From Pseudomonadota bacterium (GTDB lineage: Bacteria; Pseudomonadota; Gammaproteobacteria; Steroidobacterales; Steroidobacteraceae): a DNA stretch of 64,000 nucleotides. The stretch's first letter is position 1, and each line of letters starts with the position of its first letter. The notes under the pieces were generated by a model. The model was given only the letters and a program-made list of their open reading frames with translations, was not told where the DNA came from and searched no databases. The position numbers and the translations under genes were made by a program. The stretch covers positions 124,001 through 188,000 of the forward strand of contig JAFEDU010000002.1 of NCBI GenBank assembly GCA_018241425.1. Reading direction: 5' to 3'. This document shows, piece by piece, positions 1-64,000 of this stretch.

Positions 1-1
1 C

Positions 2-559
2 TGGCTGCGGCAGCTCTTCAGCCCCGACCGCGAGGACGCCGATGGCGGCTGGATGGAGAAACTGCTGGAGCAGCTCGGACGGTCCCAGAACGTTGCGCGC
101 ATCATTGTCTGGAGCACGCTCGCCGGCCTCGTCGCGCTGGCAGTCATAGTCGTGCTCAAGGAGCTGCGCGTCGCGGGTGTCCTGGGAGGCGCTCTGCCGC
201 CGCTGCGGCAGGCTGCTCCGGGTGCTGCAACTGACGGCACGGTCCTGACGCTCGCACAAGTCGAGGCCGCGGAGCCATCCGCACAGCCCGGCCTCCTGTT
301 GGAACTCATCGCCGCAAGACTCATCGCCCTGGGCCGGCTGCCGCCGGCCCGGGCCCTCACGGCCCGGGAGCTGTTGCGGCGCGCGCAGCTGCCGGAGGAG
401 CCAGTTCGCACGCCGCTCGAGAACCTCACCGGCGTGTACGAGCGCGTGCGCTTCTCCGATCAGCCACTGCCGGCGGCGTCACTCGCCTCCGCCGTGGCCG
501 GCGGGCGCGCGGTCCTCGAACGTCTGGACCTGATGGCCCAGGCCGCGCAGGCAACCTAG
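2..559 (+). CDS. DUF4129-type membrane protein, C-terminal part (partial)
   Basis: The reading frame is open from the first full codon of the window, so the start lies upstream and only the C-terminal part is seen. One hydrophobic helix (encoded at about 105-165) is followed by a roughly 130-residue soluble tail rich in Ala, Leu and Arg. The stop codon TAG directly abuts the ATG of the next gene. In many proteobacteria a DUF4129 protein of this layout precedes DUF4350, MoxR and DUF58 genes, and the order here fits. The family name rests mainly on that context, because the visible part is poorly conserved. An internal ATG at 53 could begin a short product but would delete the upstream part of the domain. 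Function in the MoxR complex is unknown. Confidence 0.6.
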   Translation, partial: WLRQLFSPDREDADGGWMEKLLEQLGRSQNVARIIVWSTLAGLVALAVIVVLKELRVAGVLGGALPPLRQAAPGAATDGTVLTLAQVEAAEPSAQPGLLLELIAARLIALGRLPPARALTARELLRRAQLPEEPVRTPLENLTGVYERVRFSDQPLPAASLASAVAGGRAVLERLDLMAQAAQAT

Positions 560-1870
560 ATGCGTGAGCGCCTGATCACGCTCGGCTGCGCCCTCGGGGC
601 GCTGGCCTTGTTCGTGACCCTCTTCTGGCGCGGCGGCGGGGCGGGCGACACGTCTGCGGCGCTACCCACCAGCATCGAGCGCGCCGAAAACGGACTATAC
701 GGGGCCTTCACCTGGCTGCAGCGCGAGCGTGTTCCGGTGGTCTCGCTGCGGGAGCGCTATACGGCGATCCGCGGGATGACCTGGCTTGCGCCCTCTGGCA
801 ACCTCCTGATCGTCTCGCTGCCGGTCACGACCCCGGTGCGCAACACCGAGATCGTGGACCTCGACCGCTGGATCCGGCGCGGCAATTCTCTCCTGGTGCT
901 CTCGCCGCTGCGGGATCGCCCGCGCTACGCGATGCTGCCGGGCGCGATGGAGGGCAACCTGTCCCGCCTCACGGGACTTGCGCCGGTGCTGGAGGGATCC
1001 AAGTCTGCTCCGGCCGCGCCCGCCAAACCTGTGACCAAGCCGCCCGAAAAGGCCGCCGCCCCTGCGCCTGCCAAACGCGCCATCGTGCAGCTCAGCGACG
1101 AACTCGATCCGCCGCGCGAGCACTTCCTGGTGCCGACGCAGCCCAGCCGGTACTTCGATGGTGTTAAGCACGCGGTCGGCTTTTCCGACAACACGCCGCG
1201 GCCGGCGAAGCTCGCCATCGGGCCCGAGTCGCTGCCGCTGACGCTCGCCCGCGAAGGCGGCGCGGATGCGTTCTGGATGCGCGCGGACGGGGACGGCACA
1301 ATCCTCGTCAGTGGCTTCGCGACCGTGTTCAGCAACCGCGCGCTCGCACGCGAGGGCAATGCGAAGCTCCTGTCGAACATCGTCGCAAACTCGCTCGGTC
1401 CCCGGGGCGCGGTCATCTTCGACGACGAGCACCAGGGACTGACTGCCGCCTACGACCCGGCCAAGTTCTACCGCGACCCGCGCCTGTTCCGCACGCTTGC
1501 GGTTATCGCGATCGTGTGGCTGATCTGGGTGCTTGGCGGAACGACGCTCAAGGCGCCGCTGCGGCGCGCGCCTCTCGCCCGCGAGGACGAGCTGGTACGG
1601 ATCACCGGCAGCTTCCTTGCCCGCGTACTGCGGCCCGCGACCGCTGCGCAGCGCATGTTCACCCTGTTCCTTGCGCGCCTGCGCACAGGAAGCGGGCGCA
1701 CGGACGACCCTGCCGCCGTCTGGGACTGGCTCGACAGTCATCCGGCGCTCGCGCGCGAGGACGTCCGGCAGTTGCGTGACTGGTACCAGGCGGCCTACCA
1801 GGCGCGGCGGGTACCGCTGATCCGACTCCACAACCTGATGCTTGAGACTGAAAGGCGACTTGCAGCATGA
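560..1870 (+). CDS. DUF4350 domain-containing membrane protein
   Basis: A 436-residue protein with an N-terminal membrane helix at about residues 5-23, a long periplasmic or lumenal part, and a second helix near residues 310-328. A Pro/Ala/Lys linker lies around residues 147-172. The first soluble half looks like the DUF4350 fold, which resembles GATase/IFT52-type domains and is found next to MoxR ATPases. The start ATG touches the stop of the upstream gene, and the TGA stop overlaps the ATG of moxR in an ATGA arrangement, so the four genes are likely one transcript with coupled translation. The precise role is unknown. It probably helps anchor or regulate the MoxR/DUF58 system at the inner membrane. 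Confidence 0.8.
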   Translation: MRERLITLGCALGALALFVTLFWRGGGAGDTSAALPTSIERAENGLYGAFTWLQRERVPVVSLRERYTAIRGMTWLAPSGNLLIVSLPVTTPVRNTEIVDLDRWIRRGNSLLVLSPLRDRPRYAMLPGAMEGNLSRLTGLAPVLEGSKSAPAAPAKPVTKPPEKAAAPAPAKRAIVQLSDELDPPREHFLVPTQPSRYFDGVKHAVGFSDNTPRPAKLAIGPESLPLTLAREGGADAFWMRADGDGTILVSGFATVFSNRALAREGNAKLLSNIVANSLGPRGAVIFDDEHQGLTAAYDPAKFYRDPRLFRTLAVIAIVWLIWVLGGTTLKAPLRRAPLAREDELVRITGSFLARVLRPATAAQRMFTLFLARLRTGSGRTDDPAAVWDWLDSHPALAREDVRQLRDWYQAAYQARRVPLIRLHNLMLETERRLAA

Positions 1871-2817
1871 GCACCACCATCCGTCAGTTGCACCAACTCC
1901 TCGCGACCGAGCTCGGCCGGGTCGTCATCGGCAGTGATGCCGCGGTCGATGCGCTCCTGGTCGCGCTGGTCGCGCGCGGACACGTGCTGGTGCAGGGCGT
2001 CCCGGGGCTGGGCAAGACGCTGCTCGCCAAGACCCTGGCGCGCGCGCTGGGAGGGGAGTTCAAGCGCATCCAGGGCACCGCGGACCTCATGCCGAGCGAC
2101 ATCATCGGCGTGCACGTCTTCGACGAGGCAGCGCGCACCTTCGTGTTCCGCCCCGGCCCTCTGTTTGCCGACGTGGTGCTCGTGGACGAGATCAACCGGG
2201 CCGGCCCCAAGACCCAATCGGCTCTGCTCGAGGCGATGGAAGAGCGCCAGGTGAGCGTCGAGCGCGAGGTCTGGGCGCTGCCGCCGGACTTCCTGGTGCT
2301 GGGTACGCAGAACCCGCGCGAGTTCGAGGGCACGTTCCCGTTGCCGGAATCGCAGCTCGATCGCTTCATGCTGCGGATCGACGTCGGCTACCCGGCACGC
2401 GAGGCCGAGAGCGAGATCCTGGCCCGCTACGGTGGCGTCGGCGGCGCGGCCCAGGCGGCACTCGAGCAGGTCGGCGTGATCGACCGCGCGCTGCTTGCCC
2501 AGGCGCGCGCAGAGGCCGAGCAGATCCACGTCGCACCGACGCTGAGTGACTACGTCCTCAACCTCGCGCGCGCCTCGCGTGAGCATCCGCGCCTGAGCCT
2601 GGGGCTGTCCACGCGTGGGGCGCTCGCGCTGCTGCGCGGCTCGCGGGTGGTCGCCGGGATGCGCGGGGCGGATTTCGTGACCCCCGACGACGTGAAGCAG
2701 ATCGCGCCCTGGATCCTCCCGCACCGGTTGCTGCTCACTCCGGAGGCTGCGCTCGAAGGCGCCTCCGATTCCGAGATCGTGACCGCGCTGCTGGCCGCGA
2801 CGCCAGTGCCCCGCTGA
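1867..2817 (+). CDS. MoxR family AAA+ ATPase
   Basis: A 316-residue AAA+ ATPase of full MoxR length. The Walker A motif GVPGLGKT is at residues 44-51, Walker B ends at D107-E108 followed by the usual INRAGPKTQSALLEAM stretch, and a sensor-1 GTQNP follows. MoxR ATPases act as chaperone-like remodelers, often with von Willebrand-type DUF58 partners, in assembly of enzyme complexes or in envelope stress. The neighbouring DUF58 gene starts 4 nt after its stop, consistent with a physical partnership. The start overlaps the DUF4350 stop by 4 nt. The client of this system cannot be told from the sequence. Confidence 0.95.
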   Translation: MSTTIRQLHQLLATELGRVVIGSDAAVDALLVALVARGHVLVQGVPGLGKTLLAKTLARALGGEFKRIQGTADLMPSDIIGVHVFDEAARTFVFRPGPLFADVVLVDEINRAGPKTQSALLEAMEERQVSVEREVWALPPDFLVLGTQNPREFEGTFPLPESQLDRFMLRIDVGYPAREAESEILARYGGVGGAAQAALEQVGVIDRALLAQARAEAEQIHVAPTLSDYVLNLARASREHPRLSLGLSTRGALALLRGSRVVAGMRGADFVTPDDVKQIAPWILPHRLLLTPEAALEGASDSEIVTALLAATPVPR

Positions 2818-2821
2818 CGCC

Positions 2822-4117
2822 ATGCACCTGGCCCTGCGCAGCTACGTGCTCGTGATGCTGACGGCGGTACTCGCCGTGAGCGGGACGTGGGCCCAGGACC
2901 CGCAGCTCCTGCACCTGTGGCAGCTGCCGGCGGGCATTCTGCTGCTCGGGCTTGCCGCCGAGCGCGTGCTGGTACGGCGGCTCGTGCCTCGCCTGCACCT
3001 CGAGACCTCCACGCCGGCGTTCCTGGGGCGGGCGCAGCCGGGCGAGTTCGTGTTCGCCAATGCCTCCGCCCGTGCACTGGACCTCCAGTACATACCGGTG
3101 ACGCCGGAGGGCTTCGAGTCCCTCGGCGAACCGCGCGCAGTGCACGTACCGCCGCGCGCCGAGGCGCGCGATGCAGTGTCGCTGTCTCCAGTGCGCCTGG
3201 GACCGCAGCGCTGGCCGAGCGTGCCCGGCCGCGTCCTGGGGCCGCTGTCACTCGCGTGGTGGAACGTCAGCTTCGAGCCGCGGCGCGAGCTCACGGTAGC
3301 CCCGGACATCCTGCGCGATGCGGCGCGCATGCGCGGGTTTGGAGAGGGCGCTCGCGCCCGCCGCACGCTCGGTCCTGGCCAGGAGCTGCACCAGCTGCGG
3401 AGTTACCAGCGCGGGGACCCGCTGTCACGCATTGACTGGAAGGCGACGGCGCGCGCCGGGAGCCTCGTGACGCGCGAATTCAGCGAGGACCAGCACCTCG
3501 ACGTGCTGATCGCCATCGACGCCGGTCGGCTGAGTCGTGTGCGCTGTGGGAGGCTCGATCGGCTCGGCCTGTACAGCAATGTCGCGGCGAGTTTCTCCGA
3601 GCTGGTGGTGCACAACGACGACCGCATCGGACTCGTGGTCTATGCCGACCGGGTGCTTGCCAGTAGTGCGCCGACGCGGGGCATGCCGGCGGTGGTGCGA
3701 CTGCGGGGGCTTCTGGAACACCTGGCGGTGCGGCCGGCCGAGTCGGCGCCGACCGCCGCTGCCGTCAGTATCCGTCGCCTGCTGCGGCAGCGGGCGCTCA
3801 TTATCGTGCTGACGGACCTGGACGATGTAAACGTCGCGGAGTCGCTGGCGCGCGCCGTACGACTCCTGGCCCCGCCGCACCTGGTGCTGATCGCGGGCGT
3901 GCAGTCGGGGGAGATCGGGGCACTGGCCGGCGCCCCCGCGACCGGATGGCAGGATCCGTGGGTTGCGCTGGCGGCCCAGGAGCACCAGCGACGCGCCGGC
4001 GCGCAGCGGGCGCTGCTTGAGCGACTGGGGGCCCCGGTCGTCGCGGCAACCCCGGGCCTGCTCAAGCAGGCCCTCTACGAGCGCTACGAAGCCCTGCGGC
4101 GTTCGCGGCGCATCTAG
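2822..4117 (+). CDS. DUF58 domain-containing protein (MoxR partner)
   Basis: A 431-residue protein with two N-terminal hydrophobic segments (about residues 5-24 and 35-50). It carries the DUF58 signature near residues 193-211, with the core RGDPLSRIDWKATAR. The C-terminal half has the hydrophobic beta-strand pattern of a vWA-like fold, including a metal-site-like DLDD near residue 338. DUF58 proteins are the common partners of MoxR ATPases. The ATG lies 4 nt after the moxR stop. The gene ends in a 4-nt tail-to-tail overlap with the SpoIIM-family gene on the other strand. It is likely an inner membrane protein with a cytoplasmic domain. Confidence 0.9.
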   Translation: MHLALRSYVLVMLTAVLAVSGTWAQDPQLLHLWQLPAGILLLGLAAERVLVRRLVPRLHLETSTPAFLGRAQPGEFVFANASARALDLQYIPVTPEGFESLGEPRAVHVPPRAEARDAVSLSPVRLGPQRWPSVPGRVLGPLSLAWWNVSFEPRRELTVAPDILRDAARMRGFGEGARARRTLGPGQELHQLRSYQRGDPLSRIDWKATARAGSLVTREFSEDQHLDVLIAIDAGRLSRVRCGRLDRLGLYSNVAASFSELVVHNDDRIGLVVYADRVLASSAPTRGMPAVVRLRGLLEHLAVRPAESAPTAAAVSIRRLLRQRALIIVLTDLDDVNVAESLARAVRLLAPPHLVLIAGVQSGEIGALAGAPATGWQDPWVALAAQEHQRRAGAQRALLERLGAPVVAATPGLLKQALYERYEALRRSRRI

Positions 4118-5106
4118 CGCGCGAACGCGGGAGGCCGCACGCGCGCGAGCCAGCCGCTGAGGAAACCCAGCATCACGAACCAGTAGCTGACGCCGATCGC
4201 GATGCGCACCGAAAGTGCGAAGCGCGGATTTGGGGAGACGAATCCCTCGATCAGGCCGGCCCCGACCAGGAGCACGGTACACGCCAGGAGCACGATGCCG
4301 GAACGCAGCGCTGCACGGCGGAACGACTCCAGGCGCCCCTCAGCGCCCGGGCGCACGAGGGCCTCGCCGACGGCAGCGCCAGCGGCCCCCGAGATGCACA
4401 TCACCGACAGCTCCACGCAGCCGTGCGCGACGATGAACTTGAAGAGTTCGCCGGCGAGCCCGTGCTGGCCGACGAAGGCGAACACCGCGCCCAGCATCAG
4501 GCCGTTGAGGCCGAGGATATAGAGTGTCCCGATCCCGAACAGGAACCCGAGTACATAGGCCGCGATGCTGACGACGATGTTGTTGGCGAAGATCTGAACC
4601 GACAGCACCGAGGAGGGCACGACGTTGAGCATGCCCTCGGTCCACAGCTTGCCGCTCTCGACGCTCGAGATCATGTCCGGCCCGGCGAACATGGCGATCA
4701 TGTCCGGGTAGCGTGCCACCAGTGCGTAGCCGGCCACGGCCGTGATCACGAAGATGAGCGTGGTCCACCAAAGGTACGGGACCAGCCAGCGCATGGCGGC
4801 GGGCAGGTCCTGCCGCAGGTACTGGCGTACGGCGCTGGGAAGGTTCAGCGCTCCGCGCGACAGCGTGGCATGCGCGCGCGCATAGGCGGACTCGAGGTAC
4901 GCGAGCGTGCGCGATCCGGGCATGAGCTCGCGGGCACGGGCCACGTCGTGCGCGAGCAGCCGGTAGTCGTCGGCGAGCCGGGCGGCATCGGCGGCATCCT
5001 CGGTGTACCCGCGCTCCAGGCGCACGGCACGTTCACGGGCGGCCTGCCAAAGCGGTGCACGCTGCAGGAGTGCCTTGCTCAGGGCCTGGCGCCCCGTCTC
5101 ATCCAT
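4114..5106 (-). CDS. Stage II sporulation protein M (SpoIIM/DUF95) family membrane protein
   Basis: A 330-residue protein with a soluble helical N-terminal part of about 120 residues, then about five to six membrane helices. The conserved SpoIIM-type segment with a gly-rich LGFLFGIGTLYILGLNG core is present near residues 185-205. In non-sporulating proteobacteria these proteins sit with RDD proteins and MoxR/DUF58 genes, and their job is not established. The start overlaps the end of the RDD gene by 8 nt, which indicates translational coupling. The gene is convergent with the DUF58 gene rather than co-directional, so the usual operon has been split into two facing halves. Confidence 0.85.
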   Translation of the reverse strand: MDETGRQALSKALLQRAPLWQAARERAVRLERGYTEDAADAARLADDYRLLAHDVARARELMPGSRTLAYLESAYARAHATLSRGALNLPSAVRQYLRQDLPAAMRWLVPYLWWTTLIFVITAVAGYALVARYPDMIAMFAGPDMISSVESGKLWTEGMLNVVPSSVLSVQIFANNIVVSIAAYVLGFLFGIGTLYILGLNGLMLGAVFAFVGQHGLAGELFKFIVAHGCVELSVMCISGAAGAAVGEALVRPGAEGRLESFRRAALRSGIVLLACTVLLVGAGLIEGFVSPNPRFALSVRIAIGVSYWFVMLGFLSGWLARVRPPAFAR

Positions 5107-5836
5107 GGGGGCGTGCCATGCGCTCGAGCCGCGAGCGCCATGCCAGGTCGTCCCCGTCGCTCAGGTCGGCGGCCGCCCCGAGGTAGCGCTGCAGCAGCGC
5201 GCGCGCGAGGCGGATGCGCGCCCCAGGCTCCAGCGAATCCCAGCGCGACAGCAGGTCGGCCACGATCTCGGCCCCGGTGGGATCCAGCACCCCGATGCGC
5301 TCGGCTGCGGCGGCCGGCGGCGGCAGTTCGTCGTCGTGGTGGTCGTAGACCAGCAGCGTGCCGGCGGCCATGTCACCGAAGCGCAGGCTCTCCTTCGAGA
5401 CCAGCATGGTCGCAAGCGCCAGACCATAGAAGCCCGGGAGACTGTCGACGAGGCGGAACACGTTGCGCACCAGCAGCGCGCCGATGCCCGGCGTTCCACC
5501 CTGCCGTGTCACGATGTGGATGCCCGCGCGCCGCTTGCCGGGTGTGCTGCCTCGCATGACAGGCTCGAGGATGGGGTGGTACAGGAAGTAGATCGCCATG
5601 CTGGGTAACACGACGCCCAGGTACCACGCCGAGCCCCCGCGTGTTTCCGGGACGAGCGAGAAGTTGCCGTTGACGATGACGGCGGCGACGATCCACCACG
5701 TCGTGGCCAGCGCGGCGCGGGTGCACCAGTCGATCACGAAGGCGAGCGCGCGTGCGCCGGCGCCGGCCACCGGCAGCGTGACGTCGATGCCCGTGGCACT
5801 GTCGACCGTCAGCTCCGCGGCCAGCGGGTCGCTCAT
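5099..5836 (-). CDS. RDD family membrane protein
   Basis: A 245-residue protein with the RDD layout. The N-terminal RDD-type segment (ALAFVIDW near residue 30) lies at the start of the first helix, followed by further membrane helices. A conserved [11 protein letters not shown] motif near residues 95-105 matches the typical TPGK of the family. The C-terminal 80 residues are soluble and charged. RDD proteins are proposed transporters or Na+/H+ antiporters, but function is not fixed. The ATG overlaps the prfA stop by 4 nt (ATGA), and its own end overlaps the SpoIIM start, so it is the middle gene of a prfA-RDD-SpoIIM transcript. Confidence 0.9.
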
Positions 5837-6912
5837 GTCTCTTCCGCCAGCTGCTCGGCCTGGTATTCCTGCTGCAGCGCATCGATCAGCTCGTCGAGCG
5901 CGCCGTCCATGACCTGCTGCAGCTTGTACAGCGTCAGGTTGATGCGGTGGTCGGTGACCCGGCCCTGCGGGAAGTTGTAGGTACGGATGCGCTCGGAGCG
6001 ATCACCGCTGCCGACCTGGAGGCGGCGCGACTGCGCCTGCGCACTCTGTTGCTTTTCCTGCTCGGCGGCGAGCAGCCGTGCCTTCAGGAGCGCCATGGCA
6101 CGCGAGCGGTTCTTGTGCTGGGAGCGCTCATCCTGACATTCGACCACGAGCCCCGAGGGGACGTGCGTGATGCGGATTGCAGATTCGGTCTTGTTGACGT
6201 GCTGTCCGCCCGCGCCTGAGGCGCGGTAGGTGTCGATGCGCAGGTCGGCCGGGTTGAGGTCGATGGCCTCGACCTCGTCGAGCTCGGGGAGGATCGCCAC
6301 CGTCACCGCCGAGGTGTGGATGCGCCCCTGCGACTCGGTGGCCGGCACGCGCTGCACGCGGTGGGTGCCAGACTCGAACTTCAGGCGCGAGAACGCGCCG
6401 CGGCCGGCGATGCGGCTGATGATCTCCTTGTAGCCGCCGTGCTCGCCGGGGCTCTCGCTGATGAGCTCGACCGTGAAGCCGCGCCCTTCCGCGTAGCGGG
6501 CGTACATGCGGTGCAGGTCGCCGGCGAAGATCGCCGCCTCGTCCCCGCCGGTCCCGGCCCGCACCTCCAGGAACAGGTTCTTGTCGTCGCGCGGGTCCTT
6601 GGGCAGCAGCAATAGGCGCAGCTGCTCCTCCTCGGCGGCGATCTGCGACTTGAGGCGCTGCACCTCTTCGGTGCCGAGGTCGCGCATGCCGGGGTCGGCG
6701 TCTGCGGTCAGTTCCTGGGCGGCTGCGAGGTCATGCTCCAGCCCCCCGAATGCCCCGAAACGCTCGGCCAGGGGCTGGAGGCGGGCGTATTCGACCGACA
6801 GTTCACGGAACTGCGGGGAGCCCCCGGCGATCTCATCGGTGGCCAGCAGCCGCCCGACTTCCTCGAATCGATCGGCGAGCTTCTGCAGGCGCTGTCGGAT
6901 GGAGTCCTTCAT
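5833..6912 (-). CDS. prfA: Peptide chain release factor 1
   Basis: A 359-residue class I release factor that terminates translation at UAA and UAG. The stop-codon-recognising tripeptide PAT is at residues 190-192, which identifies RF1 rather than RF2. The peptidyl-tRNA hydrolysis motif GGQ is at residues 235-237 within [14 protein letters not shown]. Length is normal for the family. In many gammaproteobacteria prfA follows hemA. Here it leads an operon with RDD and SpoIIM genes and is divergent from the TPR lipoprotein gene and lolB, which are often near hemA. Confidence 0.98.
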
Positions 6913-7009
6913 GGGTGTGGGCGGCCGCGCATTCTCTCAGGATTGGCGCACTTTGTGACAAGGTACGCAATGCCCCGGGGCCGCCCGCGGGGCTATAGTG
7001 GGTTTTAGT

Positions 7010-8758
7010 ATGATCAAGAGCTTGCGTACCTTAACTCTTCTCCTGGCCGCGGGGCTGGCCTGCGCCGGCTGCGCCGGACCCAAATCCGCCACCCGCGAGG
7101 CTGCGTCGGCACCTCCGCCGGCCCCGTCGGCGGCGCTCACCGCGAGTGCCGACGCGGCGCTCAAGCGCGGCGACTGCCGCGAGGCTTCCGAGTCCTATGC
7201 GCGTCTCGCAGCCACCGGCGATGTCCAGCTGGCACGCCGGGCCACGCAGGTGGCGATGGCCTGCGAGCATCTGCCGGCGGCCTGGCAGTCGGCCACGCGC
7301 TGGCGGACGCTCGCGCCGAACGACCGCGAGGCGAACGCGCTCTACGCGGCGGTCGCCCTGAAGCTCTACCGCACGGCGGACGCGCGTATCGCCATCCACC
7401 AGTTCTGGCAGGTGGAGGCACAGACCAACGCCAGCGCGCCCCCGCCCAAGACCGGCGTCGGCGGCGCCACCGCGCATGCCGACGAGCGCACCGCGCGCAG
7501 CATGACCGAGCTCACCGCGCTCCTCCTGGAGGAGTCCGATGCACCCGCGGTGCTGACCGCGATGAGCGGAGCGCTCGAACCTACCGCCAACTCGACGGAT
7601 ACGCTGACGCTCCTGGGCGAGCTTTCACTCGCCGCCTATGACGGGGACCGTGCCGCCCGCTATGCGCAGCAGGCATTGCAGCACGACCCGCAGGACCTGT
7701 CGGCGCTGCGCATCCTCGCCCGCGCGTACGTCATGCAGGGCAACTCGACGCAGGCCGTGGCCACTGCGCGTCAGGCCAAGAACCACGATGCGCAGCGCGG
7801 CGGACTGGAGCTGGCCGAGGTGCTGGCGTCCCTGGGCCGTAGCGAGGAAGCGCACCAGGAGCTCGAGCAGCTGAAGGGCAGCGGGGCCTCCCCGGAAGAG
7901 GTCGACAAGCGCCTCGCGCTGCTGGCCTACAACTCCGGGGACTACAAGGAAGCGCGGCTGCGCTTCACCGAGCTCCTGACCACCGGCGAGGGCAACGACG
8001 GCACGGCGCTGTACCTTGCGGACATCGCGGCCCGCGCCGGCGACCCGGATGCGGCGATCGCCGCCTACCGCCGCCTGTACGATTCCTCGGTAGCGCTGTC
8101 GGCGCGCTCGCGCGCGGCGGCGCTGCTGCTCGACCGCCATTCGCGCACCGAGGCGCTGGCGCTGCTGGACGACTACGCGGCCGATCACCCCGAGGACGAG
8201 CTCGACCTGACGCTCGCCAAGGCGCGCCTGCTGGCGGATCACGGCGAGGCGGACGCCGGGCTCGAGGTGCTGAAGGCGGAGGCCGAGCGCCACCCGCAGC
8301 ATCCTTCCATCGAATACGACCGGGCCGTGATCCTCGAGCAGGGCGGCCACGTGCACGAGTCCGTCGAGGCCCTCGAGCACATGCTGGAGAAGCGGCCGGA
8401 CGACCCCACGCTCCTCAACGCGCTCGGCTACACGCTCGCCGATCACTCGCTCGAGCTGCCGCACGCGGAGGTCCTGATTCGCCGCGCGCTGGCCGTGCAG
8501 CCGGACAGCCCCGCCGCGCTCGACAGCCTGGGCTGGGTGCGCTTCCGCGAGGGCGACATGAAGGCCGCGACCACGATGCTCGGCCGCGCCTACGCGGTGG
8601 GCCATGACCCCGAGATCGCCGCGCACTGGGGCGAGGCCCTGTGGGCGAGCGGGGACCAGGCGGAGGCGCGGCGCGTATGGGCCGCGGCGCTCGCGCGCGA
8701 CCCGGAATCCAAACCCCTCAAGGCGACGATCCAGCGGTTCCTGCCCGATGCGCATTAG
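7010..8758 (+). CDS. Tetratricopeptide repeat lipoprotein
   Basis: A 582-residue secreted protein, starting at an ATG (7010) rather than an upstream in-frame codon because the hydrophobic signal MIKSLRTLTLLLAAG begins there. A lipobox-like LACAGC follows, though two cysteines make the acylated one uncertain. The rest is alpha-helical with many TPR-type repeats, clearest in the C-terminal third (for example the motif with LNALGYTLADHS and the following PDSPAALDSLGWV repeat). Proteins of this kind next to lolB are widespread in gammaproteobacteria and may act in outer membrane biogenesis. The end overlaps the lolB start by 11 nt. Confidence 0.85.
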   Translation: MIKSLRTLTLLLAAGLACAGCAGPKSATREAASAPPPAPSAALTASADAALKRGDCREASESYARLAATGDVQLARRATQVAMACEHLPAAWQSATRWRTLAPNDREANALYAAVALKLYRTADARIAIHQFWQVEAQTNASAPPPKTGVGGATAHADERTARSMTELTALLLEESDAPAVLTAMSGALEPTANSTDTLTLLGELSLAAYDGDRAARYAQQALQHDPQDLSALRILARAYVMQGNSTQAVATARQAKNHDAQRGGLELAEVLASLGRSEEAHQELEQLKGSGASPEEVDKRLALLAYNSGDYKEARLRFTELLTTGEGNDGTALYLADIAARAGDPDAAIAAYRRLYDSSVALSARSRAAALLLDRHSRTEALALLDDYAADHPEDELDLTLAKARLLADHGEADAGLEVLKAEAERHPQHPSIEYDRAVILEQGGHVHESVEALEHMLEKRPDDPTLLNALGYTLADHSLELPHAEVLIRRALAVQPDSPAALDSLGWVRFREGDMKAATTMLGRAYAVGHDPEIAAHWGEALWASGDQAEARRVWAAALARDPESKPLKATIQRFLPDAH

Positions 8759-9344
8759 GGCGGCGGGGCTCGGGGCGCTCCTGGCCCTGATGCTGCTCGC
8801 GGGCTGCCGCACGCTCACCCACCCGCTGCCGCCCGGGGCTCCGTACGCCGAACGCCGCGCGCAGCTGCAGGCGCTGCCCCACTTCAGCCTCAAGGGCCGC
8901 GTGGCGCTCTCGGCCAACGGCAACGGTTTCAACGCCAACCTGCGCTGGGCGCAGGACCGCACGCGCTCGAAGCTCGCCCTCGAGGGACCCTTGGGCGTCG
9001 GCGGCCTGCAGATCACTGCGGACGGCGAGTCGCTCGAGATGGTCACCTCCCACGGCGACCGCATCGCGGACCAGGCCGCCCACGCCGAGCTCATCGCGCG
9101 CCTGGGGTTCGACGTGCCGATCGCGAGCCTCAGGTACTGGGTGCTCGGGGTCCCGGACCCCTCGGGCCCCGCGGACGAGGCGGTCGATGCCGTGCAGCAG
9201 CGCCTCACGGGGCTGTCCCAGGATGGCTGGCAGGTGACCTATGCCGAGTACACCGATGCCGCCGGCGAGGTCCTCCCGTCGCGCCTCACCCTCGAGCGGG
9301 AGTCGGTGCGCGTGCGGCTGTTCGTCGAGGACTGGCAGCTGTGA
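8748..9344 (+). CDS. lolB: Outer membrane lipoprotein LolB
   Basis: A 198-residue lipoprotein with a signal peptide and lipobox LLAGC at about residues 15-19. It receives lipoproteins from LolA and inserts them into the outer membrane. The family pattern is visible in FSLKGRVALSANGNGFNANLRW and the later RYWVLGVPDP segment. Length is typical. Position directly upstream of ispE is conserved across gammaproteobacteria. It overlaps the TPR gene by 11 nt and ispE by 4 nt (GTGA). Confidence 0.93.
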   Translation: MRIRAAGLGALLALMLLAGCRTLTHPLPPGAPYAERRAQLQALPHFSLKGRVALSANGNGFNANLRWAQDRTRSKLALEGPLGVGGLQITADGESLEMVTSHGDRIADQAAHAELIARLGFDVPIASLRYWVLGVPDPSGPADEAVDAVQQRLTGLSQDGWQVTYAEYTDAAGEVLPSRLTLERESVRVRLFVEDWQL

Positions 9345-10225
9345 CCCCCGCCGCGAAGCGGTCCGAAACCCGCTGGCCGGCCCCCGCGAAGCTCAACCTG
9401 TTCCTGCACGTGACGGGCCGCCGGCCCGACGGGTACCACACGCTGCAGACCCTCTTTCAGCTCATCGATCTCAACGACGAGATCACCATCACCGTGCGCG
9501 AGGACGGCGTGATCGAGCGGCTGGCCGGTGCCGAGGGGGTCCCCCCGGCAGAAGACCTCGTGGTCCGTGCGGCGCAGGCCCTGAAGTCCGCCACCGGGTC
9601 TTCCCGAGGTGCGAGCCTCCATGTGACCAAGCGGATCCCCATGGGAGGGGGCCTGGGTGGTGGAAGCTCGGATGCCGCCACGACGCTGCTTGCCCTCAAT
9701 GACTTGTGGGAGTGTGGCCTCACGGTGCCGGAGCTCGCGGCCCTGGGGCTCCCGCTGGGCGCGGATGTGCCTGTTTTTGTTGAGGGTTCCTCCGCCTGGG
9801 CGGAAGGGGTGGGGGACCGGCTCAAGCCCGTCGAGCTGCCGGAAGCCTGGTACCTGGTCATCCACCCCGGGGTGCATGTGAACACCGGCAGGGTGTTCCA
9901 GAGCCCTGAATTGACACGAAATTCCCCCCTCATCACAATACGCGCCTTTTTTGAGTCGGGCGGCCGCAACGATTGCGAGCCGGTAGTGCGCCGGGCATTC
10001 CCGGAGGTCGGTGAGGCCATGGACTGGCTGTCCACGCATGCCCCGGCCCGGCTGACCGGAACCGGGGCCTGCCTGTTCGCAGCTTTTGCCTCGGAGGCGC
10101 GGGCGCGGGACCTCGCCCGGCAGGTGCCGCAGCGCTGGGGGAGATATGTCGCCCGGGGCCTCAACACCTCGCCCGTGCACGGGCACCTCAAAGCGGCAGG
10201 GGCGGCGGGGCCGACGCGGCTGTAA
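9341..10225 (+). CDS. ispE: 4-diphosphocytidyl-2-C-methyl-D-erythritol kinase
   Basis: A 294-residue GHMP-family kinase of the MEP isoprenoid pathway, phosphorylating CDP-ME with ATP. The N-terminal [21 protein letters not shown] signature and the ATP-binding glycine loop [13 protein letters not shown] (near residues 98-110) are intact. The GTG start overlaps the lolB stop (GTGA). A tRNA-Gln gene and prs follow, the standard order in this class. Confidence 0.97.
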
Positions 10226-10270
10226 GATGCGCGCCCGCGCGCCGTTACGCGTCGGGCGGGCGGGCACTGC

Positions 10271-10345
10271 TGGGGTGTCGCCAAGTGGTAAGGCAGCGGG
10301 TTTTGATCCCGCCATTCGGAGGTTCGAATCCTTCCACCCCAGCCA
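10271..10345 (+). tRNA. tRNA-Gln (anticodon TTG)
   Basis: A 75-nt cloverleaf with CCA encoded. The acceptor strand TGGGGTG (10271-10277) pairs with CACCCCA before the GCCA end. The anticodon stem GCGGG/CCCGC encloses the loop TTTTGAT with anticodon TTG at 10303-10305. The T arm has the GTTCGAATC loop. It lies between ispE and prs, as in many gammaproteobacteria. Confidence 0.97.
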
Positions 10346-10407
10346 TCATCGGTGGGGCGGTGCAGGCGCGGGCCTCGCGCCGGCGAGAAGGGCGTGCGCA
10401 ACAGAGT

Positions 10408-11364
10408 ATGAGTACGAGCGACACACTGTCCCTGTTTGCGGGTAACGCGAACCCGGCCCTGGCGCAGGACATCGCCAAGCACCTGCAGACCCCGCTCGGG
10501 CGGGCATATGTCGGGCGCTTCAGCGACGGTGAGATCAACATCGAGCTGATGGAGAACGTGCGCGGGCGCGACGTCTTCATCCTGCAGAGCACCTGCCCGC
10601 CGGCGAACGACAGCCTGATGGAGCTGCTGGTGATGGTGGATGCCTGCCGCCGCGCCTCGGCGGCGCGCATCACCGCGGTGGTGCCGTATTTCGGGTATTC
10701 GCGCCAGGATCGGCGGCCGCGTGCGACGCGCTCGGCGATCACGGCGAAGCTGGTCGCGAACATGGTCTCGAGCGCGGGAGTGAACCGCCTGCTGACGGTC
10801 GACCTGCACTCGGACCAGATCCAGGGGTTCTTCGACATCCCGGTGGACAACGTCTACGCCTCGCCCGTGCTCCTGGGCGATGCCTGGAAGCAGACGTACA
10901 ACGACGTGATCGTCGTGTCGCCGGACGTCGGCGGCGTGGCACGCGCCCGGGCCTTCGCCAAACGCCTGGACGATGCGGAACTGGCGATCATCGACAAGCG
11001 GCGGCCGCGGCCGAACGAGTCGAAGGTGATGAACATCATCGGTGAGGTCGAGGGCAAGACCTGCATCCTCATCGATGACATGGTCGACACCGCCGGCACG
11101 CTGTGCCAGGCGGCGCAGGCACTGAAGGACGAGGGCGCGGTGAAGGTAGTGGCCTACATCACCCACCCGGTGCTCTCCGGTTCGGCGGTCGAGAAGATCT
11201 CGAAGTCGGCGCTCGATGAGCTGGTCGTGACGGACACGATCCCGCTGAGCGCCGCGGCCCGGAGCATGGGCCGCATCCGGCAGCTGTCGGTCGCGGCGCT
11301 TCTGGCGGAGACGATCCGTCGCATCCGCGACGAGGAGTCGGTGAGCTCTCTGTACGTCGACTGA
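10408..11364 (+). CDS. prs: Ribose-phosphate pyrophosphokinase
   Basis: A 318-residue PRPP synthase, transferring pyrophosphate from ATP to ribose 5-phosphate for nucleotide, His, Trp and NAD synthesis. Visible motifs are the flexible-loop region SRQDRRPR, the metal-site [11 protein letters not shown] stretch, and the PRPP loop [10 protein letters not shown] near residues 213-222. The ATG at 10408 gives the family length. An in-frame start further upstream would fall inside the tRNA gene and is rejected. Confidence 0.98.
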
Positions 11365-11444
11365 CGGCAGGCGCGCGAGGTTTTTTGGGATGTGCGGGTT
11401 TGGTCGCGAACCGGCACTTGTTAGTAACTGACTGGAGACTTTTC

Positions 11445-12194
11445 ATGCGTATTTCTTACACATTCGGGGCGGACGCCCGCGATGCGCAAGGCAAGGGTGC
11501 GAGCCGCCGCCTGCGTCACGCGGGTAAGGTTCCCGCCATCCTCTACGGCGCCCGCAAGGACGCTCAGGCCCTGGTGCTCGACCAGCAGAACCTCCTCACC
11601 ATGATCGGTGACGAGCGCTTCTACTCCTCGATCGTCCGGATCAAGATCGGCGAGGCCACCCAGGAGGCCATCGTCAAGGACGTGCAGATGCACCCGGCGA
11701 AGAACCTGGTGGTGCACGTCGATCTGCAGCGCGTGGTGGAGAACGAGGCGATCCGCATCCGCCTGCCGATCCACTTCAAGGGCGAGAACATCTCCCCGGG
11801 CGTTAAGACCGAGGGTGGCGTGGTCTCCCACATGCGCGCCGACGTCGAGGTGGTGTGCCTGCCCAAGGACCTGCCGGAATTCCTGGAGCTGGACCTCTCG
11901 GGGATGCACCTGAACGAGACCAAGTTCCTCGCTGACGTGCCGGTGCCTGCCGGGGTGACGATCCCGGAGCTTGCCAAGCGCAATGCGGCGGTGGTCTCGA
12001 TCCACGCCCCGCGTGCCGAGGAGCCGGAGCCGGTGGCCGCCGAGGCTGCTGCCACGCCGGCCGAGGGCGCTGCCGCGGCGGGTGCCGCCGGTGCCGCTCC
12101 TGCGGCAGGCGCGCCTGCGGCTGCGGGCGATGCCAAGAAGGGCGAGGAGAAGAAGGAAGCCGCTCCCGCCAAGAAGGAAGGCGGCAAGAAGTAA
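11445..12194 (+). CDS. rplY: 50S ribosomal protein L25/Ctc with long Ala-rich tail
   Basis: A 249-residue Ctc-type L25 protein that binds 5S rRNA. The N-terminal L25 domain (residues 1-95, with KVPAILYGA) is followed by the TL5-type beta domain to about residue 190. The last 50 or so residues are an unusual low-complexity Ala/Gly/Pro stretch ending in Lys/Glu repeats. The ATG at 11445 was chosen because it begins the conserved domain. A strong hairpin with a T tract ends the transcript at 12223-12269. Confidence 0.96.
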   Translation: MRISYTFGADARDAQGKGASRRLRHAGKVPAILYGARKDAQALVLDQQNLLTMIGDERFYSSIVRIKIGEATQEAIVKDVQMHPAKNLVVHVDLQRVVENEAIRIRLPIHFKGENISPGVKTEGGVVSHMRADVEVVCLPKDLPEFLELDLSGMHLNETKFLADVPVPAGVTIPELAKRNAAVVSIHAPRAEEPEPVAAEAAATPAEGAAAAGAAGAAPAAGAPAAAGDAKKGEEKKEAAPAKKEGGKK

Positions 12195-12222
12195 CGCCGC
12201 ACGCCTTCGCGGGCGTTCCCAC

Positions 12223-12269
12223 GCCGGCCGCACTGGGGGAGCTCTTCCAGCTGCGGCCGGCTTTGTTTT
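12223..12269 (+). terminator. Intrinsic terminator after rplY
   Basis: A 10-bp GC-rich stem (GCCGGCCGCA at 12223-12232 with TGCGGCCGGC at 12252-12261), extended by CTGG/CCAG inside the loop, is followed by TTTGTTTT at 12262-12269. This is a textbook Rho-independent terminator about 30 nt after the rplY stop. pth then begins at 12292 with its own GGAGG-like site at 12271. Confidence 0.85.
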
Positions 12270-12291
12270 CGGAGGTCGGTGAGGCAGGCAC

Positions 12292-12894
12292 ATGGCGGGC
12301 GAGGCAATCAGGCTCATTGCGGGACTCGGGAATCCCGGGACCGAGTACGCCCGCACGCGCCACAACGCCGGCTTCATGTTCGTGGAGGAGCTGGCGCGCC
12401 GGCACGGGGCCAACTTCCGCAGCGAGCCGCGCCACAAGGCGGAGGTGGCGCGCGCCCGCATCGCCGATGCCGACGTGTGGCTGGTCAAGCCGATGAGCTA
12501 CATGAACCATAGCGGCGACCCGACGCGCAGCATCGCGACCTTCTACAAGGTGCCGGTGGAGTCCCTGCTGGTCGCTTACGACGAGCTGGACTTCGCGCCG
12601 GGGGTCGTGCGCCTGAAGCAGGGCGGGGGCGCGGCCGGACACAACGGCATGCGTTCGATGATCGCGCAGATGGGCGATGCGTTCTGGCGGCTGCGCATCG
12701 GCATCGGCCACCCGGGCAACCGGGCCCTGGTGCTGGACTACGTGCTCGGGCGCCCGACGCCGGCCGATACCCGGCTCATCGAGGCCGCCATTGCCCAGGC
12801 CGCGGATGCCATCCCGGTTCTCTTGAGGGACGGCGCCCAGATCGCCATGAACCGCCTGCATACCCAGGACACGTCCGGCACGCCGCCGGGCTGA
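12292..12894 (+). CDS. pth: Peptidyl-tRNA hydrolase
   Basis: A 200-residue enzyme that frees tRNA from prematurely released peptidyl-tRNA. Family residues are N14 in GLGNPG, the catalytic H24 in TRHNAGF, the MNHSG substrate site and the DELD segment containing the catalytic Asp partner. Length and start fit. It lies between rplY and ychF, a conserved neighbourhood. Confidence 0.97.
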
Positions 12895-12916
12895 AGAACA
12901 CCAGGAATCCATACCC

Positions 12917-14008
12917 ATGCCTATCCGCTGCGGCATCGTCGGACTGCCGAACGTCGGCAAGTCGACCCTGTTCAATGCACTGACCCGCGCCCAGATCGCC
13001 GCCGAGAACTACCCGTTCTGCACGATCGACCCGAACGTGGGCGTCGTGCCGGTGCCGGACCCGCGGCTGGAGCAGCTTGCCGGGATCGTGCACCCGGAGA
13101 AGATCGTCCCCACCACGGTCGAGTTCGTGGACATCGCGGGCCTGGTCGCGGGCGCCTCCCAGGGCGAGGGACTGGGGAACCAGTTTCTCGCGCACATCCG
13201 CGAGGTCGACGCGATCGCGCACGTGGTGCGCTGCTTCGAAAGCGGGGACGTGATCCACGTCGCCGGTCGCGTGCATCCGCTGGAAGACGTCGAGGTCATC
13301 GATACCGAGCTCGCGCTGGCGGACCTGTCCACGGTCGAGAAGGGCCTCGACCGCGCCACCAAGGCGGCCAAGGGCGGCGACAAGGATGCGATCCGGCGCC
13401 GCGCGCTGTTTGAGCGCGTGAAGGTCCAGCTGGATGCGGTCAAGCCGGTGCGGGCCATGACCCTGACGCCGGAAGAGCGCCGCGACCTCAAGGAGCTGTC
13501 GCTCCTGACCGCCAAGCCCGTCATGTACGTGGCGAACGTTGCCGAGAACGGCTTTGTTGACAATCCGCTCCTCGAGCAGGTCCAGCACCGGGCAGCCGCC
13601 GAGGGCACGGAAGTCGTCGCCGTGTGTGCGGCGATCGAGGCAGAGATCGCGCAGCTTGAAGAGGCCGAGCGCACCGAGTTCCTGGCGGAGCTGGGACTAA
13701 AGGAGCCGGGCCTCAACCGGGTAATCCGCGCCGCCTATAAGCTGCTCGGGCTCGAGACGTACTTCACCGCCGGACCCAAGGAGGTACGGGCGTGGGCGGT
13801 GCGCGCCGGTTCCACCGCCCCGCAGGCCGCCGGCGCCATCCACACCGATTTCGAACGCGGATTCATCCGCGCCGAGGTGATCGCCTTCGACGATTACATC
13901 GCCGGCCGGGGCGAGTCGGGGGCGAAAGAGGCCGGCAAGCTGCGCCTGGAAGGCAAGGAATACGTCGTGCATGAGGGCGACGTCATGCACTTCCGCTTCA
14001 ACGTCTGA
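12917..14008 (+). CDS. ychF: Redox-regulated ATPase YchF
   Basis: A 363-residue Obg-type P-loop protein that hydrolyses ATP and binds ribosomes. The P-loop GLPNVGKS is at residues 9-16, the switch region has [16 protein letters not shown], and a C-terminal TGS domain begins near residue 280. The length is that of E. coli YchF. It starts 22 nt after pth. Confidence 0.97.
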
Positions 14009-14182
14009 GGACTGCGGCTGGTCCGCGGCAGCGGGGCGCACCCGCCGCTCTGCCGTTCAGGGGCCTCATGAACTAACATGGGGCGATCAGGCCAGGCGGG
14101 TGGCTGAAATCTGAAACCCTCGACGCCCCAGGATCTGTGCTCGCAGTCGCTGGCGTTTGCCGGCGCCGCGCAGGAGCTCACG

Positions 14183-14854
14183 GTGATGGCTGACCTGGCC
14201 GGTGCCGTCATGGCGGCGATCAAGCCGTTCGGCATGACCGCGGCGGCCAGCGGCCTGGTGTCCGGCGCCAAGGCTGCTTCGCGAGAGCCATTTCACTTCG
14301 CGCACTGGCCGCAGGCGTGGATCGACCGCTACCTCGAGCAGCAATACCTACTGGTGGACCCGATCCCGCGCTGGGCTCGTAATTCCGGTCGCGCGGTGAG
14401 TTGGCGCGAGCTGTTCAAGATACTCCCCGAACGGGATCCGGGTCGGGAGGCCATCGCAGCGGCGGCCGAATTCGGCTTCACCGAGGGGTTCGTGGTGCCT
14501 ATGCGCAGTGGCGACAACTCACTCGGGCTGGTGTCTTTCGGGGGAGACCGCGGGCCGTTCGCGCACGATGAGCGCGCCTTGATGACCCTGATTGCCGTCA
14601 GCGCTTTCACGGCTGCGGACCGCATCGTTCACCGCGGCGAGGTGGGGCAGGCGGCCCCGATACTCACCGCCCGGGAGATCGAATGCATTGCGCTCATGGT
14701 GCGCGGGCACCCCGACGCCCAGATCGGGGTGCTGCTGGGCCTCTCAGTGCGCACCGTGCGCTTCCACCTCAGCAATGCACGCACAAAGTTCCACGTCAGC
14801 TCTCGAACCCATCTGGCTGCACTGGCGGTCGCCCAGGGCTACGCACATATGTAG
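14183..14854 (+). CDS. LuxR-type AHL-binding transcriptional regulator (solo)
   Basis: A 223-residue regulator with an N-terminal autoinducer-binding domain (residues 1-150) and a C-terminal LuxR helix-turn-helix (residues 160-223, starting LTAREIE). Ligand-pocket residues line up exactly in spacing with TraR: W46, Y50, D59, W74 and G102 match W57, Y61, D70, W85 and G113. The HTH keeps the LSVRTVRFHLSNARTKFHV core. The start is GTG 14183, with ATG three bases later. A CAGGAG box at 14171-14176 gives good spacing for either, although the frame stays open upstream to 14108. No luxI-type synthase lies in the window, so it is an orphan, probably sensing AHLs made elsewhere in the genome or by neighbours. 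The next gene encodes a PEP-CTERM protein. Confidence 0.9.
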   Translation: MMADLAGAVMAAIKPFGMTAAASGLVSGAKAASREPFHFAHWPQAWIDRYLEQQYLLVDPIPRWARNSGRAVSWRELFKILPERDPGREAIAAAAEFGFTEGFVVPMRSGDNSLGLVSFGGDRGPFAHDERALMTLIAVSAFTAADRIVHRGEVGQAAPILTAREIECIALMVRGHPDAQIGVLLGLSVRTVRFHLSNARTKFHVSSRTHLAALAVAQGYAHM

Positions 14855-15053
14855 GGCCCCCGTGCGGGGGTGTGCATGGCGCCGTCGACCCTGTTACCAG
14901 TGACAGCTTCCCCCTCTCCTGAGTGCGGTGTTAGGTTCCGGTGCAGGGAAATACCAACAATCCAGGGCGCGGACTGACCGGTTGGACGCTGAGCCTCACG
15001 GGCCTTGCGCGGCCAAGTGAGTGTCCGACGCCCTACTTACGCGGGGGGAAATC

Positions 15054-15827
15054 ATGAGGACTTTCTTCTATAAAGGCGCCGTGCTGGGGGCCATGCTGTT
15101 TTCATTTGCCGCGGTCGGTCGCGCCGATGACGTCACGAACGTGAATCTGTGCGTGATCGTCACCTGCAACAACTTGTGGACCTATCAATACAACGGCAAC
15201 CTGATCAGCGCCGCGCCGAATACGGGCAACACGGGCACTGGGATCATCTTCACCGACTGGAACGGTGCGGACGTGGCGATATCCCCCTCGGGAACCAACT
15301 ATGCCTATCCGGGCAGTGCGACCATCCAGCTGGGAGCAATTGCGCTGACTTCCAGCGCCACGGTGAATACGCTGATGAGCAATTTTTTTGGTACGGCCAA
15401 TGCCGTTGAAGCCGTTGTGACCTTCACCAACTCCAAAGGCGCGACTGCGAGCTTCAGTCTGGTGGGAGATCAGACGATTCGTGACTACAACAACTACATC
15501 TACACGAACGCTCTTCAGGGCTTCAACAGCAATGCGGCGCTTGGTAGCGTGACTGCCCAGGAGTGGTGGAACGATCAGGCGCAACTGGGCAACGACAGCC
15601 TTCAAAGGCTGGACGTGCAGTCCTTCGTGCTGCCCGCATCCTGGGCAGGTACCGATCTGGTCTCGATGACCGTGAGCAATCCTCAAAGCGGCGACTGGGA
15701 CGTTCTGTCTGGCGTCCAGGTGGTTGACGCAGGCGGTGGGGGTGCCAGTGTGCCCGAGCCGGCTACGCTTGCGCTTTTTGGGCTGGGAGTACTGGGGCTG
15801 GGCTTGACCCGACGGCGGCAGTGCTGA
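15054..15827 (+). CDS. PEP-CTERM sorting domain-containing secreted protein
   Basis: A 257-residue exported protein. The N-terminal signal peptide (residues 1-22, ending near AVGRA) is followed by an Asn/Thr-rich beta-type middle part. The C-terminus carries VPEPATLALFGLGVLG, a hydrophobic helix and the basic tail TRRRQC, the canonical PEP-CTERM tripartite signal processed by exosortase. The ATG at 15054 has a purine-rich GGGGGGAA site just upstream. Such proteins are usually tied to exopolysaccharide or floc formation. No exosortase gene is in the window. The body of the protein is not recognised beyond this. Confidence 0.88.
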   Translation: MRTFFYKGAVLGAMLFSFAAVGRADDVTNVNLCVIVTCNNLWTYQYNGNLISAAPNTGNTGTGIIFTDWNGADVAISPSGTNYAYPGSATIQLGAIALTSSATVNTLMSNFFGTANAVEAVVTFTNSKGATASFSLVGDQTIRDYNNYIYTNALQGFNSNAALGSVTAQEWWNDQAQLGNDSLQRLDVQSFVLPASWAGTDLVSMTVSNPQSGDWDVLSGVQVVDAGGGGASVPEPATLALFGLGVLGLGLTRRRQC

Positions 15828-15936
15828 CCGTACACCGGCGCGCCGCGCCCTGCGGGCCGCGCAGCAGGCGACATGCCGATGTTCCCAGGGGCTGGTTTGA
15901 CACCAGGGGGAGCGCCCTAAGACAATGCGCGCCCCT

Positions 15937-16013
15937 GGAAAGGTAGCTCAGCTGGTTAGAGCACGGCACTCATAATGCCGGGGTCGAGGGTTCGAGTCCC
16001 TCCCTTTCCACCA
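15937..16013 (+). tRNA. tRNA-Met (anticodon CAT), host of an integrated element
   Basis: A 77-nt tRNA with encoded CCA. Acceptor GGAAAGG (15937-15943) pairs with CCTTTCC (16003-16009). The anticodon arm CGGCA/TGCCG holds the loop CTCATAA with anticodon CAT at 15971-15973. The GGGGTC variable loop matches elongator tRNA-Met better than tRNA-Ile2, but the CAT anticodon alone cannot exclude a lysidine-modified Ile tRNA. Its 3' 45 nt are repeated at 20957-21001, marking insertion of an element. Confidence 0.93.
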
Positions 16014-17170
16014 GTCAACTCAGGTACTTGCGCCGCCGCTCCGGCCCTCACGATCGAGAGTGCGGGAGATTTGCGGGAGGCAAGCTCCGACACCCTATCG
16101 GCGAGTCCGATCAGCGTCTCGATGTCCGCCGCCGAGTAGTGCGTCGTGACGTGCCCCGACTTGTGGCCGAGTAGCGTCTTGCGGTCCTCAAAGCTCACGC
16201 CTGCAGCGCGCAAGCGATACCCGTACGTGTGCTTGAGATCGTGCACGCGCACTCGTCGGAAGCCCTCGGGGCAGAGCCGTCCCAACTCGTTCTGGTATCG
16301 CGCCGCGGCGCGCCTGCGTCCCGCTTTCCACCCGGAGTTGTTGATCCTGGCTTGGGGATGCCGCTGGCAGTCGCTGCCCTCGGTGGTGAACACGAAGGAT
16401 TCGTGCTCCCCGCGGCAGGACTCAATCACGGCCTTCGCGGTGCGATTTAACACGACGTACCGCTCGGCGCCGTTCTTGACATGGTCCGCGGGAATTACGA
16501 ATACCGAGGTGTCGAGTTCCGGGATCCGAACTTCCCAATCCCACCGCAAGCTACAGACCTCGTGCTCCCGGGTCCCCGTGTTGACCTTGAACAGTGCCAT
16601 CCTCGCCAAATGCCCTGACAGCTCCGAGAAAAGAAGACGCTGCTCCTCCATCGAAAGCGGGTAGGGGCAGCGCCTATTCGGGTGTCGTTGCATCTGGATA
16701 AGCGGCGCGGTGTCCAGCCAGGGGCGATCGGACTCGTCCCGCCAGAGGCGTGCGCTTAGGTTCAGGATTCGCCGCACGACCGCGAGATCGCGATTGACCG
16801 TTCCGGGACTTCGCCCGTCCTTCAGCCTGTCGCGAATGTAGGCCTGCAGCGTGCCAGCGTGAACCTGACGCAAGTCCAGTTCGCCAATGTAACGGTCGAG
16901 TGTCGCGAGCGCTCTTGCGTCGCGCTCGAGGCTTCGCTTGTGCTGGTTCTCCTCCAGGAACCGGGTGGCTGCTTCTCGGAAAATCCGCGGTGTGCGTGCC
17001 CCGAAAAAATGCGAAGCGCGGATCTCCTCGATTCGACGCGCCAGAATCAGCGCGGCCTTCCGGAGATCGCTCGTGCCAGTGCTTTCGCAAATGCGCGTTC
17101 CGAAGATGTCTTTATCGATGTGCCAGACCCCACCGCGTCGGGTGAGGCCGGGCGGCTTACTGTGTGCCAT
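15956..17170 (-). CDS. Tyrosine recombinase (island integrase)
   Basis: A 404-residue phage-type integrase. An N-terminal Arm-like segment and SAM-like core-binding domain (about residues 65-150) precede the catalytic domain. Catalytic residues are R201, K232, H310, K313 (in the place usually held by the second Arg), H336 and the nucleophile Y345. The ATG at 17170 has an AAAGGAG site 7 nt upstream. The last 19 codons lie antisense inside the tRNA-Met gene, so the integrase is cut into the att site itself. Its first 124 nt overlap the end of the upstream xis-like gene. It should catalyse integration and excision of the 5-kb element. Confidence 0.93.
   Translation of the reverse strand: MAHSKPPGLTRRGGVWHIDKDIFGTRICESTGTSDLRKAALILARRIEEIRASHFFGARTPRIFREAATRFLEENQHKRSLERDARALATLDRYIGELDLRQVHAGTLQAYIRDRLKDGRSPGTVNRDLAVVRRILNLSARLWRDESDRPWLDTAPLIQMQRHPNRRCPYPLSMEEQRLLFSELSGHLARMALFKVNTGTREHEVCSLRWDWEVRIPELDTSVFVIPADHVKNGAERYVVLNRTAKAVIESCRGEHESFVFTTEGSDCQRHPQARINNSGWKAGRRRAAARYQNELGRLCPEGFRRVRVHDLKHTYGYRLRAAGVSFEDRKTLLGHKSGHVTTHYSAADIETLIGLADRVSELASRKSPALSIVRAGAAAQVPELTGGKGGTRTLDPGIMSAVL
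15969..16013 (+). repeat. attL core of the tRNA-Met island (45-bp direct repeat)
   Basis: The 3' part of the tRNA from the anticodon loop to the CCA end is identical to 20957-21001 over 45 bp, with mismatches on both sides (A versus T before, G versus A after). This is the left attachment site. The integrase gene reads into it from the other strand. Confidence 0.92.
16061..16078 (+). repeat. Paired heptamer TGCGGGA, 11-bp spacing (left arm)
   Basis: Two direct copies of TGCGGGA at 16061-16067 and 16072-16078, 11 bp apart start to start, lie about 48 bp inside the left att core. A near-identical pair lies inside the right end at 20844-20861. The arrangement suggests arm-type binding sites for integrase or Xis. 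They fall inside the integrase coding sequence near its C-terminus. Confidence 0.55.
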
Positions 17171-17448
17171 GACTCGCTCCTTTCGGTTTGAGCCAAGTGG
17201 CGCCCGTTGCGTCGTACATAGTCCTCCACCCACGCATCCAGCTCAAGGCGATCGAATGCAACACCCTGGACGCCAATTGGTACGAACCCCACCCTGGGAC
17301 GCACCTCGCGGTTAAAGCGGTTCTTATCCATGCCCAAATAGCGCGGGGCATCCCTGAGGCGGATAAGTCGAGGGAGCAAGGGGTCAGGACGCACGCGGAC
17401 CACCGGTGCAAGACTGGCGGAAAGAGTAGACCGTGTGAGCCTCATCAT
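17047..17448 (-). CDS. Xis-like helix-turn-helix protein (AlpA/excisionase type)
   Basis: A 133-residue protein whose middle third (about residues 25-83) has a winged-helix excisionase look: LIRLRDAPRYLGMDKNRF, then VRPRVGFVPIG and FDRLELDAWVEDY. Such proteins are found just upstream of integrases in small integrative elements and control excision and integrase transcription. The gene runs 124 nt into the integrase gene in another frame. The tail after residue 85, with SESWH and GTSIKTSS, resembles tails I recall from related elements, so the overlap is probably real. The start at 17448 has another ATG directly after it. Confidence 0.75.
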   Translation of the reverse strand: MMRLTRSTLSASLAPVVRVRPDPLLPRLIRLRDAPRYLGMDKNRFNREVRPRVGFVPIGVQGVAFDRLELDAWVEDYVRRNGRHLAQTERSESWHTVSRPASPDAVGSGTSIKTSSERAFAKALARAISGRPR

Positions 17449-17723
17449 CGAATTGATCCCGGTGCGCTAGCCAGAGTGCTTGAGCGCCTAGTATCAGACG
17501 AAGATTTGGGTGCCCAGAAGAGGCCGGAAGTACGAACTAGCCTCGTTGCACCTGTTGCAGGTCGCGCTGTCGGCTTAAAAAAACCAGCTTGACCGAGGTT
17601 TTGAACGTCGCTGCATCAAGTTGCAACGGCATGCAACATGACTCGTGGGTATCAGACGGGTGGGCAACTCGCAGTCCCGGACGCGAGAATAGTGGCCCTT
17701 TCAGCTGCGGCTTAGAGTGTGCG

Positions 17724-17999
17724 TCAACACTCGTAGGCCTCGCCTTCGATCAGCGCAGGCGTGTACGAAGTAATGAGGACGGTGTTTGCACCCATCGAGG
17801 CGGCCTGGTCTCGGACAGCGAACTCTCCATTCGGATCGTTGCGGACCCGGACGCCACCAAGTGCTCTGCAGGTGGCCACTGCAGCGGCATCCCTTACGAG
17901 GAGCACTCCTTCGCCTCCCGGCATGGGCTTTAGGGTCACGCAACCGCTCGCGAGAGACGAGATCGTTATCAGCGGAGAGAGAACCCACAGGGCTTTCAT
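17724..17999 (-). CDS. DUF4156 family lipoprotein (island cargo)
   Basis: A 91-residue protein with signal peptide and lipobox SLASGC at about residues 15-20. The mature part, with RDAAAVATCRALGGVRV and a GANTVLITSY C-terminal motif, matches the small DUF4156 (YjeI-like) lipoproteins of unknown function. ATG 17999 is preferred over TTG 18005 because GGAG lies 7 nt before the ATG. It sits alone between the xis-like gene and the barrel gene. Confidence 0.8.
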   Translation of the reverse strand: MKALWVLSPLITISSLASGCVTLKPMPGGEGVLLVRDAAAVATCRALGGVRVRNDPNGEFAVRDQAASMGANTVLITSYTPALIEGEAYEC

Positions 18000-18081
18000 G
18001 TTCAAGCTCCAGAAGTTAGCTCACATGGTAAGGGTCTTGGTCGTGCTGCGGCGCGACAATGCCGATTAGCTAGGCGGAGAA

Positions 18082-18639
18082 TCAGAAGTTCAGGGTTAAG
18101 GCCGCTGAGATCAGAGCCGAATTGCCCTGCGAGCCGTGGAAGTTCTCCCACTCAACGCGCATCGCCGGCATCCCAAACTTGAATTGCATACCAAGGCCCC
18201 ATGCGAGGCCATTGTTGTTGGTTGAACCGGAGGGGCCACAGTAGCTTGTGCACGAGGTGCTGGTGACCTGGGTCACCCGCGCCACGCCAACCTTGCCGTA
18301 GACGTCTAGGTAGGGGAGGGGGACAGGGGGATAGAGTACTGCGTAGACCGCGGTGGCGTGCGTCTTGGTGTGGTCGGTTTCCGGGGGCTGGGGTATGTCG
18401 TAAGTCACTGACTTGCCGCCGAAGTCGACGTACTCAAGTTCGCCGCTCAGGAAGCTGATCGGCCGCCAACCGGCCAGTACCTTCCACCCGATTTCGTGGG
18501 CGTTTATCTGGTAGTAGTCCTGCCGAACCGTAGACTGGCCGGCGCCAGCTCCCACATACAGTCCCAAGAGGTCGTCGGCGCGGGCAGTGGCGGACAGAAC
18601 TAGGCATGTGCCGATTAAGGCGGCAGCTGTAAATCGCAT
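18082..18639 (-). CDS. Outer membrane beta-barrel protein (island cargo)
   Basis: A 185-residue protein with a signal peptide (residues 1-21, ending TARA). It shows an OmpA/OmpW-like barrel pattern of alternating strands and a terminal aromatic residue (LTLNF), which is the typical signal for barrel assembly. Gly-rich strand starts such as LYVGAGAGQS and LEYVDFGGKS support this. Two cysteines in STSCTSYC probably form a loop disulfide. Together with the DUF4156 lipoprotein it suggests a surface-altering cargo. Function is unknown. Confidence 0.75.
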   Translation of the reverse strand: MRFTAAALIGTCLVLSATARADDLLGLYVGAGAGQSTVRQDYYQINAHEIGWKVLAGWRPISFLSGELEYVDFGGKSVTYDIPQPPETDHTKTHATAVYAVLYPPVPLPYLDVYGKVGVARVTQVTSTSCTSYCGPSGSTNNNGLAWGLGMQFKFGMPAMRVEWENFHGSQGNSALISAALTLNF

Positions 18640-19418
18640 GGCGGAGAGACCCCTGTCTTAGATTTCGGTAGAGCGACCGCGTCAGCCGCTAACAGTTCCG
18701 TTTGAGGGGTTCTCGGATGGAAAGTTCGCCGGCGGGTGAAAACTCCGGTATCAGTGGCCGATTCAAATGGCCACCCAACGGACTGACGCCGGTCTTGACA
18801 CTCACGGCCCCAGTGGCGGAGTTGGGCACTTGGGTCTTTCTCTCTGCCGTTCTGCTTCGGGGCCCGCGGGGTTGTCCCTTCATCCGGAACTCCGGCTAGC
18901 TAAGCCTACGAGGTCAGCGGAGGTCTGGTGGCCGAATCGAGGGCATCGACCTTGGACAGTTGAAATCCTTGCGTCGCAATGCCGCTCGCCAAGACCTGGG
19001 AATGACGAACAGAGCACGATCCAAGCGGCGGCAGGGACCCTCGAAAATCCTGCTTTCAGAATCATGCAGTTAAGCGCGCGTTGCCACGGACGTGTCCAGA
19101 TCGACTGAAGAATGCGGGGAGCGGGCTCAGGGCGGGTGCAAAATCGCATCTGTTGAATCATCAACTTACGAGGTTCGTGCCATCGCGCTGCCAGGCAACG
19201 ATTCCAGCGAGCGCGACTGATTTGCCTCAATCGCAAGTTGGATCAGCGACTTGCGAATACAACTGCGCGGGAGACGGCGGTGCGGGAGATCGGAGGACTG
19301 TTATGCAGGATAGACAGGCGGCGACTGTTGTCGCACGAGTGTCGCCTGATGATTGAAGCAATAAGAGGCAAGCTAAACGCGTTGCCTCAGGCCGCGTTAC
19401 GTCAGCTGGTGCCCGGCA
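18640..19418. other. Gene-poor stretch within the island
   Basis: About 780 bp between the barrel gene and the toxin gene. Only short open frames without recognisable domains, good starts or ribosome sites are present on either strand. The longest plausible one (19238-19441, plus strand, TTG start) is not supported. It may hold promoter DNA, decayed cargo or a small RNA. I see no clear repeat or hairpin. Confidence 0.5.
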
Positions 19419-20381
19419 CTAGGTTTCAGTGTCCCAGTTAGTGCGCTCGGCGTCTGCGTGCGTCGCGGCGTTGAGAATGCAACACCTTGCGTTGGGAGGC
19501 GGGGCCACAACTTGCACGACTGATTCAGAGTGATGCAGCTGCCTAGGAAACACGGCAAGACTGCGTTTTTCAGTAATTGTCGACGAGAATAATACCCCCT
19601 CAAACCCTGCATAGGACAACATGCTGCCCAGCAACTGAGAGTTTGCGGGCGTTGACCACATCGCTGGATATTGGCGCCAATTCTCGGCGAGAACTGTTTC
19701 CATAAAAATGTCGACGCTGTTCACGAGCCGCAAGGGGACCAGACTTAACTTGGCTTCCTCACTTCGCACGTTATTCGACAGGCGAAAACTTGCGAGGACA
19801 TCCACAAATGGCTTCACATTTCTTGGATTCGTTAGATCGAAAACGTTGTTTATGTTTCCGCGAACAGCGAGCCAAGTTACGCTTGCTTTGCTGCAGAGAG
19901 CTAGCTCATCGGCGGTCAGTCCGGCACGGCCGGATTCCCGCAACAATCCGTTTTTTTCGCGAAGTGCTGTCTCCAGATCCTCGGCCAAGTAAAGCGCAGG
20001 GAATGGGGTATAACGTGAGCTATCTATATCAATGCCGTAGTTGAATCGGCCGCCGACCCAACTCAAGCTGCCGAGACAGGATAAAGGGCGCTCCGAATAC
20101 TTGTAGTCGATTGCCCGACCCCACCCTTCAAGAGAAACCTGCATTCCTCGAACTGACTGAAGGGCATTACGGAGATTGTCTTGCCGTGCGGCGCGCTGCC
20201 GCTCAAGCTCGTAGAACCAGAGGTAGTGGTATTCCTGCAGATCCCCAGCACGGGCGCGCCAATGGGCGAGCTGGTGATCAGTGAAATACTCTAGGAGCAG
20301 CTCACCTGGCGAGACCTCAGGAAATCCTGGGCCGCGGTAGACGTTATATCGAAGCTGCTTGCCGCCGCGGCGCTTTACCAT
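19419..20381 (-). CDS. RES-domain toxin (NAD-targeting), extended form
   Basis: A 320-residue protein. From about residue 97 it carries a RES domain: GGRFNYG at 110-116, the ALYLAEDLETALRE segment with Y131 and E142, and a late GFEGVLFSS with candidate S266-S267. RES toxins such as MbcT and ParT degrade or use NAD+ and are neutralised by Xre/MbcA/ParS antitoxins. Residues 1-95 form an added charged helical domain not present in the short toxins (which run about 150-230 residues). The start lies inside the end of the antitoxin gene (38-nt overlap), the usual antitoxin-first order. Base composition is visibly lower in GC than the chromosome around the island. Confidence 0.82.
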   Translation of the reverse strand: MVKRRGGKQLRYNVYRGPGFPEVSPGELLLEYFTDHQLAHWRARAGDLQEYHYLWFYELERQRAARQDNLRNALQSVRGMQVSLEGWGRAIDYKYSERPLSCLGSLSWVGGRFNYGIDIDSSRYTPFPALYLAEDLETALREKNGLLRESGRAGLTADELALCSKASVTWLAVRGNINNVFDLTNPRNVKPFVDVLASFRLSNNVRSEEAKLSLVPLRLVNSVDIFMETVLAENWRQYPAMWSTPANSQLLGSMLSYAGFEGVLFSSTITEKRSLAVFPRQLHHSESVVQVVAPPPNARCCILNAATHADAERTNWDTET

Positions 20382-20748
20382 TTTGATCCAGCGCCTGCGT
20401 CACAAACCGCAATAGCTTGTTGTATCTCCCCATTCGGAGCATGTCGCGTGGACTGAGATCGCCGAGCAACGGGTTGGGGGTCTGTAGCCAAAGCTTGGTC
20501 TTGATATCGTCTTGGAAGAACGTCCAGACCAAGTTGCAGATGTTTGCGACATTCGCAAGATGCTCGCGGACTTCGCGAGGCGCTTTGTCGTCATACCGAA
20601 CTGACGATTTAGCTAGGCCAGTCGCGTGTGCAACGTCTCTTGTCTCCAAGCCGACGAATTCGCGGACCTTCTGATAGTTGAGCCCGCTGTTTTCCCAGAA
20701 CTTCAGCCTGTCTGCGGTCGAGACGGTCGCAAATAGCTTAGACGTCAT
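20344..20748 (-). CDS. Xre/MbcA/ParS-type antitoxin
   Basis: A 134-residue protein. An N-terminal HTH-like region, with YQKVREFVGLETRDVAHATGL, is followed by the C-terminal toxin-binding DUF2384 region containing LWLQTPNPLLGDLSPRDMLRMG, a strong family signature. It should repress its own promoter and block the RES toxin encoded next. Start is uncertain: ATG 20748 is used, but GTG 20769 is also in frame and neither has a clear ribosome site. Confidence 0.85.
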   Translation of the reverse strand: MTSKLFATVSTADRLKFWENSGLNYQKVREFVGLETRDVAHATGLAKSSVRYDDKAPREVREHLANVANICNLVWTFFQDDIKTKLWLQTPNPLLGDLSPRDMLRMGRYNKLLRFVTQALDQNGKAPRRQAASI

Positions 20749-20778
20749 AATCCGATTGTCCGAGAGCACCGATCAGCT

Positions 20779-20784
20779 AGTATA
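20779..20784 (-). promoter_or_regulatory. Candidate -10 element of the RES/Xre operon
   Basis: Read on the minus strand, TATACT (five of six to the sigma-70 consensus) lies about 30 nt upstream of the antitoxin start in an AT-rich stretch unlike the surrounding DNA. The matching -35 region is weak, which fits an autoregulated promoter. This is inference from sequence alone. Confidence 0.35.
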
Positions 20785-20843
20785 TGCCCGGAATGAACCA
20801 GAAAAATACCAAATATTAACCATATGAGATGCGGCCCGCTTCA

Positions 20844-20861
20844 CGCGGGATATTTGCGGGA
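20844..20861 (+). repeat. Paired heptamer CGCGGGA/TGCGGGA, 11-bp spacing (right arm)
   Basis: CGCGGGA at 20844-20850 and TGCGGGA at 20855-20861 repeat the pair at 16061-16078 with the same spacing, orientation and ATT spacer. They lie about 95 bp inside the right att core. In the excised circle the two pairs would flank the att core, as arm sites do. Confidence 0.55.
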
Positions 20862-20956
20862 GTCAGTGGTGCTTGGTAGTGCCTCGCAATGCCGCATGCA
20901 ACGGGCGCCGCTTGGCAAGTCATTGATTTATCTACCGGTCAATTTTTGGCCCAGCT

Positions 20957-21001
20957 CTCATAATGCCGGGGTCGAGGGTTCGAGTCCCTCCCTTTCCACC
21001 A
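20957..21001 (+). repeat. attR core (displaced 3' end of tRNA-Met)
   Basis: A 45-bp exact copy of the tRNA-Met 3' part (15969-16013) without the 5' half. It marks the right end of the island. A CAGGGC/GCCCTG stem at 21009-21029 just outside may be the original tRNA terminator, though no T tract follows. Confidence 0.9.
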
Positions 21002-21067
21002 ATTACCTCAGGGCTGTTGCCCGGCCCTGTCAAATCGCGTCCCAGGACGAGGGTGGTCACGACCTGG

Positions 21068-21955
21068 CTAGCCTTTTGCTCGTTTGCAGCCCAAGAGCCG
21101 CCTGAGGACATTCGGTGGGCTTCTTCGCTGGGCCGTAATGGCATAGAAGGATTCAAACACGTGCGGAACGGTTCCGTACTTGAGTAGCTGTCCGCTGCGC
21201 ATCTCATCCTGGACGACAACCTCCGGCACCACTGCGAGCGCGCCGGAATCTCGCGCTAGCAACCGGAGTAGGGCCATGTCATCGACCTCGGCGTAGATGT
21301 TAACGTTGACGCCGCATTTCTCGCACCATAGATCAAAGTGACTGCGAATATCGCTGCTGGGGCCCGGTACGACGAGCGCCTGACCGCTCAGATCCTTGGG
21401 AATTTGAAACGCCTCTCCCTTACTTCGCGGCGGCCCAACAACGCAGACTGTTTGGCGGGCGATGCGCTGACATCGCCAGGGATGGCGCGCGTCGATTACA
21501 GCGGGACGGTTGGCGAACACCACATCGAGCTGATGGACACGAAGTCGCTCAAGCAACTCCTCAATGCTTCCCGAAACCACACTAAGGCGAAGGTCTTTGT
21601 CCGCGAGGAGTGGGCGAAGCAGGTTTTCCAGAAAGTTGCGCGATAGAGTCGCTACTGCGCCGATCCTGAGCTCCTGAAGTGTCCGGCCGTCGCCGGCGCG
21701 CACGGTTGCCATCAGCTCCTGGCCAAGGGTGAAAATGCTGTCCGCGTAGTCAAGGACAGTCGCGCCGAACTGCGTGAGCTTCAGCCGGCGGTCGATCCGA
21801 TCGAACAATGGCTGGCCGAGATAGCTCTCAAGAGCGCGGATCTGCGCGGAGAGCGCTGACTGCGAAAGATGCAGCTGCTCAGCAACCCGAGTCAGATGAC
21901 CCTCCTTGGCGACCGCCCAGAAGTAATGCAAATGGCGGAAATTGAGATTGCGCAT
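21068..21955 (-). CDS. LysR-family regulator of the DAB operon
   Basis: A 295-residue LysR-type regulator. The N-terminal HTH spans residues 1-65 with the family pattern HLHYFWAVAKEGHLTRVAEQLHLSQ broken by conserved Ala and Leu positions. The effector-binding domain follows. It is divergent from dabB with 96 bp between the starts, and an exact 6-bp inverted repeat (GCACAA, one base, TTGTGC) lies in that gap. LysR genes next to DAB transporters are common and are thought to respond to inorganic carbon status. The C-terminus ends beside the island's right border. Confidence 0.9.
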   Translation of the reverse strand: MRNLNFRHLHYFWAVAKEGHLTRVAEQLHLSQSALSAQIRALESYLGQPLFDRIDRRLKLTQFGATVLDYADSIFTLGQELMATVRAGDGRTLQELRIGAVATLSRNFLENLLRPLLADKDLRLSVVSGSIEELLERLRVHQLDVVFANRPAVIDARHPWRCQRIARQTVCVVGPPRSKGEAFQIPKDLSGQALVVPGPSSDIRSHFDLWCEKCGVNVNIYAEVDDMALLRLLARDSGALAVVPEVVVQDEMRSGQLLKYGTVPHVFESFYAITAQRRSPPNVLRRLLGCKRAKG

Positions 21956-21974
21956 GCCAGTGTTCCAAAAAATC

Positions 21975-21987
21975 GCACAAGTTGTGC
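21975..21987. promoter_or_regulatory. Palindromic operator candidate in the LysR-dabB gap
   Basis: GCACAA-G-TTGTGC is a perfect 6+6 dyad with one central base, placed 20 bp upstream of the LysR start and about 65 to 75 bp upstream of dabB. The position suits autoregulation of the LysR gene and activation of dabB. No direct evidence ties it to this regulator. Confidence 0.5.
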
Positions 21988-22060
21988 TTTCTAATCTATT
22001 TTACGTGCTCGCCGGCCGACCGCACACTCCTGGCGTGCTATCGGTTGCCGGGTGCGAATC

Positions 22061-23626
22061 ATGTTCGGGCCATACTGGTGGTGGATGCCTCCCGCGATGT
22101 ACTTGGCGGGTGCCGGATGGGCAGCACTGAAGTTCTTCCGGCCGTCGTATGTCGTGATCGTGGTGACCTCGGTGGCTCTGTTGATGCAGTGCGGCCTGTC
22201 GGTTTCCGTGTTGCCCATTGCCCCACTCGAGCCCGGCGTCCTAGGCCCCGTCGGGATTGTGGCGCTACTTGTCAGTTTCTTGGGCTGGATTATCGGTAGG
22301 TTTTCGGCGCGATATCTCGAGGGGGAGTCTGGCCAGGGGCGGTATGCGATCGCGCTCCTGGCGACACTCGCTGCAGTCAATGCAGTGATCGTGAGTGCGG
22401 ATCTCGGCTTACTGATTGCGTGTTGGGTGCTGAGCAGTGTTGGCCTCCACCATCTGCTGACCTTCTACTCTGATCGGGCCCCTGCCGTAGTGGCAGCCCA
22501 CAAAAAGTTCCTTTCGGCCCGTCTCGCCGAGGTATGCCTCGTGGCTGGGGCAGCCTTGATCTATCGCGAATGGGGCACTTTGAGCATGGCTTCGATCGCC
22601 GATCACGCGCGGTCGCTGGAGGTGCCGAGCGCTGGCATCACTGCAGCCGCCTTCCTGCTTGCACTCGGTGCCATTCTGAAATCCGCGCAGCTGCCGCTGC
22701 ACGGGTGGTTGATTCAGGTGATGGAGGCCCCGACGCCCGTGTCCGCGTTACTGCACGCCGGCATCGTGAACCTGGGTGGCTTCGTCATGATCCGGCTCGC
22801 CCCTCTGATCAGCCACGTTCCCGCCGCTCAAGCGCTGCTGGTGCTTGTCGGGAGCCTCACCGCCGTGCTTGCGGGCCTGGTCATGATGACGCGGATCAGC
22901 ATCAAGGTACGACTCGCATGGTCCACGTGCTCGCAGATGGGATTCATGCTGATGGAGTGCGGACTGGGCCTCTACGACCTGGCTCTCCTGCACCTTGTCG
23001 CTCACTCACTCTACAAAGCCTACGCGTTCCTGACGGCAGGAGAGGCCGTCACCGCCACCCGACAGCGAGCGCTGCGCGCGCTCGATACCGGTGACCTTCC
23101 CGGCAGCGTCGCGCGACGTGTGCTGGCCCTGCCGGCCGCCGTGGCGCTTGTACTCGGCTCAGCCTTCGCATGGCATCAGCTTTTCCGCACGGCACCGGTT
23201 CCGCCCGTCGCCCTGCTGGTCATCGCGGTGGGACTGGCCACATTGTTCTGGGAATCGGGCCAGAACCCTGTCCAGTTGACAGTGCGTAATGCGCTCGCGG
23301 TTCTGGCACTGACGCAGCTCTATCTCACATGGCATCTCGTGGCCGGGACACTCGTCGGCCGCTTGTCCGCCGGTACTATCTCGGGTCCGCTCAGTATCTG
23401 GGTCGGACTGTGCTTCATCGTCCTGTACACGCTGCAGGGGATCATCTCCGGTGCGCCCTCCAGCGGCCTCGTGCGAGTTCTGTACCCCTGGGTGTACGGG
23501 GGCTTCTACCTGGATGAAAGCGTCACCCGATTCACCTTCCGCATCTGGCCCGCCAACCTGCGTCACCAGGATCCGGATCTCACTTCATCCTTCAATGCCG
23601 TCGCAGCAAAGGGAGAGCACACGTGA
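22061..23626 (+). CDS. dabB: DAB inorganic carbon transporter, membrane subunit DabB
   Basis: A 521-residue membrane protein of the proton-conducting NuoL/MrpA family, with about 14 helices and the conserved Lys and His in KSAQLPLHGWL and LLHAGIVNLGG. Next to a DabA protein it is DabB, the cation-driven subunit that powers vectorial CO2 hydration to bicarbonate. Start is ATG 22061; GTG 22052 is also in frame. The TGA stop overlaps the GTG of dabA (GTGA). Confidence 0.9.
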   Translation: MFGPYWWWMPPAMYLAGAGWAALKFFRPSYVVIVVTSVALLMQCGLSVSVLPIAPLEPGVLGPVGIVALLVSFLGWIIGRFSARYLEGESGQGRYAIALLATLAAVNAVIVSADLGLLIACWVLSSVGLHHLLTFYSDRAPAVVAAHKKFLSARLAEVCLVAGAALIYREWGTLSMASIADHARSLEVPSAGITAAAFLLALGAILKSAQLPLHGWLIQVMEAPTPVSALLHAGIVNLGGFVMIRLAPLISHVPAAQALLVLVGSLTAVLAGLVMMTRISIKVRLAWSTCSQMGFMLMECGLGLYDLALLHLVAHSLYKAYAFLTAGEAVTATRQRALRALDTGDLPGSVARRVLALPAAVALVLGSAFAWHQLFRTAPVPPVALLVIAVGLATLFWESGQNPVQLTVRNALAVLALTQLYLTWHLVAGTLVGRLSAGTISGPLSIWVGLCFIVLYTLQGIISGAPSSGLVRVLYPWVYGGFYLDESVTRFTFRIWPANLRHQDPDLTSSFNAVAAKGEHT

Positions 23627-26100
23627 CGACGAGCGCGCAAGCGAGCGACGCCATCGTGACAGCGGCAATCGAAGCTGCGTGTCGTTCGATCGCCCCGAAT
23701 TGGCCCTTGGACCGGCAAATCGCCGTGAGTCCGTACTGGGGGCGGGTTTCCGAACCGTTCGAGCGGGCACTCATGCGTCTGCATCGGCAGATCGGCGCCG
23801 CCCCGGCGATGTCCGCGAGTTACTACACGAATGCTTGGGAGTCAGCGACGATCAAGCCGCAGCACCTGGCGCGGGCCGGGCAGGAGTCAGGCCTCCAGCT
23901 CGGACCCGAAGCATTGGTCGATGCGCTACGCAGTGAGCCTCACGCTGGACCCTCCCTACGCCTGCTCTCCGACTGTGCGGATGCGGAGCGCGACCGGCGG
24001 TATGAGCCAACTTGGCGCGAGGCGATCACGCAGCAGGTGAGTCAGCACTGTGCCGCTTACTTTGACCGGGATCAGGCGGACTGGCATCTGCGGCCCCGCG
24101 CGGGTCTCTATGCCAGCTGGCGCGAAGCCCTTTGTCAGGATCATTCGATCGCACTTCTGATGCACGTACCGGACATTCGGGAACGGGCACGGCAGCTTCC
24201 GCTGAGTGCGCGGGAGACGATTGAATGGGCAGTAGCTACGTTGGCTGTTCCTCCAGAGTCCGCGAGGGAACTCTTCGAGGTAGTTCTACTTCGCATCAAT
24301 GGGTGGGCGGCGTGGTGCGCCTACCTGCGCTGGGAAGCCGAGCTCGGCGGCGCGACTGACGACCAGATCGTCGATTTGCTCGCGATCCGGTTGGCGTGGG
24401 AAGGCTTGCTCGATGACGGTCGACGCGACGCGCGCTCCCGGTGGGGAACCTGGCAACGCCTGTGGTCGACCCGAATTGCTAAGGAACAAGGCAGGCCAAT
24501 GCCGATAGCGCTTGTCTGGCAGCGAGCTCACGAGATCGCCTATCAGGATCGATTGTTCACCCAATTGACGCAGAGGGATCCCCACCGTCCAGTCGAGCCG
24601 CCAGCGCCTGTTCGCACACAAGTCGTGTTTTGTATCGATGTACGCTCCGAGCGCTTGCGGCGCGCGCTCGAAGCGGTTGAACCCGGGATACACACTCTTG
24701 GCTTTGCCGGGTTCTTTGGCCTCCCGATTCGCTATACGCCCATTGGAACCCAGGCGATGCGCCCGCAGCTCCCGGGATTGCTTGCACCGACGCTTGATGT
24801 AACGGAAACGACCGGAAACGACGATCTGGACCGCTCCGTCCGCGCCCGACGCCAGGCGCGACTAGGTGCGACTCAGAGCCTTCGCCCCTTCCAGCGCACG
24901 CCGGCGGCGGCGTTCACAATCGTGGAATCCCTGGGCCTCGCCTACGTCGGCAAGGTCCTGCGTGCGAGCTTCTCGCATCAGCAGTCGAAATTGGAGACGG
25001 AGGGCCTTGCCGGTTACGGTGTCAAGCAGCTGCGCCCCGACCTCGTGCTCACGGACTCTGCGGCGGTTGCCCGTCGCGTGGATCTCGCCGCATCCATCCT
25101 TCGAGCGATGAGCTTAACGTCGGGCTTTGCCCGTCTGGTGGCCCTCGTCGGGCACGGGAGCCTGAGCGTCAACAATCCGCACGCGGCAGGTCTCGATTGC
25201 GGCGCCTGCGGGGGTCAAACCGGCGCCATCAATACGCGCGTTCTAGCTCGAGTCCTCAATGATCCTGCAGTACGGCACGGGCTTGCGGAGCGCGGAATCG
25301 TCATCCCCGATACCACGGTTGTGGTCGCCGCCCTTCACAACACGACAACGGACGCCGTACAGGTCTTCGATGGCGCCGATGTCCCTGAGACGCATCAAGG
25401 GGACCTTGCAAGCTTGACACGGAGTCTCAGAATCGCTGGCGACCGCACACGGGAGGAGCGTGCGGCCAGCCTGGGCCTGGTTGAGCAGAAGGGCAATCCA
25501 CGCGCGCTGATGCGCTCGCTTTCACACCGTGCTCGGGATTGGTCGCAGACGCGCCCCGAGTGGGGGCTCGCCGACAACGCCGCGTTCATCGTGGCGCCAC
25601 GCGCGCGGACTCGTGGGATAGACCTGCAGGGCCGCAGCTTCCTGCACGACTACCGCTGGCAAGACGACACGGACGGTGCCGTTCTGGAACTCGTCATGAC
25701 GGCCCCGATGATCGTTACACACTGGATCAACCTGCAGTACTACGCCTCGACAGTGGCTCCGCGCCACTTCGGCAGCGGCAACAAGGTCCTGCACAACGTA
25801 GTGGGAGGTCGTATCGGCATATTCGAGGGGAACAGCGGAGATCTTCGGATCGGACTGCCCAGTCAGTCAGTACACGACGGGGCGCGCTGGATGCACGACC
25901 CGCTCCGCCTGTCAGTTGTGATTGATGCCCCGCGCAACATGATTGAGCGGGTGCTCCAGCACCATTCTCCGGTGCGCCAGTTGCTGGATAACGAGTGGCT
26001 GTACCTCTATCGATGGGAGGGGGCGAGCATCGAGCGCTACCTGCGCGGCAATTGGCAGGTGTGGGCGGAATCCTCATGCCCCCGCGCCGCTGCAGCATGA
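23623..26100 (+). CDS. dabA: DAB inorganic carbon transporter, zinc subunit DabA (DUF2309)
   Basis: An 825-residue DUF2309/UPF0753 protein, the beta-carbonic-anhydrase-like subunit of the DAB complex. The zinc-site residues are visible: C337 and D339 in FCIDVRSE, H511 in GHGS and C526 in GLDCGACGG. Their spacing matches the C351/D353/H524/C539 set of Halothiobacillus DabA closely. DabA with DabB hydrates CO2 irreversibly in the cytoplasm to trap bicarbonate. The GTG start overlaps dabB and the TGA overlaps the ATG of cysD, so all three are coupled. Confidence 0.94.
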   Translation: MTTSAQASDAIVTAAIEAACRSIAPNWPLDRQIAVSPYWGRVSEPFERALMRLHRQIGAAPAMSASYYTNAWESATIKPQHLARAGQESGLQLGPEALVDALRSEPHAGPSLRLLSDCADAERDRRYEPTWREAITQQVSQHCAAYFDRDQADWHLRPRAGLYASWREALCQDHSIALLMHVPDIRERARQLPLSARETIEWAVATLAVPPESARELFEVVLLRINGWAAWCAYLRWEAELGGATDDQIVDLLAIRLAWEGLLDDGRRDARSRWGTWQRLWSTRIAKEQGRPMPIALVWQRAHEIAYQDRLFTQLTQRDPHRPVEPPAPVRTQVVFCIDVRSERLRRALEAVEPGIHTLGFAGFFGLPIRYTPIGTQAMRPQLPGLLAPTLDVTETTGNDDLDRSVRARRQARLGATQSLRPFQRTPAAAFTIVESLGLAYVGKVLRASFSHQQSKLETEGLAGYGVKQLRPDLVLTDSAAVARRVDLAASILRAMSLTSGFARLVALVGHGSLSVNNPHAAGLDCGACGGQTGAINTRVLARVLNDPAVRHGLAERGIVIPDTTVVVAALHNTTTDAVQVFDGADVPETHQGDLASLTRSLRIAGDRTREERAASLGLVEQKGNPRALMRSLSHRARDWSQTRPEWGLADNAAFIVAPRARTRGIDLQGRSFLHDYRWQDDTDGAVLELVMTAPMIVTHWINLQYYASTVAPRHFGSGNKVLHNVVGGRIGIFEGNSGDLRIGLPSQSVHDGARWMHDPLRLSVVIDAPRNMIERVLQHHSPVRQLLDNEWLYLYRWEGASIERYLRGNWQVWAESSCPRAAAA

Positions 26101-27002
26101 AGGATGTCCTTTCGCACCTGGAGCGCCTCGAGTCCGACGCGATTCACATCTTTCGTGAAGCGGTGGCGGAAGGCAGTAGGCCGGTGCTGCTGTTCTCCGC
26201 CGGAAAGGACTCGACCGTTCTCGCGCATCTGGCGCTGCGGGCGTTCTATCCGGCGCGTCCACCGTTTCCGCTCCTGCACATTGACTCGACCTGGGAGTTC
26301 AGGGCCGTACTCGAATTCCGCGATCGTTTCGCACGCCAGCATGGGTTTGAGGTCATAGCGGTAGCCAACGAGGAGGGTCGGGCAGCAGGATTAAATCCCT
26401 TCGATCACGGAGATGCCTACACGCATGTCATGCGCACCGAACCCCTCAAGAAGGCTCTGAACACAGGACAATACGACATCATCTTCGGAGGCGCGCGGCG
26501 CGACGAAGAAAAGTCGCGTGCCAAGGAGCGGATATTTTCGATCCGCAGCGCAGCGCACAGCTGGGACCCAAAACAACAACGGCCCGAGTTGTGGACCCTT
26601 TACAACACAAGGCTCGCTCAGGGGCAGACCGCGCGCGTATATCCGCTCTCCAACTGGACCGAGCATGACATCTGGAATTACATAATCGTCAAGGGAATCG
26701 ACCTGGTGCCGCTCTACTATTCAAGAGAGCGCCCGGTCGTTGAGCGTCGCGGCAGGTTCATCGTGATCGACGACGAGGCGCGGATGCGCTGGCGAGGGGT
26801 CGAACGGGTAGTCCACCGCAAGGTCCGGTTTCGCACGCTGGGGTGCTGGCCGGTCACTGGCGCCATTGAGTCGGAGGCGATGGATGCGCAGGGCGTCCTG
26901 GCGGAGATGCTGGTCGCATCCACGTCCGAACGAGAGGGCCGGGTGTCTGATGCCGAAGAAGGCGGTTCCCTCGAGCAAAAGAAGCGTGAAGGGTATTTCT
27001 GA
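26097..27002 (+). CDS. cysD: Sulfate adenylyltransferase subunit 2 (CysD) without CysN
   Basis: A 301-residue PP-loop enzyme of full CysD length. The P-loop-like FSAGKDST is at residues 33-40, then DSTWEF, GGARRDEEKSRAKERI, PLSNWTEHDIW, RFRTLGCWP and the C-terminal KKREGYF, all CysD hallmarks. CysD makes adenosine 5'-phosphosulfate from ATP and sulfate with the GTPase CysN, but no cysN or cysC follows. The ATG overlaps the dabA stop (ATGA), which ties it to carbon concentration genes. Whether it pairs with a distant CysN or has another role is unknown. Confidence 0.93.
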   Translation: MKDVLSHLERLESDAIHIFREAVAEGSRPVLLFSAGKDSTVLAHLALRAFYPARPPFPLLHIDSTWEFRAVLEFRDRFARQHGFEVIAVANEEGRAAGLNPFDHGDAYTHVMRTEPLKKALNTGQYDIIFGGARRDEEKSRAKERIFSIRSAAHSWDPKQQRPELWTLYNTRLAQGQTARVYPLSNWTEHDIWNYIIVKGIDLVPLYYSRERPVVERRGRFIVIDDEARMRWRGVERVVHRKVRFRTLGCWPVTGAIESEAMDAQGVLAEMLVASTSEREGRVSDAEEGGSLEQKKREGYF

Positions 27003-27190
27003 TCACTGCCTCGCGGCAGGGCGCCGCCGTGGTCTGCATGGCGCGTTGTGGTGCGCCGGATACGCAGGCGCTGACGATGATGTTACGAAACGGGTCGTGC
27101 AGCGCTTATCGCCCGTCCAAGTTGAAAAGGCGACCGCAATGGATCGGCGTCAAATGTGAACTGGTCGACCGATAGGGGGTTTCCCCTACC

Positions 27191-30079
27191 ATGCCCGATC
27201 GCGTCGCGAGCCTTTCCCTGGCAAGTGCCTTAATTATCCAGGGTCTTGCCACTCAATCTCCTGAGCCAACGGCCGATAAGCTCGGCATGGATTGCCCCGA
27301 ACTCGCCGAACGCAGTGTCCCGCAGCGTCCGCTGAAGGCCGCCCTGAGGCTCGAAGCCAGTGTTGCACCCAACTACCGCTTGATGATCGGCGTTTGTGCC
27401 CTGGCGGTGATCGGCCTGTCGTTTGCCGTCGCGGTCCTTGCCAAGTTTCTGATCAGCAGCTTCGAGGTCATCGAAACCAAGGAGATGCGTCAGAAGACCG
27501 CGCAAATCCTGCAGGCGCTCGATGCAGACTTGCGGCAGCTGCACGTCAGCAATCGAGATTACGCAGAGTGGGACGATTCGGTGTCCTATCTCGACACCCG
27601 CAATCCGGCCTACATCTCTGCCAACTTCACGCGTGAGACGCTCGCGGGCATGCGGGTGGACGTCGTTTGGATGATCGACAAAGACGGGAACGATGTCTAT
27701 TCAACGTATTTTGATCGTCACAAAGGTCAGGTCGTTTCGCCCGCGCCGCGCCAGCTTCTCGATCCGCTGGTTCGCTTCAACCGCTCCCGGGACTTTGCGA
27801 CGCAAGGCAATCGCAAGCCTACCCAGCTAATCGTGAGCACCGTGGCCGGTCCCGCTGCTGTCGCTGTCCAGGAGATTAAGCGGACTGACGGAGAAGCCCC
27901 AACGGGGGCGACGCTCATCTTCATGCGCTTCATCGCCGATGAAGAAATGGAACGTGTCAGGCAAACGAGTCAGATGCCCCTCACGATGCGCTACCTGCGC
28001 GGCCCAGAAGACCGCTCGAAACTGCCCTCGGCCGTACAATCCTGGCTGGCTTCCGATGAGTCAGCTGACGATGCCTTCGTCTGGGCCTCCGACCCCACGT
28101 CCATCAATGCCTTCCTGTTGCTGCGCAACATGGACGGCAACCCGATCGCGCTCCTGTCAACCACCGCGGGACGCGACACCTACGCGTTGGGGTTTCGCAC
28201 CACTGCCTACCTGCTGGGCTTCATTCTCGCGTTGACCGTTGCGTCCGGGGCGCTGGTCGTGTGGTTCGTGTTGCGCCTGCGACGGAGCTTCGCGGCGCGG
28301 TATGCCGCTGAGCAACGCTATCGCGTAATCGGCGAGCAGCTCGAGGAGGACGTGGTGCTCCTTGATGCGCGATCCCTGCACATCATCGATGCGAACAAGA
28401 CGGTGTTGTCGGCGCTTGAGTGCACGCCGGAGGAACTTGCGAACCACGGCGTGCAGGAGATCTTCCCCGAGATCGATCCGGACCGGCTCGCGCAGGTGGC
28501 ACGGAGGAAGCGCCGGATAGTGGCGGAATCCCGTGTGCGCCGGGCAGGGGGAAATTGGGTCGAAGCCGAGGTTGCCGTGACGATTGCGGAAATCAACGGC
28601 GAGCATGTGCTGGCACTGGTAGCGCATGATGTGAGCCATCGGCGCGAAGCGGAGCGGCGGGAGCGCGAGCACCGCCGCAAGTTGATGCGCGTCACTCAAC
28701 AGGACACCCTCACGGCACTGCCGAACCGATTGTTCCTCAACCGGCGGCTGCCTGCGGTGATGCGCCGATTGTCCGGCAGTCGCAAGCTGTTGGCGCTCAT
28801 CGCACTAGACCTGGATGACTTTAAGAGCATTAACGACTCACGCGGTCACCCCTGCGGCGATCAGGTGCTACAGATCATCGCCCGGCGCCTGCAGGCTGCA
28901 GTTGCCGCGCAGGACGTGGTAGCGAGAACCGGCGGCGATGAATTCATCGTCGTAGCCTCACTCATGCCCGATGTTGTCTCGATCGAGCAGCTCGCGGAGC
29001 GCCTGCAGGCTACGGTGGCAGCGCCCGTCGTTATTGGCGATGACCCGCTGCAAGTGACCGCGAGCATCGGAATCGCGATATTTCCGAATGACGGCTCCGA
29101 GGCGGATCTGCTCCTGAAGCGAGCCGAGATCGCCGTCTCCCACGCGAAGTCAGCCGGCAAGCGCTGCTTCCGGTTGTTCTCGGCCGAGATGGGGCAGATG
29201 GCCAACGAGCAGGCAGGGCTCGAGCAGGCGCTTCGCCAGGCAGCGGCCCGGCGCGAGATCCTGATGCACTACCAGCCAATCGTTGACATCCCTACGGGCC
29301 GCATCGTCTCGCTTGAGGCGCTCATGCGGTGGCAGCACCCCACCCAGGGGCTCATCGCTCCCGCACGCTTCATACCGATCGCCGAGCGTACGGGTTTGAT
29401 CGTCGAGCTTGGCGAGCATGCTCTCAGGCTGGTGCTTCAGCAGGTGCGCAACTGGCTCGACGCCAAGGTGCCGCTCGTGCCCGTGGCAGTCAACGTCTCA
29501 CCATTGCAGCTTGAGCGCGTCGATTTTTCGGCCCTTGTCTTCAGGCTTGCCCAGGAGGCGCGTGTCGAGCTTCGCTGGTTACGCTTCGAGATAACCGAGT
29601 CTGCGGTATTGCAGGAGAGCGGGCGTCTGCGCGAGACCCTTGCCGCGCTACGGGCCAAGGGGGCCCAGATCCTGATCGATGACTTCGGCACCGGCTATTC
29701 AAGTCTCAGTTATCTCAACCAGCTGCCCATCGATGTCCTCAAGATAGATCGTGCATTCATACGAGACTTGTCCGAGGAAAAGCCGGCGTCTCCCATTGTT
29801 ACTGCGGTCATCGACATGGCGAAGCGCCTGAAGCTGGCAACGGTAGCCGAGGGGATCGAAACGCCTGAGCAGGCCGCGCAGCTCTTGGAACTCGGTTGCA
29901 CCCTGGGGCAGGGCTATCTGTACAGCAAGCCGGTTGCCGCAGCGGCGATCCGGGCGATGCTGCAGGAGCTGCGATGCGAAGCTCCGCTAACGCAGACGGT
30001 ACTGATTCGTGCACTGGGGCAAAGCAGGTCGGAGTCGACGGCAGAACGCCTCTTGGCGCGCGCGAGCGCAGCAGGATAG
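27191..30079 (+). CDS. CHASE4-PAS-GGDEF-EAL cyclic-di-GMP protein
   Basis: A 962-residue inner membrane protein. After a roughly 60-residue N-terminal tail come a membrane helix (64-86), a periplasmic CHASE4-type sensor (about 90-290), a second helix (about 338-360), a PAS domain (about 375-480), GGDEF (intact GGDEF at 581-585) and EAL (EAL at 709-711 with DDFGTGYSS and the later AEGIET). Both active sites look competent. The allosteric I-site position reads AAQD instead of RxxD, so product inhibition is probably lost. The long tail ahead of the first helix makes ATG 27287 an alternative start. Neighbour links to the DAB or cytochrome genes are not evident. Confidence 0.92.
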   Translation: MPDRVASLSLASALIIQGLATQSPEPTADKLGMDCPELAERSVPQRPLKAALRLEASVAPNYRLMIGVCALAVIGLSFAVAVLAKFLISSFEVIETKEMRQKTAQILQALDADLRQLHVSNRDYAEWDDSVSYLDTRNPAYISANFTRETLAGMRVDVVWMIDKDGNDVYSTYFDRHKGQVVSPAPRQLLDPLVRFNRSRDFATQGNRKPTQLIVSTVAGPAAVAVQEIKRTDGEAPTGATLIFMRFIADEEMERVRQTSQMPLTMRYLRGPEDRSKLPSAVQSWLASDESADDAFVWASDPTSINAFLLLRNMDGNPIALLSTTAGRDTYALGFRTTAYLLGFILALTVASGALVVWFVLRLRRSFAARYAAEQRYRVIGEQLEEDVVLLDARSLHIIDANKTVLSALECTPEELANHGVQEIFPEIDPDRLAQVARRKRRIVAESRVRRAGGNWVEAEVAVTIAEINGEHVLALVAHDVSHRREAERREREHRRKLMRVTQQDTLTALPNRLFLNRRLPAVMRRLSGSRKLLALIALDLDDFKSINDSRGHPCGDQVLQIIARRLQAAVAAQDVVARTGGDEFIVVASLMPDVVSIEQLAERLQATVAAPVVIGDDPLQVTASIGIAIFPNDGSEADLLLKRAEIAVSHAKSAGKRCFRLFSAEMGQMANEQAGLEQALRQAAARREILMHYQPIVDIPTGRIVSLEALMRWQHPTQGLIAPARFIPIAERTGLIVELGEHALRLVLQQVRNWLDAKVPLVPVAVNVSPLQLERVDFSALVFRLAQEARVELRWLRFEITESAVLQESGRLRETLAALRAKGAQILIDDFGTGYSSLSYLNQLPIDVLKIDRAFIRDLSEEKPASPIVTAVIDMAKRLKLATVAEGIETPEQAAQLLELGCTLGQGYLYSKPVAAAAIRAMLQELRCEAPLTQTVLIRALGQSRSESTAERLLARASAAG

Positions 30080-30206
30080 GAAGGCCGTCCAATTCACCCG
30101 AGCGACCCCCTGGCAAACCTCCGCGGGGTGGATTTCCTCGGGCCTCATTAGCGACCGGTGTAAAGTACGGACGCGAATCCGAGGCTGGAGAGTGGAAACT
30201 GTTGCG

Positions 30207-30884
30207 GTGAAAATCAAGATGGGCCATCTGGTCCCGGTCCTGCTTGCGGCCGGCCTTTTCGTTGGCGTGACTGCTCTGGCCGGGTCGTCCACCAAGGCTG
30301 AACAAGCGGAACAAGAGCTGCGGGTGGTGCTCGCGGCAAAGCCCGACCCCGCCCACGGCGAGCGGCTGTTCGCAATCTGTACGCAATGCCATGGCGGCAG
30401 CGGGCAAGGCAGCGCGAGCGGTTGGCCGCCGCAGATTGCGGGCCAACATCGAAGCGTGGTGGCACGCGAACTTGTTGAGTTCCGTGTCGGACTGCGGCTG
30501 TATGACCCGATGTCGCGAATCGCCGGCCGCCATGTGCTGGGCGCCCCGCAGGACGTTGCCGACGTTGCCGCATACGTGGCAGGTCTCACGCCCGTCCAGG
30601 ACGATACCGAGACCCCGACCGCGGGACTGAATCAGGCGAGCTCCCTGTACGTGGCCCGGTGCCAGGACTGCCACGGTGCCGATGGGCAGGGTAGTGACGC
30701 CGGTTACGTACCACGCGTGGCCGGGCAGCGCTACGAGTACTTGCGGCGACAGATCGAGGATGCCGCCACCGGACGGCGCCCTGACATGCACGGCCAGCAC
30801 GATGCGTTGCTGCGCGACCTGCCCGTCGGGGTGTTCGCCGGGCTTGCTGCCTACATGTCGGGCTTGCACCGCGCTGGCGAGTGA
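30207..30884 (+). CDS. Diheme cytochrome c (c4-like)
   Basis: A 225-residue exported protein with an N-terminal signal helix and two c-type heme sites, C58-TQC-H62 and C152-QDC-H156. Candidate axial Met ligands are M102 in DPMSR and a Met in the PDMHG segment. The tandem heme pattern is that of cytochrome c4, a periplasmic electron carrier often serving terminal oxidases. GTG 30207 is taken as start because it gives a basic n-region; ATG 30219 is possible. It runs toward the MttB-family gene, which is on the other strand. Confidence 0.88.
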   Translation: MKIKMGHLVPVLLAAGLFVGVTALAGSSTKAEQAEQELRVVLAAKPDPAHGERLFAICTQCHGGSGQGSASGWPPQIAGQHRSVVARELVEFRVGLRLYDPMSRIAGRHVLGAPQDVADVAAYVAGLTPVQDDTETPTAGLNQASSLYVARCQDCHGADGQGSDAGYVPRVAGQRYEYLRRQIEDAATGRRPDMHGQHDALLRDLPVGVFAGLAAYMSGLHRAGE

Positions 30885-30932
30885 GGCTATCGCGTCCGCA
30901 CACGCGACTCAACGATGCAATGTCGGGGGTCT

Positions 30933-32447
30933 TCAGGGGTTCCTTGCGGCGAAGTTCCCGCGCACCGCCGCAAGGGCAGCCCGTACGCCTGCATCCAGCT
31001 CCGGCGGGCGATGCGAGCGCACCAGCTGCTGCAGGTTTTCGTCGATGCGGGCCAGGAGATCATGGTCGGGTCGAGAGTCGGTGCTGAGCGGGAGACGGGC
31101 GCCGAAGTAGCGGCTCTGCCATACGTTCTCGCGACAGTGCCGGACGGTGTGCTGCTGTGCGAGATAGTTGCCGCGCGGGCCGACCGTCCGCGCTAGGCCG
31201 AGGGCCGTGCTCTCTTCATCCACCGTCAGCCCTTGCCACATGGTTCGCAGCAGTCCAGCCAGGTCATCGCAGAGTAAGAGGGCGTGCAGTGAATAGGTGA
31301 GCCCCTGGTCGAGGGAGCCGAGGTAGTCGAGGGTCGCCGGCCGGCTGAAGAAGCTCTGCATCATGCCGGCCGTGAGCTCAGTCACTGCGTCCTGGTTGAA
31401 GCGGCGTGCCGCCGAGTGACCGCCGGCACCGGTGAAAGAGGGCAGGCCGAGGTGCCGCCGCAGCTGACACATCGCGAGGTCCGCGAGCGAGGTCTGCGCG
31501 AAGTTGCCGATTCCGCCGGTGGCGGGCTCCATGAAGCACACATCGGAACTCCCGATGCAGAAGCTGCCGCGCCGGGCCTGCTGCGCCAGTACCATCGCCG
31601 CAAAGTCGGTGGCGAGGCTGTTGACGATGGTCCCGGCGGTCGTAATTGGAGTCGAGGCGCCCCCGATCGGCAGCGTGCCGACGCTCACCGGGATGCCATG
31701 GCGCGCTGCCGTGATGATCTGGTCGCAGTGCGTGCGGTGATAGTTCAGAGGCAATGGGGTGATGATCTGCAGGAAATAGGGCTTCTCCGCGAGCGGCGCC
31801 GCGCCACCCCGGATGGCAGAGGCCATCGCGATGGCCACTTCCAGTGAGGCCGCGTGCTCGCACAGGTACTCGAGCGGTTTGGCGGTGTTCTCGGCCATGA
31901 TGGCGAACTCTTCGATCTCGCCATGGATGTCCGAACGAGCCACGTTCTTGCAGGCAACGCAGACGGCGTCGATGTTCGGCAACGCATCCGCCACCCGCGT
32001 GATCAGCGCAAGGTCATCCCCGGTGCTGTCGCGCGGGATGCCGGTGTCGAGGTCGTAAACCCTGATACAGGTCATCCCGCAGGCGAACCATGTATGGTCA
32101 CAATCCAGCTGGAGCGCGCGGGTTCCCGTACGGTCCCAGAGCTTCACGCTGCGAGGGGTGCCGGCGAGTGCCTCCCGAACGAGTGCGGGGTCGAAGCGTA
32201 CGACGCCATCGGCATCCACTCGGCAGCCCGCGGCCTGTAGCAGCGAGACCGCCTCGCCCTCCAGGTCGAACACCACGCCGCTTTGATCCATCAAGCTGAG
32301 CGCGGATTCAATTAGTCCTTCGAGTTGTACCGTCGCGAGCGGCGCGTACGGGGCCGTGGCTCCCCTGTGAAGGCCTGCATCCGCAATCGCGGCGGGGGCC
32401 TCGCGGCGTAACACGGGACGGCGGCCGGGTCGGGTCATGGGTCGCAT
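30933..32447 (-). CDS. Trimethylamine methyltransferase (MttB) family protein, non-pyrrolysine
   Basis: A 504-residue TIM-barrel protein of the MttB superfamily, recognised by ordered segments such as IPVSVGTLPIGGASTPIT, the Gly/Ala-rich GTIVNSLATDFAAMV, and GAGGHSAARRFNQDAVTE. There is no in-frame TAG, so it is not the pyrrolysine enzyme. Non-Pyl members demethylate quaternary amines such as glycine betaine or carnitine onto a corrinoid protein. No corrinoid protein or activase lies nearby. The ATG at 32447 has a strong GGAGG site. It is divergent from a trimethylamine-dehydrogenase-like gene, 89 bp apart. Confidence 0.88.
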   Translation of the reverse strand: MRPMTRPGRRPVLRREAPAAIADAGLHRGATAPYAPLATVQLEGLIESALSLMDQSGVVFDLEGEAVSLLQAAGCRVDADGVVRFDPALVREALAGTPRSVKLWDRTGTRALQLDCDHTWFACGMTCIRVYDLDTGIPRDSTGDDLALITRVADALPNIDAVCVACKNVARSDIHGEIEEFAIMAENTAKPLEYLCEHAASLEVAIAMASAIRGGAAPLAEKPYFLQIITPLPLNYHRTHCDQIITAARHGIPVSVGTLPIGGASTPITTAGTIVNSLATDFAAMVLAQQARRGSFCIGSSDVCFMEPATGGIGNFAQTSLADLAMCQLRRHLGLPSFTGAGGHSAARRFNQDAVTELTAGMMQSFFSRPATLDYLGSLDQGLTYSLHALLLCDDLAGLLRTMWQGLTVDEESTALGLARTVGPRGNYLAQQHTVRHCRENVWQSRYFGARLPLSTDSRPDHDLLARIDENLQQLVRSHRPPELDAGVRAALAAVRGNFAARNP

Positions 32448-32468
32448 GGACCACCTCCATACGGCAAA

Positions 32469-32483
32469 TTGCGCATTGCACAA
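32469..32483. promoter_or_regulatory. Near-palindrome between mttB-like and TMADH-like genes
   Basis: TTGCGCATTGCACAA is a 15-bp dyad with 12 matching positions, centred in the 89-bp divergent gap. Its place between the two starts suits a shared operator. The regulator is unknown; none is encoded beside these genes. Confidence 0.4.
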
Positions 32484-32536
32484 ACGTGCGGATCATCAGA
32501 GGATGCACGACCCTCCGCCAATACGGGCTTATCCGC

Positions 32537-34570
32537 ATGGATCAAGTCACGCAACCCGACGCGCGCTATCGCGTGCTCTTTGACCCAGTCCAGATCGGGC
32601 CCGTCATCGCACGCAACCGCTTCTATCAGGTGCCGCACTGTACGGGCATGGGTTATTCGCTGCCGCGAACGCTTGCCGCCATGCGCGGGATGAAGGCCGC
32701 AGGCGGCTGGGGTGTCGTTTGCACCGAGTACTGCTCGATTCACCCCACGTCAGACGACCTGCCGCACCCTTTTGCCTCGCTGTGGGATGAGGGCGACACC
32801 CGCAATCTCGCTGCACTCGCTGAGGCCGTGCACGAACATGGATCGCTCGCGGGGGTAGAGCTCTGGCACGGCGGCAGCTACGTCGCCAACCTGGGAAGCC
32901 GGCAGCCGACCTTGGGCGTGCGTTCGATGCCGAGCCATGGCGAGCCCGTACAGTCCCAGCCGATGGACCGACGGGACATCCGTGAGCTGCGACGCTGGCA
33001 CGTCGAAGCGGCGCGCCGCGCACGGGCTGCGGGATTCGACATCGTTTACGTATACCCGGCGCACGGTTATCTGCTGTGGGAGTTCCTCTCACGCAGCCTT
33101 AACGGTCGCAGCGACGAGTACGGGGGGTCGCTTGAGAACCGCACGCGCCTGCTGCGCGAATTGCTGCAGGAGACCCGTGAGGCAGTCGGCGACAAGTGCG
33201 CCGTCGCCACGCGGTTCTCGGCCGATGGGCACGGCGAGGAGCACCTGAGCGGCAGCGAGGCGCGTGACGTCATCGGTGCTCTGGCGGAACTGCCCGACTT
33301 GTGGGATCTGGTGGTGAGCGACTACTACGGCCAGGAGATGGCCACTTCGCGGTTTGTGCCGGAGGCCTCGCTCGAGGAGAAAGTGCGGTACGTCAAGGCG
33401 CTCACCACGAAGCCCGTGGTCAGCGTCGGGCGTTTCACCTCCCCCGACACTATGGTTCGCCAGGTGCGCAGCGGCGTAATGGACCTGGTGGGCGCCGCCC
33501 GCCCCTCCATCGCCGACCCGTTTCTGCCCGAGAAGATCCGCACCGGAAGGCTGGAGGACATTCGCGAGTGCATCGGCTGCAACGTCTGCTACGCGTACAA
33601 CTACCGCGGCGCCGCGATCCGCTGCACACAGAACCCCACCATGGGCGAAGAGTGGCGGCGTGGCTGGCACCCGGAGCAGGTGCCGCCAGGCAGCGGCTCC
33701 GTACTCATCGTCGGGGCAGGGCCCGCGGGGCTCGAGGCCGCCCATATCCTGGGCAAGCGTGGCTTCAGGGTGTCGGTGGCGGAAGCGCGTAATGCGGCCG
33801 GTGGACGCGTCACCCTTGAAGCGCGCCTGCCTGGGCTCTCCGAGTGGGGGCGCGTGCGCGATTACCGGCTGGGCCAATTGCGCGGCCTTGCCAACGTCAC
33901 TGTTTACTTCGAAAGCAAGCTTACGGCGTCGGACGTGCGCGAGTTCGGCGCCGATCACGTGCTCATCGCAACCGGGGCGCACTGGCGCCGAGATGCCACG
34001 GGTCGCTCGCGCGCACAGCCACTAGCTTTCCCGGCGGCCAAGGTGCTCACCCCCGATGATATTCTGGCCGGAGCCCGCCCCGGCGGCAGCGTCGTCGTGT
34101 ACGACGACGACAACTACTACATGGGCCCTTCTATCGCGGTGCTGCTGGCGCGCAACGGAGCGCGCGTCAGCTACGTGACAACTGCGAGCACGGCAGGCGA
34201 GTGGAGCCACTACACCGGCGAGCAGCAGCGTGTTCAGGAGCAGCTGATCGAAGTCGGGGTCGAGATACTCGTCAGCCGCCTCATCGCCGCGTACGACGGC
34301 ACGACGATCGTTTTGGATGGAGCGTACGGCGGCCCTTCGCGTACCCTCGAGGCGAGCAGCGTGGTCCTTGTAACCTCACGTGAGCCGGACGAGGCGCTCT
34401 ACCGGCAGCTCTGCGACACCGCCGGCACTGATGCACCGGCGGGCATCCAGCGTATCGGCGACTGCCGGCAGCCCGGAATCATTGCTCATGCAGTCTACGC
34501 GGGCCATCGCGCCGCGCGTGAGCTCGACGTCGTGATGCCCGCGACCTCGCGGGACCGTCCCACCATATGA
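32537..34570 (+). CDS. Trimethylamine dehydrogenase-like flavoprotein (4Fe-4S, FMN)
   Basis: A 677-residue protein colinear with methylotrophic trimethylamine dehydrogenase: an Old Yellow Enzyme barrel, a 4Fe-4S site and C-terminal NAD/FAD-like domains. Residues aligned by motif are C35 in QVPHC (the covalent FMN cysteine), Y65, the Y173/H176 pair in VYPAH, and iron-sulfur ligands C345, C348, C351 and C363. The segment at the aromatic-bowl position after C351 reads YAYN rather than SRW, so the substrate is probably not trimethylamine but another tertiary amine or a betaine-derived product. ATG 32537 matches the family N-terminus; GTG 32486 would almost touch the divergent gene. Enzyme class is confident, substrate is not. 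Confidence 0.88.
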   Translation: MDQVTQPDARYRVLFDPVQIGPVIARNRFYQVPHCTGMGYSLPRTLAAMRGMKAAGGWGVVCTEYCSIHPTSDDLPHPFASLWDEGDTRNLAALAEAVHEHGSLAGVELWHGGSYVANLGSRQPTLGVRSMPSHGEPVQSQPMDRRDIRELRRWHVEAARRARAAGFDIVYVYPAHGYLLWEFLSRSLNGRSDEYGGSLENRTRLLRELLQETREAVGDKCAVATRFSADGHGEEHLSGSEARDVIGALAELPDLWDLVVSDYYGQEMATSRFVPEASLEEKVRYVKALTTKPVVSVGRFTSPDTMVRQVRSGVMDLVGAARPSIADPFLPEKIRTGRLEDIRECIGCNVCYAYNYRGAAIRCTQNPTMGEEWRRGWHPEQVPPGSGSVLIVGAGPAGLEAAHILGKRGFRVSVAEARNAAGGRVTLEARLPGLSEWGRVRDYRLGQLRGLANVTVYFESKLTASDVREFGADHVLIATGAHWRRDATGRSRAQPLAFPAAKVLTPDDILAGARPGGSVVVYDDDNYYMGPSIAVLLARNGARVSYVTTASTAGEWSHYTGEQQRVQEQLIEVGVEILVSRLIAAYDGTTIVLDGAYGGPSRTLEASSVVLVTSREPDEALYRQLCDTAGTDAPAGIQRIGDCRQPGIIAHAVYAGHRAARELDVVMPATSRDRPTI

Positions 34571-34813
34571 GTGCCTTGCACCCGGAATGTCGGTTCTGAG
34601 CACGCGCGGGTCCCAGTTGCCGCAGTCATCCCACTGAATTTGCGAGTAACCTGCGGGCGTCCATATTCCTCGATCGATCGAACAGGCGAACTCCGGCCAA
34701 CGTGGCACGCGCCACAACGTTCCGGAGAATGCCGCGAATGACAGTGCATTGAGGCGCGCTTTAGGAGCTCAGGCGCCAATGGGTCTTCGGCGGCCAGCTC
34801 GGGCAGGTTGCAG

Positions 34814-36118
34814 ATGAGTGAAGTCTTGATCGACGGCTCGTGGCGGCCCTCGCAGAGCCGTGCCGAGCAGCTGGTGACCAATCCGGCGACGCTCAGGCCG
34901 GTCGGCGCCACGGCGTCCTGCGACGCGCTGGACGCAGCCGTCGCGATGGCTGCGGCGCGGCGAGCGCTGGGCGACTGGAAAGGGCTTCCGCGGCAGACCC
35001 GGGTTGCGCTGCTGCGGCAGGCCGGTGTGACCCTCCAAGCGGACGCATCTGGGATTGCCGACCTGCAATCGCAGGAGAGTGGTCAGCCCGTCTTCGAATG
35101 CCTCGAGGCCGTGCATGCAGCCGCCCAGTGCCTGATTCAGGACGCCACCCGTCCGCGAGAGGAACCGGCGGTCGCACGAGCCCTGGTGCTCGACCCGGAC
35201 TACCCGCTGCTTGACTGGGCCTGCCGCGCGGTTTCCCTGATGGAAGAGGGCTGTACCCTGGTGTGTGCGGCCCCCCGCGCCGCCCCCCTGGCGATCCTGC
35301 GGGCCGTGCGATGCATCCAAGGGTTGCCGAACGGAGTCCTGAACGTCCTGGTCGCAAGTCCGGAGGCCGTGAGAGCGGGTGTCGGACGGCCTGCCGTCGA
35401 AGACGGAGCGTCCTCGCAGTCCCAGGCGGCCGCTGCCGGCGTGGACGGAGTGTTTGTGAGCGACGGCGCGGACCTTGACCGCACCCTGCGTGCGAGTGCC
35501 TCGCAGCGACTGTTCCACGCGGGGCAGCGCGCCGGGCAAAGCGCGCGGATATATGTCGAGGAGCGCATGGCGGGGGTTCTGGCAGACCGCCTGCACGAGT
35601 ACGTGGCGTTCCTTGAATGTGGCGATCCGCGCAACCCCGACACGGACCTGGGTCCGCTGCGGTCCTCTGCCGCGCTGGAGCAGGTCGAAGGCCAGGTCGG
35701 CCGTGCGCTGAAGTGCGGCGCGCTCCTTAAACTCGGTGGCCGCCGCTACCAGCCCTGGGGACTGCGCGGCTACTTCTTCCAGCCGACGGTCATGATCGAA
35801 GGGCGCGGCGCGGAGCGCGTACCGGATTGCGAGATCCACGGACCGGTATTGATCATCTCGCCCGTCCGTAACCTGGCAGAGGCGGTAAGCCAGGAAACGT
35901 TCCGGAGCCTGAGCTGCTTCGGCGGGCAGCTCGAAGCCCAGTTTCAGTCACTGAGCAGCGCGGGCGTCGAGTTCGAGTTCGGCGAGTCCCGTACGCCCCT
36001 GGAGCGGATCATGCGGGGTCTGCGTGGCCTGAGTGCCTCGCCCTTGCAGATCGAACCAGCCCCCGCGAATTCCCGGTCCGGGTTTCCCTACCGTTCGCCG
36101 CCCGGATCGCTGCGGTGA
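34814..36118 (+). CDS. Aldehyde dehydrogenase-fold protein lacking catalytic residues
   Basis: A 434-residue ALDH superfamily protein, shorter than usual (about 480-500). Fold landmarks are kept: NPATLRPVG, LPNGVLNVL, DTDLGPL, and EIHGPVL in place of EIFGPV. The catalytic set is gone: the Cys position reads Ala (A240 in FHAGQRAGQ), the ELGG(K) glutamate motif is absent, and the PWNFP asparagine site reads PDYP. It is intact with no stop, so probably a retained non-enzymatic homologue, perhaps structural or a scaffold. The gene follows the flavoprotein gene and overlaps the ferredoxin gene by 4 nt. ATG 34814 is preferred to TTG 34808. Confidence 0.8.
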   Translation: MSEVLIDGSWRPSQSRAEQLVTNPATLRPVGATASCDALDAAVAMAAARRALGDWKGLPRQTRVALLRQAGVTLQADASGIADLQSQESGQPVFECLEAVHAAAQCLIQDATRPREEPAVARALVLDPDYPLLDWACRAVSLMEEGCTLVCAAPRAAPLAILRAVRCIQGLPNGVLNVLVASPEAVRAGVGRPAVEDGASSQSQAAAAGVDGVFVSDGADLDRTLRASASQRLFHAGQRAGQSARIYVEERMAGVLADRLHEYVAFLECGDPRNPDTDLGPLRSSAALEQVEGQVGRALKCGALLKLGGRRYQPWGLRGYFFQPTVMIEGRGAERVPDCEIHGPVLIISPVRNLAEAVSQETFRSLSCFGGQLEAQFQSLSSAGVEFEFGESRTPLERIMRGLRGLSASPLQIEPAPANSRSGFPYRSPPGSLR

Positions 36119-36801
36119 CCGGTGCCGCCGCGAGCCTGTACGCGCGATTGTGCACGGCAGCGAGCGCGCGGGGATTGGGGTGCCGGGGCGGCTTTGCCGT
36201 CGAGGCCGGGGATACCTTGCCCGAAGTCGGCAATGAGCCGACACGGACTGTGGTGTTGCTCGGCTTCACCGGGGCGAAGCACTGGTCCGTCGTCCGTGCA
36301 TCGGTCGAGTTTTCGGATGGCCGGCCACACCCGCTGGATCGCTGGTCGGTACGCATGCTTACCGGGCTCGGCGCGGAATTTGATGCGCGGCCGCTGTTTC
36401 CCTTTGGCGGACCCCCGTGGTGGCCCTTCCAGCGGTGGGCGCAGCGGGCGGAAGTCCTCCACGCAAGCCCGCTGGGGATTCTCGTGCACCCCGAGTTCGG
36501 ACTGTGGCACGCATACCGGGGTGCGCTGTTGTTCGCGACTGAATTTCGGCTGCCGACGCCCGTGCGCTGGCCGTCACCCTGTGCGAGCTGCGCCGCGAAA
36601 CCCTGCATCGGGGGCTGCCCGGCCGGTGCGGTGACGGCCCGTGGTTTCGATCGCGGCGCCTGCGCGACGCACGTGGCCTCACCCCAGGGAATCGCCTGTC
36701 GCAGCGGGTGCCTTGCGCGCGCCAGCTGTCCCGTGGGCGCCTCGCACCGCTACGGACCGGAGCAGTCTGCGTTCCACATGCAGCAGCTCACAGCGACCTG
36801 A
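36115..36801 (+). CDS. Ferredoxin-like 4Fe-4S protein (QueG-like C-terminus)
   Basis: A 228-residue protein. The first 150 residues form a soluble domain with FPFGGPPWWPF and GLWHAYRGAL. The C-terminus carries two cysteine clusters, CASCAAKPCIGGCP and CRSGCLARASCP, which would bind 4Fe-4S centres as in epoxyqueuosine-reductase-type proteins. It overlaps the ALDH-like gene (GTGA), so the two are co-translated and could form a redox unit with the flavoprotein upstream. No catalytic role can be assigned. Confidence 0.75.
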   Translation: MTGAAASLYARLCTAASARGLGCRGGFAVEAGDTLPEVGNEPTRTVVLLGFTGAKHWSVVRASVEFSDGRPHPLDRWSVRMLTGLGAEFDARPLFPFGGPPWWPFQRWAQRAEVLHASPLGILVHPEFGLWHAYRGALLFATEFRLPTPVRWPSPCASCAAKPCIGGCPAGAVTARGFDRGACATHVASPQGIACRSGCLARASCPVGASHRYGPEQSAFHMQQLTAT

Positions 36802-36825
36802 GCGCGGCGGTCCGCCGCTTCGGCG

Positions 36826-38607
36826 CTACCTTGCTCCGCCCCGGGCGTGCTGCTGCTCGCGGATCCAGTCGTTGGTGCGCGCATCGAGCAGGTCGAGCGG
36901 CAGAACCCCGCCACTCAGCATCTCGTCGTGGAAGCTCTTGATGTCGAAACGGCGCCCGAGCTCCTTGCGGGCCCGGGCGCGGAGTTCCAGGAACTTGAGC
37001 TGCCCGAGCTTGTACGCCAGTGCCTGCGCGGGCCACGCGATATAGCGATCAGTCTCCGCCTGGATCGTGGGCTCATCGACCGCGGCGCTCTTGCGGAAGA
37101 ACTCGACCACCTGGTCGCGGCTCCAGCCCTTGGCGTGGATGCCGGTGTCCACCACCAGGCGTACCGCCCGGAACAATTCGCTCGAGAGTCGCCCGTAGTC
37201 ACTGGCAGGATCCTGGTAGAAGCCCACTTCCTTGCCGAGCTGCTCCGAGTAGAGCGCCCAGCCTTCCACGTAGCCCGAGTTGCCGCCGTGACGGCGGAAC
37301 TTCGGCAGCTGGGTCAGGGTCTGCGCCACCGAAAGCTGCATGTGATGCCCCGGGATACCCTCGTGGTACGCGGTGGCCTCATCGTCGATAGTCGAGCGCT
37401 GCTCGAAGTTGGAAATCGCAACCACCACACGACCCGGGCGTGAGCCATCGGGGGTGCCGGACTGGTAGTGGGTGGCGTTCCCGGGCTCGAAGTCCGGCAT
37501 CGGTTCCACGGTCACGGGCAGTCCCGGGATGAAGCCGAAGAGTTCAGGGAGCTTTGGCTGCATCTGGGCAATGTACTTGCGGAAATCCTCGACGATCGCC
37601 TGCGGGGAGGCCGGGCGATAGCGTGGATTGTTCTTCAGCGCAGTCCGATAGGAGGCCAGGTCCGGGAAACCCTCGTGCCGGGCGATCTCCAGCATCTCCT
37701 TCTCAATACGCTCGATTTCACGCAGTCCGATCTGGTGGATCTGGTCAGGCGTCACGTTGGTCAGGGTCGTGCGGCCGTGGATGTTGTTGAGGTAGCGCTG
37801 CTCGCCGTCCGGGAGCGAAGTCACCGCGAGCGTGGTGCGCCCGTACGGGGCATAGTCGTTGCTGATGAAGCTCGCGAACTCCACGTACGCAGGCAGCACT
37901 TCCTTGACGACCGTCTCGACGATTTCCTTGCGCAGCCGCGGTTGCTCCTGCGCCGGGATGGCCTCGGGGAACTTCTTGATTGGCAGCAGGAAGGGATCTG
38001 CGGTGATCACGCCCACGCATTGGGCGGGGACCTTCTCCAGCAGGAAGCGCACCGGCATGAGGCCGTCCGCCTTTCCGGCACGCAGCACTTCCTCGGTCTG
38101 GCGAAAGACGCGCGGGATCTGATGCAGTCGCGCGATGTAGTCCTCGTAGTGCTTGACCGAATCCAGGGGCACCGCGAGCGGCAGATCGGCGAGGTGCGTC
38201 TGCGGGCCGGACATCTGGCTGACCGGCATCTCGTATTCCTTGAACCCGTAGTCCGCCAGGTGCTGCTCGAGGATGCGCTGGAGCACCTGGTGCGACATCC
38301 GGTCCTGTTCCGGCAACCCCGTAACCGGGATCGCCTTCAGCCGCGCAAGGAAGGCACCGTCGCGCTCGTTGTCGGCCGCCGCGCCCGCGAGGGAGTAGTC
38401 GCCGAGCTGGTCGTTGTAGCGGTAGTCCCCGAAGGCGGTCGCCATTTCGGGGTGCGCCTTGAGCTGGGCCTCGTAGTACTCCTCGAAGAGGGCGTCTTGC
38501 CGCGCGCGTCGTTGCTCCACCGAGTCCGCGGCTGCAGCGACCAGCGGGACTGCGAGGGCCAGGAGGAGACAGGGAAGTGCTGCGCGAATCAGGAGGTGTT
38601 TGTGCAT
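36826..38607 (-). CDS. DUF885 family secreted metallopeptidase-like protein
   Basis: A 593-residue exported protein. A signal peptide (about residues 1-24) starts at ATG 38607, preferred over a codon six residues upstream. The body has the DUF885 metal motif with HEGIPGHH near residue 415. These proteins are predicted zinc peptidases of unclear substrate, common in secretion-rich gammaproteobacteria. The gene faces the ferredoxin gene tail to tail. Confidence 0.88.
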   Translation of the reverse strand: MHKHLLIRAALPCLLLALAVPLVAAAADSVEQRRARQDALFEEYYEAQLKAHPEMATAFGDYRYNDQLGDYSLAGAAADNERDGAFLARLKAIPVTGLPEQDRMSHQVLQRILEQHLADYGFKEYEMPVSQMSGPQTHLADLPLAVPLDSVKHYEDYIARLHQIPRVFRQTEEVLRAGKADGLMPVRFLLEKVPAQCVGVITADPFLLPIKKFPEAIPAQEQPRLRKEIVETVVKEVLPAYVEFASFISNDYAPYGRTTLAVTSLPDGEQRYLNNIHGRTTLTNVTPDQIHQIGLREIERIEKEMLEIARHEGFPDLASYRTALKNNPRYRPASPQAIVEDFRKYIAQMQPKLPELFGFIPGLPVTVEPMPDFEPGNATHYQSGTPDGSRPGRVVVAISNFEQRSTIDDEATAYHEGIPGHHMQLSVAQTLTQLPKFRRHGGNSGYVEGWALYSEQLGKEVGFYQDPASDYGRLSSELFRAVRLVVDTGIHAKGWSRDQVVEFFRKSAAVDEPTIQAETDRYIAWPAQALAYKLGQLKFLELRARARKELGRRFDIKSFHDEMLSGGVLPLDLLDARTNDWIREQQHARGGAR

Positions 38608-38690
38608 GGCGCCGGATGCTACCACTGCAGCGTATGGCCTAAGAAGAAGTCACGCGTTGCTTGAGATTGCTTAAGACGCGCACACCACCC

Positions 38691-38975
38691 TCAGGGTGGC
38701 CGACGTGCGCTCTGCTCCTCCTGAATCTGGGCGATCGTGAGTCCGGTGCATTGAGCAATGGAGTTCAGGACCGGATGCTCCGGGTTGCTGGGCAGGCGCA
38801 GCGCGTGGGCCGTTTCCCACGCCCGGATCCGGACGCTCGGAGCATTCTCAACCGCACACTGCTCGGCGAGGACGAGCTGCCGTTTGTGAAGTCGCTCTTC
38901 TGCTTCCTGGGCCAGGCGCTCCGTATGGCTGCGGATTAGCTCAGGAGCCCGTTCGGTGGGTGTCTTGTCGTACAT
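38691..38975 (-). CDS. Conserved hypothetical protein
   Basis: A 94-residue, mostly helical and charged protein. A central RIRAWETAHALRLPSNPEHPVL and the following IAQCTGLTIAQIQEEQ look conserved by composition. No domain is recognised. The start is ATG 38975, where the conserved part begins; an upstream frame extension would read into the next gene's region. It follows two other small genes on the same strand. Confidence 0.65.
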   Translation of the reverse strand: MYDKTPTERAPELIRSHTERLAQEAEERLHKRQLVLAEQCAVENAPSVRIRAWETAHALRLPSNPEHPVLNSIAQCTGLTIAQIQEEQSARRPP

Positions 38976-39046
38976 GTGCGGTGCCTGCCAGGAAATCGTC
39001 GGTGGATGGGGCTGTGTGCCGCGCCGGTAGGGCGGGCGGGGAGAGC

Positions 39047-39451
39047 TCAAGTCTGGGGCTGGAGAGCTGCGCTGACGGCATAGTCAAGGCGCAGTCGACA
39101 CGGCGCGATTACCCCGTGGCGCGCGGAGCGCTTGCCGGAGCACTCGATCTCGCCAGTGGCCTGATGACTTGCGTGCGCAAGCGCCGACCTGACGGCGCCA
39201 TTGAGGTCAAATTCGCCGTCGCAGTCTGCGTAAGGACAGGGAAACGCGAAGAAGGCGCGCGCGGCGGCATGAAGCGTATGCGACTGCATCGCGGGCGTGC
39301 TGGGGCCCGACCCTTGGAAGAGGAAGTCGAGGCGCAGCTGCTGCACCACGGGGAAGGCCTCGCGCAGCGCCGGCGCGGCCGCACGGCTACGACGCATGCG
39401 CTCCCGCAGGCCTTCGCGTTTCGCTGCGGGCGTAAGGAGGGCCAGCTTCAT
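39047..39451 (-). CDS. Small Cys-containing hypothetical protein
   Basis: A 134-residue protein. The C-terminal half has CPYADC, then a later C and another C in CRLRLDY, spaced like a small zinc site. The N-terminal 45 residues are basic. It overlaps the upstream small gene by 4 nt (ATGA), so the two are likely co-translated. Function is unknown. Confidence 0.65.
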   Translation of the reverse strand: MKLALLTPAAKREGLRERMRRSRAAAPALREAFPVVQQLRLDFLFQGSGPSTPAMQSHTLHAAARAFFAFPCPYADCDGEFDLNGAVRSALAHASHQATGEIECSGKRSARHGVIAPCRLRLDYAVSAALQPQT

Positions 39452-39627
39452 GATGACGAGCCCAGGCGCGTCTCGGACGTCACCGCGGGATTGTCCTTCT
39501 GGGCAGTCTTTTCTTCAGGCGGCGCGGCGGCGCTCAGACGCGCGGTGCGCCGCTGCTCCTTCTCCTGCTGGCGCTGCTTCTTCGCGAATTCCCGTTGCTT
39601 TCGCACCTGCTGATAGTTTGTTCGCAT
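39448..39627 (-). CDS. Small basic hypothetical protein
   Basis: A 59-residue Lys/Arg/Gln-rich protein starting MRTNYQQVRKQREF. The first half is strongly basic and helical, as in RNA- or membrane-binding small proteins. ATG 39627 is chosen; the longer upstream frame is low-quality GC-rich sequence. It leads a pair with the Cys-containing gene. Confidence 0.6.
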   Translation of the reverse strand: MRTNYQQVRKQREFAKKQRQQEKEQRRTARLSAAAPPEEKTAQKDNPAVTSETRLGSSS

Positions 39628-39709
39628 CGCTACTCCGGCCTGCGGGTGAGTTGTTGATGGAGGTGACGCCGGTCCCCGGCGATCTGCACGAAGGCTGTGT
39701 TCTTCCGGG

Positions 39710-40162
39710 TCACGCCGGCTCCCCGGGCGCGTCTGTCGCCGCCCGCGGATGAACATCAAGCGCCACCGCCAGTCTCAGGCGGCTGAGCTGGCCGAGGGAC
39801 TCTTCCGGAAGTTCGAGGCGGAAAGCGCCGCGCGCGTAAAGCGTGACGTGCAGCTCGGCGACCCCTCCCGCGGCATGCAACTTCTCAAGGAATGCCTGCG
39901 AGCGATGCAGGAATGCAAGCTTCTGCACCAGTACGCTCTCGACGGAGTTCCTTGCGGACGAGAGCTCAGGCCCGTCCATCAGGCGTCCCATCCAGTAACT
40001 GTCACGGTACGCACCGACAAGCGCTCCGCCGTCCGGATCGCGCCGCGGATCGCCGGCCCTCCAGGTGTGCTGCGGCTCAATACCGAGTGCGTCCGTGATC
40101 TCGTTCGGATCTATATCAGGATGTCGCAGGCGCAATGAGATCGTGAACTCGTAGCCGCTCAT
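39710..40162 (-). CDS. DUF4279 domain-containing protein
   Basis: A 150-residue protein. The N-terminal strand FTISLRLRHPDIDPNEITDA and the TWRAGDPRRDPDG turn match DUF4279, a small alpha/beta domain of unknown role. ATG 40162 fits the domain start; GTG 40180 is also possible, with GAAGG before it. Confidence 0.72.
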   Translation of the reverse strand: MSGYEFTISLRLRHPDIDPNEITDALGIEPQHTWRAGDPRRDPDGGALVGAYRDSYWMGRLMDGPELSSARNSVESVLVQKLAFLHRSQAFLEKLHAAGGVAELHVTLYARGAFRLELPEESLGQLSRLRLAVALDVHPRAATDAPGEPA

Positions 40163-40220
40163 GCGGTACTGCGTCCGCACGAGCCTTCGGACCTGGAACG
40201 CGTCGCGCTCATGGGCATCC

Positions 40221-40493
40221 TCAGCGGCGCGGGCGGCCCCCGCCTGAACGCTCGCGTTCCTGAGCTTCGCTGACCTTCAGGGCGCGGCCGTCGAAGTCGG
40301 TGCCATTGAGCGCCTGCATGGCGCGGGACGCATCGGCGCTGGACATCTCCACGAAGCCGAAACCGCGCGGACGACCCGTGTCGCGATCATTGATCAACGA
40401 GACCTTCTCAACAGTACCGTGCTTGGAAAACAAAGCATTCACGGCCTCTTCGGTGGCGGTGAAGGGGAGATTTCCCACATAGAGTTTGGTCAC
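40221..40493 (-). CDS. RRM-type RNA-binding protein
   Basis: A 90-residue protein with one RNA recognition motif. RNP2 reads LYVGNL and RNP1 RGFGFVEM, followed by a Gly/Arg tail (SGGGRPRR). Small RRM proteins like this are often cold-induced RNA chaperones. GTG 40493 starts the protein at the domain edge, as relatives do; GTG 40502 is the alternative. A long leader with a hairpin lies upstream. Confidence 0.9.
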   Translation of the reverse strand: MTKLYVGNLPFTATEEAVNALFSKHGTVEKVSLINDRDTGRPRGFGFVEMSSADASRAMQALNGTDFDGRALKVSEAQERERSGGGRPRR

Positions 40494-40502
40494 TTGGAGC
40501 AC

Positions 40503-40846
40503 TCACATTAAAAATGATTGGGATGAAAGTTCGGCGGTTCTAATCCGCCGCCGTGGTTCGTCGGGCTTACGAGGTGAGAGACTGGCCCGGAGATAGCGCT
40601 GAGGTGCGCCGCGGGCGAGACAGACAAGGCGAAAGATCACGAGCCGAGGGCAGCGTACGCGCTTCTCCGCTGCAGTGCTCGCTTTTCGCAAATAGTCACG
40701 ATTTCCACGGGGTTCCAGCGCCTGTACCGCGCCAGATCGAACGTGCGCCCAGGCCTGGCTGCCCCTTGGCACGCTCTTGGGGCCCCAAAACCCGAAGAGC
40801 TCGCCGCATGCACCAGGACCGGCCATCCGTGGCCGGTCGCCCCGAT
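40503..40846. other. Leader region of the RRM gene
   Basis: About 340 bp without a convincing gene between the RRM gene and the BON lipoprotein gene. On the minus strand it would form a long 5' leader. It holds an exact 6-bp hairpin (CGGCGG/CCGCCG, 7-nt loop) at 40532-40550, about 40 nt before the start. No other structure is obvious. Confidence 0.5.
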
Positions 40847-41194
40847 TTACGAGCCCGAGTCCTCTTCGACGACCAGGTCATTGCGCAGTGACAGCACGCC
40901 GGCGGTCGCGAGCGCGGTCGACCCGGCAGCCTCTTTCTGTGCCTCGGTGAGCACCCGCCCGCCGAGATACACCGTGCCTTGGTAGGTCTGTACCGTTATC
41001 GGTTCGAGGAGCCCGCGCTGAGCACTCAGCCGTTCATGGACCGCGGCCGTGATCTGCCTATCCGTGGCGCACCCGTGCGGGCCGCATTCCCTGAGTTCGT
41101 GCAATTCGGCGCAGCCACTAAGCACTCCGCCAGAAAAAAGACACACGAGGGCGTAGAGGGCGGCCTTGGGGCCGGCCCCTTTGGAAGGTGACAT
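40847..41194 (-). CDS. BON-domain lipoprotein
   Basis: A 115-residue protein with a signal and lipobox LSGC near residues 25-28. A BON-type domain (about residues 45-108) shows the VYLGGRVLTEAQKEAA pattern. Probably an envelope-bound protein binding phospholipid or other membrane parts. No operon partner. Confidence 0.85.
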   Translation of the reverse strand: MSPSKGAGPKAALYALVCLFSGGVLSGCAELHELRECGPHGCATDRQITAAVHERLSAQRGLLEPITVQTYQGTVYLGGRVLTEAQKEAAGSTALATAGVLSLRNDLVVEEDSGS

Positions 41195-41294
41195 GGGGAA
41201 TCTCCGAAGGAAGGATGTCGTTCGCTTCAGAGGACGCAGCGACGCAGGGGTTTATTCCCGGCGATGAGCCGCAAAGGACCCGCAGCGTGCCGGC

Positions 41295-42299
41295 TTACTG
41301 GTCATTCCAGGGAAATCCCGTGGCGATCCGCAGGTCGCCATTCACCACGAACACCCGCGGGAACTTCAGGAGGCGCTGAAACTCCACGTTCGGGTCCGCC
41401 ACGATGCGACCTGCATCGAGGGCCACCAGCGCCTGATCAAGGGACTGGAGCTCATCGAGCGTTAGCATGGGAGCACGCACGGGTGCAGGCGGTTCGGCCA
41501 TGTGAGCGCAGAAGACGCGCGTGCTGAGGTTCAGCTGCCTGAGCAGCTTGCGGGTGGTCGTCAGGTAGGCGCTGCGGCTCGCGCCCGGGAGGAACACGTA
41601 CAGGTTGCCCGGATAGACGAAGTCACCGACGAAGACTTCCTTGTTCCGCGCGTCGTAGAGAGACACGGAAGTCGGGGTGTGGCCCGGGGTGGCGATGACC
41701 TGTACCTGGCGCCCGCCCAGGTCGATCGTGGTGTCCGGCTTCCACCACTCGTCGACCCTGAACGAGGGCGCCGGGAGGTCATCGAGGAAACCCAGGAATT
41801 CGTAGCGTCCGAGCTGGAGCACGCCATCGTGGGTCCGGGCGCGCAGACCAGGATCGTCGATTAGGGCGGTGCGGTCGAAGCGCCCCAGCGCACCCACGTG
41901 GTCGTAGTGCAGGTGCGAGGGGATGACCGTGACCGGGAGCGTCGTCAGCGAGCGCACCACCGGGACGATGTCCCGTGTGCCCGTGCCGGCATCGAAGAGC
42001 ACGGCGCGCGAGGTCCCGAGCAGCAGGTAGCTGTAGTTTCCCTGGTAGTAGCGCGGCTCGCCGATCGCGAACGTGCTGGCATCGATCTGCTCGACGAGGA
42101 AGTAGTCGTCGTACCACCGTCCCGAGACCTCGCCGGTGGGCTTAGGCAAGAGCTGGGTCGTCGGTCCCTGCAGCCGGTACTCGACCTCCGGATAGACGTA
42201 GGGCGCCAGCAGCGCCGCCGCGACCGCGAGGACCAGAATGAGGAGGGCTGCAATCCCCAGGGGCGCGCGAATCCGCGCCATCAGCGTCGCAGAAGCCAT
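41295..42299 (-). CDS. Metallo-beta-lactamase-fold hydrolase, membrane-anchored
   Basis: A 334-residue protein with an N-terminal helix (about residues 12-34) and a metallo-beta-lactamase fold. The metal motif HLHYDH is near residue 133, and a GHTPTS segment carries the next histidine. It likely hydrolyses an ester, lactone or similar bond at the membrane face. Its start overlaps the DUF2905 gene by 19 nt. Confidence 0.88.
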   Translation of the reverse strand: MASATLMARIRAPLGIAALLILVLAVAAALLAPYVYPEVEYRLQGPTTQLLPKPTGEVSGRWYDDYFLVEQIDASTFAIGEPRYYQGNYSYLLLGTSRAVLFDAGTGTRDIVPVVRSLTTLPVTVIPSHLHYDHVGALGRFDRTALIDDPGLRARTHDGVLQLGRYEFLGFLDDLPAPSFRVDEWWKPDTTIDLGGRQVQVIATPGHTPTSVSLYDARNKEVFVGDFVYPGNLYVFLPGASRSAYLTTTRKLLRQLNLSTRVFCAHMAEPPAPVRAPMLTLDELQSLDQALVALDAGRIVADPNVEFQRLLKFPRVFVVNGDLRIATGFPWNDQ

Positions 42300-42481
42300 G
42301 CCACCCCGGAAATCACCAGGCTGAGCAGGAGCATGGACGTGATCGGGACGAAGATCTTAAGGCCCGGCCGATCGATGACGACGTCTCCCGGCAGATGAAA
42401 GAGTGGCAGCCGACGCACGTAGGTCCATGCCAGGCCGGCAAAGAGGATCACGAGGCCGAGAATCACGAGTGCGCGGTTCAT
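42281..42481 (-). CDS. DUF2905 family small membrane protein
   Basis: A 66-residue protein with two membrane helices around the conserved LPLFHLPGDVVIDRPGL core. Function is unknown. It overlaps both neighbours by a few bases, so the hydrolase, DUF2905 and metallo-beta-lactamase genes form one transcript. Confidence 0.88.
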   Translation of the reverse strand: MNRALVILGLVILFAGLAWTYVRRLPLFHLPGDVVIDRPGLKIFVPITSMLLLSLVISGVAWLLRR

Positions 42482-43932
42482 GGAGTAGTGTGACCTGAAG
42501 CGGGGCAGGGCGGGTAGTGCGCCTGCGCGGCTGCGCGCCGGGCGGCGTTCGGGCTGGCGGGGTCATTGCGGGTGAAGCGGCAGCCTGCCGTGGGAGATGC
42601 CAGTGCCGCGGAGTCGGTGACTTCGTCGCCCGCCGGCCGCGCGCCGCCGGCTTCCCAGCGCACCAGGTCATCGAACGCCTCGGACGCCTCCGCTTCGGTG
42701 TACGCGCAATGCCTGAAGTCGCGGACCACCCGTTGCACGAGGAGGGACTCATGTCCACGACGGCGGACGCGCTCCCGGTAGATCTGCTCGACCGCCAGCG
42801 GCACGTACAGATCGCCCAGGGTGTGAACCGTGAGGACCGGCACCCCGATGTCGCCCTCGAGCACCGGGACCCAGCGCAGCCCGTCGCGGCGCCGCCGGTT
42901 TGCGTCCGGGACGGGCGCCGCGCGCGCGATGTGAGCATTGAACTCGACCTCCGCTGCCGACAGGGCGCCGTCGCTCGTCTCGAACCGGTAAATAATGCTG
43001 CGGGTATCTGCGACGCTGCCATTGAGAATGCCACCGAGGGTGCCGTCACGGGGACCGGTGGACCAGAGCGTGTCCTGCAGGTCGGGGTCGGCGAATGCTT
43101 CCGAAAAAAACGGCCGCGGGCCGCCGCTCAGGTTCATCTCGATCTCGCGCAGACGCTCGCCCGCGGCCGTGGTCCTTGCCGGAAAGTCGCTCCAGAGCGC
43201 CGCCTTTGCCGCACCTTCGACCGCGTGCCAGCGAGGGATCGGGTAAGCGGCCGCCGGCATCCCCGCCAGTTGCAGGGCGGCCAGGTGGTAGGCCGCGAAG
43301 TAGCCGGTGAGCCAGGTATCGGCGAGCACGGCACAGAACGGCAGCGCTGCGGCGTAGTGGACGCGGTGATTCGCATCGGCGAGCGTCTCACGCTCCACCG
43401 CCGCCGCAGCGATGTGGCCGCCCATGGAGTTGCCGGCGATCAGGATCTTCCGCGGGGAGGTCACCGGGACGCCGTGCTGGCGCGCCAGCGTCTGGAAGCT
43501 CAAGGCCAGCGCGTTCGTATCCTCCACGCCGACCCGCGCATCGTAGCCGTTGCGGCTGTAGCTGGACGCCGCCCAGGCGTAGCCGCGCTCCAGCAGGTGA
43601 CGGCGCATCGGGGGCTCTCCGACGAAGAGCTGCGGCGCGTTGCCGAGGTAGCCGTGCGCCCACATGACGAGCTGACCGTTCCAGCCCGCCTGCGGGATCT
43701 CGATGCGGTAGGCCGCCCCGTCGAGTATGCCGGTGAGCCGGTGGGTCGCCGGGGCCCCCGGGAGGGGATCGAAGCCGTTCTCGACGGGCGCCTGGTAGGT
43801 GCGCTGATCGTGCGGCCGGGCCTCCTCGGGCGCGGCGGGACGCTGCTGACAGGCGCTCAGGGCTACACTGCAGGCCGCGATGAGGGAAACACGCAGGGCC
43901 CTGTAGGGCGACGCGCGGTCGCTGGTCGACAT
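42478..43932 (-). CDS. Secreted alpha/beta hydrolase (lipoprotein)
   Basis: A 484-residue exported hydrolase. Signal and lipobox LSAC at about residues 25-28. The nucleophile elbow is GNSMGG, with HGYLGN upstream and a late FRHCAY that can supply the His. The C-terminal 45 residues are low complexity. Substrate is unknown. Last 4 nt overlap the DUF2905 start. Confidence 0.82.
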   Translation of the reverse strand: MSTSDRASPYRALRVSLIAACSVALSACQQRPAAPEEARPHDQRTYQAPVENGFDPLPGAPATHRLTGILDGAAYRIEIPQAGWNGQLVMWAHGYLGNAPQLFVGEPPMRRHLLERGYAWAASSYSRNGYDARVGVEDTNALALSFQTLARQHGVPVTSPRKILIAGNSMGGHIAAAAVERETLADANHRVHYAAALPFCAVLADTWLTGYFAAYHLAALQLAGMPAAAYPIPRWHAVEGAAKAALWSDFPARTTAAGERLREIEMNLSGGPRPFFSEAFADPDLQDTLWSTGPRDGTLGGILNGSVADTRSIIYRFETSDGALSAAEVEFNAHIARAAPVPDANRRRRDGLRWVPVLEGDIGVPVLTVHTLGDLYVPLAVEQIYRERVRRRGHESLLVQRVVRDFRHCAYTEAEASEAFDDLVRWEAGGARPAGDEVTDSAALASPTAGCRFTRNDPASPNAARRAAAQAHYPPCPASGHTTP

Positions 43933-44012
43933 AGGCCTGAGGTCTGCGTGCGCACCCGTTGGGTGCAGGGGCCGGGGAATTTATCAGATTCGCCGGACAA
44001 GCCGGCGCTGCT

Positions 44013-44900
44013 TCAGGGTGCAATGGGCAGGTTCAGGTACTGCCGTGTCTGGCGGCCGGACATCACCTGCGCTCCCAGAGATTCGACGATTCGCACCGCA
44101 CGCTCGACCAGCTGACCGTTGGTGGCCAGCACTCCCCGGTCCAGGTAGAGATTGTCCTCGAGCCCCACGCGGGGGTTGCCGCCGAGCAGTACGGTCTGCG
44201 CCACCATGGGCATCTGCTGTCGTCCGACGCCGAACGCCGACCAGATGACGCCAGCCGGGAGTGCGGACTTGAGAGCCAGCATCGCCTCGGGCGTGGCAGG
44301 CGCCCCAAATCGGACCCCGAGGCACAGCTGGAACAGGGACGCAGGATCGAGCGCACCCTCGCCCAGCAGTTGCCTTGCGAGCTCGATGTGTCCGAGCTCG
44401 AATACCTCAACCTCGGGGCGCACGCCACTTTCGCGATAGCCCCGCGCCATCTCGCGGAGGTAACCGGGTGTCGTGCCGTAAAGCAGTTCGCCGAAGTTGA
44501 GCGAGCCACAGTCGAGCGTCCCGATCTCCGGTCGGAGCGCGATGATGTGCCGCATGCGCTCCTGGGGGCCGGCAAAGTCCGTGCCGGGAGCCAGCTCGAG
44601 CGGCCGCTCGCCGGGCCCGAAGACCAGATCGCCGCCCATGCCCCCCGTGAGATTGATGATCACTTCGCCATTGCGCTCGCGTATCCGCTCGACGACTTCT
44701 CGGAAAAGTGCCGGGTCGCGGCTCGCCTTCCCCGTCCGGGGATCGCGTACGTGCAGGTGAACGATCGCCGCACCAGCACCATGGGCCTCGAGCGCGGCGG
44801 CGGCGATCTGTGCGGGCGTCACAGGTACGTGGGGCGACTTGCTGGCCGAGTCGCCCGATCCGGTTACCCCGCAGGTGACGAAGACTGCGTCGCGGATCAT
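44013..44900 (-). CDS. Beta-keto acid cleavage enzyme (BKACE/DUF849)
   Basis: A 295-residue BKACE enzyme, which condenses a beta-keto acid with acetyl-CoA to give acetoacetate and a new acyl-CoA. The zinc residues H48 and H50 in VHLHVRDP and E248 in GLEDN are present. In carnitine users a BKACE member cleaves 3-dehydrocarnitine to betainyl-CoA and acetoacetate. It ends an operon after the NCS1 transporter, CaiD-like dehydratase and CoA ligase, supporting a quaternary-amine role. Substrate is inferred from neighbours. Confidence 0.9.
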   Translation of the reverse strand: MIRDAVFVTCGVTGSGDSASKSPHVPVTPAQIAAAALEAHGAGAAIVHLHVRDPRTGKASRDPALFREVVERIRERNGEVIINLTGGMGGDLVFGPGERPLELAPGTDFAGPQERMRHIIALRPEIGTLDCGSLNFGELLYGTTPGYLREMARGYRESGVRPEVEVFELGHIELARQLLGEGALDPASLFQLCLGVRFGAPATPEAMLALKSALPAGVIWSAFGVGRQQMPMVAQTVLLGGNPRVGLEDNLYLDRGVLATNGQLVERAVRIVESLGAQVMSGRQTRQYLNLPIAP

Positions 44901-44910
44901 GGCCGTCCGC

Positions 44911-46308
44911 TCAGGCGTCGAGGCCGCGATCGGCGACCCGCGCGGCGCGAAACTCGGGGCCGAGATCGACCGAGCGATAGCTCAAATAGTAGAGGGCAGC
45001 TGCGACCGCGAGTCCCACCGGCATGGACACATCCGTGCCTCCGAGCGCCCGGGAGACTGGTCCCTGGTACAGCTCGGTGTTCACAAACGGCAGCATCGCG
45101 AGGAACCCCGCAGCGTAGGCGGAGAGCCCACGCCAGTTCCACCGCCCGTAGAGTCCGCGCGGATTGAAGATCTCGCGGATCGAGTAGTGAGTGCGGCGTA
45201 TGAGATAGAAGTCCACCAGGTTGATGGCGGTCCAGGGCGTGAAGAGACACAGGAGTATCGCCAGCAGATCGCTGAAGCCGCGCACGAAGTCACCTGAGAC
45301 CCCGCGCGCAATCGCGTGGGCGCAAACCCCCGCAAGTAGGACGGCGACGATGCGCTTTCTGCGGGTCGCCTGCACCGGGTGGAAGGAGTCCGCCACACTG
45401 AGCAGGGTGAGGGAGGCGCCGTAGTAGTTGAGGCTCGTCATCGTGAGGAGTCCAAGGAGGGCCACTCCAAGCAATAGACCTCCGAACCCGGGGTAAACCG
45501 CATCGCCGGCCGAGCTCAGTGCCGCCGCGACCGATAGTCCCGGGAATGCCGCGGCGGCCGCAGAGCCGACGAGCATCGCCCAGAGACTTCCCGCAAAAGC
45601 GCCACCGTAGGTCCAGTAGAAGGGCGCGCGGACGCCCGCCGAACGCGGCAGGTAGCGCGAGTAGTCCGAGACGTAGAACGCTCCGCTGAGCTGGTAAGCC
45701 GCGGCGGCGAAGAATTGCGTGAGGAATGCGGTGGTCGGGAAGGGACGTAGGGACCACGACGATGACGGCAGCGGCAGATGCACGGAGGCGGCGGCGGTGA
45801 ACATCGCAAGGACCGCGATCATGAGGTATGCGAGCCAGCGCTGTGCACGATGGATGAGGTCGTAGCCGACCGCGGATATGCCGAGCGCGACGAGGGTGAA
45901 GAACGTGCCGCAACCGCGCGCGCTGAGGCCCGTGAGCCGCGATGCCGTGTCGCCGCCGAGCACCTCATTAAAGGCGTTGTAGCCGACGTAGCTGATGAGG
46001 GCGATCACCCAAACCAGGAGCGCCCCCATGTACCCGAACTGCGGCCGCGACTGGATCATCTGCGGCAGCCCGAGCTGCGGACCCTGCGCGGAGTGCAGTG
46101 CCATGAAGAACGTTCCCAGTGCGCATCCCAGCGTAGCCGCGATTGCAGTCCACAGTAGATTCGCGCCCAGGGCCACGCCGATCACTCCCGTCGCGACGCT
46201 GGCCAGCTGCGTCCCCCCGGTGAACCATACCGGCCACAGGTGCCAGGGATGGCCATGGCGCTCGGCGGCCGGCACATAGTCGATCGAGCGGGTCTCGATG
46301 CGGATCAT
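44911..46308 (-). CDS. NCS1-family transporter
   Basis: A 465-residue transporter with about 12 membrane helices. The GLPQMIQSRPQFGYMGALL segment and a central GFSDLLAILLCLFTPWTAINLVD are typical of NCS1 (purine/cytosine/allantoin/hydantoin type) permeases. The ATG overlaps the CaiD-like stop (ATGA) and BKACE follows 10 nt later. By context it imports the amine or acid used by the cluster rather than a nucleobase, but this is inference. Confidence 0.88.
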   Translation of the reverse strand: MIRIETRSIDYVPAAERHGHPWHLWPVWFTGGTQLASVATGVIGVALGANLLWTAIAATLGCALGTFFMALHSAQGPQLGLPQMIQSRPQFGYMGALLVWVIALISYVGYNAFNEVLGGDTASRLTGLSARGCGTFFTLVALGISAVGYDLIHRAQRWLAYLMIAVLAMFTAAASVHLPLPSSSWSLRPFPTTAFLTQFFAAAAYQLSGAFYVSDYSRYLPRSAGVRAPFYWTYGGAFAGSLWAMLVGSAAAAAFPGLSVAAALSSAGDAVYPGFGGLLLGVALLGLLTMTSLNYYGASLTLLSVADSFHPVQATRRKRIVAVLLAGVCAHAIARGVSGDFVRGFSDLLAILLCLFTPWTAINLVDFYLIRRTHYSIREIFNPRGLYGRWNWRGLSAYAAGFLAMLPFVNTELYQGPVSRALGGTDVSMPVGLAVAAALYYLSYRSVDLGPEFRAARVADRGLDA

Positions 46309-47087
46309 CCGCCCCGCCACTGTGGTGCGCGCTTGTCGCGGAAGGCACGCGGCCCCTCGAGATGGTCCTCGCTTGCGTACAGCTGCGCGACGGTCGCGAG
46401 CGATCGCTTGCGGATAGCGTCCATTCCCTGTTCGAAGCTCCAGCCCTCCGAGCGCCTCGCCACCTCCTTGATGGCGGCAAGAACCAGCGGCGGTCCGTCT
46501 ACGAGCGTGCGCGCCAGGGCGCGGGCCTTAGGCATGAGTTCCTCGGCGGGGCTCAGCCACCCGACCAGTCCCCGGGAGTGGGCTTCGCCGGCGTCCATCC
46601 AGCGCCCGAGCATCAGGAGCTCCATGGCAAAGTGCCACGGTAGTCGCTTTGGCAGGCGCAGGGTCGCCGCATCGGCGAGCGTTCCTGCCTTGATTTCCGG
46701 CAGTGCGAAGCGTGCGCTGTCTGCCGCAATGATCAGGTCCGCGGCGAGCGCGAGCTCGAAACCGCCTCCCACCGCCATGCCGTTGACCGCGGCGATTACC
46801 GGCTTGTTAAGGCCCTGTAGCTCCTGCAGGCCCCCGAATCCGCCGATCCCGTAGTCTGCGTCCTGCGGTTCGCCGTTTGCGGCGGCTACCAGGTCCCACC
46901 CGGCACAGAAGAACCGGCTGCCCCCGCCCGTGACTATGGCGACTCGCGCAGCGTCGGTGTCGCGGAACCGGGCAAAGACCTCCCCGAGCAGGCGGCTGGT
47001 GGGGGCATCGATGGCATTCGCCTTCGGCCGGTCGAGCGTCACCTCGAAGATGCCATCCGCGAGCTGGGTGCGAACGCAGTCGTTCAT
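46305..47087 (-). CDS. caiD: Enoyl-CoA hydratase family, carnitinyl-CoA dehydratase-like
   Basis: A 260-residue crotonase. It keeps the LDRPKANAIDA start, AGWDL oxyanion strand, GGGFELALAAD and the LPEIKAG glutamate that mark CaiD, which interconverts carnitinyl-CoA and crotonobetainyl-CoA. The downstream GG of the usual crotonase motif is altered (ADAAT), which may tune substrate. ATG 47087 starts the domain. Coupled to the CoA ligase (10 nt) and transporter (4-nt overlap). Confidence 0.87.
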   Translation of the reverse strand: MNDCVRTQLADGIFEVTLDRPKANAIDAPTSRLLGEVFARFRDTDAARVAIVTGGGSRFFCAGWDLVAAANGEPQDADYGIGGFGGLQELQGLNKPVIAAVNGMAVGGGFELALAADLIIAADSARFALPEIKAGTLADAATLRLPKRLPWHFAMELLMLGRWMDAGEAHSRGLVGWLSPAEELMPKARALARTLVDGPPLVLAAIKEVARRSEGWSFEQGMDAIRKRSLATVAQLYASEDHLEGPRAFRDKRAPQWRGG

Positions 47088-47097
47088 CCTGAGGCCC

Positions 47098-49194
47098 TCA
47101 GCTCGCCGACATCCGCAGCAGCGCATCCACCGCAATCGCGTCGTGCTCGCGCACGATCAGGGGGTTGACGTCGAGTTCGACGAGCCGGCCGGGGTGCGTC
47201 AGTGCAAAGTCCTGGATGGCCCGAACCGCGGCTACCGCGGCATCGAGGTCGCCGCTCGGGCGCCGCCGGTAGCCCCAGATGAGCCGCGCCGCCCTGAGCG
47301 ATGTGATCGCGGCGCGGATTTCGGCATCGGAAGCCGGGAGGAGGAGCGTGCAGCGGTCCGCGACCAGCTCCACGAGCACGCCGCCGGAGCCGATCACGAG
47401 GTAGAGTCCGAACACCGGATCGCGTGAAATACCGACTATAAGTTCCGCGACCCCACCCTCGATCATCTCCTCGACGAGGAGCTCGGTGCCGAGTGCCACC
47501 AGGATCTCGTGCGCCGCCGCCTCAACCTCAAGCGGTGAGCGGAGGTTGAGCCGCACCGCCCCAAGTTCGGTCTTGTGGGTGATGGAACTACCCACTGCCT
47601 TGAGCACGACGGGGTAGCCGAGTTCGTCGGCGGCAGCGGCAGCGGCAGCAGGTGACCCTACCCGGCGTGCACGGGGCACCGCGAGGCCCCGGGCATGGAG
47701 CGCCTGCTTTGCCGCCCACTCGGACCAGGTGCGGACGTTGTCCGGCTCTGGGGCCTCCACGCCGTCCAGTAGTGGGGCGAGATTGAGTGGCGCATTGCCG
47801 CACGCGGCCGCGGCTCCAATCGCCGCAAGCCCCTCTTCCAAGCCCAGGAGCGGCACGACCCCTGCCCCGATCAGCTCCCGCGCGCGCGCCTCGGGAAGGC
47901 TCTCAGGAAGCGTTGCGATTACGGCCGCACGCGCCGGGGTCTCCTGGGCCGCGTGGATGAAGGCGCCGAGCGGTGCCTCGAAGCCCTGCGCCGAGCAGCG
48001 GTCGGTGCGCGGAAAGTCCATCACCAGCAGGCTCAGATCGAATCCCGCCGACAGCACCGCCGCGTAGGTTGCTTCCAGCGCCTTAGGGTCGTTCCAGGTG
48101 AAGTTGTGGTAGTCGAGCGGGTTGGAGACCTGCGCGAGCGCCGGCAGGGTTGCGCGGATCCGGCGTTCCTGAGCGGCGCTGAACGGCCGGAGATTGAGGC
48201 CGTGGGCGAGGCCGGCATCCGCCACCAGCCCCGCTTCACCCCCGGAGCAGCTCATCGAGGCGATGTCGGCGCCCCGTAGCGGCCCGCAGACGTGCAGCAC
48301 CTTGAGCGTCTCCAGCAGGACCGGGAGCGATCGAACGCGTGGGACGCCGGCGCGCTTCAGGAAAGCTCCGGCCACTTCATCGGCGCCCGCAAGCGAAGCG
48401 GTGTGGCTCAGTCCGAGCCTCGCCCCCAGGGGAGAGCTGCCGCACTTGAGCGCGACGATGGCTATCCCGCGCGCCCGTGCCCGCGCGCTCGCGCGCAGGA
48501 AGCGCGCCGGGTCGGCGACGCCCTCGATATGCAGGCCGATCGCCGTCACGCGCTCGTCCTCGATCAGCGCTTCGATGGCATCCGCGAGCGTGAGATTGGC
48601 CTGGTTGCCGAGCGTGACGACGTAGCTCAAGGGCAGGCCGCGTGCCTGCATGGTGAGGTTCAGGGCGATGTTGCCGGACTGGGTGACGAGTGCGACGCCA
48701 CGCGACTCACGGCGGGCTCCCTGCTGCTCGGGCCACAGCGCGACCCCATCGAGGTAGTTGATGAAGCCGTGGCAGTTCGGCCCGAAGTACGGCATGTCGA
48801 GCGCCGCCGCCGCGAGGTCGTTCTGCAGACCACGACCCTGTGGCCCACTCTCGGAGAACCCGGAGGCGTAGCAGACGGCACCGCCACTGTCCCGGATCGC
48901 GAGCGCCCGGATCGCCTCGAGTGTCGCCTGGCGGTTGACGGCGATGAATGCGGCGTCCGGTCCCTGGGGCAACTGGGCCACCGAGCGGTAGACTTTCAGG
49001 CCCTCGATCTCATCGAGACTCGGGTGAACCGGCCACAACCGGCCCGCATAACCGAGCTTGCGGCACTGGCGGACGATCTCCGCGCAGGCGCTGCCTCCGA
49101 CCAAGGCAATGCTGCGCGGCTGCAGCAGGCGCAACAGCCGCGTGCGCGGCGCGGCCGGCAGTGTAAGGGGAATGGTCTTGAGGTCGCGGGACAT
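47098..49194 (-). CDS. ADP-forming acyl-CoA ligase (Acs/ATP-grasp family)
   Basis: A 698-residue fused enzyme: CoA-binding Rossmann domain, succinyl-CoA-ligase-like domain and C-terminal ATP-grasp domain. The phosphohistidine motif LSHTASLAG is present near residue 260. It makes an acyl-CoA from an acid, CoA and ATP with ADP release. Set first in the operon, it likely activates carnitine, gamma-butyrobetaine or crotonobetaine, replacing the AMP-forming CaiC. Which acid is used is not shown. Confidence 0.9.
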   Translation of the reverse strand: MSRDLKTIPLTLPAAPRTRLLRLLQPRSIALVGGSACAEIVRQCRKLGYAGRLWPVHPSLDEIEGLKVYRSVAQLPQGPDAAFIAVNRQATLEAIRALAIRDSGGAVCYASGFSESGPQGRGLQNDLAAAALDMPYFGPNCHGFINYLDGVALWPEQQGARRESRGVALVTQSGNIALNLTMQARGLPLSYVVTLGNQANLTLADAIEALIEDERVTAIGLHIEGVADPARFLRASARARARGIAIVALKCGSSPLGARLGLSHTASLAGADEVAGAFLKRAGVPRVRSLPVLLETLKVLHVCGPLRGADIASMSCSGGEAGLVADAGLAHGLNLRPFSAAQERRIRATLPALAQVSNPLDYHNFTWNDPKALEATYAAVLSAGFDLSLLVMDFPRTDRCSAQGFEAPLGAFIHAAQETPARAAVIATLPESLPEARARELIGAGVVPLLGLEEGLAAIGAAAACGNAPLNLAPLLDGVEAPEPDNVRTWSEWAAKQALHARGLAVPRARRVGSPAAAAAAADELGYPVVLKAVGSSITHKTELGAVRLNLRSPLEVEAAAHEILVALGTELLVEEMIEGGVAELIVGISRDPVFGLYLVIGSGGVLVELVADRCTLLLPASDAEIRAAITSLRAARLIWGYRRRPSGDLDAAVAAVRAIQDFALTHPGRLVELDVNPLIVREHDAIAVDALLRMSAS

Positions 49195-49237
49195 GGCGGC
49201 AATCTAGCGGCGCCTGCAAGCACCACTTGACGAATTC

Positions 49238-49264
49238 GGCCATCTGCGCGATACGGACATGGCC
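49238..49264. promoter_or_regulatory. Inverted repeat between ligase operon and GlxA regulator
   Basis: GGCCAT (49238-49243) and ATGGCC (49259-49264) form an exact 6-bp dyad with a 15-bp spacer in the 147-bp divergent gap. Its place suits binding by the adjacent AraC-type regulator. Untested. Confidence 0.4.
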
Positions 49265-49341
49265 TAATCTGACCGGATTGCTCAAGTCGTCCGACGCCCG
49301 AGGTTCAGCATGACGCGGCCGCGGCGGGACGCAGATCACGA

Positions 49342-50355
49342 ATGAAGGCACGACCCTACAAGGTGGGATTCTTGTTGCTGCCGGAGTTTTCGTACTTCGG
49401 GCTCGTGGCCGCCGTGCAGCCTTTGTTTCTCGCGAACTGGCGCGCGCAGGAAGCGCGCTTCAGCTGGCAGAAACTCTCTCTCGATGGCACTCCGGTGCGG
49501 GCTAGCAACGGCAGTGCCGTGGCCGTCGATTCCGCCCTGAGTGCACGCCAGCACCTGGATGTCCTCCTGGTACTGGCCTGTTTCGATCCCAAGCAGCACG
49601 TCGGTCAGGTTCGGCTGCGCACAGCGCTTGCCCGGGCCGCCGCCGCCGGCACGGAGATCGGCGGCATCGAGACCGGAAGCGAGGTCCTGGCTGATGCGGG
49701 CCTGCTCGACGGGCATGCTGCCGCGGTGCACTGGGAAAATCTCGATGGCTTTCGCGAGCGCTACCCGCGCGTGAACGCACGCGAGCAGATCTTCACCGCG
49801 GAGCGCGGCCGGATGACTTGCGCCGGCGGTACCACCGTTATCGAACTCATGCTGCACTTGGTGCGCCGCGAAGCCGGGCGCTCGCTTGCCGAGGAGGTTG
49901 CTCAGGAGATGCTGCTCGGCCGCCCGCGGCCGGCGGTCCAGCGTCAGCTGCACGCCGGGACGCCCGGCTCGGGCGACGGCGATGGCGTCGTGCGCGCGGC
50001 CGTCGAGCTCATGAAACGCCATCTGGACGAGCCGCTGCCTGGCGACGAACTTGCCCGGCGCCTGAAGGTATCGGCCCGGCACCTGCGGCGGCACTTCCGG
50101 CGCGGCACCGGGACCACGACGAGCGGCTACTACCTGGGCCTGCGACTCTCGCGCGCGCACAACCTCCTGGAGCAGACCGACCTGTCGGTGACCGAGATCG
50201 CGCAGACCTCGGGTTTTGGCTCGCTGGAGCATTTTTCGCGCGTTTACCGCAAGACCTTCGGCTGCGCTCCGAGCCGCGACCGCCACCAGACGCTCACCGC
50301 GCCGCTCTACCGCCGTGCGCCGCGGCCGCGTTCACCGGCCCCAACGAAAGGCTGA
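49342..50355 (+). CDS. GlxA/CdhR-type AraC-family regulator
   Basis: A 337-residue regulator. An N-terminal DJ-1/PfpI-like domain (about residues 5-180, with FSYFGLVAAVQPLFLANW) and a C-terminal AraC HTH (about residues 220-320) match the GbdR, CdhR and SouR group that sense glycine betaine, carnitine and related amines in Pseudomonas. Divergent from the ligase operon, it is its likely activator. A CapA-family gene follows 5 nt later. No clear ribosome site. Confidence 0.88.
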   Translation: MKARPYKVGFLLLPEFSYFGLVAAVQPLFLANWRAQEARFSWQKLSLDGTPVRASNGSAVAVDSALSARQHLDVLLVLACFDPKQHVGQVRLRTALARAAAAGTEIGGIETGSEVLADAGLLDGHAAAVHWENLDGFRERYPRVNAREQIFTAERGRMTCAGGTTVIELMLHLVRREAGRSLAEEVAQEMLLGRPRPAVQRQLHAGTPGSGDGDGVVRAAVELMKRHLDEPLPGDELARRLKVSARHLRRHFRRGTGTTTSGYYLGLRLSRAHNLLEQTDLSVTEIAQTSGFGSLEHFSRVYRKTFGCAPSRDRHQTLTAPLYRRAPRPRSPAPTKG

Positions 50356-50360
50356 CTGCC

Positions 50361-51848
50361 ATGACCTTGTTCCCCGTTCGCACCACAGTGATCGCTCTCG
50401 CGCTGGCGTGTGCCGCCTCTGCAGGGCACCCAGCCGATCTGGCGTGGCCGCCAGCGGATCCGCAGGTCATCCAGCCGGATGCACTCGATCCATTGCGACC
50501 GCCGTCCGGAGAGGACCGCACGACGGTGGCCGACGGCTTCACGCTGGCGCTCGCCGGTGACCTCATCATCGCGCGGCCCCTGACCGAGGCGGCCCCGGTT
50601 CCGGGATTCGACGAACTGCTTTCCGTGGTGCGTTCGAGCGATGCAGCCTTCGGGAATCTCGAGACCACGATCATCGACATCCGCCACTTCAGCGGCGCTC
50701 CTTACCCCTACGACGGCGACTGGGCCAACATCGCGCTTCCGGCAGTCGCACCCGATCTGAAGAAGATGGGGTTCTCACTGCTCGGGCGTGCCAATAATCA
50801 CGCTCTGGACTGGGGGCTGGAAGGGATGCGCGAGACCAGCCGGCGCCTGGAGGAGGCCGGAATTCCCTATGCGGGCTGCGGCGAGACGGCCGCGCTGGCG
50901 CGCGCTCCCGGCTACTTCGAGAGCCGCAAGGGCCGCGTCGCTCTGGTGTCGTTCGCGACGACCTTCAGGCCCTCGACCGATGCACGCGATCCGCACGGCA
51001 GCGCACCTGGCCGTGCGGGCCTGAGTGCCGTCCACCTGGCCCTGAAGGTTCACGTACGTGCGCCTGCGATGGCTGCGCTCGCCGGTGCCGACTGCCAGAT
51101 GAACCGGCGCAGCTGTGGTGCAGTCCCCGCATCGCTCACGCTGAACGGGACGACCTACGTTCAGGATGACCGCGACTTCAACGAATATGCGATCGACGTT
51201 GCGGATCTTGAGAGCGTGGGGCGTTCCATTCGGGAGGCACGCCAGCATGCCGACCTGGTCATCGTGGCGGTGCACGCCCACGAGTGTGCCTGGGACTGCG
51301 AGCATGGCTTCCCCATGCTGCCGGGAGAGTTCCTGAAGTCACTTGCCCACGGAGCGATCGATGCCGGGGCCGACGTGTTCGCGACCACCGGCATCCACAA
51401 CCTGGGGCCCATGGAGGTCTATCACGGCCGGCCCGTGTTCTACGGCTTCGGCGACTTCTTCTGGAGCGACATCCAGGAGCCCGTGCCCGGCGAACTGTTT
51501 GCGCTCAATCGTGCCCTCCTCGAGGGCACCTACGCCCATCCGGAGCGGGCGACCGACTACGACCTTACGGCGCCCTTGAACGCCGTCTCGTTCAGGAGCC
51601 CGTATCCATTCCAGTCGGTACTCGCGCAGCTGCAGTTCAGCCGCGGCAGGCTCGCCTCGATCTCGCTCTATCCGGTGAACCTCGGGTACGGCGATTCCCT
51701 GCGCACCAGCGGCACACCGCGATTGGAGCGCCGGCCGGTTGAGGTTGCCCGGATCCTGGGCGAGATCCGCGAACGCACTGCAGCCTACGGACTGAAGCCG
51801 CTTGAGTTCCGCACGGTGAACGGCGTGGCGAAGTTGGAATTGCCCTGA
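50361..51848 (+). CDS. CapA-family (PGA_cap) secreted metallophosphatase-like protein
   Basis: A 495-residue exported protein. Signal helix (residues 1-22), then a calcineurin-like fold: GDLIIARP, NNHALDWGLEGM, HAHE and GIHNLG carry the metal residues. CapA proteins are tied to poly-gamma-glutamate or other polymer export, but isolated members have unknown roles. ATG 50361 begins the signal; an upstream open frame through the regulator gene is coincidental. Co-transcribed with the GlxA gene. Confidence 0.85.
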   Translation: MTLFPVRTTVIALALACAASAGHPADLAWPPADPQVIQPDALDPLRPPSGEDRTTVADGFTLALAGDLIIARPLTEAAPVPGFDELLSVVRSSDAAFGNLETTIIDIRHFSGAPYPYDGDWANIALPAVAPDLKKMGFSLLGRANNHALDWGLEGMRETSRRLEEAGIPYAGCGETAALARAPGYFESRKGRVALVSFATTFRPSTDARDPHGSAPGRAGLSAVHLALKVHVRAPAMAALAGADCQMNRRSCGAVPASLTLNGTTYVQDDRDFNEYAIDVADLESVGRSIREARQHADLVIVAVHAHECAWDCEHGFPMLPGEFLKSLAHGAIDAGADVFATTGIHNLGPMEVYHGRPVFYGFGDFFWSDIQEPVPGELFALNRALLEGTYAHPERATDYDLTAPLNAVSFRSPYPFQSVLAQLQFSRGRLASISLYPVNLGYGDSLRTSGTPRLERRPVEVARILGEIRERTAAYGLKPLEFRTVNGVAKLELP

Positions 51849-51905
51849 GGCTCGCCTTGCTGGCGGCGTTCCGGCGTGCAGCGCGTTTCGTTAGACTCCC
51901 ACGCC

Positions 51906-52973
51906 GTGACCGAACCTGAGCTCCTCAACTTGACGCCGGCCGTGGTGCGCTTCGGGCGGCTCGGGGACATGGTGATGCTCACAGCGTTGCTCGGGGAATT
52001 GCACGCGCGCTATGGACGTCCGTGCCTGGTAGTGGGGGCCGGTCCCTGGAATGAGCCACTCCTTACCGGCCATCCTGACGTCGCGCAGGTGTTCGACCTC
52101 CCGCGACACTCCCCGTTCCTCTTCAGCGGCGCCGCCTGGCGCGCGCTTTGCGCCCTGCGGCGCAGTGCGCCCGGCCCGGTCTACGTCTGTGAGTACCAGC
52201 CGCGCCAGGTGCCGCGCATCCGCCGCTTGCTCAAGTGGGGCGGCATTGACCCGCGCCGCTGCCTCTACATCACGGACCCGCCGGGACGCGGCGACGAACC
52301 GTGGGTGCAGCGGCTGGTCAGCTTCGGGCAGGAGACACCGCCGGGGCTCCCCGCCGGGCGGATCGCGGACGCACCGGCCGGCGCCGCACCGCAGCTCTAC
52401 GCGCAGGCGGCCGACGTTGCCGATCTCGAGGGCTGGCTGGCGGCGGCCGGCCTCGCAGGGCATCCGCTCGTGCTCGTGCAGACGGGGAACTTCCGTACGC
52501 TGAGCCGGCACCGCGAGCGGTACCAGGCCGGTGGCGCTGACGACAAGGCGTGGCCCCTGGAGCGCTGGGTCGAACTCACGCGACGAATCAGCGCCGCGCA
52601 GCCGCGGCTGCGAATTCTCCTGTGCGGCGCGCCGCAGGAAGGTCCGATGCTGCGCAAGATCGCGCAGGCCGCCGCAAATCCCGCCGTCAGTGCCGCGGAG
52701 CTGCCGCTGCGGCGCCTGCTCGCTCTGTGTACGGTCGCGCAGAGCATGATCTCGATCGATACCGGCCCGGCGCACGTCGCCGCGGCCTGCGGGCTGCCGC
52801 TCCTGGTGCTCTACGGCGCCGAGGACCCGAAGAAGTGGCTTCCGCGCGGCCCGCGCGGTTCGGTGGTGCGCTCCCTCGGGGGGCCGCCGGCATCGACCCG
52901 CGTCGACGCCCTGGACGTCGAGCAGGTCCTCAGCGCCTGGCAGGCGCTGCCGCCCCGCAGTCGGGGCGCCTGA
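51906..52973 (+). CDS. Glycosyltransferase family 9 protein
   Basis: A 355-residue GT9 enzyme, the family of LPS heptosyltransferases. The C-terminal DTGPAHVAAACGLPLLVLYG motif is diagnostic for ADP-heptose binding, and VRFGRLGDMVML starts the N-domain. It faces hldD, so a heptose transfer role is likely. GTG 51906 chosen; GTG 51876 also open. Confidence 0.88.
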   Translation: MTEPELLNLTPAVVRFGRLGDMVMLTALLGELHARYGRPCLVVGAGPWNEPLLTGHPDVAQVFDLPRHSPFLFSGAAWRALCALRRSAPGPVYVCEYQPRQVPRIRRLLKWGGIDPRRCLYITDPPGRGDEPWVQRLVSFGQETPPGLPAGRIADAPAGAAPQLYAQAADVADLEGWLAAAGLAGHPLVLVQTGNFRTLSRHRERYQAGGADDKAWPLERWVELTRRISAAQPRLRILLCGAPQEGPMLRKIAQAAANPAVSAAELPLRRLLALCTVAQSMISIDTGPAHVAAACGLPLLVLYGAEDPKKWLPRGPRGSVVRSLGGPPASTRVDALDVEQVLSAWQALPPRSRGA

Positions 52974-52977
52974 GCGC

Positions 52978-53967
52978 TCAACGGTAGGAGTCGGGCCGGC
53001 TCAGGTAGCCGCTGACGTAGTCGCGGACGCCGTCCTCGAGCGAGGTGAATGGGCGCGTATACCCGGCCGCCCGCAGGCGTTCCATGCGCGCCTCGGTGAA
53101 ATACTGGTACTTGGCCTCGAGCTCCAGTGGCATGCCGATGAACTCGACGCGCGCCGCCTGCTGGCAGGCGGCGAACAGCGCCTGCGCCAGGTCATGCCAG
53201 GTACGTGCCTTGCCCGAGCCGACGTTGAAGAGGCCCGAGACCTTCGGGTGTTCGAGGAGCCATGCGATCACGTCCACGCAGTCCTTGACGTAGATGAAGT
53301 CGCGCATCTGGCCGCCGTCGGCGTAGCGCGGATTCGCGCTGCGGAACAGGCGCACCGCCTGACCCCGGGCGACGGCGGGGTAGTTGCGCGCCACGACCGA
53401 CTGCATCGACCCCTTGTGAGTTTCGTTCGGGCCGTAGACGTTGAAGAACTTGAGCCCCACCACCTGGGGCGGCAGGGGCGCCTGGCGTTCCTGCAGGCGC
53501 GCGACGCGCCGGTCAACCAGGTGCTTGCTCCAGCCGTAGGCATTGAGTGGCCGCAGGTGCGCAAGCGCCGCGCAGCTGCCGTCGTCATCGAACCCCGCGC
53601 TGCCATCGCCGTAGGTCGCCGCCGATGAGGCATAGATGAACCGCTTGCCCTGGGCGGTGCACCAGGCGAGCAGATCTAGGGTCGCGCGACTGTTCTGCGC
53701 GTAGATGAGGTCGGCATCGGTCTCGGTCGTGGAGCTGTTCGCGCCCATGTGCACGACGGCGTCGAGGCGCGCGCCGTGCTGGTGCAGCCACTCGGGCAGC
53801 GCCTGCGGGAGGATCAGGTCCGCGATCTCGTGGTGGGAGAGGTTGCGCCAGCGCTCGTCGTGCCGGAGCCAGTCGCATACCACGACTTCCGCGCCAGCGG
53901 CGGCGAGGTGCGCGACCACGTTCGAGCCGATGAACCCGGCGCCGCCGGTGACGAGGTAGGTCTTCAT
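52978..53967 (-). CDS. hldD: ADP-glyceromanno-heptose 6-epimerase
   Basis: A 329-residue SDR epimerase converting ADP-D,D-heptose to ADP-L,D-heptose for LPS core. NAD motif GGAGFIGSN at residues 8-16, YGWSK active site and the family block VYGPNETHKGSMQS are present. Follows gmhB by 3 nt on the minus strand. Confidence 0.96.
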   Translation of the reverse strand: MKTYLVTGGAGFIGSNVVAHLAAAGAEVVVCDWLRHDERWRNLSHHEIADLILPQALPEWLHQHGARLDAVVHMGANSSTTETDADLIYAQNSRATLDLLAWCTAQGKRFIYASSAATYGDGSAGFDDDGSCAALAHLRPLNAYGWSKHLVDRRVARLQERQAPLPPQVVGLKFFNVYGPNETHKGSMQSVVARNYPAVARGQAVRLFRSANPRYADGGQMRDFIYVKDCVDVIAWLLEHPKVSGLFNVGSGKARTWHDLAQALFAACQQAARVEFIGMPLELEAKYQYFTEARMERLRAAGYTRPFTSLEDGVRDYVSGYLSRPDSYR

Positions 53968-53970
53968 CGC

Positions 53971-54546
53971 TTAAGCCTTCTGCGCGCGCGGCGCGCCTTC
54001 GTCCTCGAGGCGCGCGGTGATGCGCGCGGCCTGCTCGAGCGTGGCCACCACGAAGTCGGGGTGTGCCGGCAGCCCGTCGCTCGTCTTGCCGTCCGCCGAC
54101 AGCAGCATACTAACGCCCCCGAGGTTCTGGCCGAGCTCCACGTCGCTGCTCTTGTCGCCGATGACGACCGTGTGCCCGGGGTCAAAGCCGAAGCGCCGCG
54201 CCGCCTCCAGGACCAGGCGCGGAGCGGGCTTGCGGCAATCACAGCCTTCCCCGGGTGCGTGGGGACAGTAGTAGACACCGTCGATGCGCACGCCGTCGCG
54301 GGCGAGGATCTCGAGGAGACGACCATTGATCCGGTCCACCAGCTCCCGCGTCAGCATGCCCCGGCCGATGCCGGACTGGTTGCTCACGATGATCAGGCGG
54401 TTACCGCGAGCCACCCATGCCTTGAGTCCCGCGAGCGCACCCGGCAGCAGCGCGATGCGCCCGGGGTCGTCGAGGTAGCCGTGGTCGACGATCATCGTGC
54501 CGTCGCGATCCAGCACGATGGCGCGGCGCGCCGCCGGCGGGCTCAC
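53971..54546 (-). CDS. gmhB: D-glycero-beta-D-manno-heptose 1,7-bisphosphate 7-phosphatase
   Basis: A 191-residue HAD phosphatase of ADP-heptose synthesis. The nucleophile motif LDRDGTM and zinc-site CPH...CDC (CPHAPGEGCDC) match GmhB. Overlaps hldE by 4 nt. Confidence 0.94.
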   Translation of the reverse strand: MSPPAARRAIVLDRDGTMIVDHGYLDDPGRIALLPGALAGLKAWVARGNRLIIVSNQSGIGRGMLTRELVDRINGRLLEILARDGVRIDGVYYCPHAPGEGCDCRKPAPRLVLEAARRFGFDPGHTVVIGDKSSDVELGQNLGGVSMLLSADGKTSDGLPAHPDFVVATLEQAARITARLEDEGAPRAQKA

Positions 54547-56012
54547 GTCGGGCCGCCTGGATTCATGCGCTTCAGGGTTTCGGAGGTGCTCTGGGACGGC
54601 ACCAGTTCGGCGAGCACCACCCGCCCGCCGCGTGACTGCACGAACTCTGCGCCAACCACGGTGGCGACCGTGTAGTCGGCGCCCTTGACCAGCACGTCCG
54701 GCTCGAGCCTCTCGATGAGCTTCAGCGGCGTGTCCTCCTCGAAGATGACGACCGCATCCACGCTGCGCATGGAGCTCAGCACCAGCGCCCGCGCCCCGGC
54801 CCCCTGGACGGGACGCCCCGCGCCCTTCAGGCGTCGCACCGAGGCGTCCGAGTTCACGCCCACCACGAGGCGGTCGGCCGTGTGGCGCGCCTGGGACAAG
54901 AGCGACACGTGGCCCGGATGGAGCAGGTCGAAGCAGCCGTTGGTGAACGCGACGCGCAGGCCGAGCCGTCGCCAGTGCTGCACCAGCAGGTGGGCGCGCT
55001 CGAGCGTGTAGGCCGTCACGGCCGTGCCGTCGTCGCTCCCACGCAGCCGCTCCACGATCTCGTCCGCGCTCGCGGTCGCCGTGCCGTACTTGCCGACCAC
55101 GATGCCGGCGGCGACGTTGGCCAGGCGCGCGGCGCTGCCGATGTCTGCGCCGCTCGCAAGGCTCACCGCCATGGCCGCCATCGCGGTGTCGCCCGCGCCG
55201 GTGACGTCGAACACTTCGGTCGCCACGGTGCGGATGTGCTGCGCCGCGCCGTCCGCCTGCACGATGGTCATGCCTTCCTTGCCGCGCGTGGCGACGACGG
55301 TGCTGCAGATTCCCTGGGCGAGGATGCCGCGCCCGGCGGCGATCACCTGTTCGTCGCTCGCGCAGTCATGGCCCGCGGCGCCCTGCAGTTCATGCTTGTT
55401 GGGGGTAAGGACGCTCGCGCCGCGGTACTTCTCGAAAGAGCGGCTCTTTGGATCGACCAGCACCGGCTTCCCGGCGGCCCGCGCGGCCGCGATCGCCTGC
55501 CCGGTGACGGCGGCGCTGAGCACGCCCTTGTTGTAGTCGGAGAGCACGACGACGTCGTTGCGGACGAGCGCCTCGCGGAACGCGGCAAGGAGGGCTCCGG
55601 CAACCGCCTCGTCGAGCGCGCGCGCGTCCTCGACGTCCGTACGCAGGATCTGCTGCCGGTCGGCGACGTAGCGCGTCTTCACGGTGCTCGGCCGCTTCGG
55701 ATCCGGGATCAGGTGCGTGCGCAGCGAGGGGAGTCCGGCAAGTTGCCGGGTGAGATCGGCGGCGGACTCGTCGGCGCCGACCACGCCGATCAGTTCGACC
55801 TGCGCCCCCAGGGCGACGGCGTTGCGGGCGACGTTCGCGGCACCGCCCGGCATCTGCGAGGTGCGCCCGAGCGCCATGACCGGCACGGGCGCCTCGGGCG
55901 AGGTGCGCTCGACCTGCCCGTAGACGAAGCGGTCGAGCATCACATCCCCCAGCACCAGCACGCGCGCCCGCTCGAAGGAGCCGACGACGTTCAGCAGCGC
56001 CTCATCGCTCAT
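54543..56012 (-). CDS. hldE: Bifunctional heptose 7-phosphate kinase/heptose 1-phosphate adenylyltransferase
   Basis: A 489-residue fusion. N-terminal ribokinase-like domain (GGAANVARN, GAGDTA) phosphorylates heptose 7-phosphate; C-terminal nucleotidyltransferase (FTNGCFDLLHPGH with HPGH) makes ADP-heptose. ATG 56012 fits; an upstream frame adds a doubtful leader. A dyad lies 39 bp upstream. Confidence 0.96.
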   Translation of the reverse strand: MSDEALLNVVGSFERARVLVLGDVMLDRFVYGQVERTSPEAPVPVMALGRTSQMPGGAANVARNAVALGAQVELIGVVGADESAADLTRQLAGLPSLRTHLIPDPKRPSTVKTRYVADRQQILRTDVEDARALDEAVAGALLAAFREALVRNDVVVLSDYNKGVLSAAVTGQAIAAARAAGKPVLVDPKSRSFEKYRGASVLTPNKHELQGAAGHDCASDEQVIAAGRGILAQGICSTVVATRGKEGMTIVQADGAAQHIRTVATEVFDVTGAGDTAMAAMAVSLASGADIGSAARLANVAAGIVVGKYGTATASADEIVERLRGSDDGTAVTAYTLERAHLLVQHWRRLGLRVAFTNGCFDLLHPGHVSLLSQARHTADRLVVGVNSDASVRRLKGAGRPVQGAGARALVLSSMRSVDAVVIFEEDTPLKLIERLEPDVLVKGADYTVATVVGAEFVQSRGGRVVLAELVPSQSTSETLKRMNPGGPT

Positions 56013-56050
56013 GCGGTACCCAAAGGGTGGGGCGAGCGCGGGAAGGTGCG

Positions 56051-56068
56051 GCATTCATGAGTGAATGC
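56051..56068. promoter_or_regulatory. Inverted repeat upstream of hldE
   Basis: GCATTCA-TGAG-TGAATGC is an exact 7-bp dyad in the hldE leader or promoter. On the plus strand it is followed by TCTTTT and could also end antisense transcripts. Role unknown. Confidence 0.4.
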
Positions 56069-56133
56069 TCTTTTGAATCATGTGCTTATGTCAACGCCCG
56101 GCAGGGTGGGCCGCTCCGAGCATACGGCAGGGG

Positions 56134-56169
56134 TCCGCACCGGTGCACGTGGCCGTGCACCGGTGCGGA
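56134..56169. terminator. Perfect 16-bp hairpin between S10 peptidase gene and hldE
   Basis: Arms at 56134-56149 and 56154-56169 are exact reverse complements around a 4-nt loop. It starts 12 nt past the peptidase stop on the minus strand. No T tract follows, so it may be a factor-aided terminator, an RNA-stability stem or a repeat element rather than a canonical terminator. Confidence 0.5.
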
Positions 56170-56180
56170 GGCGCCGGCCG

Positions 56181-57743
56181 TCAGTGGACGGCGTACATCT
56201 TCATCACGTCCTTCTTGAGCGACGCCTGGCTCTGTGGGCGGCTGTAGAACATATGGCCGCCCGGGTACTCCTTCACCTGCACGCGCTGTGGGTTTCCCAT
56301 GAGCGGGATCTGGTCGACGATCAGCACGGAGGCCATGAACGGGCAGGACAGGTCGTCCCAGCCGTGCACGATGAGCACGTTCAGCTTCGGGTCGATGGCG
56401 ACGATCTTACGCAGCTCTTCGACCGAGCCGCGCTGCAGGTCGCTCCCGCCGCGGCTCTCCGGATCGGAGCCGTCGCTCCAGAGCTTGTTCACCTCGTAGC
56501 TGAGCGCGTTGTAGCGCCCGGGGTACTTCCAGCCCACGGTGTGCGTCACGAAGTCCACCATCGCGGTCGTGGTTGGGGCGATGATGCTGTCCAGGAGCGG
56601 ATCGTTCGTGCGCTGGTTCGGCGCATACGGGAACGGGTCCCACATGGTGACGTTGGAGTCATAGCGGCTGCCGAGCTTGCCCTCGCTGCGGAACACCTCG
56701 CGCAGGTAGGCCTGCGTTTCCAGCCGGCCGCCCGAGCGCCGCACGAACGTCGGGTCCAGTCCCGAGAGCTCCGTCACCCGCGTCACGATGCGTTCGATCG
56801 CCTGGTCGTCGGAGCGCCCCTTGAGCAGGTCGGTCACGTAGTCGGTGCGGGTGTAGCTCACGATCTGCGCCATCGCGGCGTCGGTGAGCTTCCCCTTGCG
56901 CTCGAGGTTGGCGGCCGCGATCGAGGGCAGCGTCAGCATCCACGGCAGCGGCGAGAGGTCCCCGCCGCTGTCCGCCGCCGGCTCGAGGTACGGGGACACC
57001 AGCACCACGCCGTTCATGGCCACCCCTAGGCGCGTCTGCAGGAAGTGCGTGATGCGCGGCCCGCGAAAGCCGCCGTAGCTCTCCCCGACCAGGTACTTCG
57101 GCGAGGCCAGGCGCTCGTTCTTGACGAGCCAGTCGAAGATCACGCGCGACAGGTATTCGACGTCGGCCTTGGGGTTGTAGAAGCGCTTCTTGGCCTCCGG
57201 CTCCTCGACCTGCGCATACGAGAACCCGGTCCCCACCGGATCGATGAACACCAGGTCCGTGAAGGTGAGCCAGGTGCCGGCGTTGTCGAGCGGAATCGCC
57301 GGATCCGAGGGACTGTCGCCCTCGGCCCCGAACTGCACGCGCTTGGGACCGATGGCGCCGAGGTTCAGGTAGACCGATGCTGCGCCCGGTCCGCCATTCA
57401 GGGCGAAGGTCACCGGCCGGTGCGCGCCGGGGACGGTGTAGGCGGTGAACATGACGCTCGCGACCGTCTTGCCCTTCTCATCGAGCACCGGGAGCGAGCC
57501 CACGGTAGCCTCGTACTTGAGCACGCGACCCTCGACCGTGATCTGCTGCGACACGGTCTTGTCGGGCGGGAAGGGCGGGAGCTTGAACTCGTCGTCCTTG
57601 CCGCCGTGGTCGGCCTTGTCGCCCTTCGGGGCGGCGTCGTCCCTGGCCGCCTTGGCGGGCGGCTCCTTGTCGCGGGCTGCGAGCGGCGTTGCGGGCAGGG
57701 ACAGGGTGAGACAAAGGCACAGGATCAGGAGTGCGTTTCGCAT
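56181..57743 (-). CDS. S10 serine carboxypeptidase-like secreted protein
   Basis: A 520-residue exported peptidase. Signal peptide (1-22), then a charged Lys/Asp linker (about 23-55). Nucleophile motif GESYGG, Asp in HGWDDLSCPF and His in GGHMFYS complete the triad. S10 peptidases trim C-terminal residues at acidic pH. ATG 57743 starts the signal. Confidence 0.92.
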   Translation of the reverse strand: MRNALLILCLCLTLSLPATPLAARDKEPPAKAARDDAAPKGDKADHGGKDDEFKLPPFPPDKTVSQQITVEGRVLKYEATVGSLPVLDEKGKTVASVMFTAYTVPGAHRPVTFALNGGPGAASVYLNLGAIGPKRVQFGAEGDSPSDPAIPLDNAGTWLTFTDLVFIDPVGTGFSYAQVEEPEAKKRFYNPKADVEYLSRVIFDWLVKNERLASPKYLVGESYGGFRGPRITHFLQTRLGVAMNGVVLVSPYLEPAADSGGDLSPLPWMLTLPSIAAANLERKGKLTDAAMAQIVSYTRTDYVTDLLKGRSDDQAIERIVTRVTELSGLDPTFVRRSGGRLETQAYLREVFRSEGKLGSRYDSNVTMWDPFPYAPNQRTNDPLLDSIIAPTTTAMVDFVTHTVGWKYPGRYNALSYEVNKLWSDGSDPESRGGSDLQRGSVEELRKIVAIDPKLNVLIVHGWDDLSCPFMASVLIVDQIPLMGNPQRVQVKEYPGGHMFYSRPQSQASLKKDVMKMYAVH

Positions 57744-57844
57744 GGGAGGCCTTGGGTGGCACGGCTTAGGGGGCTGTTGCTGTCGTTGTGAGTGCGCAAA
57801 AAAATGGTTACATACCGCGCGTTGCGGGTCGAGTCCGGCCGGGG

Positions 57845-59056
57845 ATGATGGAACCACAGCTCAAGAACCCTCAAGGCGGACGGGCGCTCCCGATCGCCCG
57901 CGTCTTCCTGAAGCTCGGGATGACGTCCTTTGGCGGCCCGCTGGCCCACGTCGGCTACATCCGGCGCGAAGTGGTCGAGCGTCTCGCCTGGGTGGACGAG
58001 GCGCTGTTCGCGGAACTCCTGGCCCTGTGCCAGATGCTTCCGGGGCCCTCGAGCAGCCAGCTGGTGTTCTGCCTGGCGCTCAGGCGCGGAGGCTATGCGG
58101 GGGCGCTGGCGGGCTTCCTGGCGTTCGCACTGCCGTCTGCCGTGGTGATGACGGTTCTCGCGCTTATCGCGCTGCGACCGCAGACGCAGCCCCCCGCCTT
58201 TCTCGTCCACGGCCTGCAGCTCGCCGCGGTCGCCGTGGTGGCGCAGGCCGTGCTTGCGATGGGACGGACGCTCACTCCGGACCTGCGCCGCGCGCTCATC
58301 GGCCTTGCCGCCCTGGGCGCATCCCTGTGGCTCGGCCGGCCGGGTGCCCAGTTGCTAATCATTGGAGGCGGCGCACTCGCAGGCCTGCTCACATGCCGTG
58401 CCTGCGTCGCGGATGCGCCGCCGCACATCGAGGCCCTGCCGGTATCGCGCCGCGTGGCCGTGGGGGCCCTCACCGTGTTCCTGGCGCTGCTCGCGGTCCT
58501 TCCGCTGCTGGTCCGGGCGAGCCCGGCGCACTGGATCGCGCTGTTCGGGGCGACCTACCGTTCCGGCGCGCTGGTCTTCGGCGGCGGCCACGTGATGCTG
58601 CCGCTGCTGCGGGCCGGATTCGTTCCGCCCGGGTGGGTGACCGATGCCCAATTCCTCGCCGGCTACGGCGCGGCGCAGGCGCTGCCGGGGCCACTCTTTA
58701 CCTTCGCCGGCTACCTGGGGGCGATCTGCGCGCCGGAGCCCCATGGCGTCCTGGGCGCACTGATCGCGCTCGGCGGCATCTTCCTCCCAGGCGTGCTGCT
58801 GGTGCTCGCGGCGTTGCCGTTCTGGGATGCCGTGCGCGGCCGGACCGGGGCGCGTGCGGCGCTCGCCGGCATCAACGCGGCAGTGGTGGGGCTCCTGGCC
58901 GCCGCGCTGTGCACGCCGGTATGGACCGGAGCCGTGCACCGGCCGCCCGATGCGCTTCTGGCGCTCGCGGCGTTCCTGCTCCTGGTGCCGGCACGCCTGC
59001 CGCCGTGGCTCGTGGTCCTGGGGACGGTTGCCGCGGCTGCGCTATTCGGGGACTGA
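57845..59056 (+). CDS. chrA: Chromate transporter ChrA
   Basis: A 403-residue transporter with two homologous halves, each starting with an FGG motif (FGGPLAHVGYI and FGGGHVMLPLL). ChrA exports chromate. ATG 57845 or 57848. Faces the TSUP permease gene. Confidence 0.93.
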   Translation: MMEPQLKNPQGGRALPIARVFLKLGMTSFGGPLAHVGYIRREVVERLAWVDEALFAELLALCQMLPGPSSSQLVFCLALRRGGYAGALAGFLAFALPSAVVMTVLALIALRPQTQPPAFLVHGLQLAAVAVVAQAVLAMGRTLTPDLRRALIGLAALGASLWLGRPGAQLLIIGGGALAGLLTCRACVADAPPHIEALPVSRRVAVGALTVFLALLAVLPLLVRASPAHWIALFGATYRSGALVFGGGHVMLPLLRAGFVPPGWVTDAQFLAGYGAAQALPGPLFTFAGYLGAICAPEPHGVLGALIALGGIFLPGVLLVLAALPFWDAVRGRTGARAALAGINAAVVGLLAAALCTPVWTGAVHRPPDALLALAAFLLLVPARLPPWLVVLGTVAAAALFGD

Positions 59057-59068
59057 TTCCTTTGCGTG

Positions 59069-59806
59069 TCAGGGCGAGCGCAGGAAGAGGCCGATCGTGA
59101 GCGCGATGCCGATCGCCACCACGACCATCCGCAGGGCCCGCTCGTTGACCTTCTGCAGCATGAGGCCACCCACGACGCCGCCGATGATGGCGCCGGCGCT
59201 GGCGACGGCGGCCGCAAACCAGCGCACCTCGGGTGAGAACACGAAGATCGCGACGGCCGAGGCGTTCATGACCCCGGCGAGCACGTTCTTCGTCGCCCCT
59301 GCATTGCGCAGCGCGAGCCCGGCCGCCGTGAGTGCCGCCAGCATGAGAAAGCCGATCCCGCCCCCGAAGTAGCCGCCGTACACCGAGATGCAGAACTGCG
59401 CGATGCCGGCACCGGTGCGGTTCAGGTGCCCGGTCCCGGAGCGTTTCGGTCCGAAGCTCCCCCAGGCGAACACGGCGGTGGCAAACAGCACCAGCCAGGG
59501 CACGAGGCGCGCGAAGAACTGCGGCGGGGTCCTGAGCAGCAGCAGTGCCCCGAGCGCGCCGCCGATAAGGCTGATGATGACCAGGGCGCGGAAGCTGAGG
59601 TTGGCCGCCCCGCTGACCTGCTCGCGCCCGGTCCATCCGGTGGCCAGCTGGGCCGGAAACAATGCCACCGTGGAGGTGATGTTCGCGGCGCGCGCATCCA
59701 TGCCGGTGAGCATGAGCGAGGGCAGGGTGATGAACGAGCCGCCGCCGGCGAGCGCGTTCTGGATCCCCGCCCAGAGCGCAGCCGCGAACAGGATGGCGTA
59801 GCTCAT
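59069..59806 (-). CDS. TSUP (TauE/SafE) family permease
   Basis: A 245-residue permease with about eight helices and the GGGSFITLPSLM start plus a YFGGGIGFLML repeat, typical for sulfite, taurine or organosulfonate exporters. Substrate unknown. The gene sits tail to tail with chrA. Confidence 0.88.
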   Translation of the reverse strand: MSYAILFAAALWAGIQNALAGGGSFITLPSLMLTGMDARAANITSTVALFPAQLATGWTGREQVSGAANLSFRALVIISLIGGALGALLLLRTPPQFFARLVPWLVLFATAVFAWGSFGPKRSGTGHLNRTGAGIAQFCISVYGGYFGGGIGFLMLAALTAAGLALRNAGATKNVLAGVMNASAVAIFVFSPEVRWFAAAVASAGAIIGGVVGGLMLQKVNERALRMVVVAIGIALTIGLFLRSP

Positions 59807-59845
59807 CCGGCGGATCCGGGCCCCGGGACTGCAGCGGAAGTAGCG

Positions 59846-60973
59846 CTAACGGGGCGCCCCGATGACATCCGGCAACGGCGGGGCGGCCTCCGGCACGCCC
59901 TTCCTGAAGTCGCGCCCCACGAAGGCGGCCACGGTCGCGGCGATCTGCGCCTGGTGGACCTCCGGGGTGTGGCTGCGCTCGCCGAGCGCCGGGGTGTCCG
60001 GGCCCATCACCGCGATCCAGATGTTCTCCGAGCCCTTCTGCTCGACGCCGTGCTCCTTCCATTCCGTAAGGCCGCTGCCGCGGCCGTGGTCGGTGGTAAT
60101 GATGAGCGTCGTCTGGTCCTTGTACCGCGGCAGGGACTGCAGCGTGTTCCACAGTTCCTCGACGAAGTGGTCGAAGCCGTGCGCGCTCTGCAGCACCATG
60201 TCGTAACGGCCCTGGTGGGCCCAGTTGTCGGTCTCCCCGTAGCCGACGAACATCACGCGCGCGTTGCTGTGCGGCAGCGCGTCCAGCAGCAGTACCTGCA
60301 TGAAGCTGTCGTAGACGTCTTCCCCGTCGAAGCGGGTGGTCGTCGCGTAGAAGCGGTTGACGGTGGCCTGGTGGGAGGTGAGCGTCCCGGAGTAGGGCGT
60401 GTCCCAGCCGGCCACGACCTTCAGGTGGCTGCGGCTGACGTTGAAGATGTCCTTGAAGTTGGCCCACGTGCCGTAAATGGCCACCTGGTCCTTGGTGCCC
60501 GGCTGGCCGTTCAGCCACTCGAACACCGAGACGTTCGGGTTGGGGCCGAACTCGTTCGAGTTGATGCGCGGGTCGGGATGCCCCGTGCTCATCTCGTTGT
60601 AACCGGGGTAGGAAAACGCCAGGCCGTTCGTGACCTTGGCCACGCTCGCCTTGGCCTGGTTGCCGAAGATCTGCCCCCGGGGGATGACCGTGCCCCACAG
60701 GAACGGGAACAGCGCCTTGCGGCGCTCGCCCGGGTCGTCGCGCCAGTACTGCGCCTTCAGCTGCTTCTCGCTGTCCCAGATGCCGCCGTTCTTCTCGTTC
60801 ATCAGCTGTGCATCGGCGCCGGTGAAGATCTCCTGCCACCGCAGCCCGTCGCTCACGATCAGGATCACGTTGCGCGTCTTCAGGGCGGGTGGGGTGGGGT
60901 CCGCGAGCGCGGCGAGCGGCAGCACGGCCACGAGGCCCAGGAGCCAGGGGCGAAGCGGGGTCGGGATCTTCAT
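59846..60973 (-). CDS. Secreted alkaline-phosphatase-superfamily phosphodiesterase
   Basis: A 375-residue exported enzyme. Signal peptide (1-25), then VSDGLRW with a candidate nucleophile Thr in FTGAD, GETDNWAH and TTDHGRG giving metal ligands. Substrate unknown. ATG 60973 begins the signal. Confidence 0.85.
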   Translation of the reverse strand: MKIPTPLRPWLLGLVAVLPLAALADPTPPALKTRNVILIVSDGLRWQEIFTGADAQLMNEKNGGIWDSEKQLKAQYWRDDPGERRKALFPFLWGTVIPRGQIFGNQAKASVAKVTNGLAFSYPGYNEMSTGHPDPRINSNEFGPNPNVSVFEWLNGQPGTKDQVAIYGTWANFKDIFNVSRSHLKVVAGWDTPYSGTLTSHQATVNRFYATTTRFDGEDVYDSFMQVLLLDALPHSNARVMFVGYGETDNWAHQGRYDMVLQSAHGFDHFVEELWNTLQSLPRYKDQTTLIITTDHGRGSGLTEWKEHGVEQKGSENIWIAVMGPDTPALGERSHTPEVHQAQIAATVAAFVGRDFRKGVPEAAPPLPDVIGAPR

Positions 60974-61071
60974 CGGCGGGATCCTTTGGAAGGCGGGCGT
61001 GGATCTGCGGGCACGGAGCGCGAAGGTTAGCCTTTCGCAAATTGCCCTTACAACCTCGAAGACGCGGAGGC

Positions 61072-61101
61072 TTGACTGTCCCGCGGCCGGCATACTACAA
61101 C
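61072..61101 (+). promoter_or_regulatory. Candidate sigma-70 promoter of the TAP-like hydrolase gene
   Basis: TTGACT at 61072 and TACAAC at 61096, 18 bp apart, lie about 70 bp upstream of the ATG in the divergent gap. Weak -10; inference only. Confidence 0.35.
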
Positions 61102-61169
61102 CGCGCCAGAAGCATGAAGTTCCGCGCGCCACGGGCGCGCCTTCCGGTCGGGGGTCGCAACACTTATAT

Positions 61170-63140
61170 ATGAGGTCGAAAGGTCACCGCGTGCCGGTGT
61201 TCCTCGCCCTGGTCCTGGCGGCGGCCCCCGTTTTTTCCGCAGACCACGGCCATGCCTCCACCGAGACGCTGACCGTCGGCCAGCTCACGCTGCGCCACTG
61301 CGACACGCCTGCCCCCTGGTGCGGCACCTTCAGCCGGCCGCTCGATCCGCAGGGGACGGTGCCGGGGACCGTCCCGGTCTACTTCGAGTACTGGCCGCAC
61401 ACGGGGGGTACCCCGGCTGCCGGCATGCTGGTGGCCACCGAGGGCGGCCCCGGCTTTCCGGCCACCGAATCGCGCAGCGAATACCTGGAGCTTTTTGAGC
61501 CCCTGCGCGGCGATTACGACGTCCTCATCATGGACAACCGCGGCACCGGGCGTTCGGGGGCGGTCGAATGCCACGCACTCCAGCAGGCGGCGGCGCTCAC
61601 CGAGAAGGGCATCGGTGCCTGCGGGCGCGCGCTCGGGCAGCGCGTCGCCCTGTACAGCACCGCGCTCGCCGCCGATGACCTGGCGGCGCTCCTGCAGGCC
61701 CTGGGCGTCGCGCGGATCGGCCTCTACGGGGACTCCTACGGCACCTACTTCAGCCAGGTGTTCACGCTGCGTCACCCGGACCGGCTGCGCGCGGTGGTGC
61801 TGGACGGCGCCTACCCGCTGGATGGACCGGATTACCCCTGGTACCCGCACTACGCGCCTGCCATGCGCGAGAAGTTCAACCGCGCCTGCGAGCGTTCGAG
61901 CGAATGCAGCGCCATCCCGGGCAGCTCGATGGACCACATCGCGCCGGCGCTGAAGTCGCTGCGCGCCCATCCGTTCGAGGCGCGCGTGCGCACCGGGGAG
62001 CTCGAGCTTACGAGCTTCAGGGCGGATGCCGCCGCGCTCGCGACCGTCATGTTCGGCTCCGCGCCGGCTTACGCCTCGGTGCGCGAGACCGATGCCGCGG
62101 CGCGCGCCTTCGTGGAAGGGGACCGGCTGCCGCTCCTGCGCCTGATGGCCGAAACCCGCGGCCAGGTCGACTCGCGCGACCCCACGCACGACGCACGCCT
62201 CTTCAGCGCCGGCCTTGCGGCCGCGGTCTCCTGCGGCGACCCACCCCAGATATTCGACATGACGCTGCCGCCGCGCGAGCGCGTCCTGGCCCGCGACCAC
62301 GCGATCGCGCAGCGTCAGGCGCTCCTGCCCGACACCTACGCGCCCTTCAGCATCGCCGAGTACCGCCGCATGCCGCTCGACTACGCGTTCATCGACGAAT
62401 GCGTCGACTGGCCGGCGCGCACGCCGGCGTGGCCGTCCTCGCAGCTGGTGCCCGATGCGCCATACCCCGACATCCCGGTGCTGGTGGTGTCCGGCGAGCT
62501 CGACAACATGACCAGCGCCGCAGACGGGGCGGCGGCCGCGGCGCGCTTCCCCGGAGCCCACCACGTCGTGATCGCCAACGGCTTTCACGTCAATGCACTG
62601 GCGCACTCGCGCAGCGAATGCGGCGCGCTCCTGGTGCGACGCTTCTTCGCCAACCTGTCCACCGAGGACGACCGCTGCGCCGCCGAGGTCCCGCCGGTGC
62701 GGCTGGTGCCCCGCTTCGCCCGTCGCGCGGAGGAGCTGTCGCCGGCCGCGGCCATCGAGGGCAACCAGGCCGACCAGGCCGCCCTCAAGGTCGTCACCGC
62801 CGCGCTCCTCACCTGCGAGGACGCGATCGCGCGCGCGATCGCGTCGGGGGCGGGCACGGGCCTCGGCCTGCGCGACGGCACCGTCACGGTGACGCAGGCC
62901 GGTGACGGGTTTCATCTGGCGCTGCATGGCGTGCGCTGGACCGCGGACGTGGCCGTCTCCGGCGAGGTGGACTGGCCCGGGCGTACCGGGGACGTGCACG
63001 CCAGCGTCACGCTCGAGGGGCCGCCCGGTGCAAGCGGAGCGCTGCAGCTTGAATGGCCTGAAGGCGTGGCCGGCGCGCGCGCCACGGCCCGCGGCACGCT
63101 CGGGACGCAGGCGGTCGCGGCGCAGGCACCGGCGCCCTGA
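61170..63140 (+). CDS. Secreted TAP-like alpha/beta hydrolase
   Basis: A 656-residue exported hydrolase of the tripeptidyl-aminopeptidase-like type. Signal (1-23), nucleophile elbow GDSYGT, C-terminal TAP domain with VVSGELDNMTS and NGFHVN for Asp and His. A 140-residue C-terminal extension is beta-rich. ATG 61170 chosen at the signal. Confidence 0.87.
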   Translation: MRSKGHRVPVFLALVLAAAPVFSADHGHASTETLTVGQLTLRHCDTPAPWCGTFSRPLDPQGTVPGTVPVYFEYWPHTGGTPAAGMLVATEGGPGFPATESRSEYLELFEPLRGDYDVLIMDNRGTGRSGAVECHALQQAAALTEKGIGACGRALGQRVALYSTALAADDLAALLQALGVARIGLYGDSYGTYFSQVFTLRHPDRLRAVVLDGAYPLDGPDYPWYPHYAPAMREKFNRACERSSECSAIPGSSMDHIAPALKSLRAHPFEARVRTGELELTSFRADAAALATVMFGSAPAYASVRETDAAARAFVEGDRLPLLRLMAETRGQVDSRDPTHDARLFSAGLAAAVSCGDPPQIFDMTLPPRERVLARDHAIAQRQALLPDTYAPFSIAEYRRMPLDYAFIDECVDWPARTPAWPSSQLVPDAPYPDIPVLVVSGELDNMTSAADGAAAAARFPGAHHVVIANGFHVNALAHSRSECGALLVRRFFANLSTEDDRCAAEVPPVRLVPRFARRAEELSPAAAIEGNQADQAALKVVTAALLTCEDAIARAIASGAGTGLGLRDGTVTVTQAGDGFHLALHGVRWTADVAVSGEVDWPGRTGDVHASVTLEGPPGASGALQLEWPEGVAGARATARGTLGTQAVAAQAPAP

Positions 63141-63155
63141 GTTCAAGGCGGCGGC

Positions 63156-64000
63156 ATGCAGACCGATGATCTTCCGGCGGGGATCGCGCCCTGGTTGCGC
63201 GAGCTGTGTGGCGGGGAGATCACGCGCCTGGAGCGGCACACCGCGCGGCGGGAAGCCTGGGTCGTCGATCTGCGCGACCGCAACGGCGCGGTCGTGGAAG
63301 GTTTCCTGAGGCTTGAGCGCACCCCCCTTCCCGGGGATCCCTGGTCACTGGCGCGCGAGACGCGCATCGTCGAGATCCTGCATCCGACCCCGGTCCCGGT
63401 CCCGCGGGTGCTGGGTCGCAACGCGACGCTCGCCTGCACGCTGTTCGAGCGGGTGCCCGGCCGCGCGGACCTGCAGAATGCGCCGCCGCAGCAGCAGCGG
63501 CGCGTGCTCGAGCACTTCTTCGATCTCGTCGCGGACCTGCACACCGTGGACATCGGGATCTTTCCCGAGACCGAGTTCCCGCGCCCGGCCGGCGCACGCG
63601 ACTGCGCGCTGCGCGAGATGGATTTCGTGCGGCAGCGCTGGAGCGGCTTCCTCGCCGGCCACCAGGATCCGCTCATCACCTATGGCATCGACTGGCTCGA
63701 GCGCCATGCACCGGCCTCCGTGCAGCGCGTCTCGTTCGTCCAGGGCGACACCGGGCCGGTGAACTTCCTGTTCGGGGACGACCGGGTGACCGCGATCATC
63801 GACTGGGAATGGGGCCACCTCGGGGATCCGATGGAGGACCTCGGCAACATCAGCGTGCGCGAGTTCTGGAACCCGTCGGGTGGACTCAGGGGCCTCTTCG
63901 GGCGCTACCAGGCGCGCTCCGGACTCAAGGTCGACCTGCAGGCGGTGCGCTACTACCGGGTGCAGCAGAACATGCGTGGCATGATCCCGATCGCGGAGCG
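63156..64000 (+). CDS. Aminoglycoside phosphotransferase-family protein (partial)
   Basis: The first 281 codons of a kinase-like protein cut by the window end. The Brenner-type loop reads QGDTGPVNF (His replaced by Gln, as in a known subgroup) and the metal motif IIDWEWGHLGDP follows. Likely phosphorylates a small alcohol or acts in CoA-linked metabolism; not a resistance gene by evidence. Starts 15 nt after the hydrolase stop. Confidence 0.85.
   Translation, partial: MQTDDLPAGIAPWLRELCGGEITRLERHTARREAWVVDLRDRNGAVVEGFLRLERTPLPGDPWSLARETRIVEILHPTPVPVPRVLGRNATLACTLFERVPGRADLQNAPPQQQRRVLEHFFDLVADLHTVDIGIFPETEFPRPAGARDCALREMDFVRQRWSGFLAGHQDPLITYGIDWLERHAPASVQRVSFVQGDTGPVNFLFGDDRVTAIIDWEWGHLGDPMEDLGNISVREFWNPSGGLRGLFGRYQARSGLKVDLQAVRYYRVQQNMRGMIPIAE

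Follow-up and report, generated by a model that had tools for sequence, protein, structure and literature searches.

The interval 30933–36801 of the window (the whole stretch of DNA analysed, 64 kb) harbours a methyltransferase gene diverging from a flavoprotein gene, and extends to 36801 because two more genes (P0003, P0004) lie inside it:

30933..32447, minus strand: P0001, non-pyrrolysine MttB-family methyltransferase (504 aa) of a deep, separate clade (PF06253, Foldseek, tree)
32448..32536, no strand: spacer, short divergent promoter region between the MttB and flavoprotein genes (read directly)
32537..34570, plus strand: P0002, flavoprotein of the trimethylamine dehydrogenase (TMADH)/histamine dehydrogenase family (677 aa) with altered bowl (PDB matches, residue alignment)
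34808..36118 (TTG at 34808 or ATG at 34814), plus strand: P0003, ALDH-fold protein without the catalytic Cys (PF00171)
36115..36801, plus strand: P0004, di-[4Fe-4S] protein (8 invariant Cys in the homologue alignment)

P0001 belongs to the MttB superfamily (PF06253/COG5598), scoring 185.7 bits against the PF06253 profile (cut-off 25); its Foldseek hits 1–10 are all of the MttB/MtgB family, headed by MttB 7xcl (E 2e-25) and including the MtgB structures 2qne and 9yce among the best matches. With TIGR02369, the profile of the pyrrolysine-containing trimethylamine methyltransferase, it scores 230.4 bits, i.e., below the cut-off of 525, and the pyrrolysine column is occupied by His in P0001 and by His, Tyr, Gln, Thr or Ala across its clade. 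This clade is supported by 100/100 in the MttB tree and shares ~25 % identity with the remaining MttBs, from which it is separated by a branch 4 changes per column in length, the depth of the split being unsure because of the long branches in the tree. MtgB of Desulfitobacterium hafniense (2qne, 9yce) clusters with the source genome's own MttB1-3 (100/99), the P0001 clade standing apart and hence outside the MtgB group. P0001 is alike to this MtgB in fold and family, but is only about 22–25 % identical to it, belongs to a separate clade and has other active-site loops. In view of the ~25 % identity and the long branch, the substrate of P0001, and even its methyl acceptor, could differ.

In Eubacterium limosum, the non-pyrrolysine MttB paralogues MtpB, MtcB and MtyB are each specialised for one betaine (PMC8604678, PMC12478193). 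They are likened to P0001 by description, both being non-pyrrolysine MttB paralogues; E. limosum is an anaerobe, unlike the aerobic-type gene set of the source genome. To our knowledge, none of the three has a flavoenzyme partner.

The divergent orientation of a non-pyrrolysine MttB gene and a flavoprotein gene, described in an earlier note on this DNA, is confirmed and recurs in 14 relatives; counting the window, 15 of the 17 loci have it, and in two the adjacent flavoprotein gene is lacking. Conservation in 14 relatives argues for the pair being a real unit. In four relatives (L034/L047, L035, L039, L046) the equivalent spacer contains a pair of palindromes, which was seen solely in these spacers and not at mtg genes, and which was not found in the spacer of the window.

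The best PDB match of P0002 is histamine dehydrogenase (3k30; 692 bits, 51 % identity), further matches being 6l6j and TMADH (537 bits). P0002 is 43 % identical to TMADH (1djn) and shares with it Cys30, Tyr60, Tyr169, His172 and all four Cys ligands of the 4Fe-4S cluster (TMADH 345/348/351/364). Thus, judged by residues, the Cys for covalent (6-S-cysteinyl) FMN and the cluster ligands are retained, as the earlier note had stated together with a differing substrate bowl: Trp264 is replaced by Tyr, Trp355 by Asn and Asp267 by Glu, so that the aromatic bowl Tyr60/Trp264/Trp355 reads Tyr/Tyr/Asn. Since the bowl is altered, trimethylamine is not favoured as substrate of P0002. Histamine dehydrogenase (3k30, 6de6) is the highest-scoring relative, yet all three of its substrate residues, Gln65, Trp267 and Asp358 (PMC10180351), are changed, to Tyr, Tyr and Asn, respectively. 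Apart from this, plasmid-borne homologues of P0002 were observed in Parasedimentitalea, with Rieske/ABC-transporter genes as neighbours, and in S. meliloti BL225C (unannotated record).

The earlier note had reported no corrinoid carrier or activase nearby. This is correct for the 64-kb window, which contains neither a corrinoid protein nor RamA, but not for the genome: the search for mtgC/mttC-type proteins that the note had proposed revealed mtgC at positions 808600-809298 of contig C11. The gene order at C11:807-815k is GlxA-type regulator-mtgC-DUF1638-PF13769-MTHFR C-terminal domain-MetF2-MtgD-RamA (a RamA/RACo activase), and a core-type mtgB (MttB1; 67 % to S. meliloti mtgB) is located at C11:820k as one of four further MttB genes besides P0001. 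The genome therefore contains an MtgBCD-type gene set (MtgC, MtgD, RamA-like activase, DUF1638). In aerobic Proteobacteria, MtgB, C and D are unlinked, with several MttB homologues per MtgC (PMC12478193). With MtgBCD of Ruegeria pomeroyi and the split methionine synthase of Phaeobacter inhibens (PMC12478193, PMC5764234), the source genome shares MttB-family protein(s), a stand-alone MtgC, MtgD, MetF2, the RamA-like activase and DUF1638, the genes being likewise largely unlinked and several MttBs present per MtgC. Differences are the position of P0001 outside the MtgB group and the covalent-FMN-type TMADH-family partner fixed to it, of which these two papers make no mention; nor was a literature match found for the combination of MttB, trimethylamine dehydrogenase, demethylation and corrinoid.

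Among 200 genomes of the same family, 20 of the 21 carriers of P0001 possess MttB1 (Fisher 3e-7) and 18 possess MtgC at E<=1e-60 (Fisher 4e-5), both values being uncorrected for phylogeny. Of the three carriers without such an MtgC match (G079, G217, G347), the latter two are incomplete bins, and in G079 the stand-alone corrinoid protein is more distantly related.

A further connection is provided by a trio of genes for a TonB receptor, a BetI-type TetR regulator and an NCS1 permease, which adjoins mtgC in the source genome and whose homologues (60–71 %) adjoin the MttB/flavoprotein pair in four relatives, there together with carnitine 3-dehydrogenase, thioesterase and BKACE. The earlier note held that its reading would be refuted by corrinoid partners encoded elsewhere under matched regulation; such genes are present, and the regulatory match is by way of neighbour genes only, since the source genome revealed no operator that the pair has in common with the mtg cluster. 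Beyond the four relatives, no carnitine genes adjoin the pair. In the source genome a carnitine dehydrogenase (CDH)-thioesterase fusion, BKACE and thioesterase, which adjoin the pair in relatives, are encoded at C11:571-579k; these are in common with carnitine catabolism as known (CdhABC; fused carnitine dehydrogenase-thioesterase in S. meliloti), which normally stops at glycine betaine and in the literature on which no accompanying MttB/flavoenzyme pair was found described. An operon (44013..49194) 10 kb from the pair may also belong here:

44013-44900, minus strand: BKACE
44911-46320, minus strand: NCS1 permease
46305-47135, minus strand: crotonobetainyl-CoA-hydratase-like ECH
47098-49194, minus strand: ADP-forming acyl-CoA synthetase

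It possibly serves carnitine-type catabolism related to the MttB pair.

Gene content, pairing, conserved residues, the genome-wide partner set, neighbour sharing and co-occurrence are computational observations. Since the B12 carrier is encoded elsewhere in the genome, the pair is probably, though by no means surely, an accessory branch of the recently described MtgBCD network of cobalamin-dependent betaine demethylation rather than a carrier-free system, P0001 methylating MtgC in trans and P0002 attending to the next methyl group. P0001 would take a single methyl group from a quaternary ammonium compound and load it onto the cobalt of MtgC, a stand-alone protein whose gene is on a different contig; from there MtgD would pass it to tetrahydrofolate for subsequent oxidation by MetF2, while RamA, and perhaps also P0004, would keep the cobalt reduced. 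P0002 would then presumably dehydrogenate the resulting tertiary N-methyl amine, with release of the next methyl group as formaldehyde and electron transfer via the 4Fe-4S cluster to a putative ETF-like acceptor; P0003 may have a part in this scheme. Both the fixed pairing and the carnitine genes that neighbour it in relatives speak for successive demethylation of a quaternary and a tertiary amine; of the unusual amine route suggested in the earlier note, this part stands, whereas its being unusual as carrier-free does not, given the complete set on C11. The most probable substrate is a betaine from the catabolism of carnitine, γ-butyrobetaine or glycine betaine. In aerobic bacteria, one MtgC may be accompanied by as many as seven MttB homologues, whose substrates are unknown (PMC12478193); against this background, a clade fixed to an oxidative partner and, in some relatives, flanked by carnitine genes narrows the candidates to a few betaines and makes the idea of one corrinoid hub with many MttB arms directly testable.

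With respect to the substrate, one may speculate that P0001 demethylates carnitine, γ-butyrobetaine or crotonobetaine (like MtcB/MtyB of E. limosum) and P0002 oxidises the nor-compound. The carnitine-type neighbours in the four relatives and the CoA ligase/hydratase-like/NCS1/BKACE operon in the window agree with this; however, the same neighbours would by themselves break carnitine down to glycine betaine, with no demethylation beforehand, and the pairs of other relatives lack them, leaving it a serious though not a likely candidate. It is unlikely that the pair constitutes a second route from glycine betaine via dimethylglycine to sarcosine, with P0001 as divergent glycine betaine methyltransferase and P0002 as dimethylglycine demethylase. 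The carnitine genes adjoining the pair in relatives do yield glycine betaine (PMC12482172), and sarcosine oxidase alpha (C11:793206-796211) and a DMGDH-like C-terminal domain (C11:798136) are encoded just upstream of the mtgC cluster; but nearly all carriers already possess the core mtgB, outside whose group P0001 falls, and the genome has several genes with DMGDH-like C-terminal domains, so that a second enzyme for the dimethylglycine step would be redundant. Very unlikely is methyl transfer by P0001 to a different corrinoid acceptor, either the MetH module or some other B12 protein, to supply methionine synthesis: MetH at C14:118910, ~5 kb left of the window and about 36 kb from the pair, is the nearest corrinoid match and three carriers lack a close MtgC, but MetH is widespread, and matches to MtgC and MttB1 are much commoner in carriers than in genomes without P0001. 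A mechanism without any corrinoid protein, as the earlier note had read from the window, is rejected as highly improbable, because the genome contains the complete MtgC/MtgD/RamA/DUF1638 set with neighbour genes in common and known aerobic systems are unlinked as well.

The two companion genes are not conserved beside the MttB pair at the other loci of the 17-locus comparison. P0003 matches PF00171 with 159.7 bits, but GQRAG replaces the GQxC motif, and the Cys is missing there in five homologues too, arguing against a catalytic ALDH. A decaying pseudogene is not favoured, because the Cys-less homologues are conserved and dN (0.53) is lower than dS (1.57, near saturation). In P0004, profile similarity to MMACHC is weak (E 0.095 for P0004 alone; weak in 9 of 15 homologues, best 0.0042), as are the PDB matches (MMACHC, E 0.09–0.17; QueG, 0.14), and the single-sequence structure model has a pLDDT of 34. 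New are the deep MttB clade, its fixed flavoenzyme partner and the conserved Cys-less ALDH with the weakly MMACHC-like Fe-S protein. That all four genes form one undescribed module appears quite unlikely; it would combine a deeply branching MttB clade acting on a betaine that known MttBs do not serve, a tightly paired covalent-FMN demethylase of the TMADH family, and a B12 reactivase of a new type, with an MMACHC-like domain, two 4Fe-4S clusters and a catalytically dead ALDH partner, belonging to the mtgB operons of aerobic bacteria. A gene of the P0004 family lies immediately downstream of mtgB in S. meliloti (Sinorhizobium) and P. aminovorans (Paracoccus), which draws attention to an Fe-S protein family, hitherto unstudied, with ties to mtgB.

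The locus most likely represents an accessory MttB arm of a known corrinoid network, equipped with a fixed flavin demethylase. Four genes occupy the interval 30933-36801 of the window, flanked by apparently unrelated genes for a cytochrome c protein (left) and a DUF885 protein (right):

30933-32447, minus strand: MttB-family protein P0001 (504 aa; ATG at 32447)
32537-34570, plus strand: flavoprotein P0002 (677 aa; start 89 bp from the MttB gene)
34808/34814-36118, plus strand: ALDH-fold protein P0003, following the flavoprotein gene
36115-36801, plus strand: Fe-S protein P0004 (228 aa), overlapping the P0003 gene by 4 bp

The divergent arrangement of MttB and TMADH-like flavoprotein genes, described in the earlier note, recurs in 14 distinct relatives, and the pair is a real unit; at two loci (L036, L038) the flavoprotein gene is not adjacent to MttB. 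In relatives possessing the pair, the downstream position of the P0003 and P0004 genes is not kept. The MttB-flavoprotein spacer of relatives contains two CTATATNNNNATATAG-like palindromes 31 bp apart (L034:9831-9877, L035:9822-9868, L039:9845-9891, L046:10317-10363), with a BetI-type TetR gene nearby; this palindrome pair is absent from the window. A TPR-sulfotransferase fusion (L034:5507-7510) is encoded between two MttB/flavoprotein pairs in relatives.

P0001 matches Pfam MTTB (185.7 bits, cut-off 25) and is, as proposed, a non-pyrrolysine homologue: it scores 230 bits with the pyrrolysine TMA-methyltransferase model, under the cut-off of 525, and the pyrrolysine column holds His (His, Tyr, Gln, Thr or Ala in orthologues). 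An AlphaFold model built from 12 orthologues (pLDDT 69, pTM 0.75) gave MttB, MtgB and the S. meliloti homologue as top PDB matches. P0001 shares only ~25 % identity with the genome's four other MttB genes, and its clade (support 100/100) is separate from the group of D. hafniense MtgB and the genome's own MttB1-3 (100/99), with long branches leaving its depth unsure.

Best PDB matches of P0002 are histamine dehydrogenase (692 bits), 6l6j (661) and TMADH (537). Alignment with orthologues, paralogues and PDB references bore out retention of the flavin Cys and 4Fe-4S ligands together with an altered substrate bowl: Cys30, Tyr60, Tyr169, His172 and Cys345/348/351/364 (TMADH numbering) are retained, whereas Trp264 is replaced by Tyr, Trp355 by Asn and Asp267 by Glu; unlike histamine dehydrogenase, P0002 lacks Gln65 and Asp358. 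A paralogue (50-52 %) with Ala in place of the flavin Cys is encoded 3 kb past the window's right end, co-directional and overlapping with the gene of a GbcA-like Rieske oxygenase (both genes: L043:3855-7102; G000:C14:189854-193101). In two relatives its homologue adjoins a core-type MttB instead; thus, one flavoenzyme family accompanies either kind of first-step demethylase.

The absence of a corrinoid partner was confirmed locally, but does not hold as the key inference, since a search of the genome, which harbours five MttB genes, retrieved MtgC, MtgD and an activase on another contig (C11):

C11:807-815k: GlxA-type AraC regulator, MtgC, DUF1638, PF13769 protein, MTHFR C-terminal domain protein, MetF2, MtgD, RACo/RamA activase
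C11:820k: core MttB1

The same set forms a single cluster in S. meliloti and Paracoccus aminovorans (53-75 % identical). RamA-like and DUF1638 proteins were tied to B12 reactivation (Price et al. 2018, PMC5764234). Growth of R. pomeroyi on glycine betaine requires MtgC and MtgD, the genes being scattered there, and as many as seven MttB homologues occur per genome (Mausz et al. 2025, PMC12478193); that no carrier is encoded nearby is therefore not exceptional for bacteria of this kind.

Three lines of evidence connect the pair with the corrinoid genes. Among 200 same-family genomes, counted irrespective of kinship, MttB1 is present in 20/21 P0001 carriers vs 69/179 others, MtgC in 18/21 vs 69/179 and P0004 in 13/21 vs 14/179. 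The mtgC neighbours here (TonB receptor, BetI-type TetR, NCS1 permease) have homologues (60 %, 71 % and 68 %) adjoining the MttB pair in four relatives. In S. meliloti and P. aminovorans, the gene immediately following mtgB encodes a P0004 homologue, and in genome G079 the genes for an MttB, an ALDH devoid of the catalytic Cys and a homologue of P0004 are consecutive and share one direction.

P0004 possesses 8 invariant Cys with two 4Fe-4S-like motifs and resembles MMACHC and QueG weakly but repeatedly around an HPxxGLWHAYRGAL motif, a lead towards a putative B12 reductase. P0003 and five homologues lack the ALDH catalytic Cys while sharing other invariant motifs, and dN is below dS for P0003; the family looks like a retained pseudoenzyme. 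Conserved Cys-less members are encoded beside the P0004 family in the window (34808-36118) and at L091, L092, L095, L098 and L100.

With respect to the substrate, a carnitine 3-dehydrogenase-thioesterase fusion (529 bits, below the NF005716 cut-off of 592) adjoins the pair at L034/L047, L035, L039 and L046, as do, on contigs extending far enough, genes for a thioesterase and BKACE; such neighbours were not seen in the other relatives. These genes constitute the carnitine-to-glycine-betaine pathway, known from P. aeruginosa and S. meliloti (PMC12482172). A homologous set is located at C11:571-579k, and the window itself contains a carnitine-type operon:

44013-49194: CoA ligase, crotonobetainyl-CoA-hydratase-like protein, NCS1 permease, BKACE

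For the CoA ligase, hydratase and BKACE of this operon, identity to the counterparts at C11:570.9-575.2k is 44-53 %. Given that the genome additionally carries a core mtgB together with sarcosine oxidase and DMGDH-like genes, the favoured candidate substrate of the pair is a betaine other than, or additional to, glycine betaine.

Elsewhere in the window, G+C content falls to 57-64 % at 14000-30000 compared to ~70 % leftward, marking a possible island. CysD and a CHASE4-PAS-GGDEF-EAL protein are also encoded in this region, and the following features were located:

15937: tRNA-Met
22052-26100: DabA/NDH5-like inorganic carbon transporter genes
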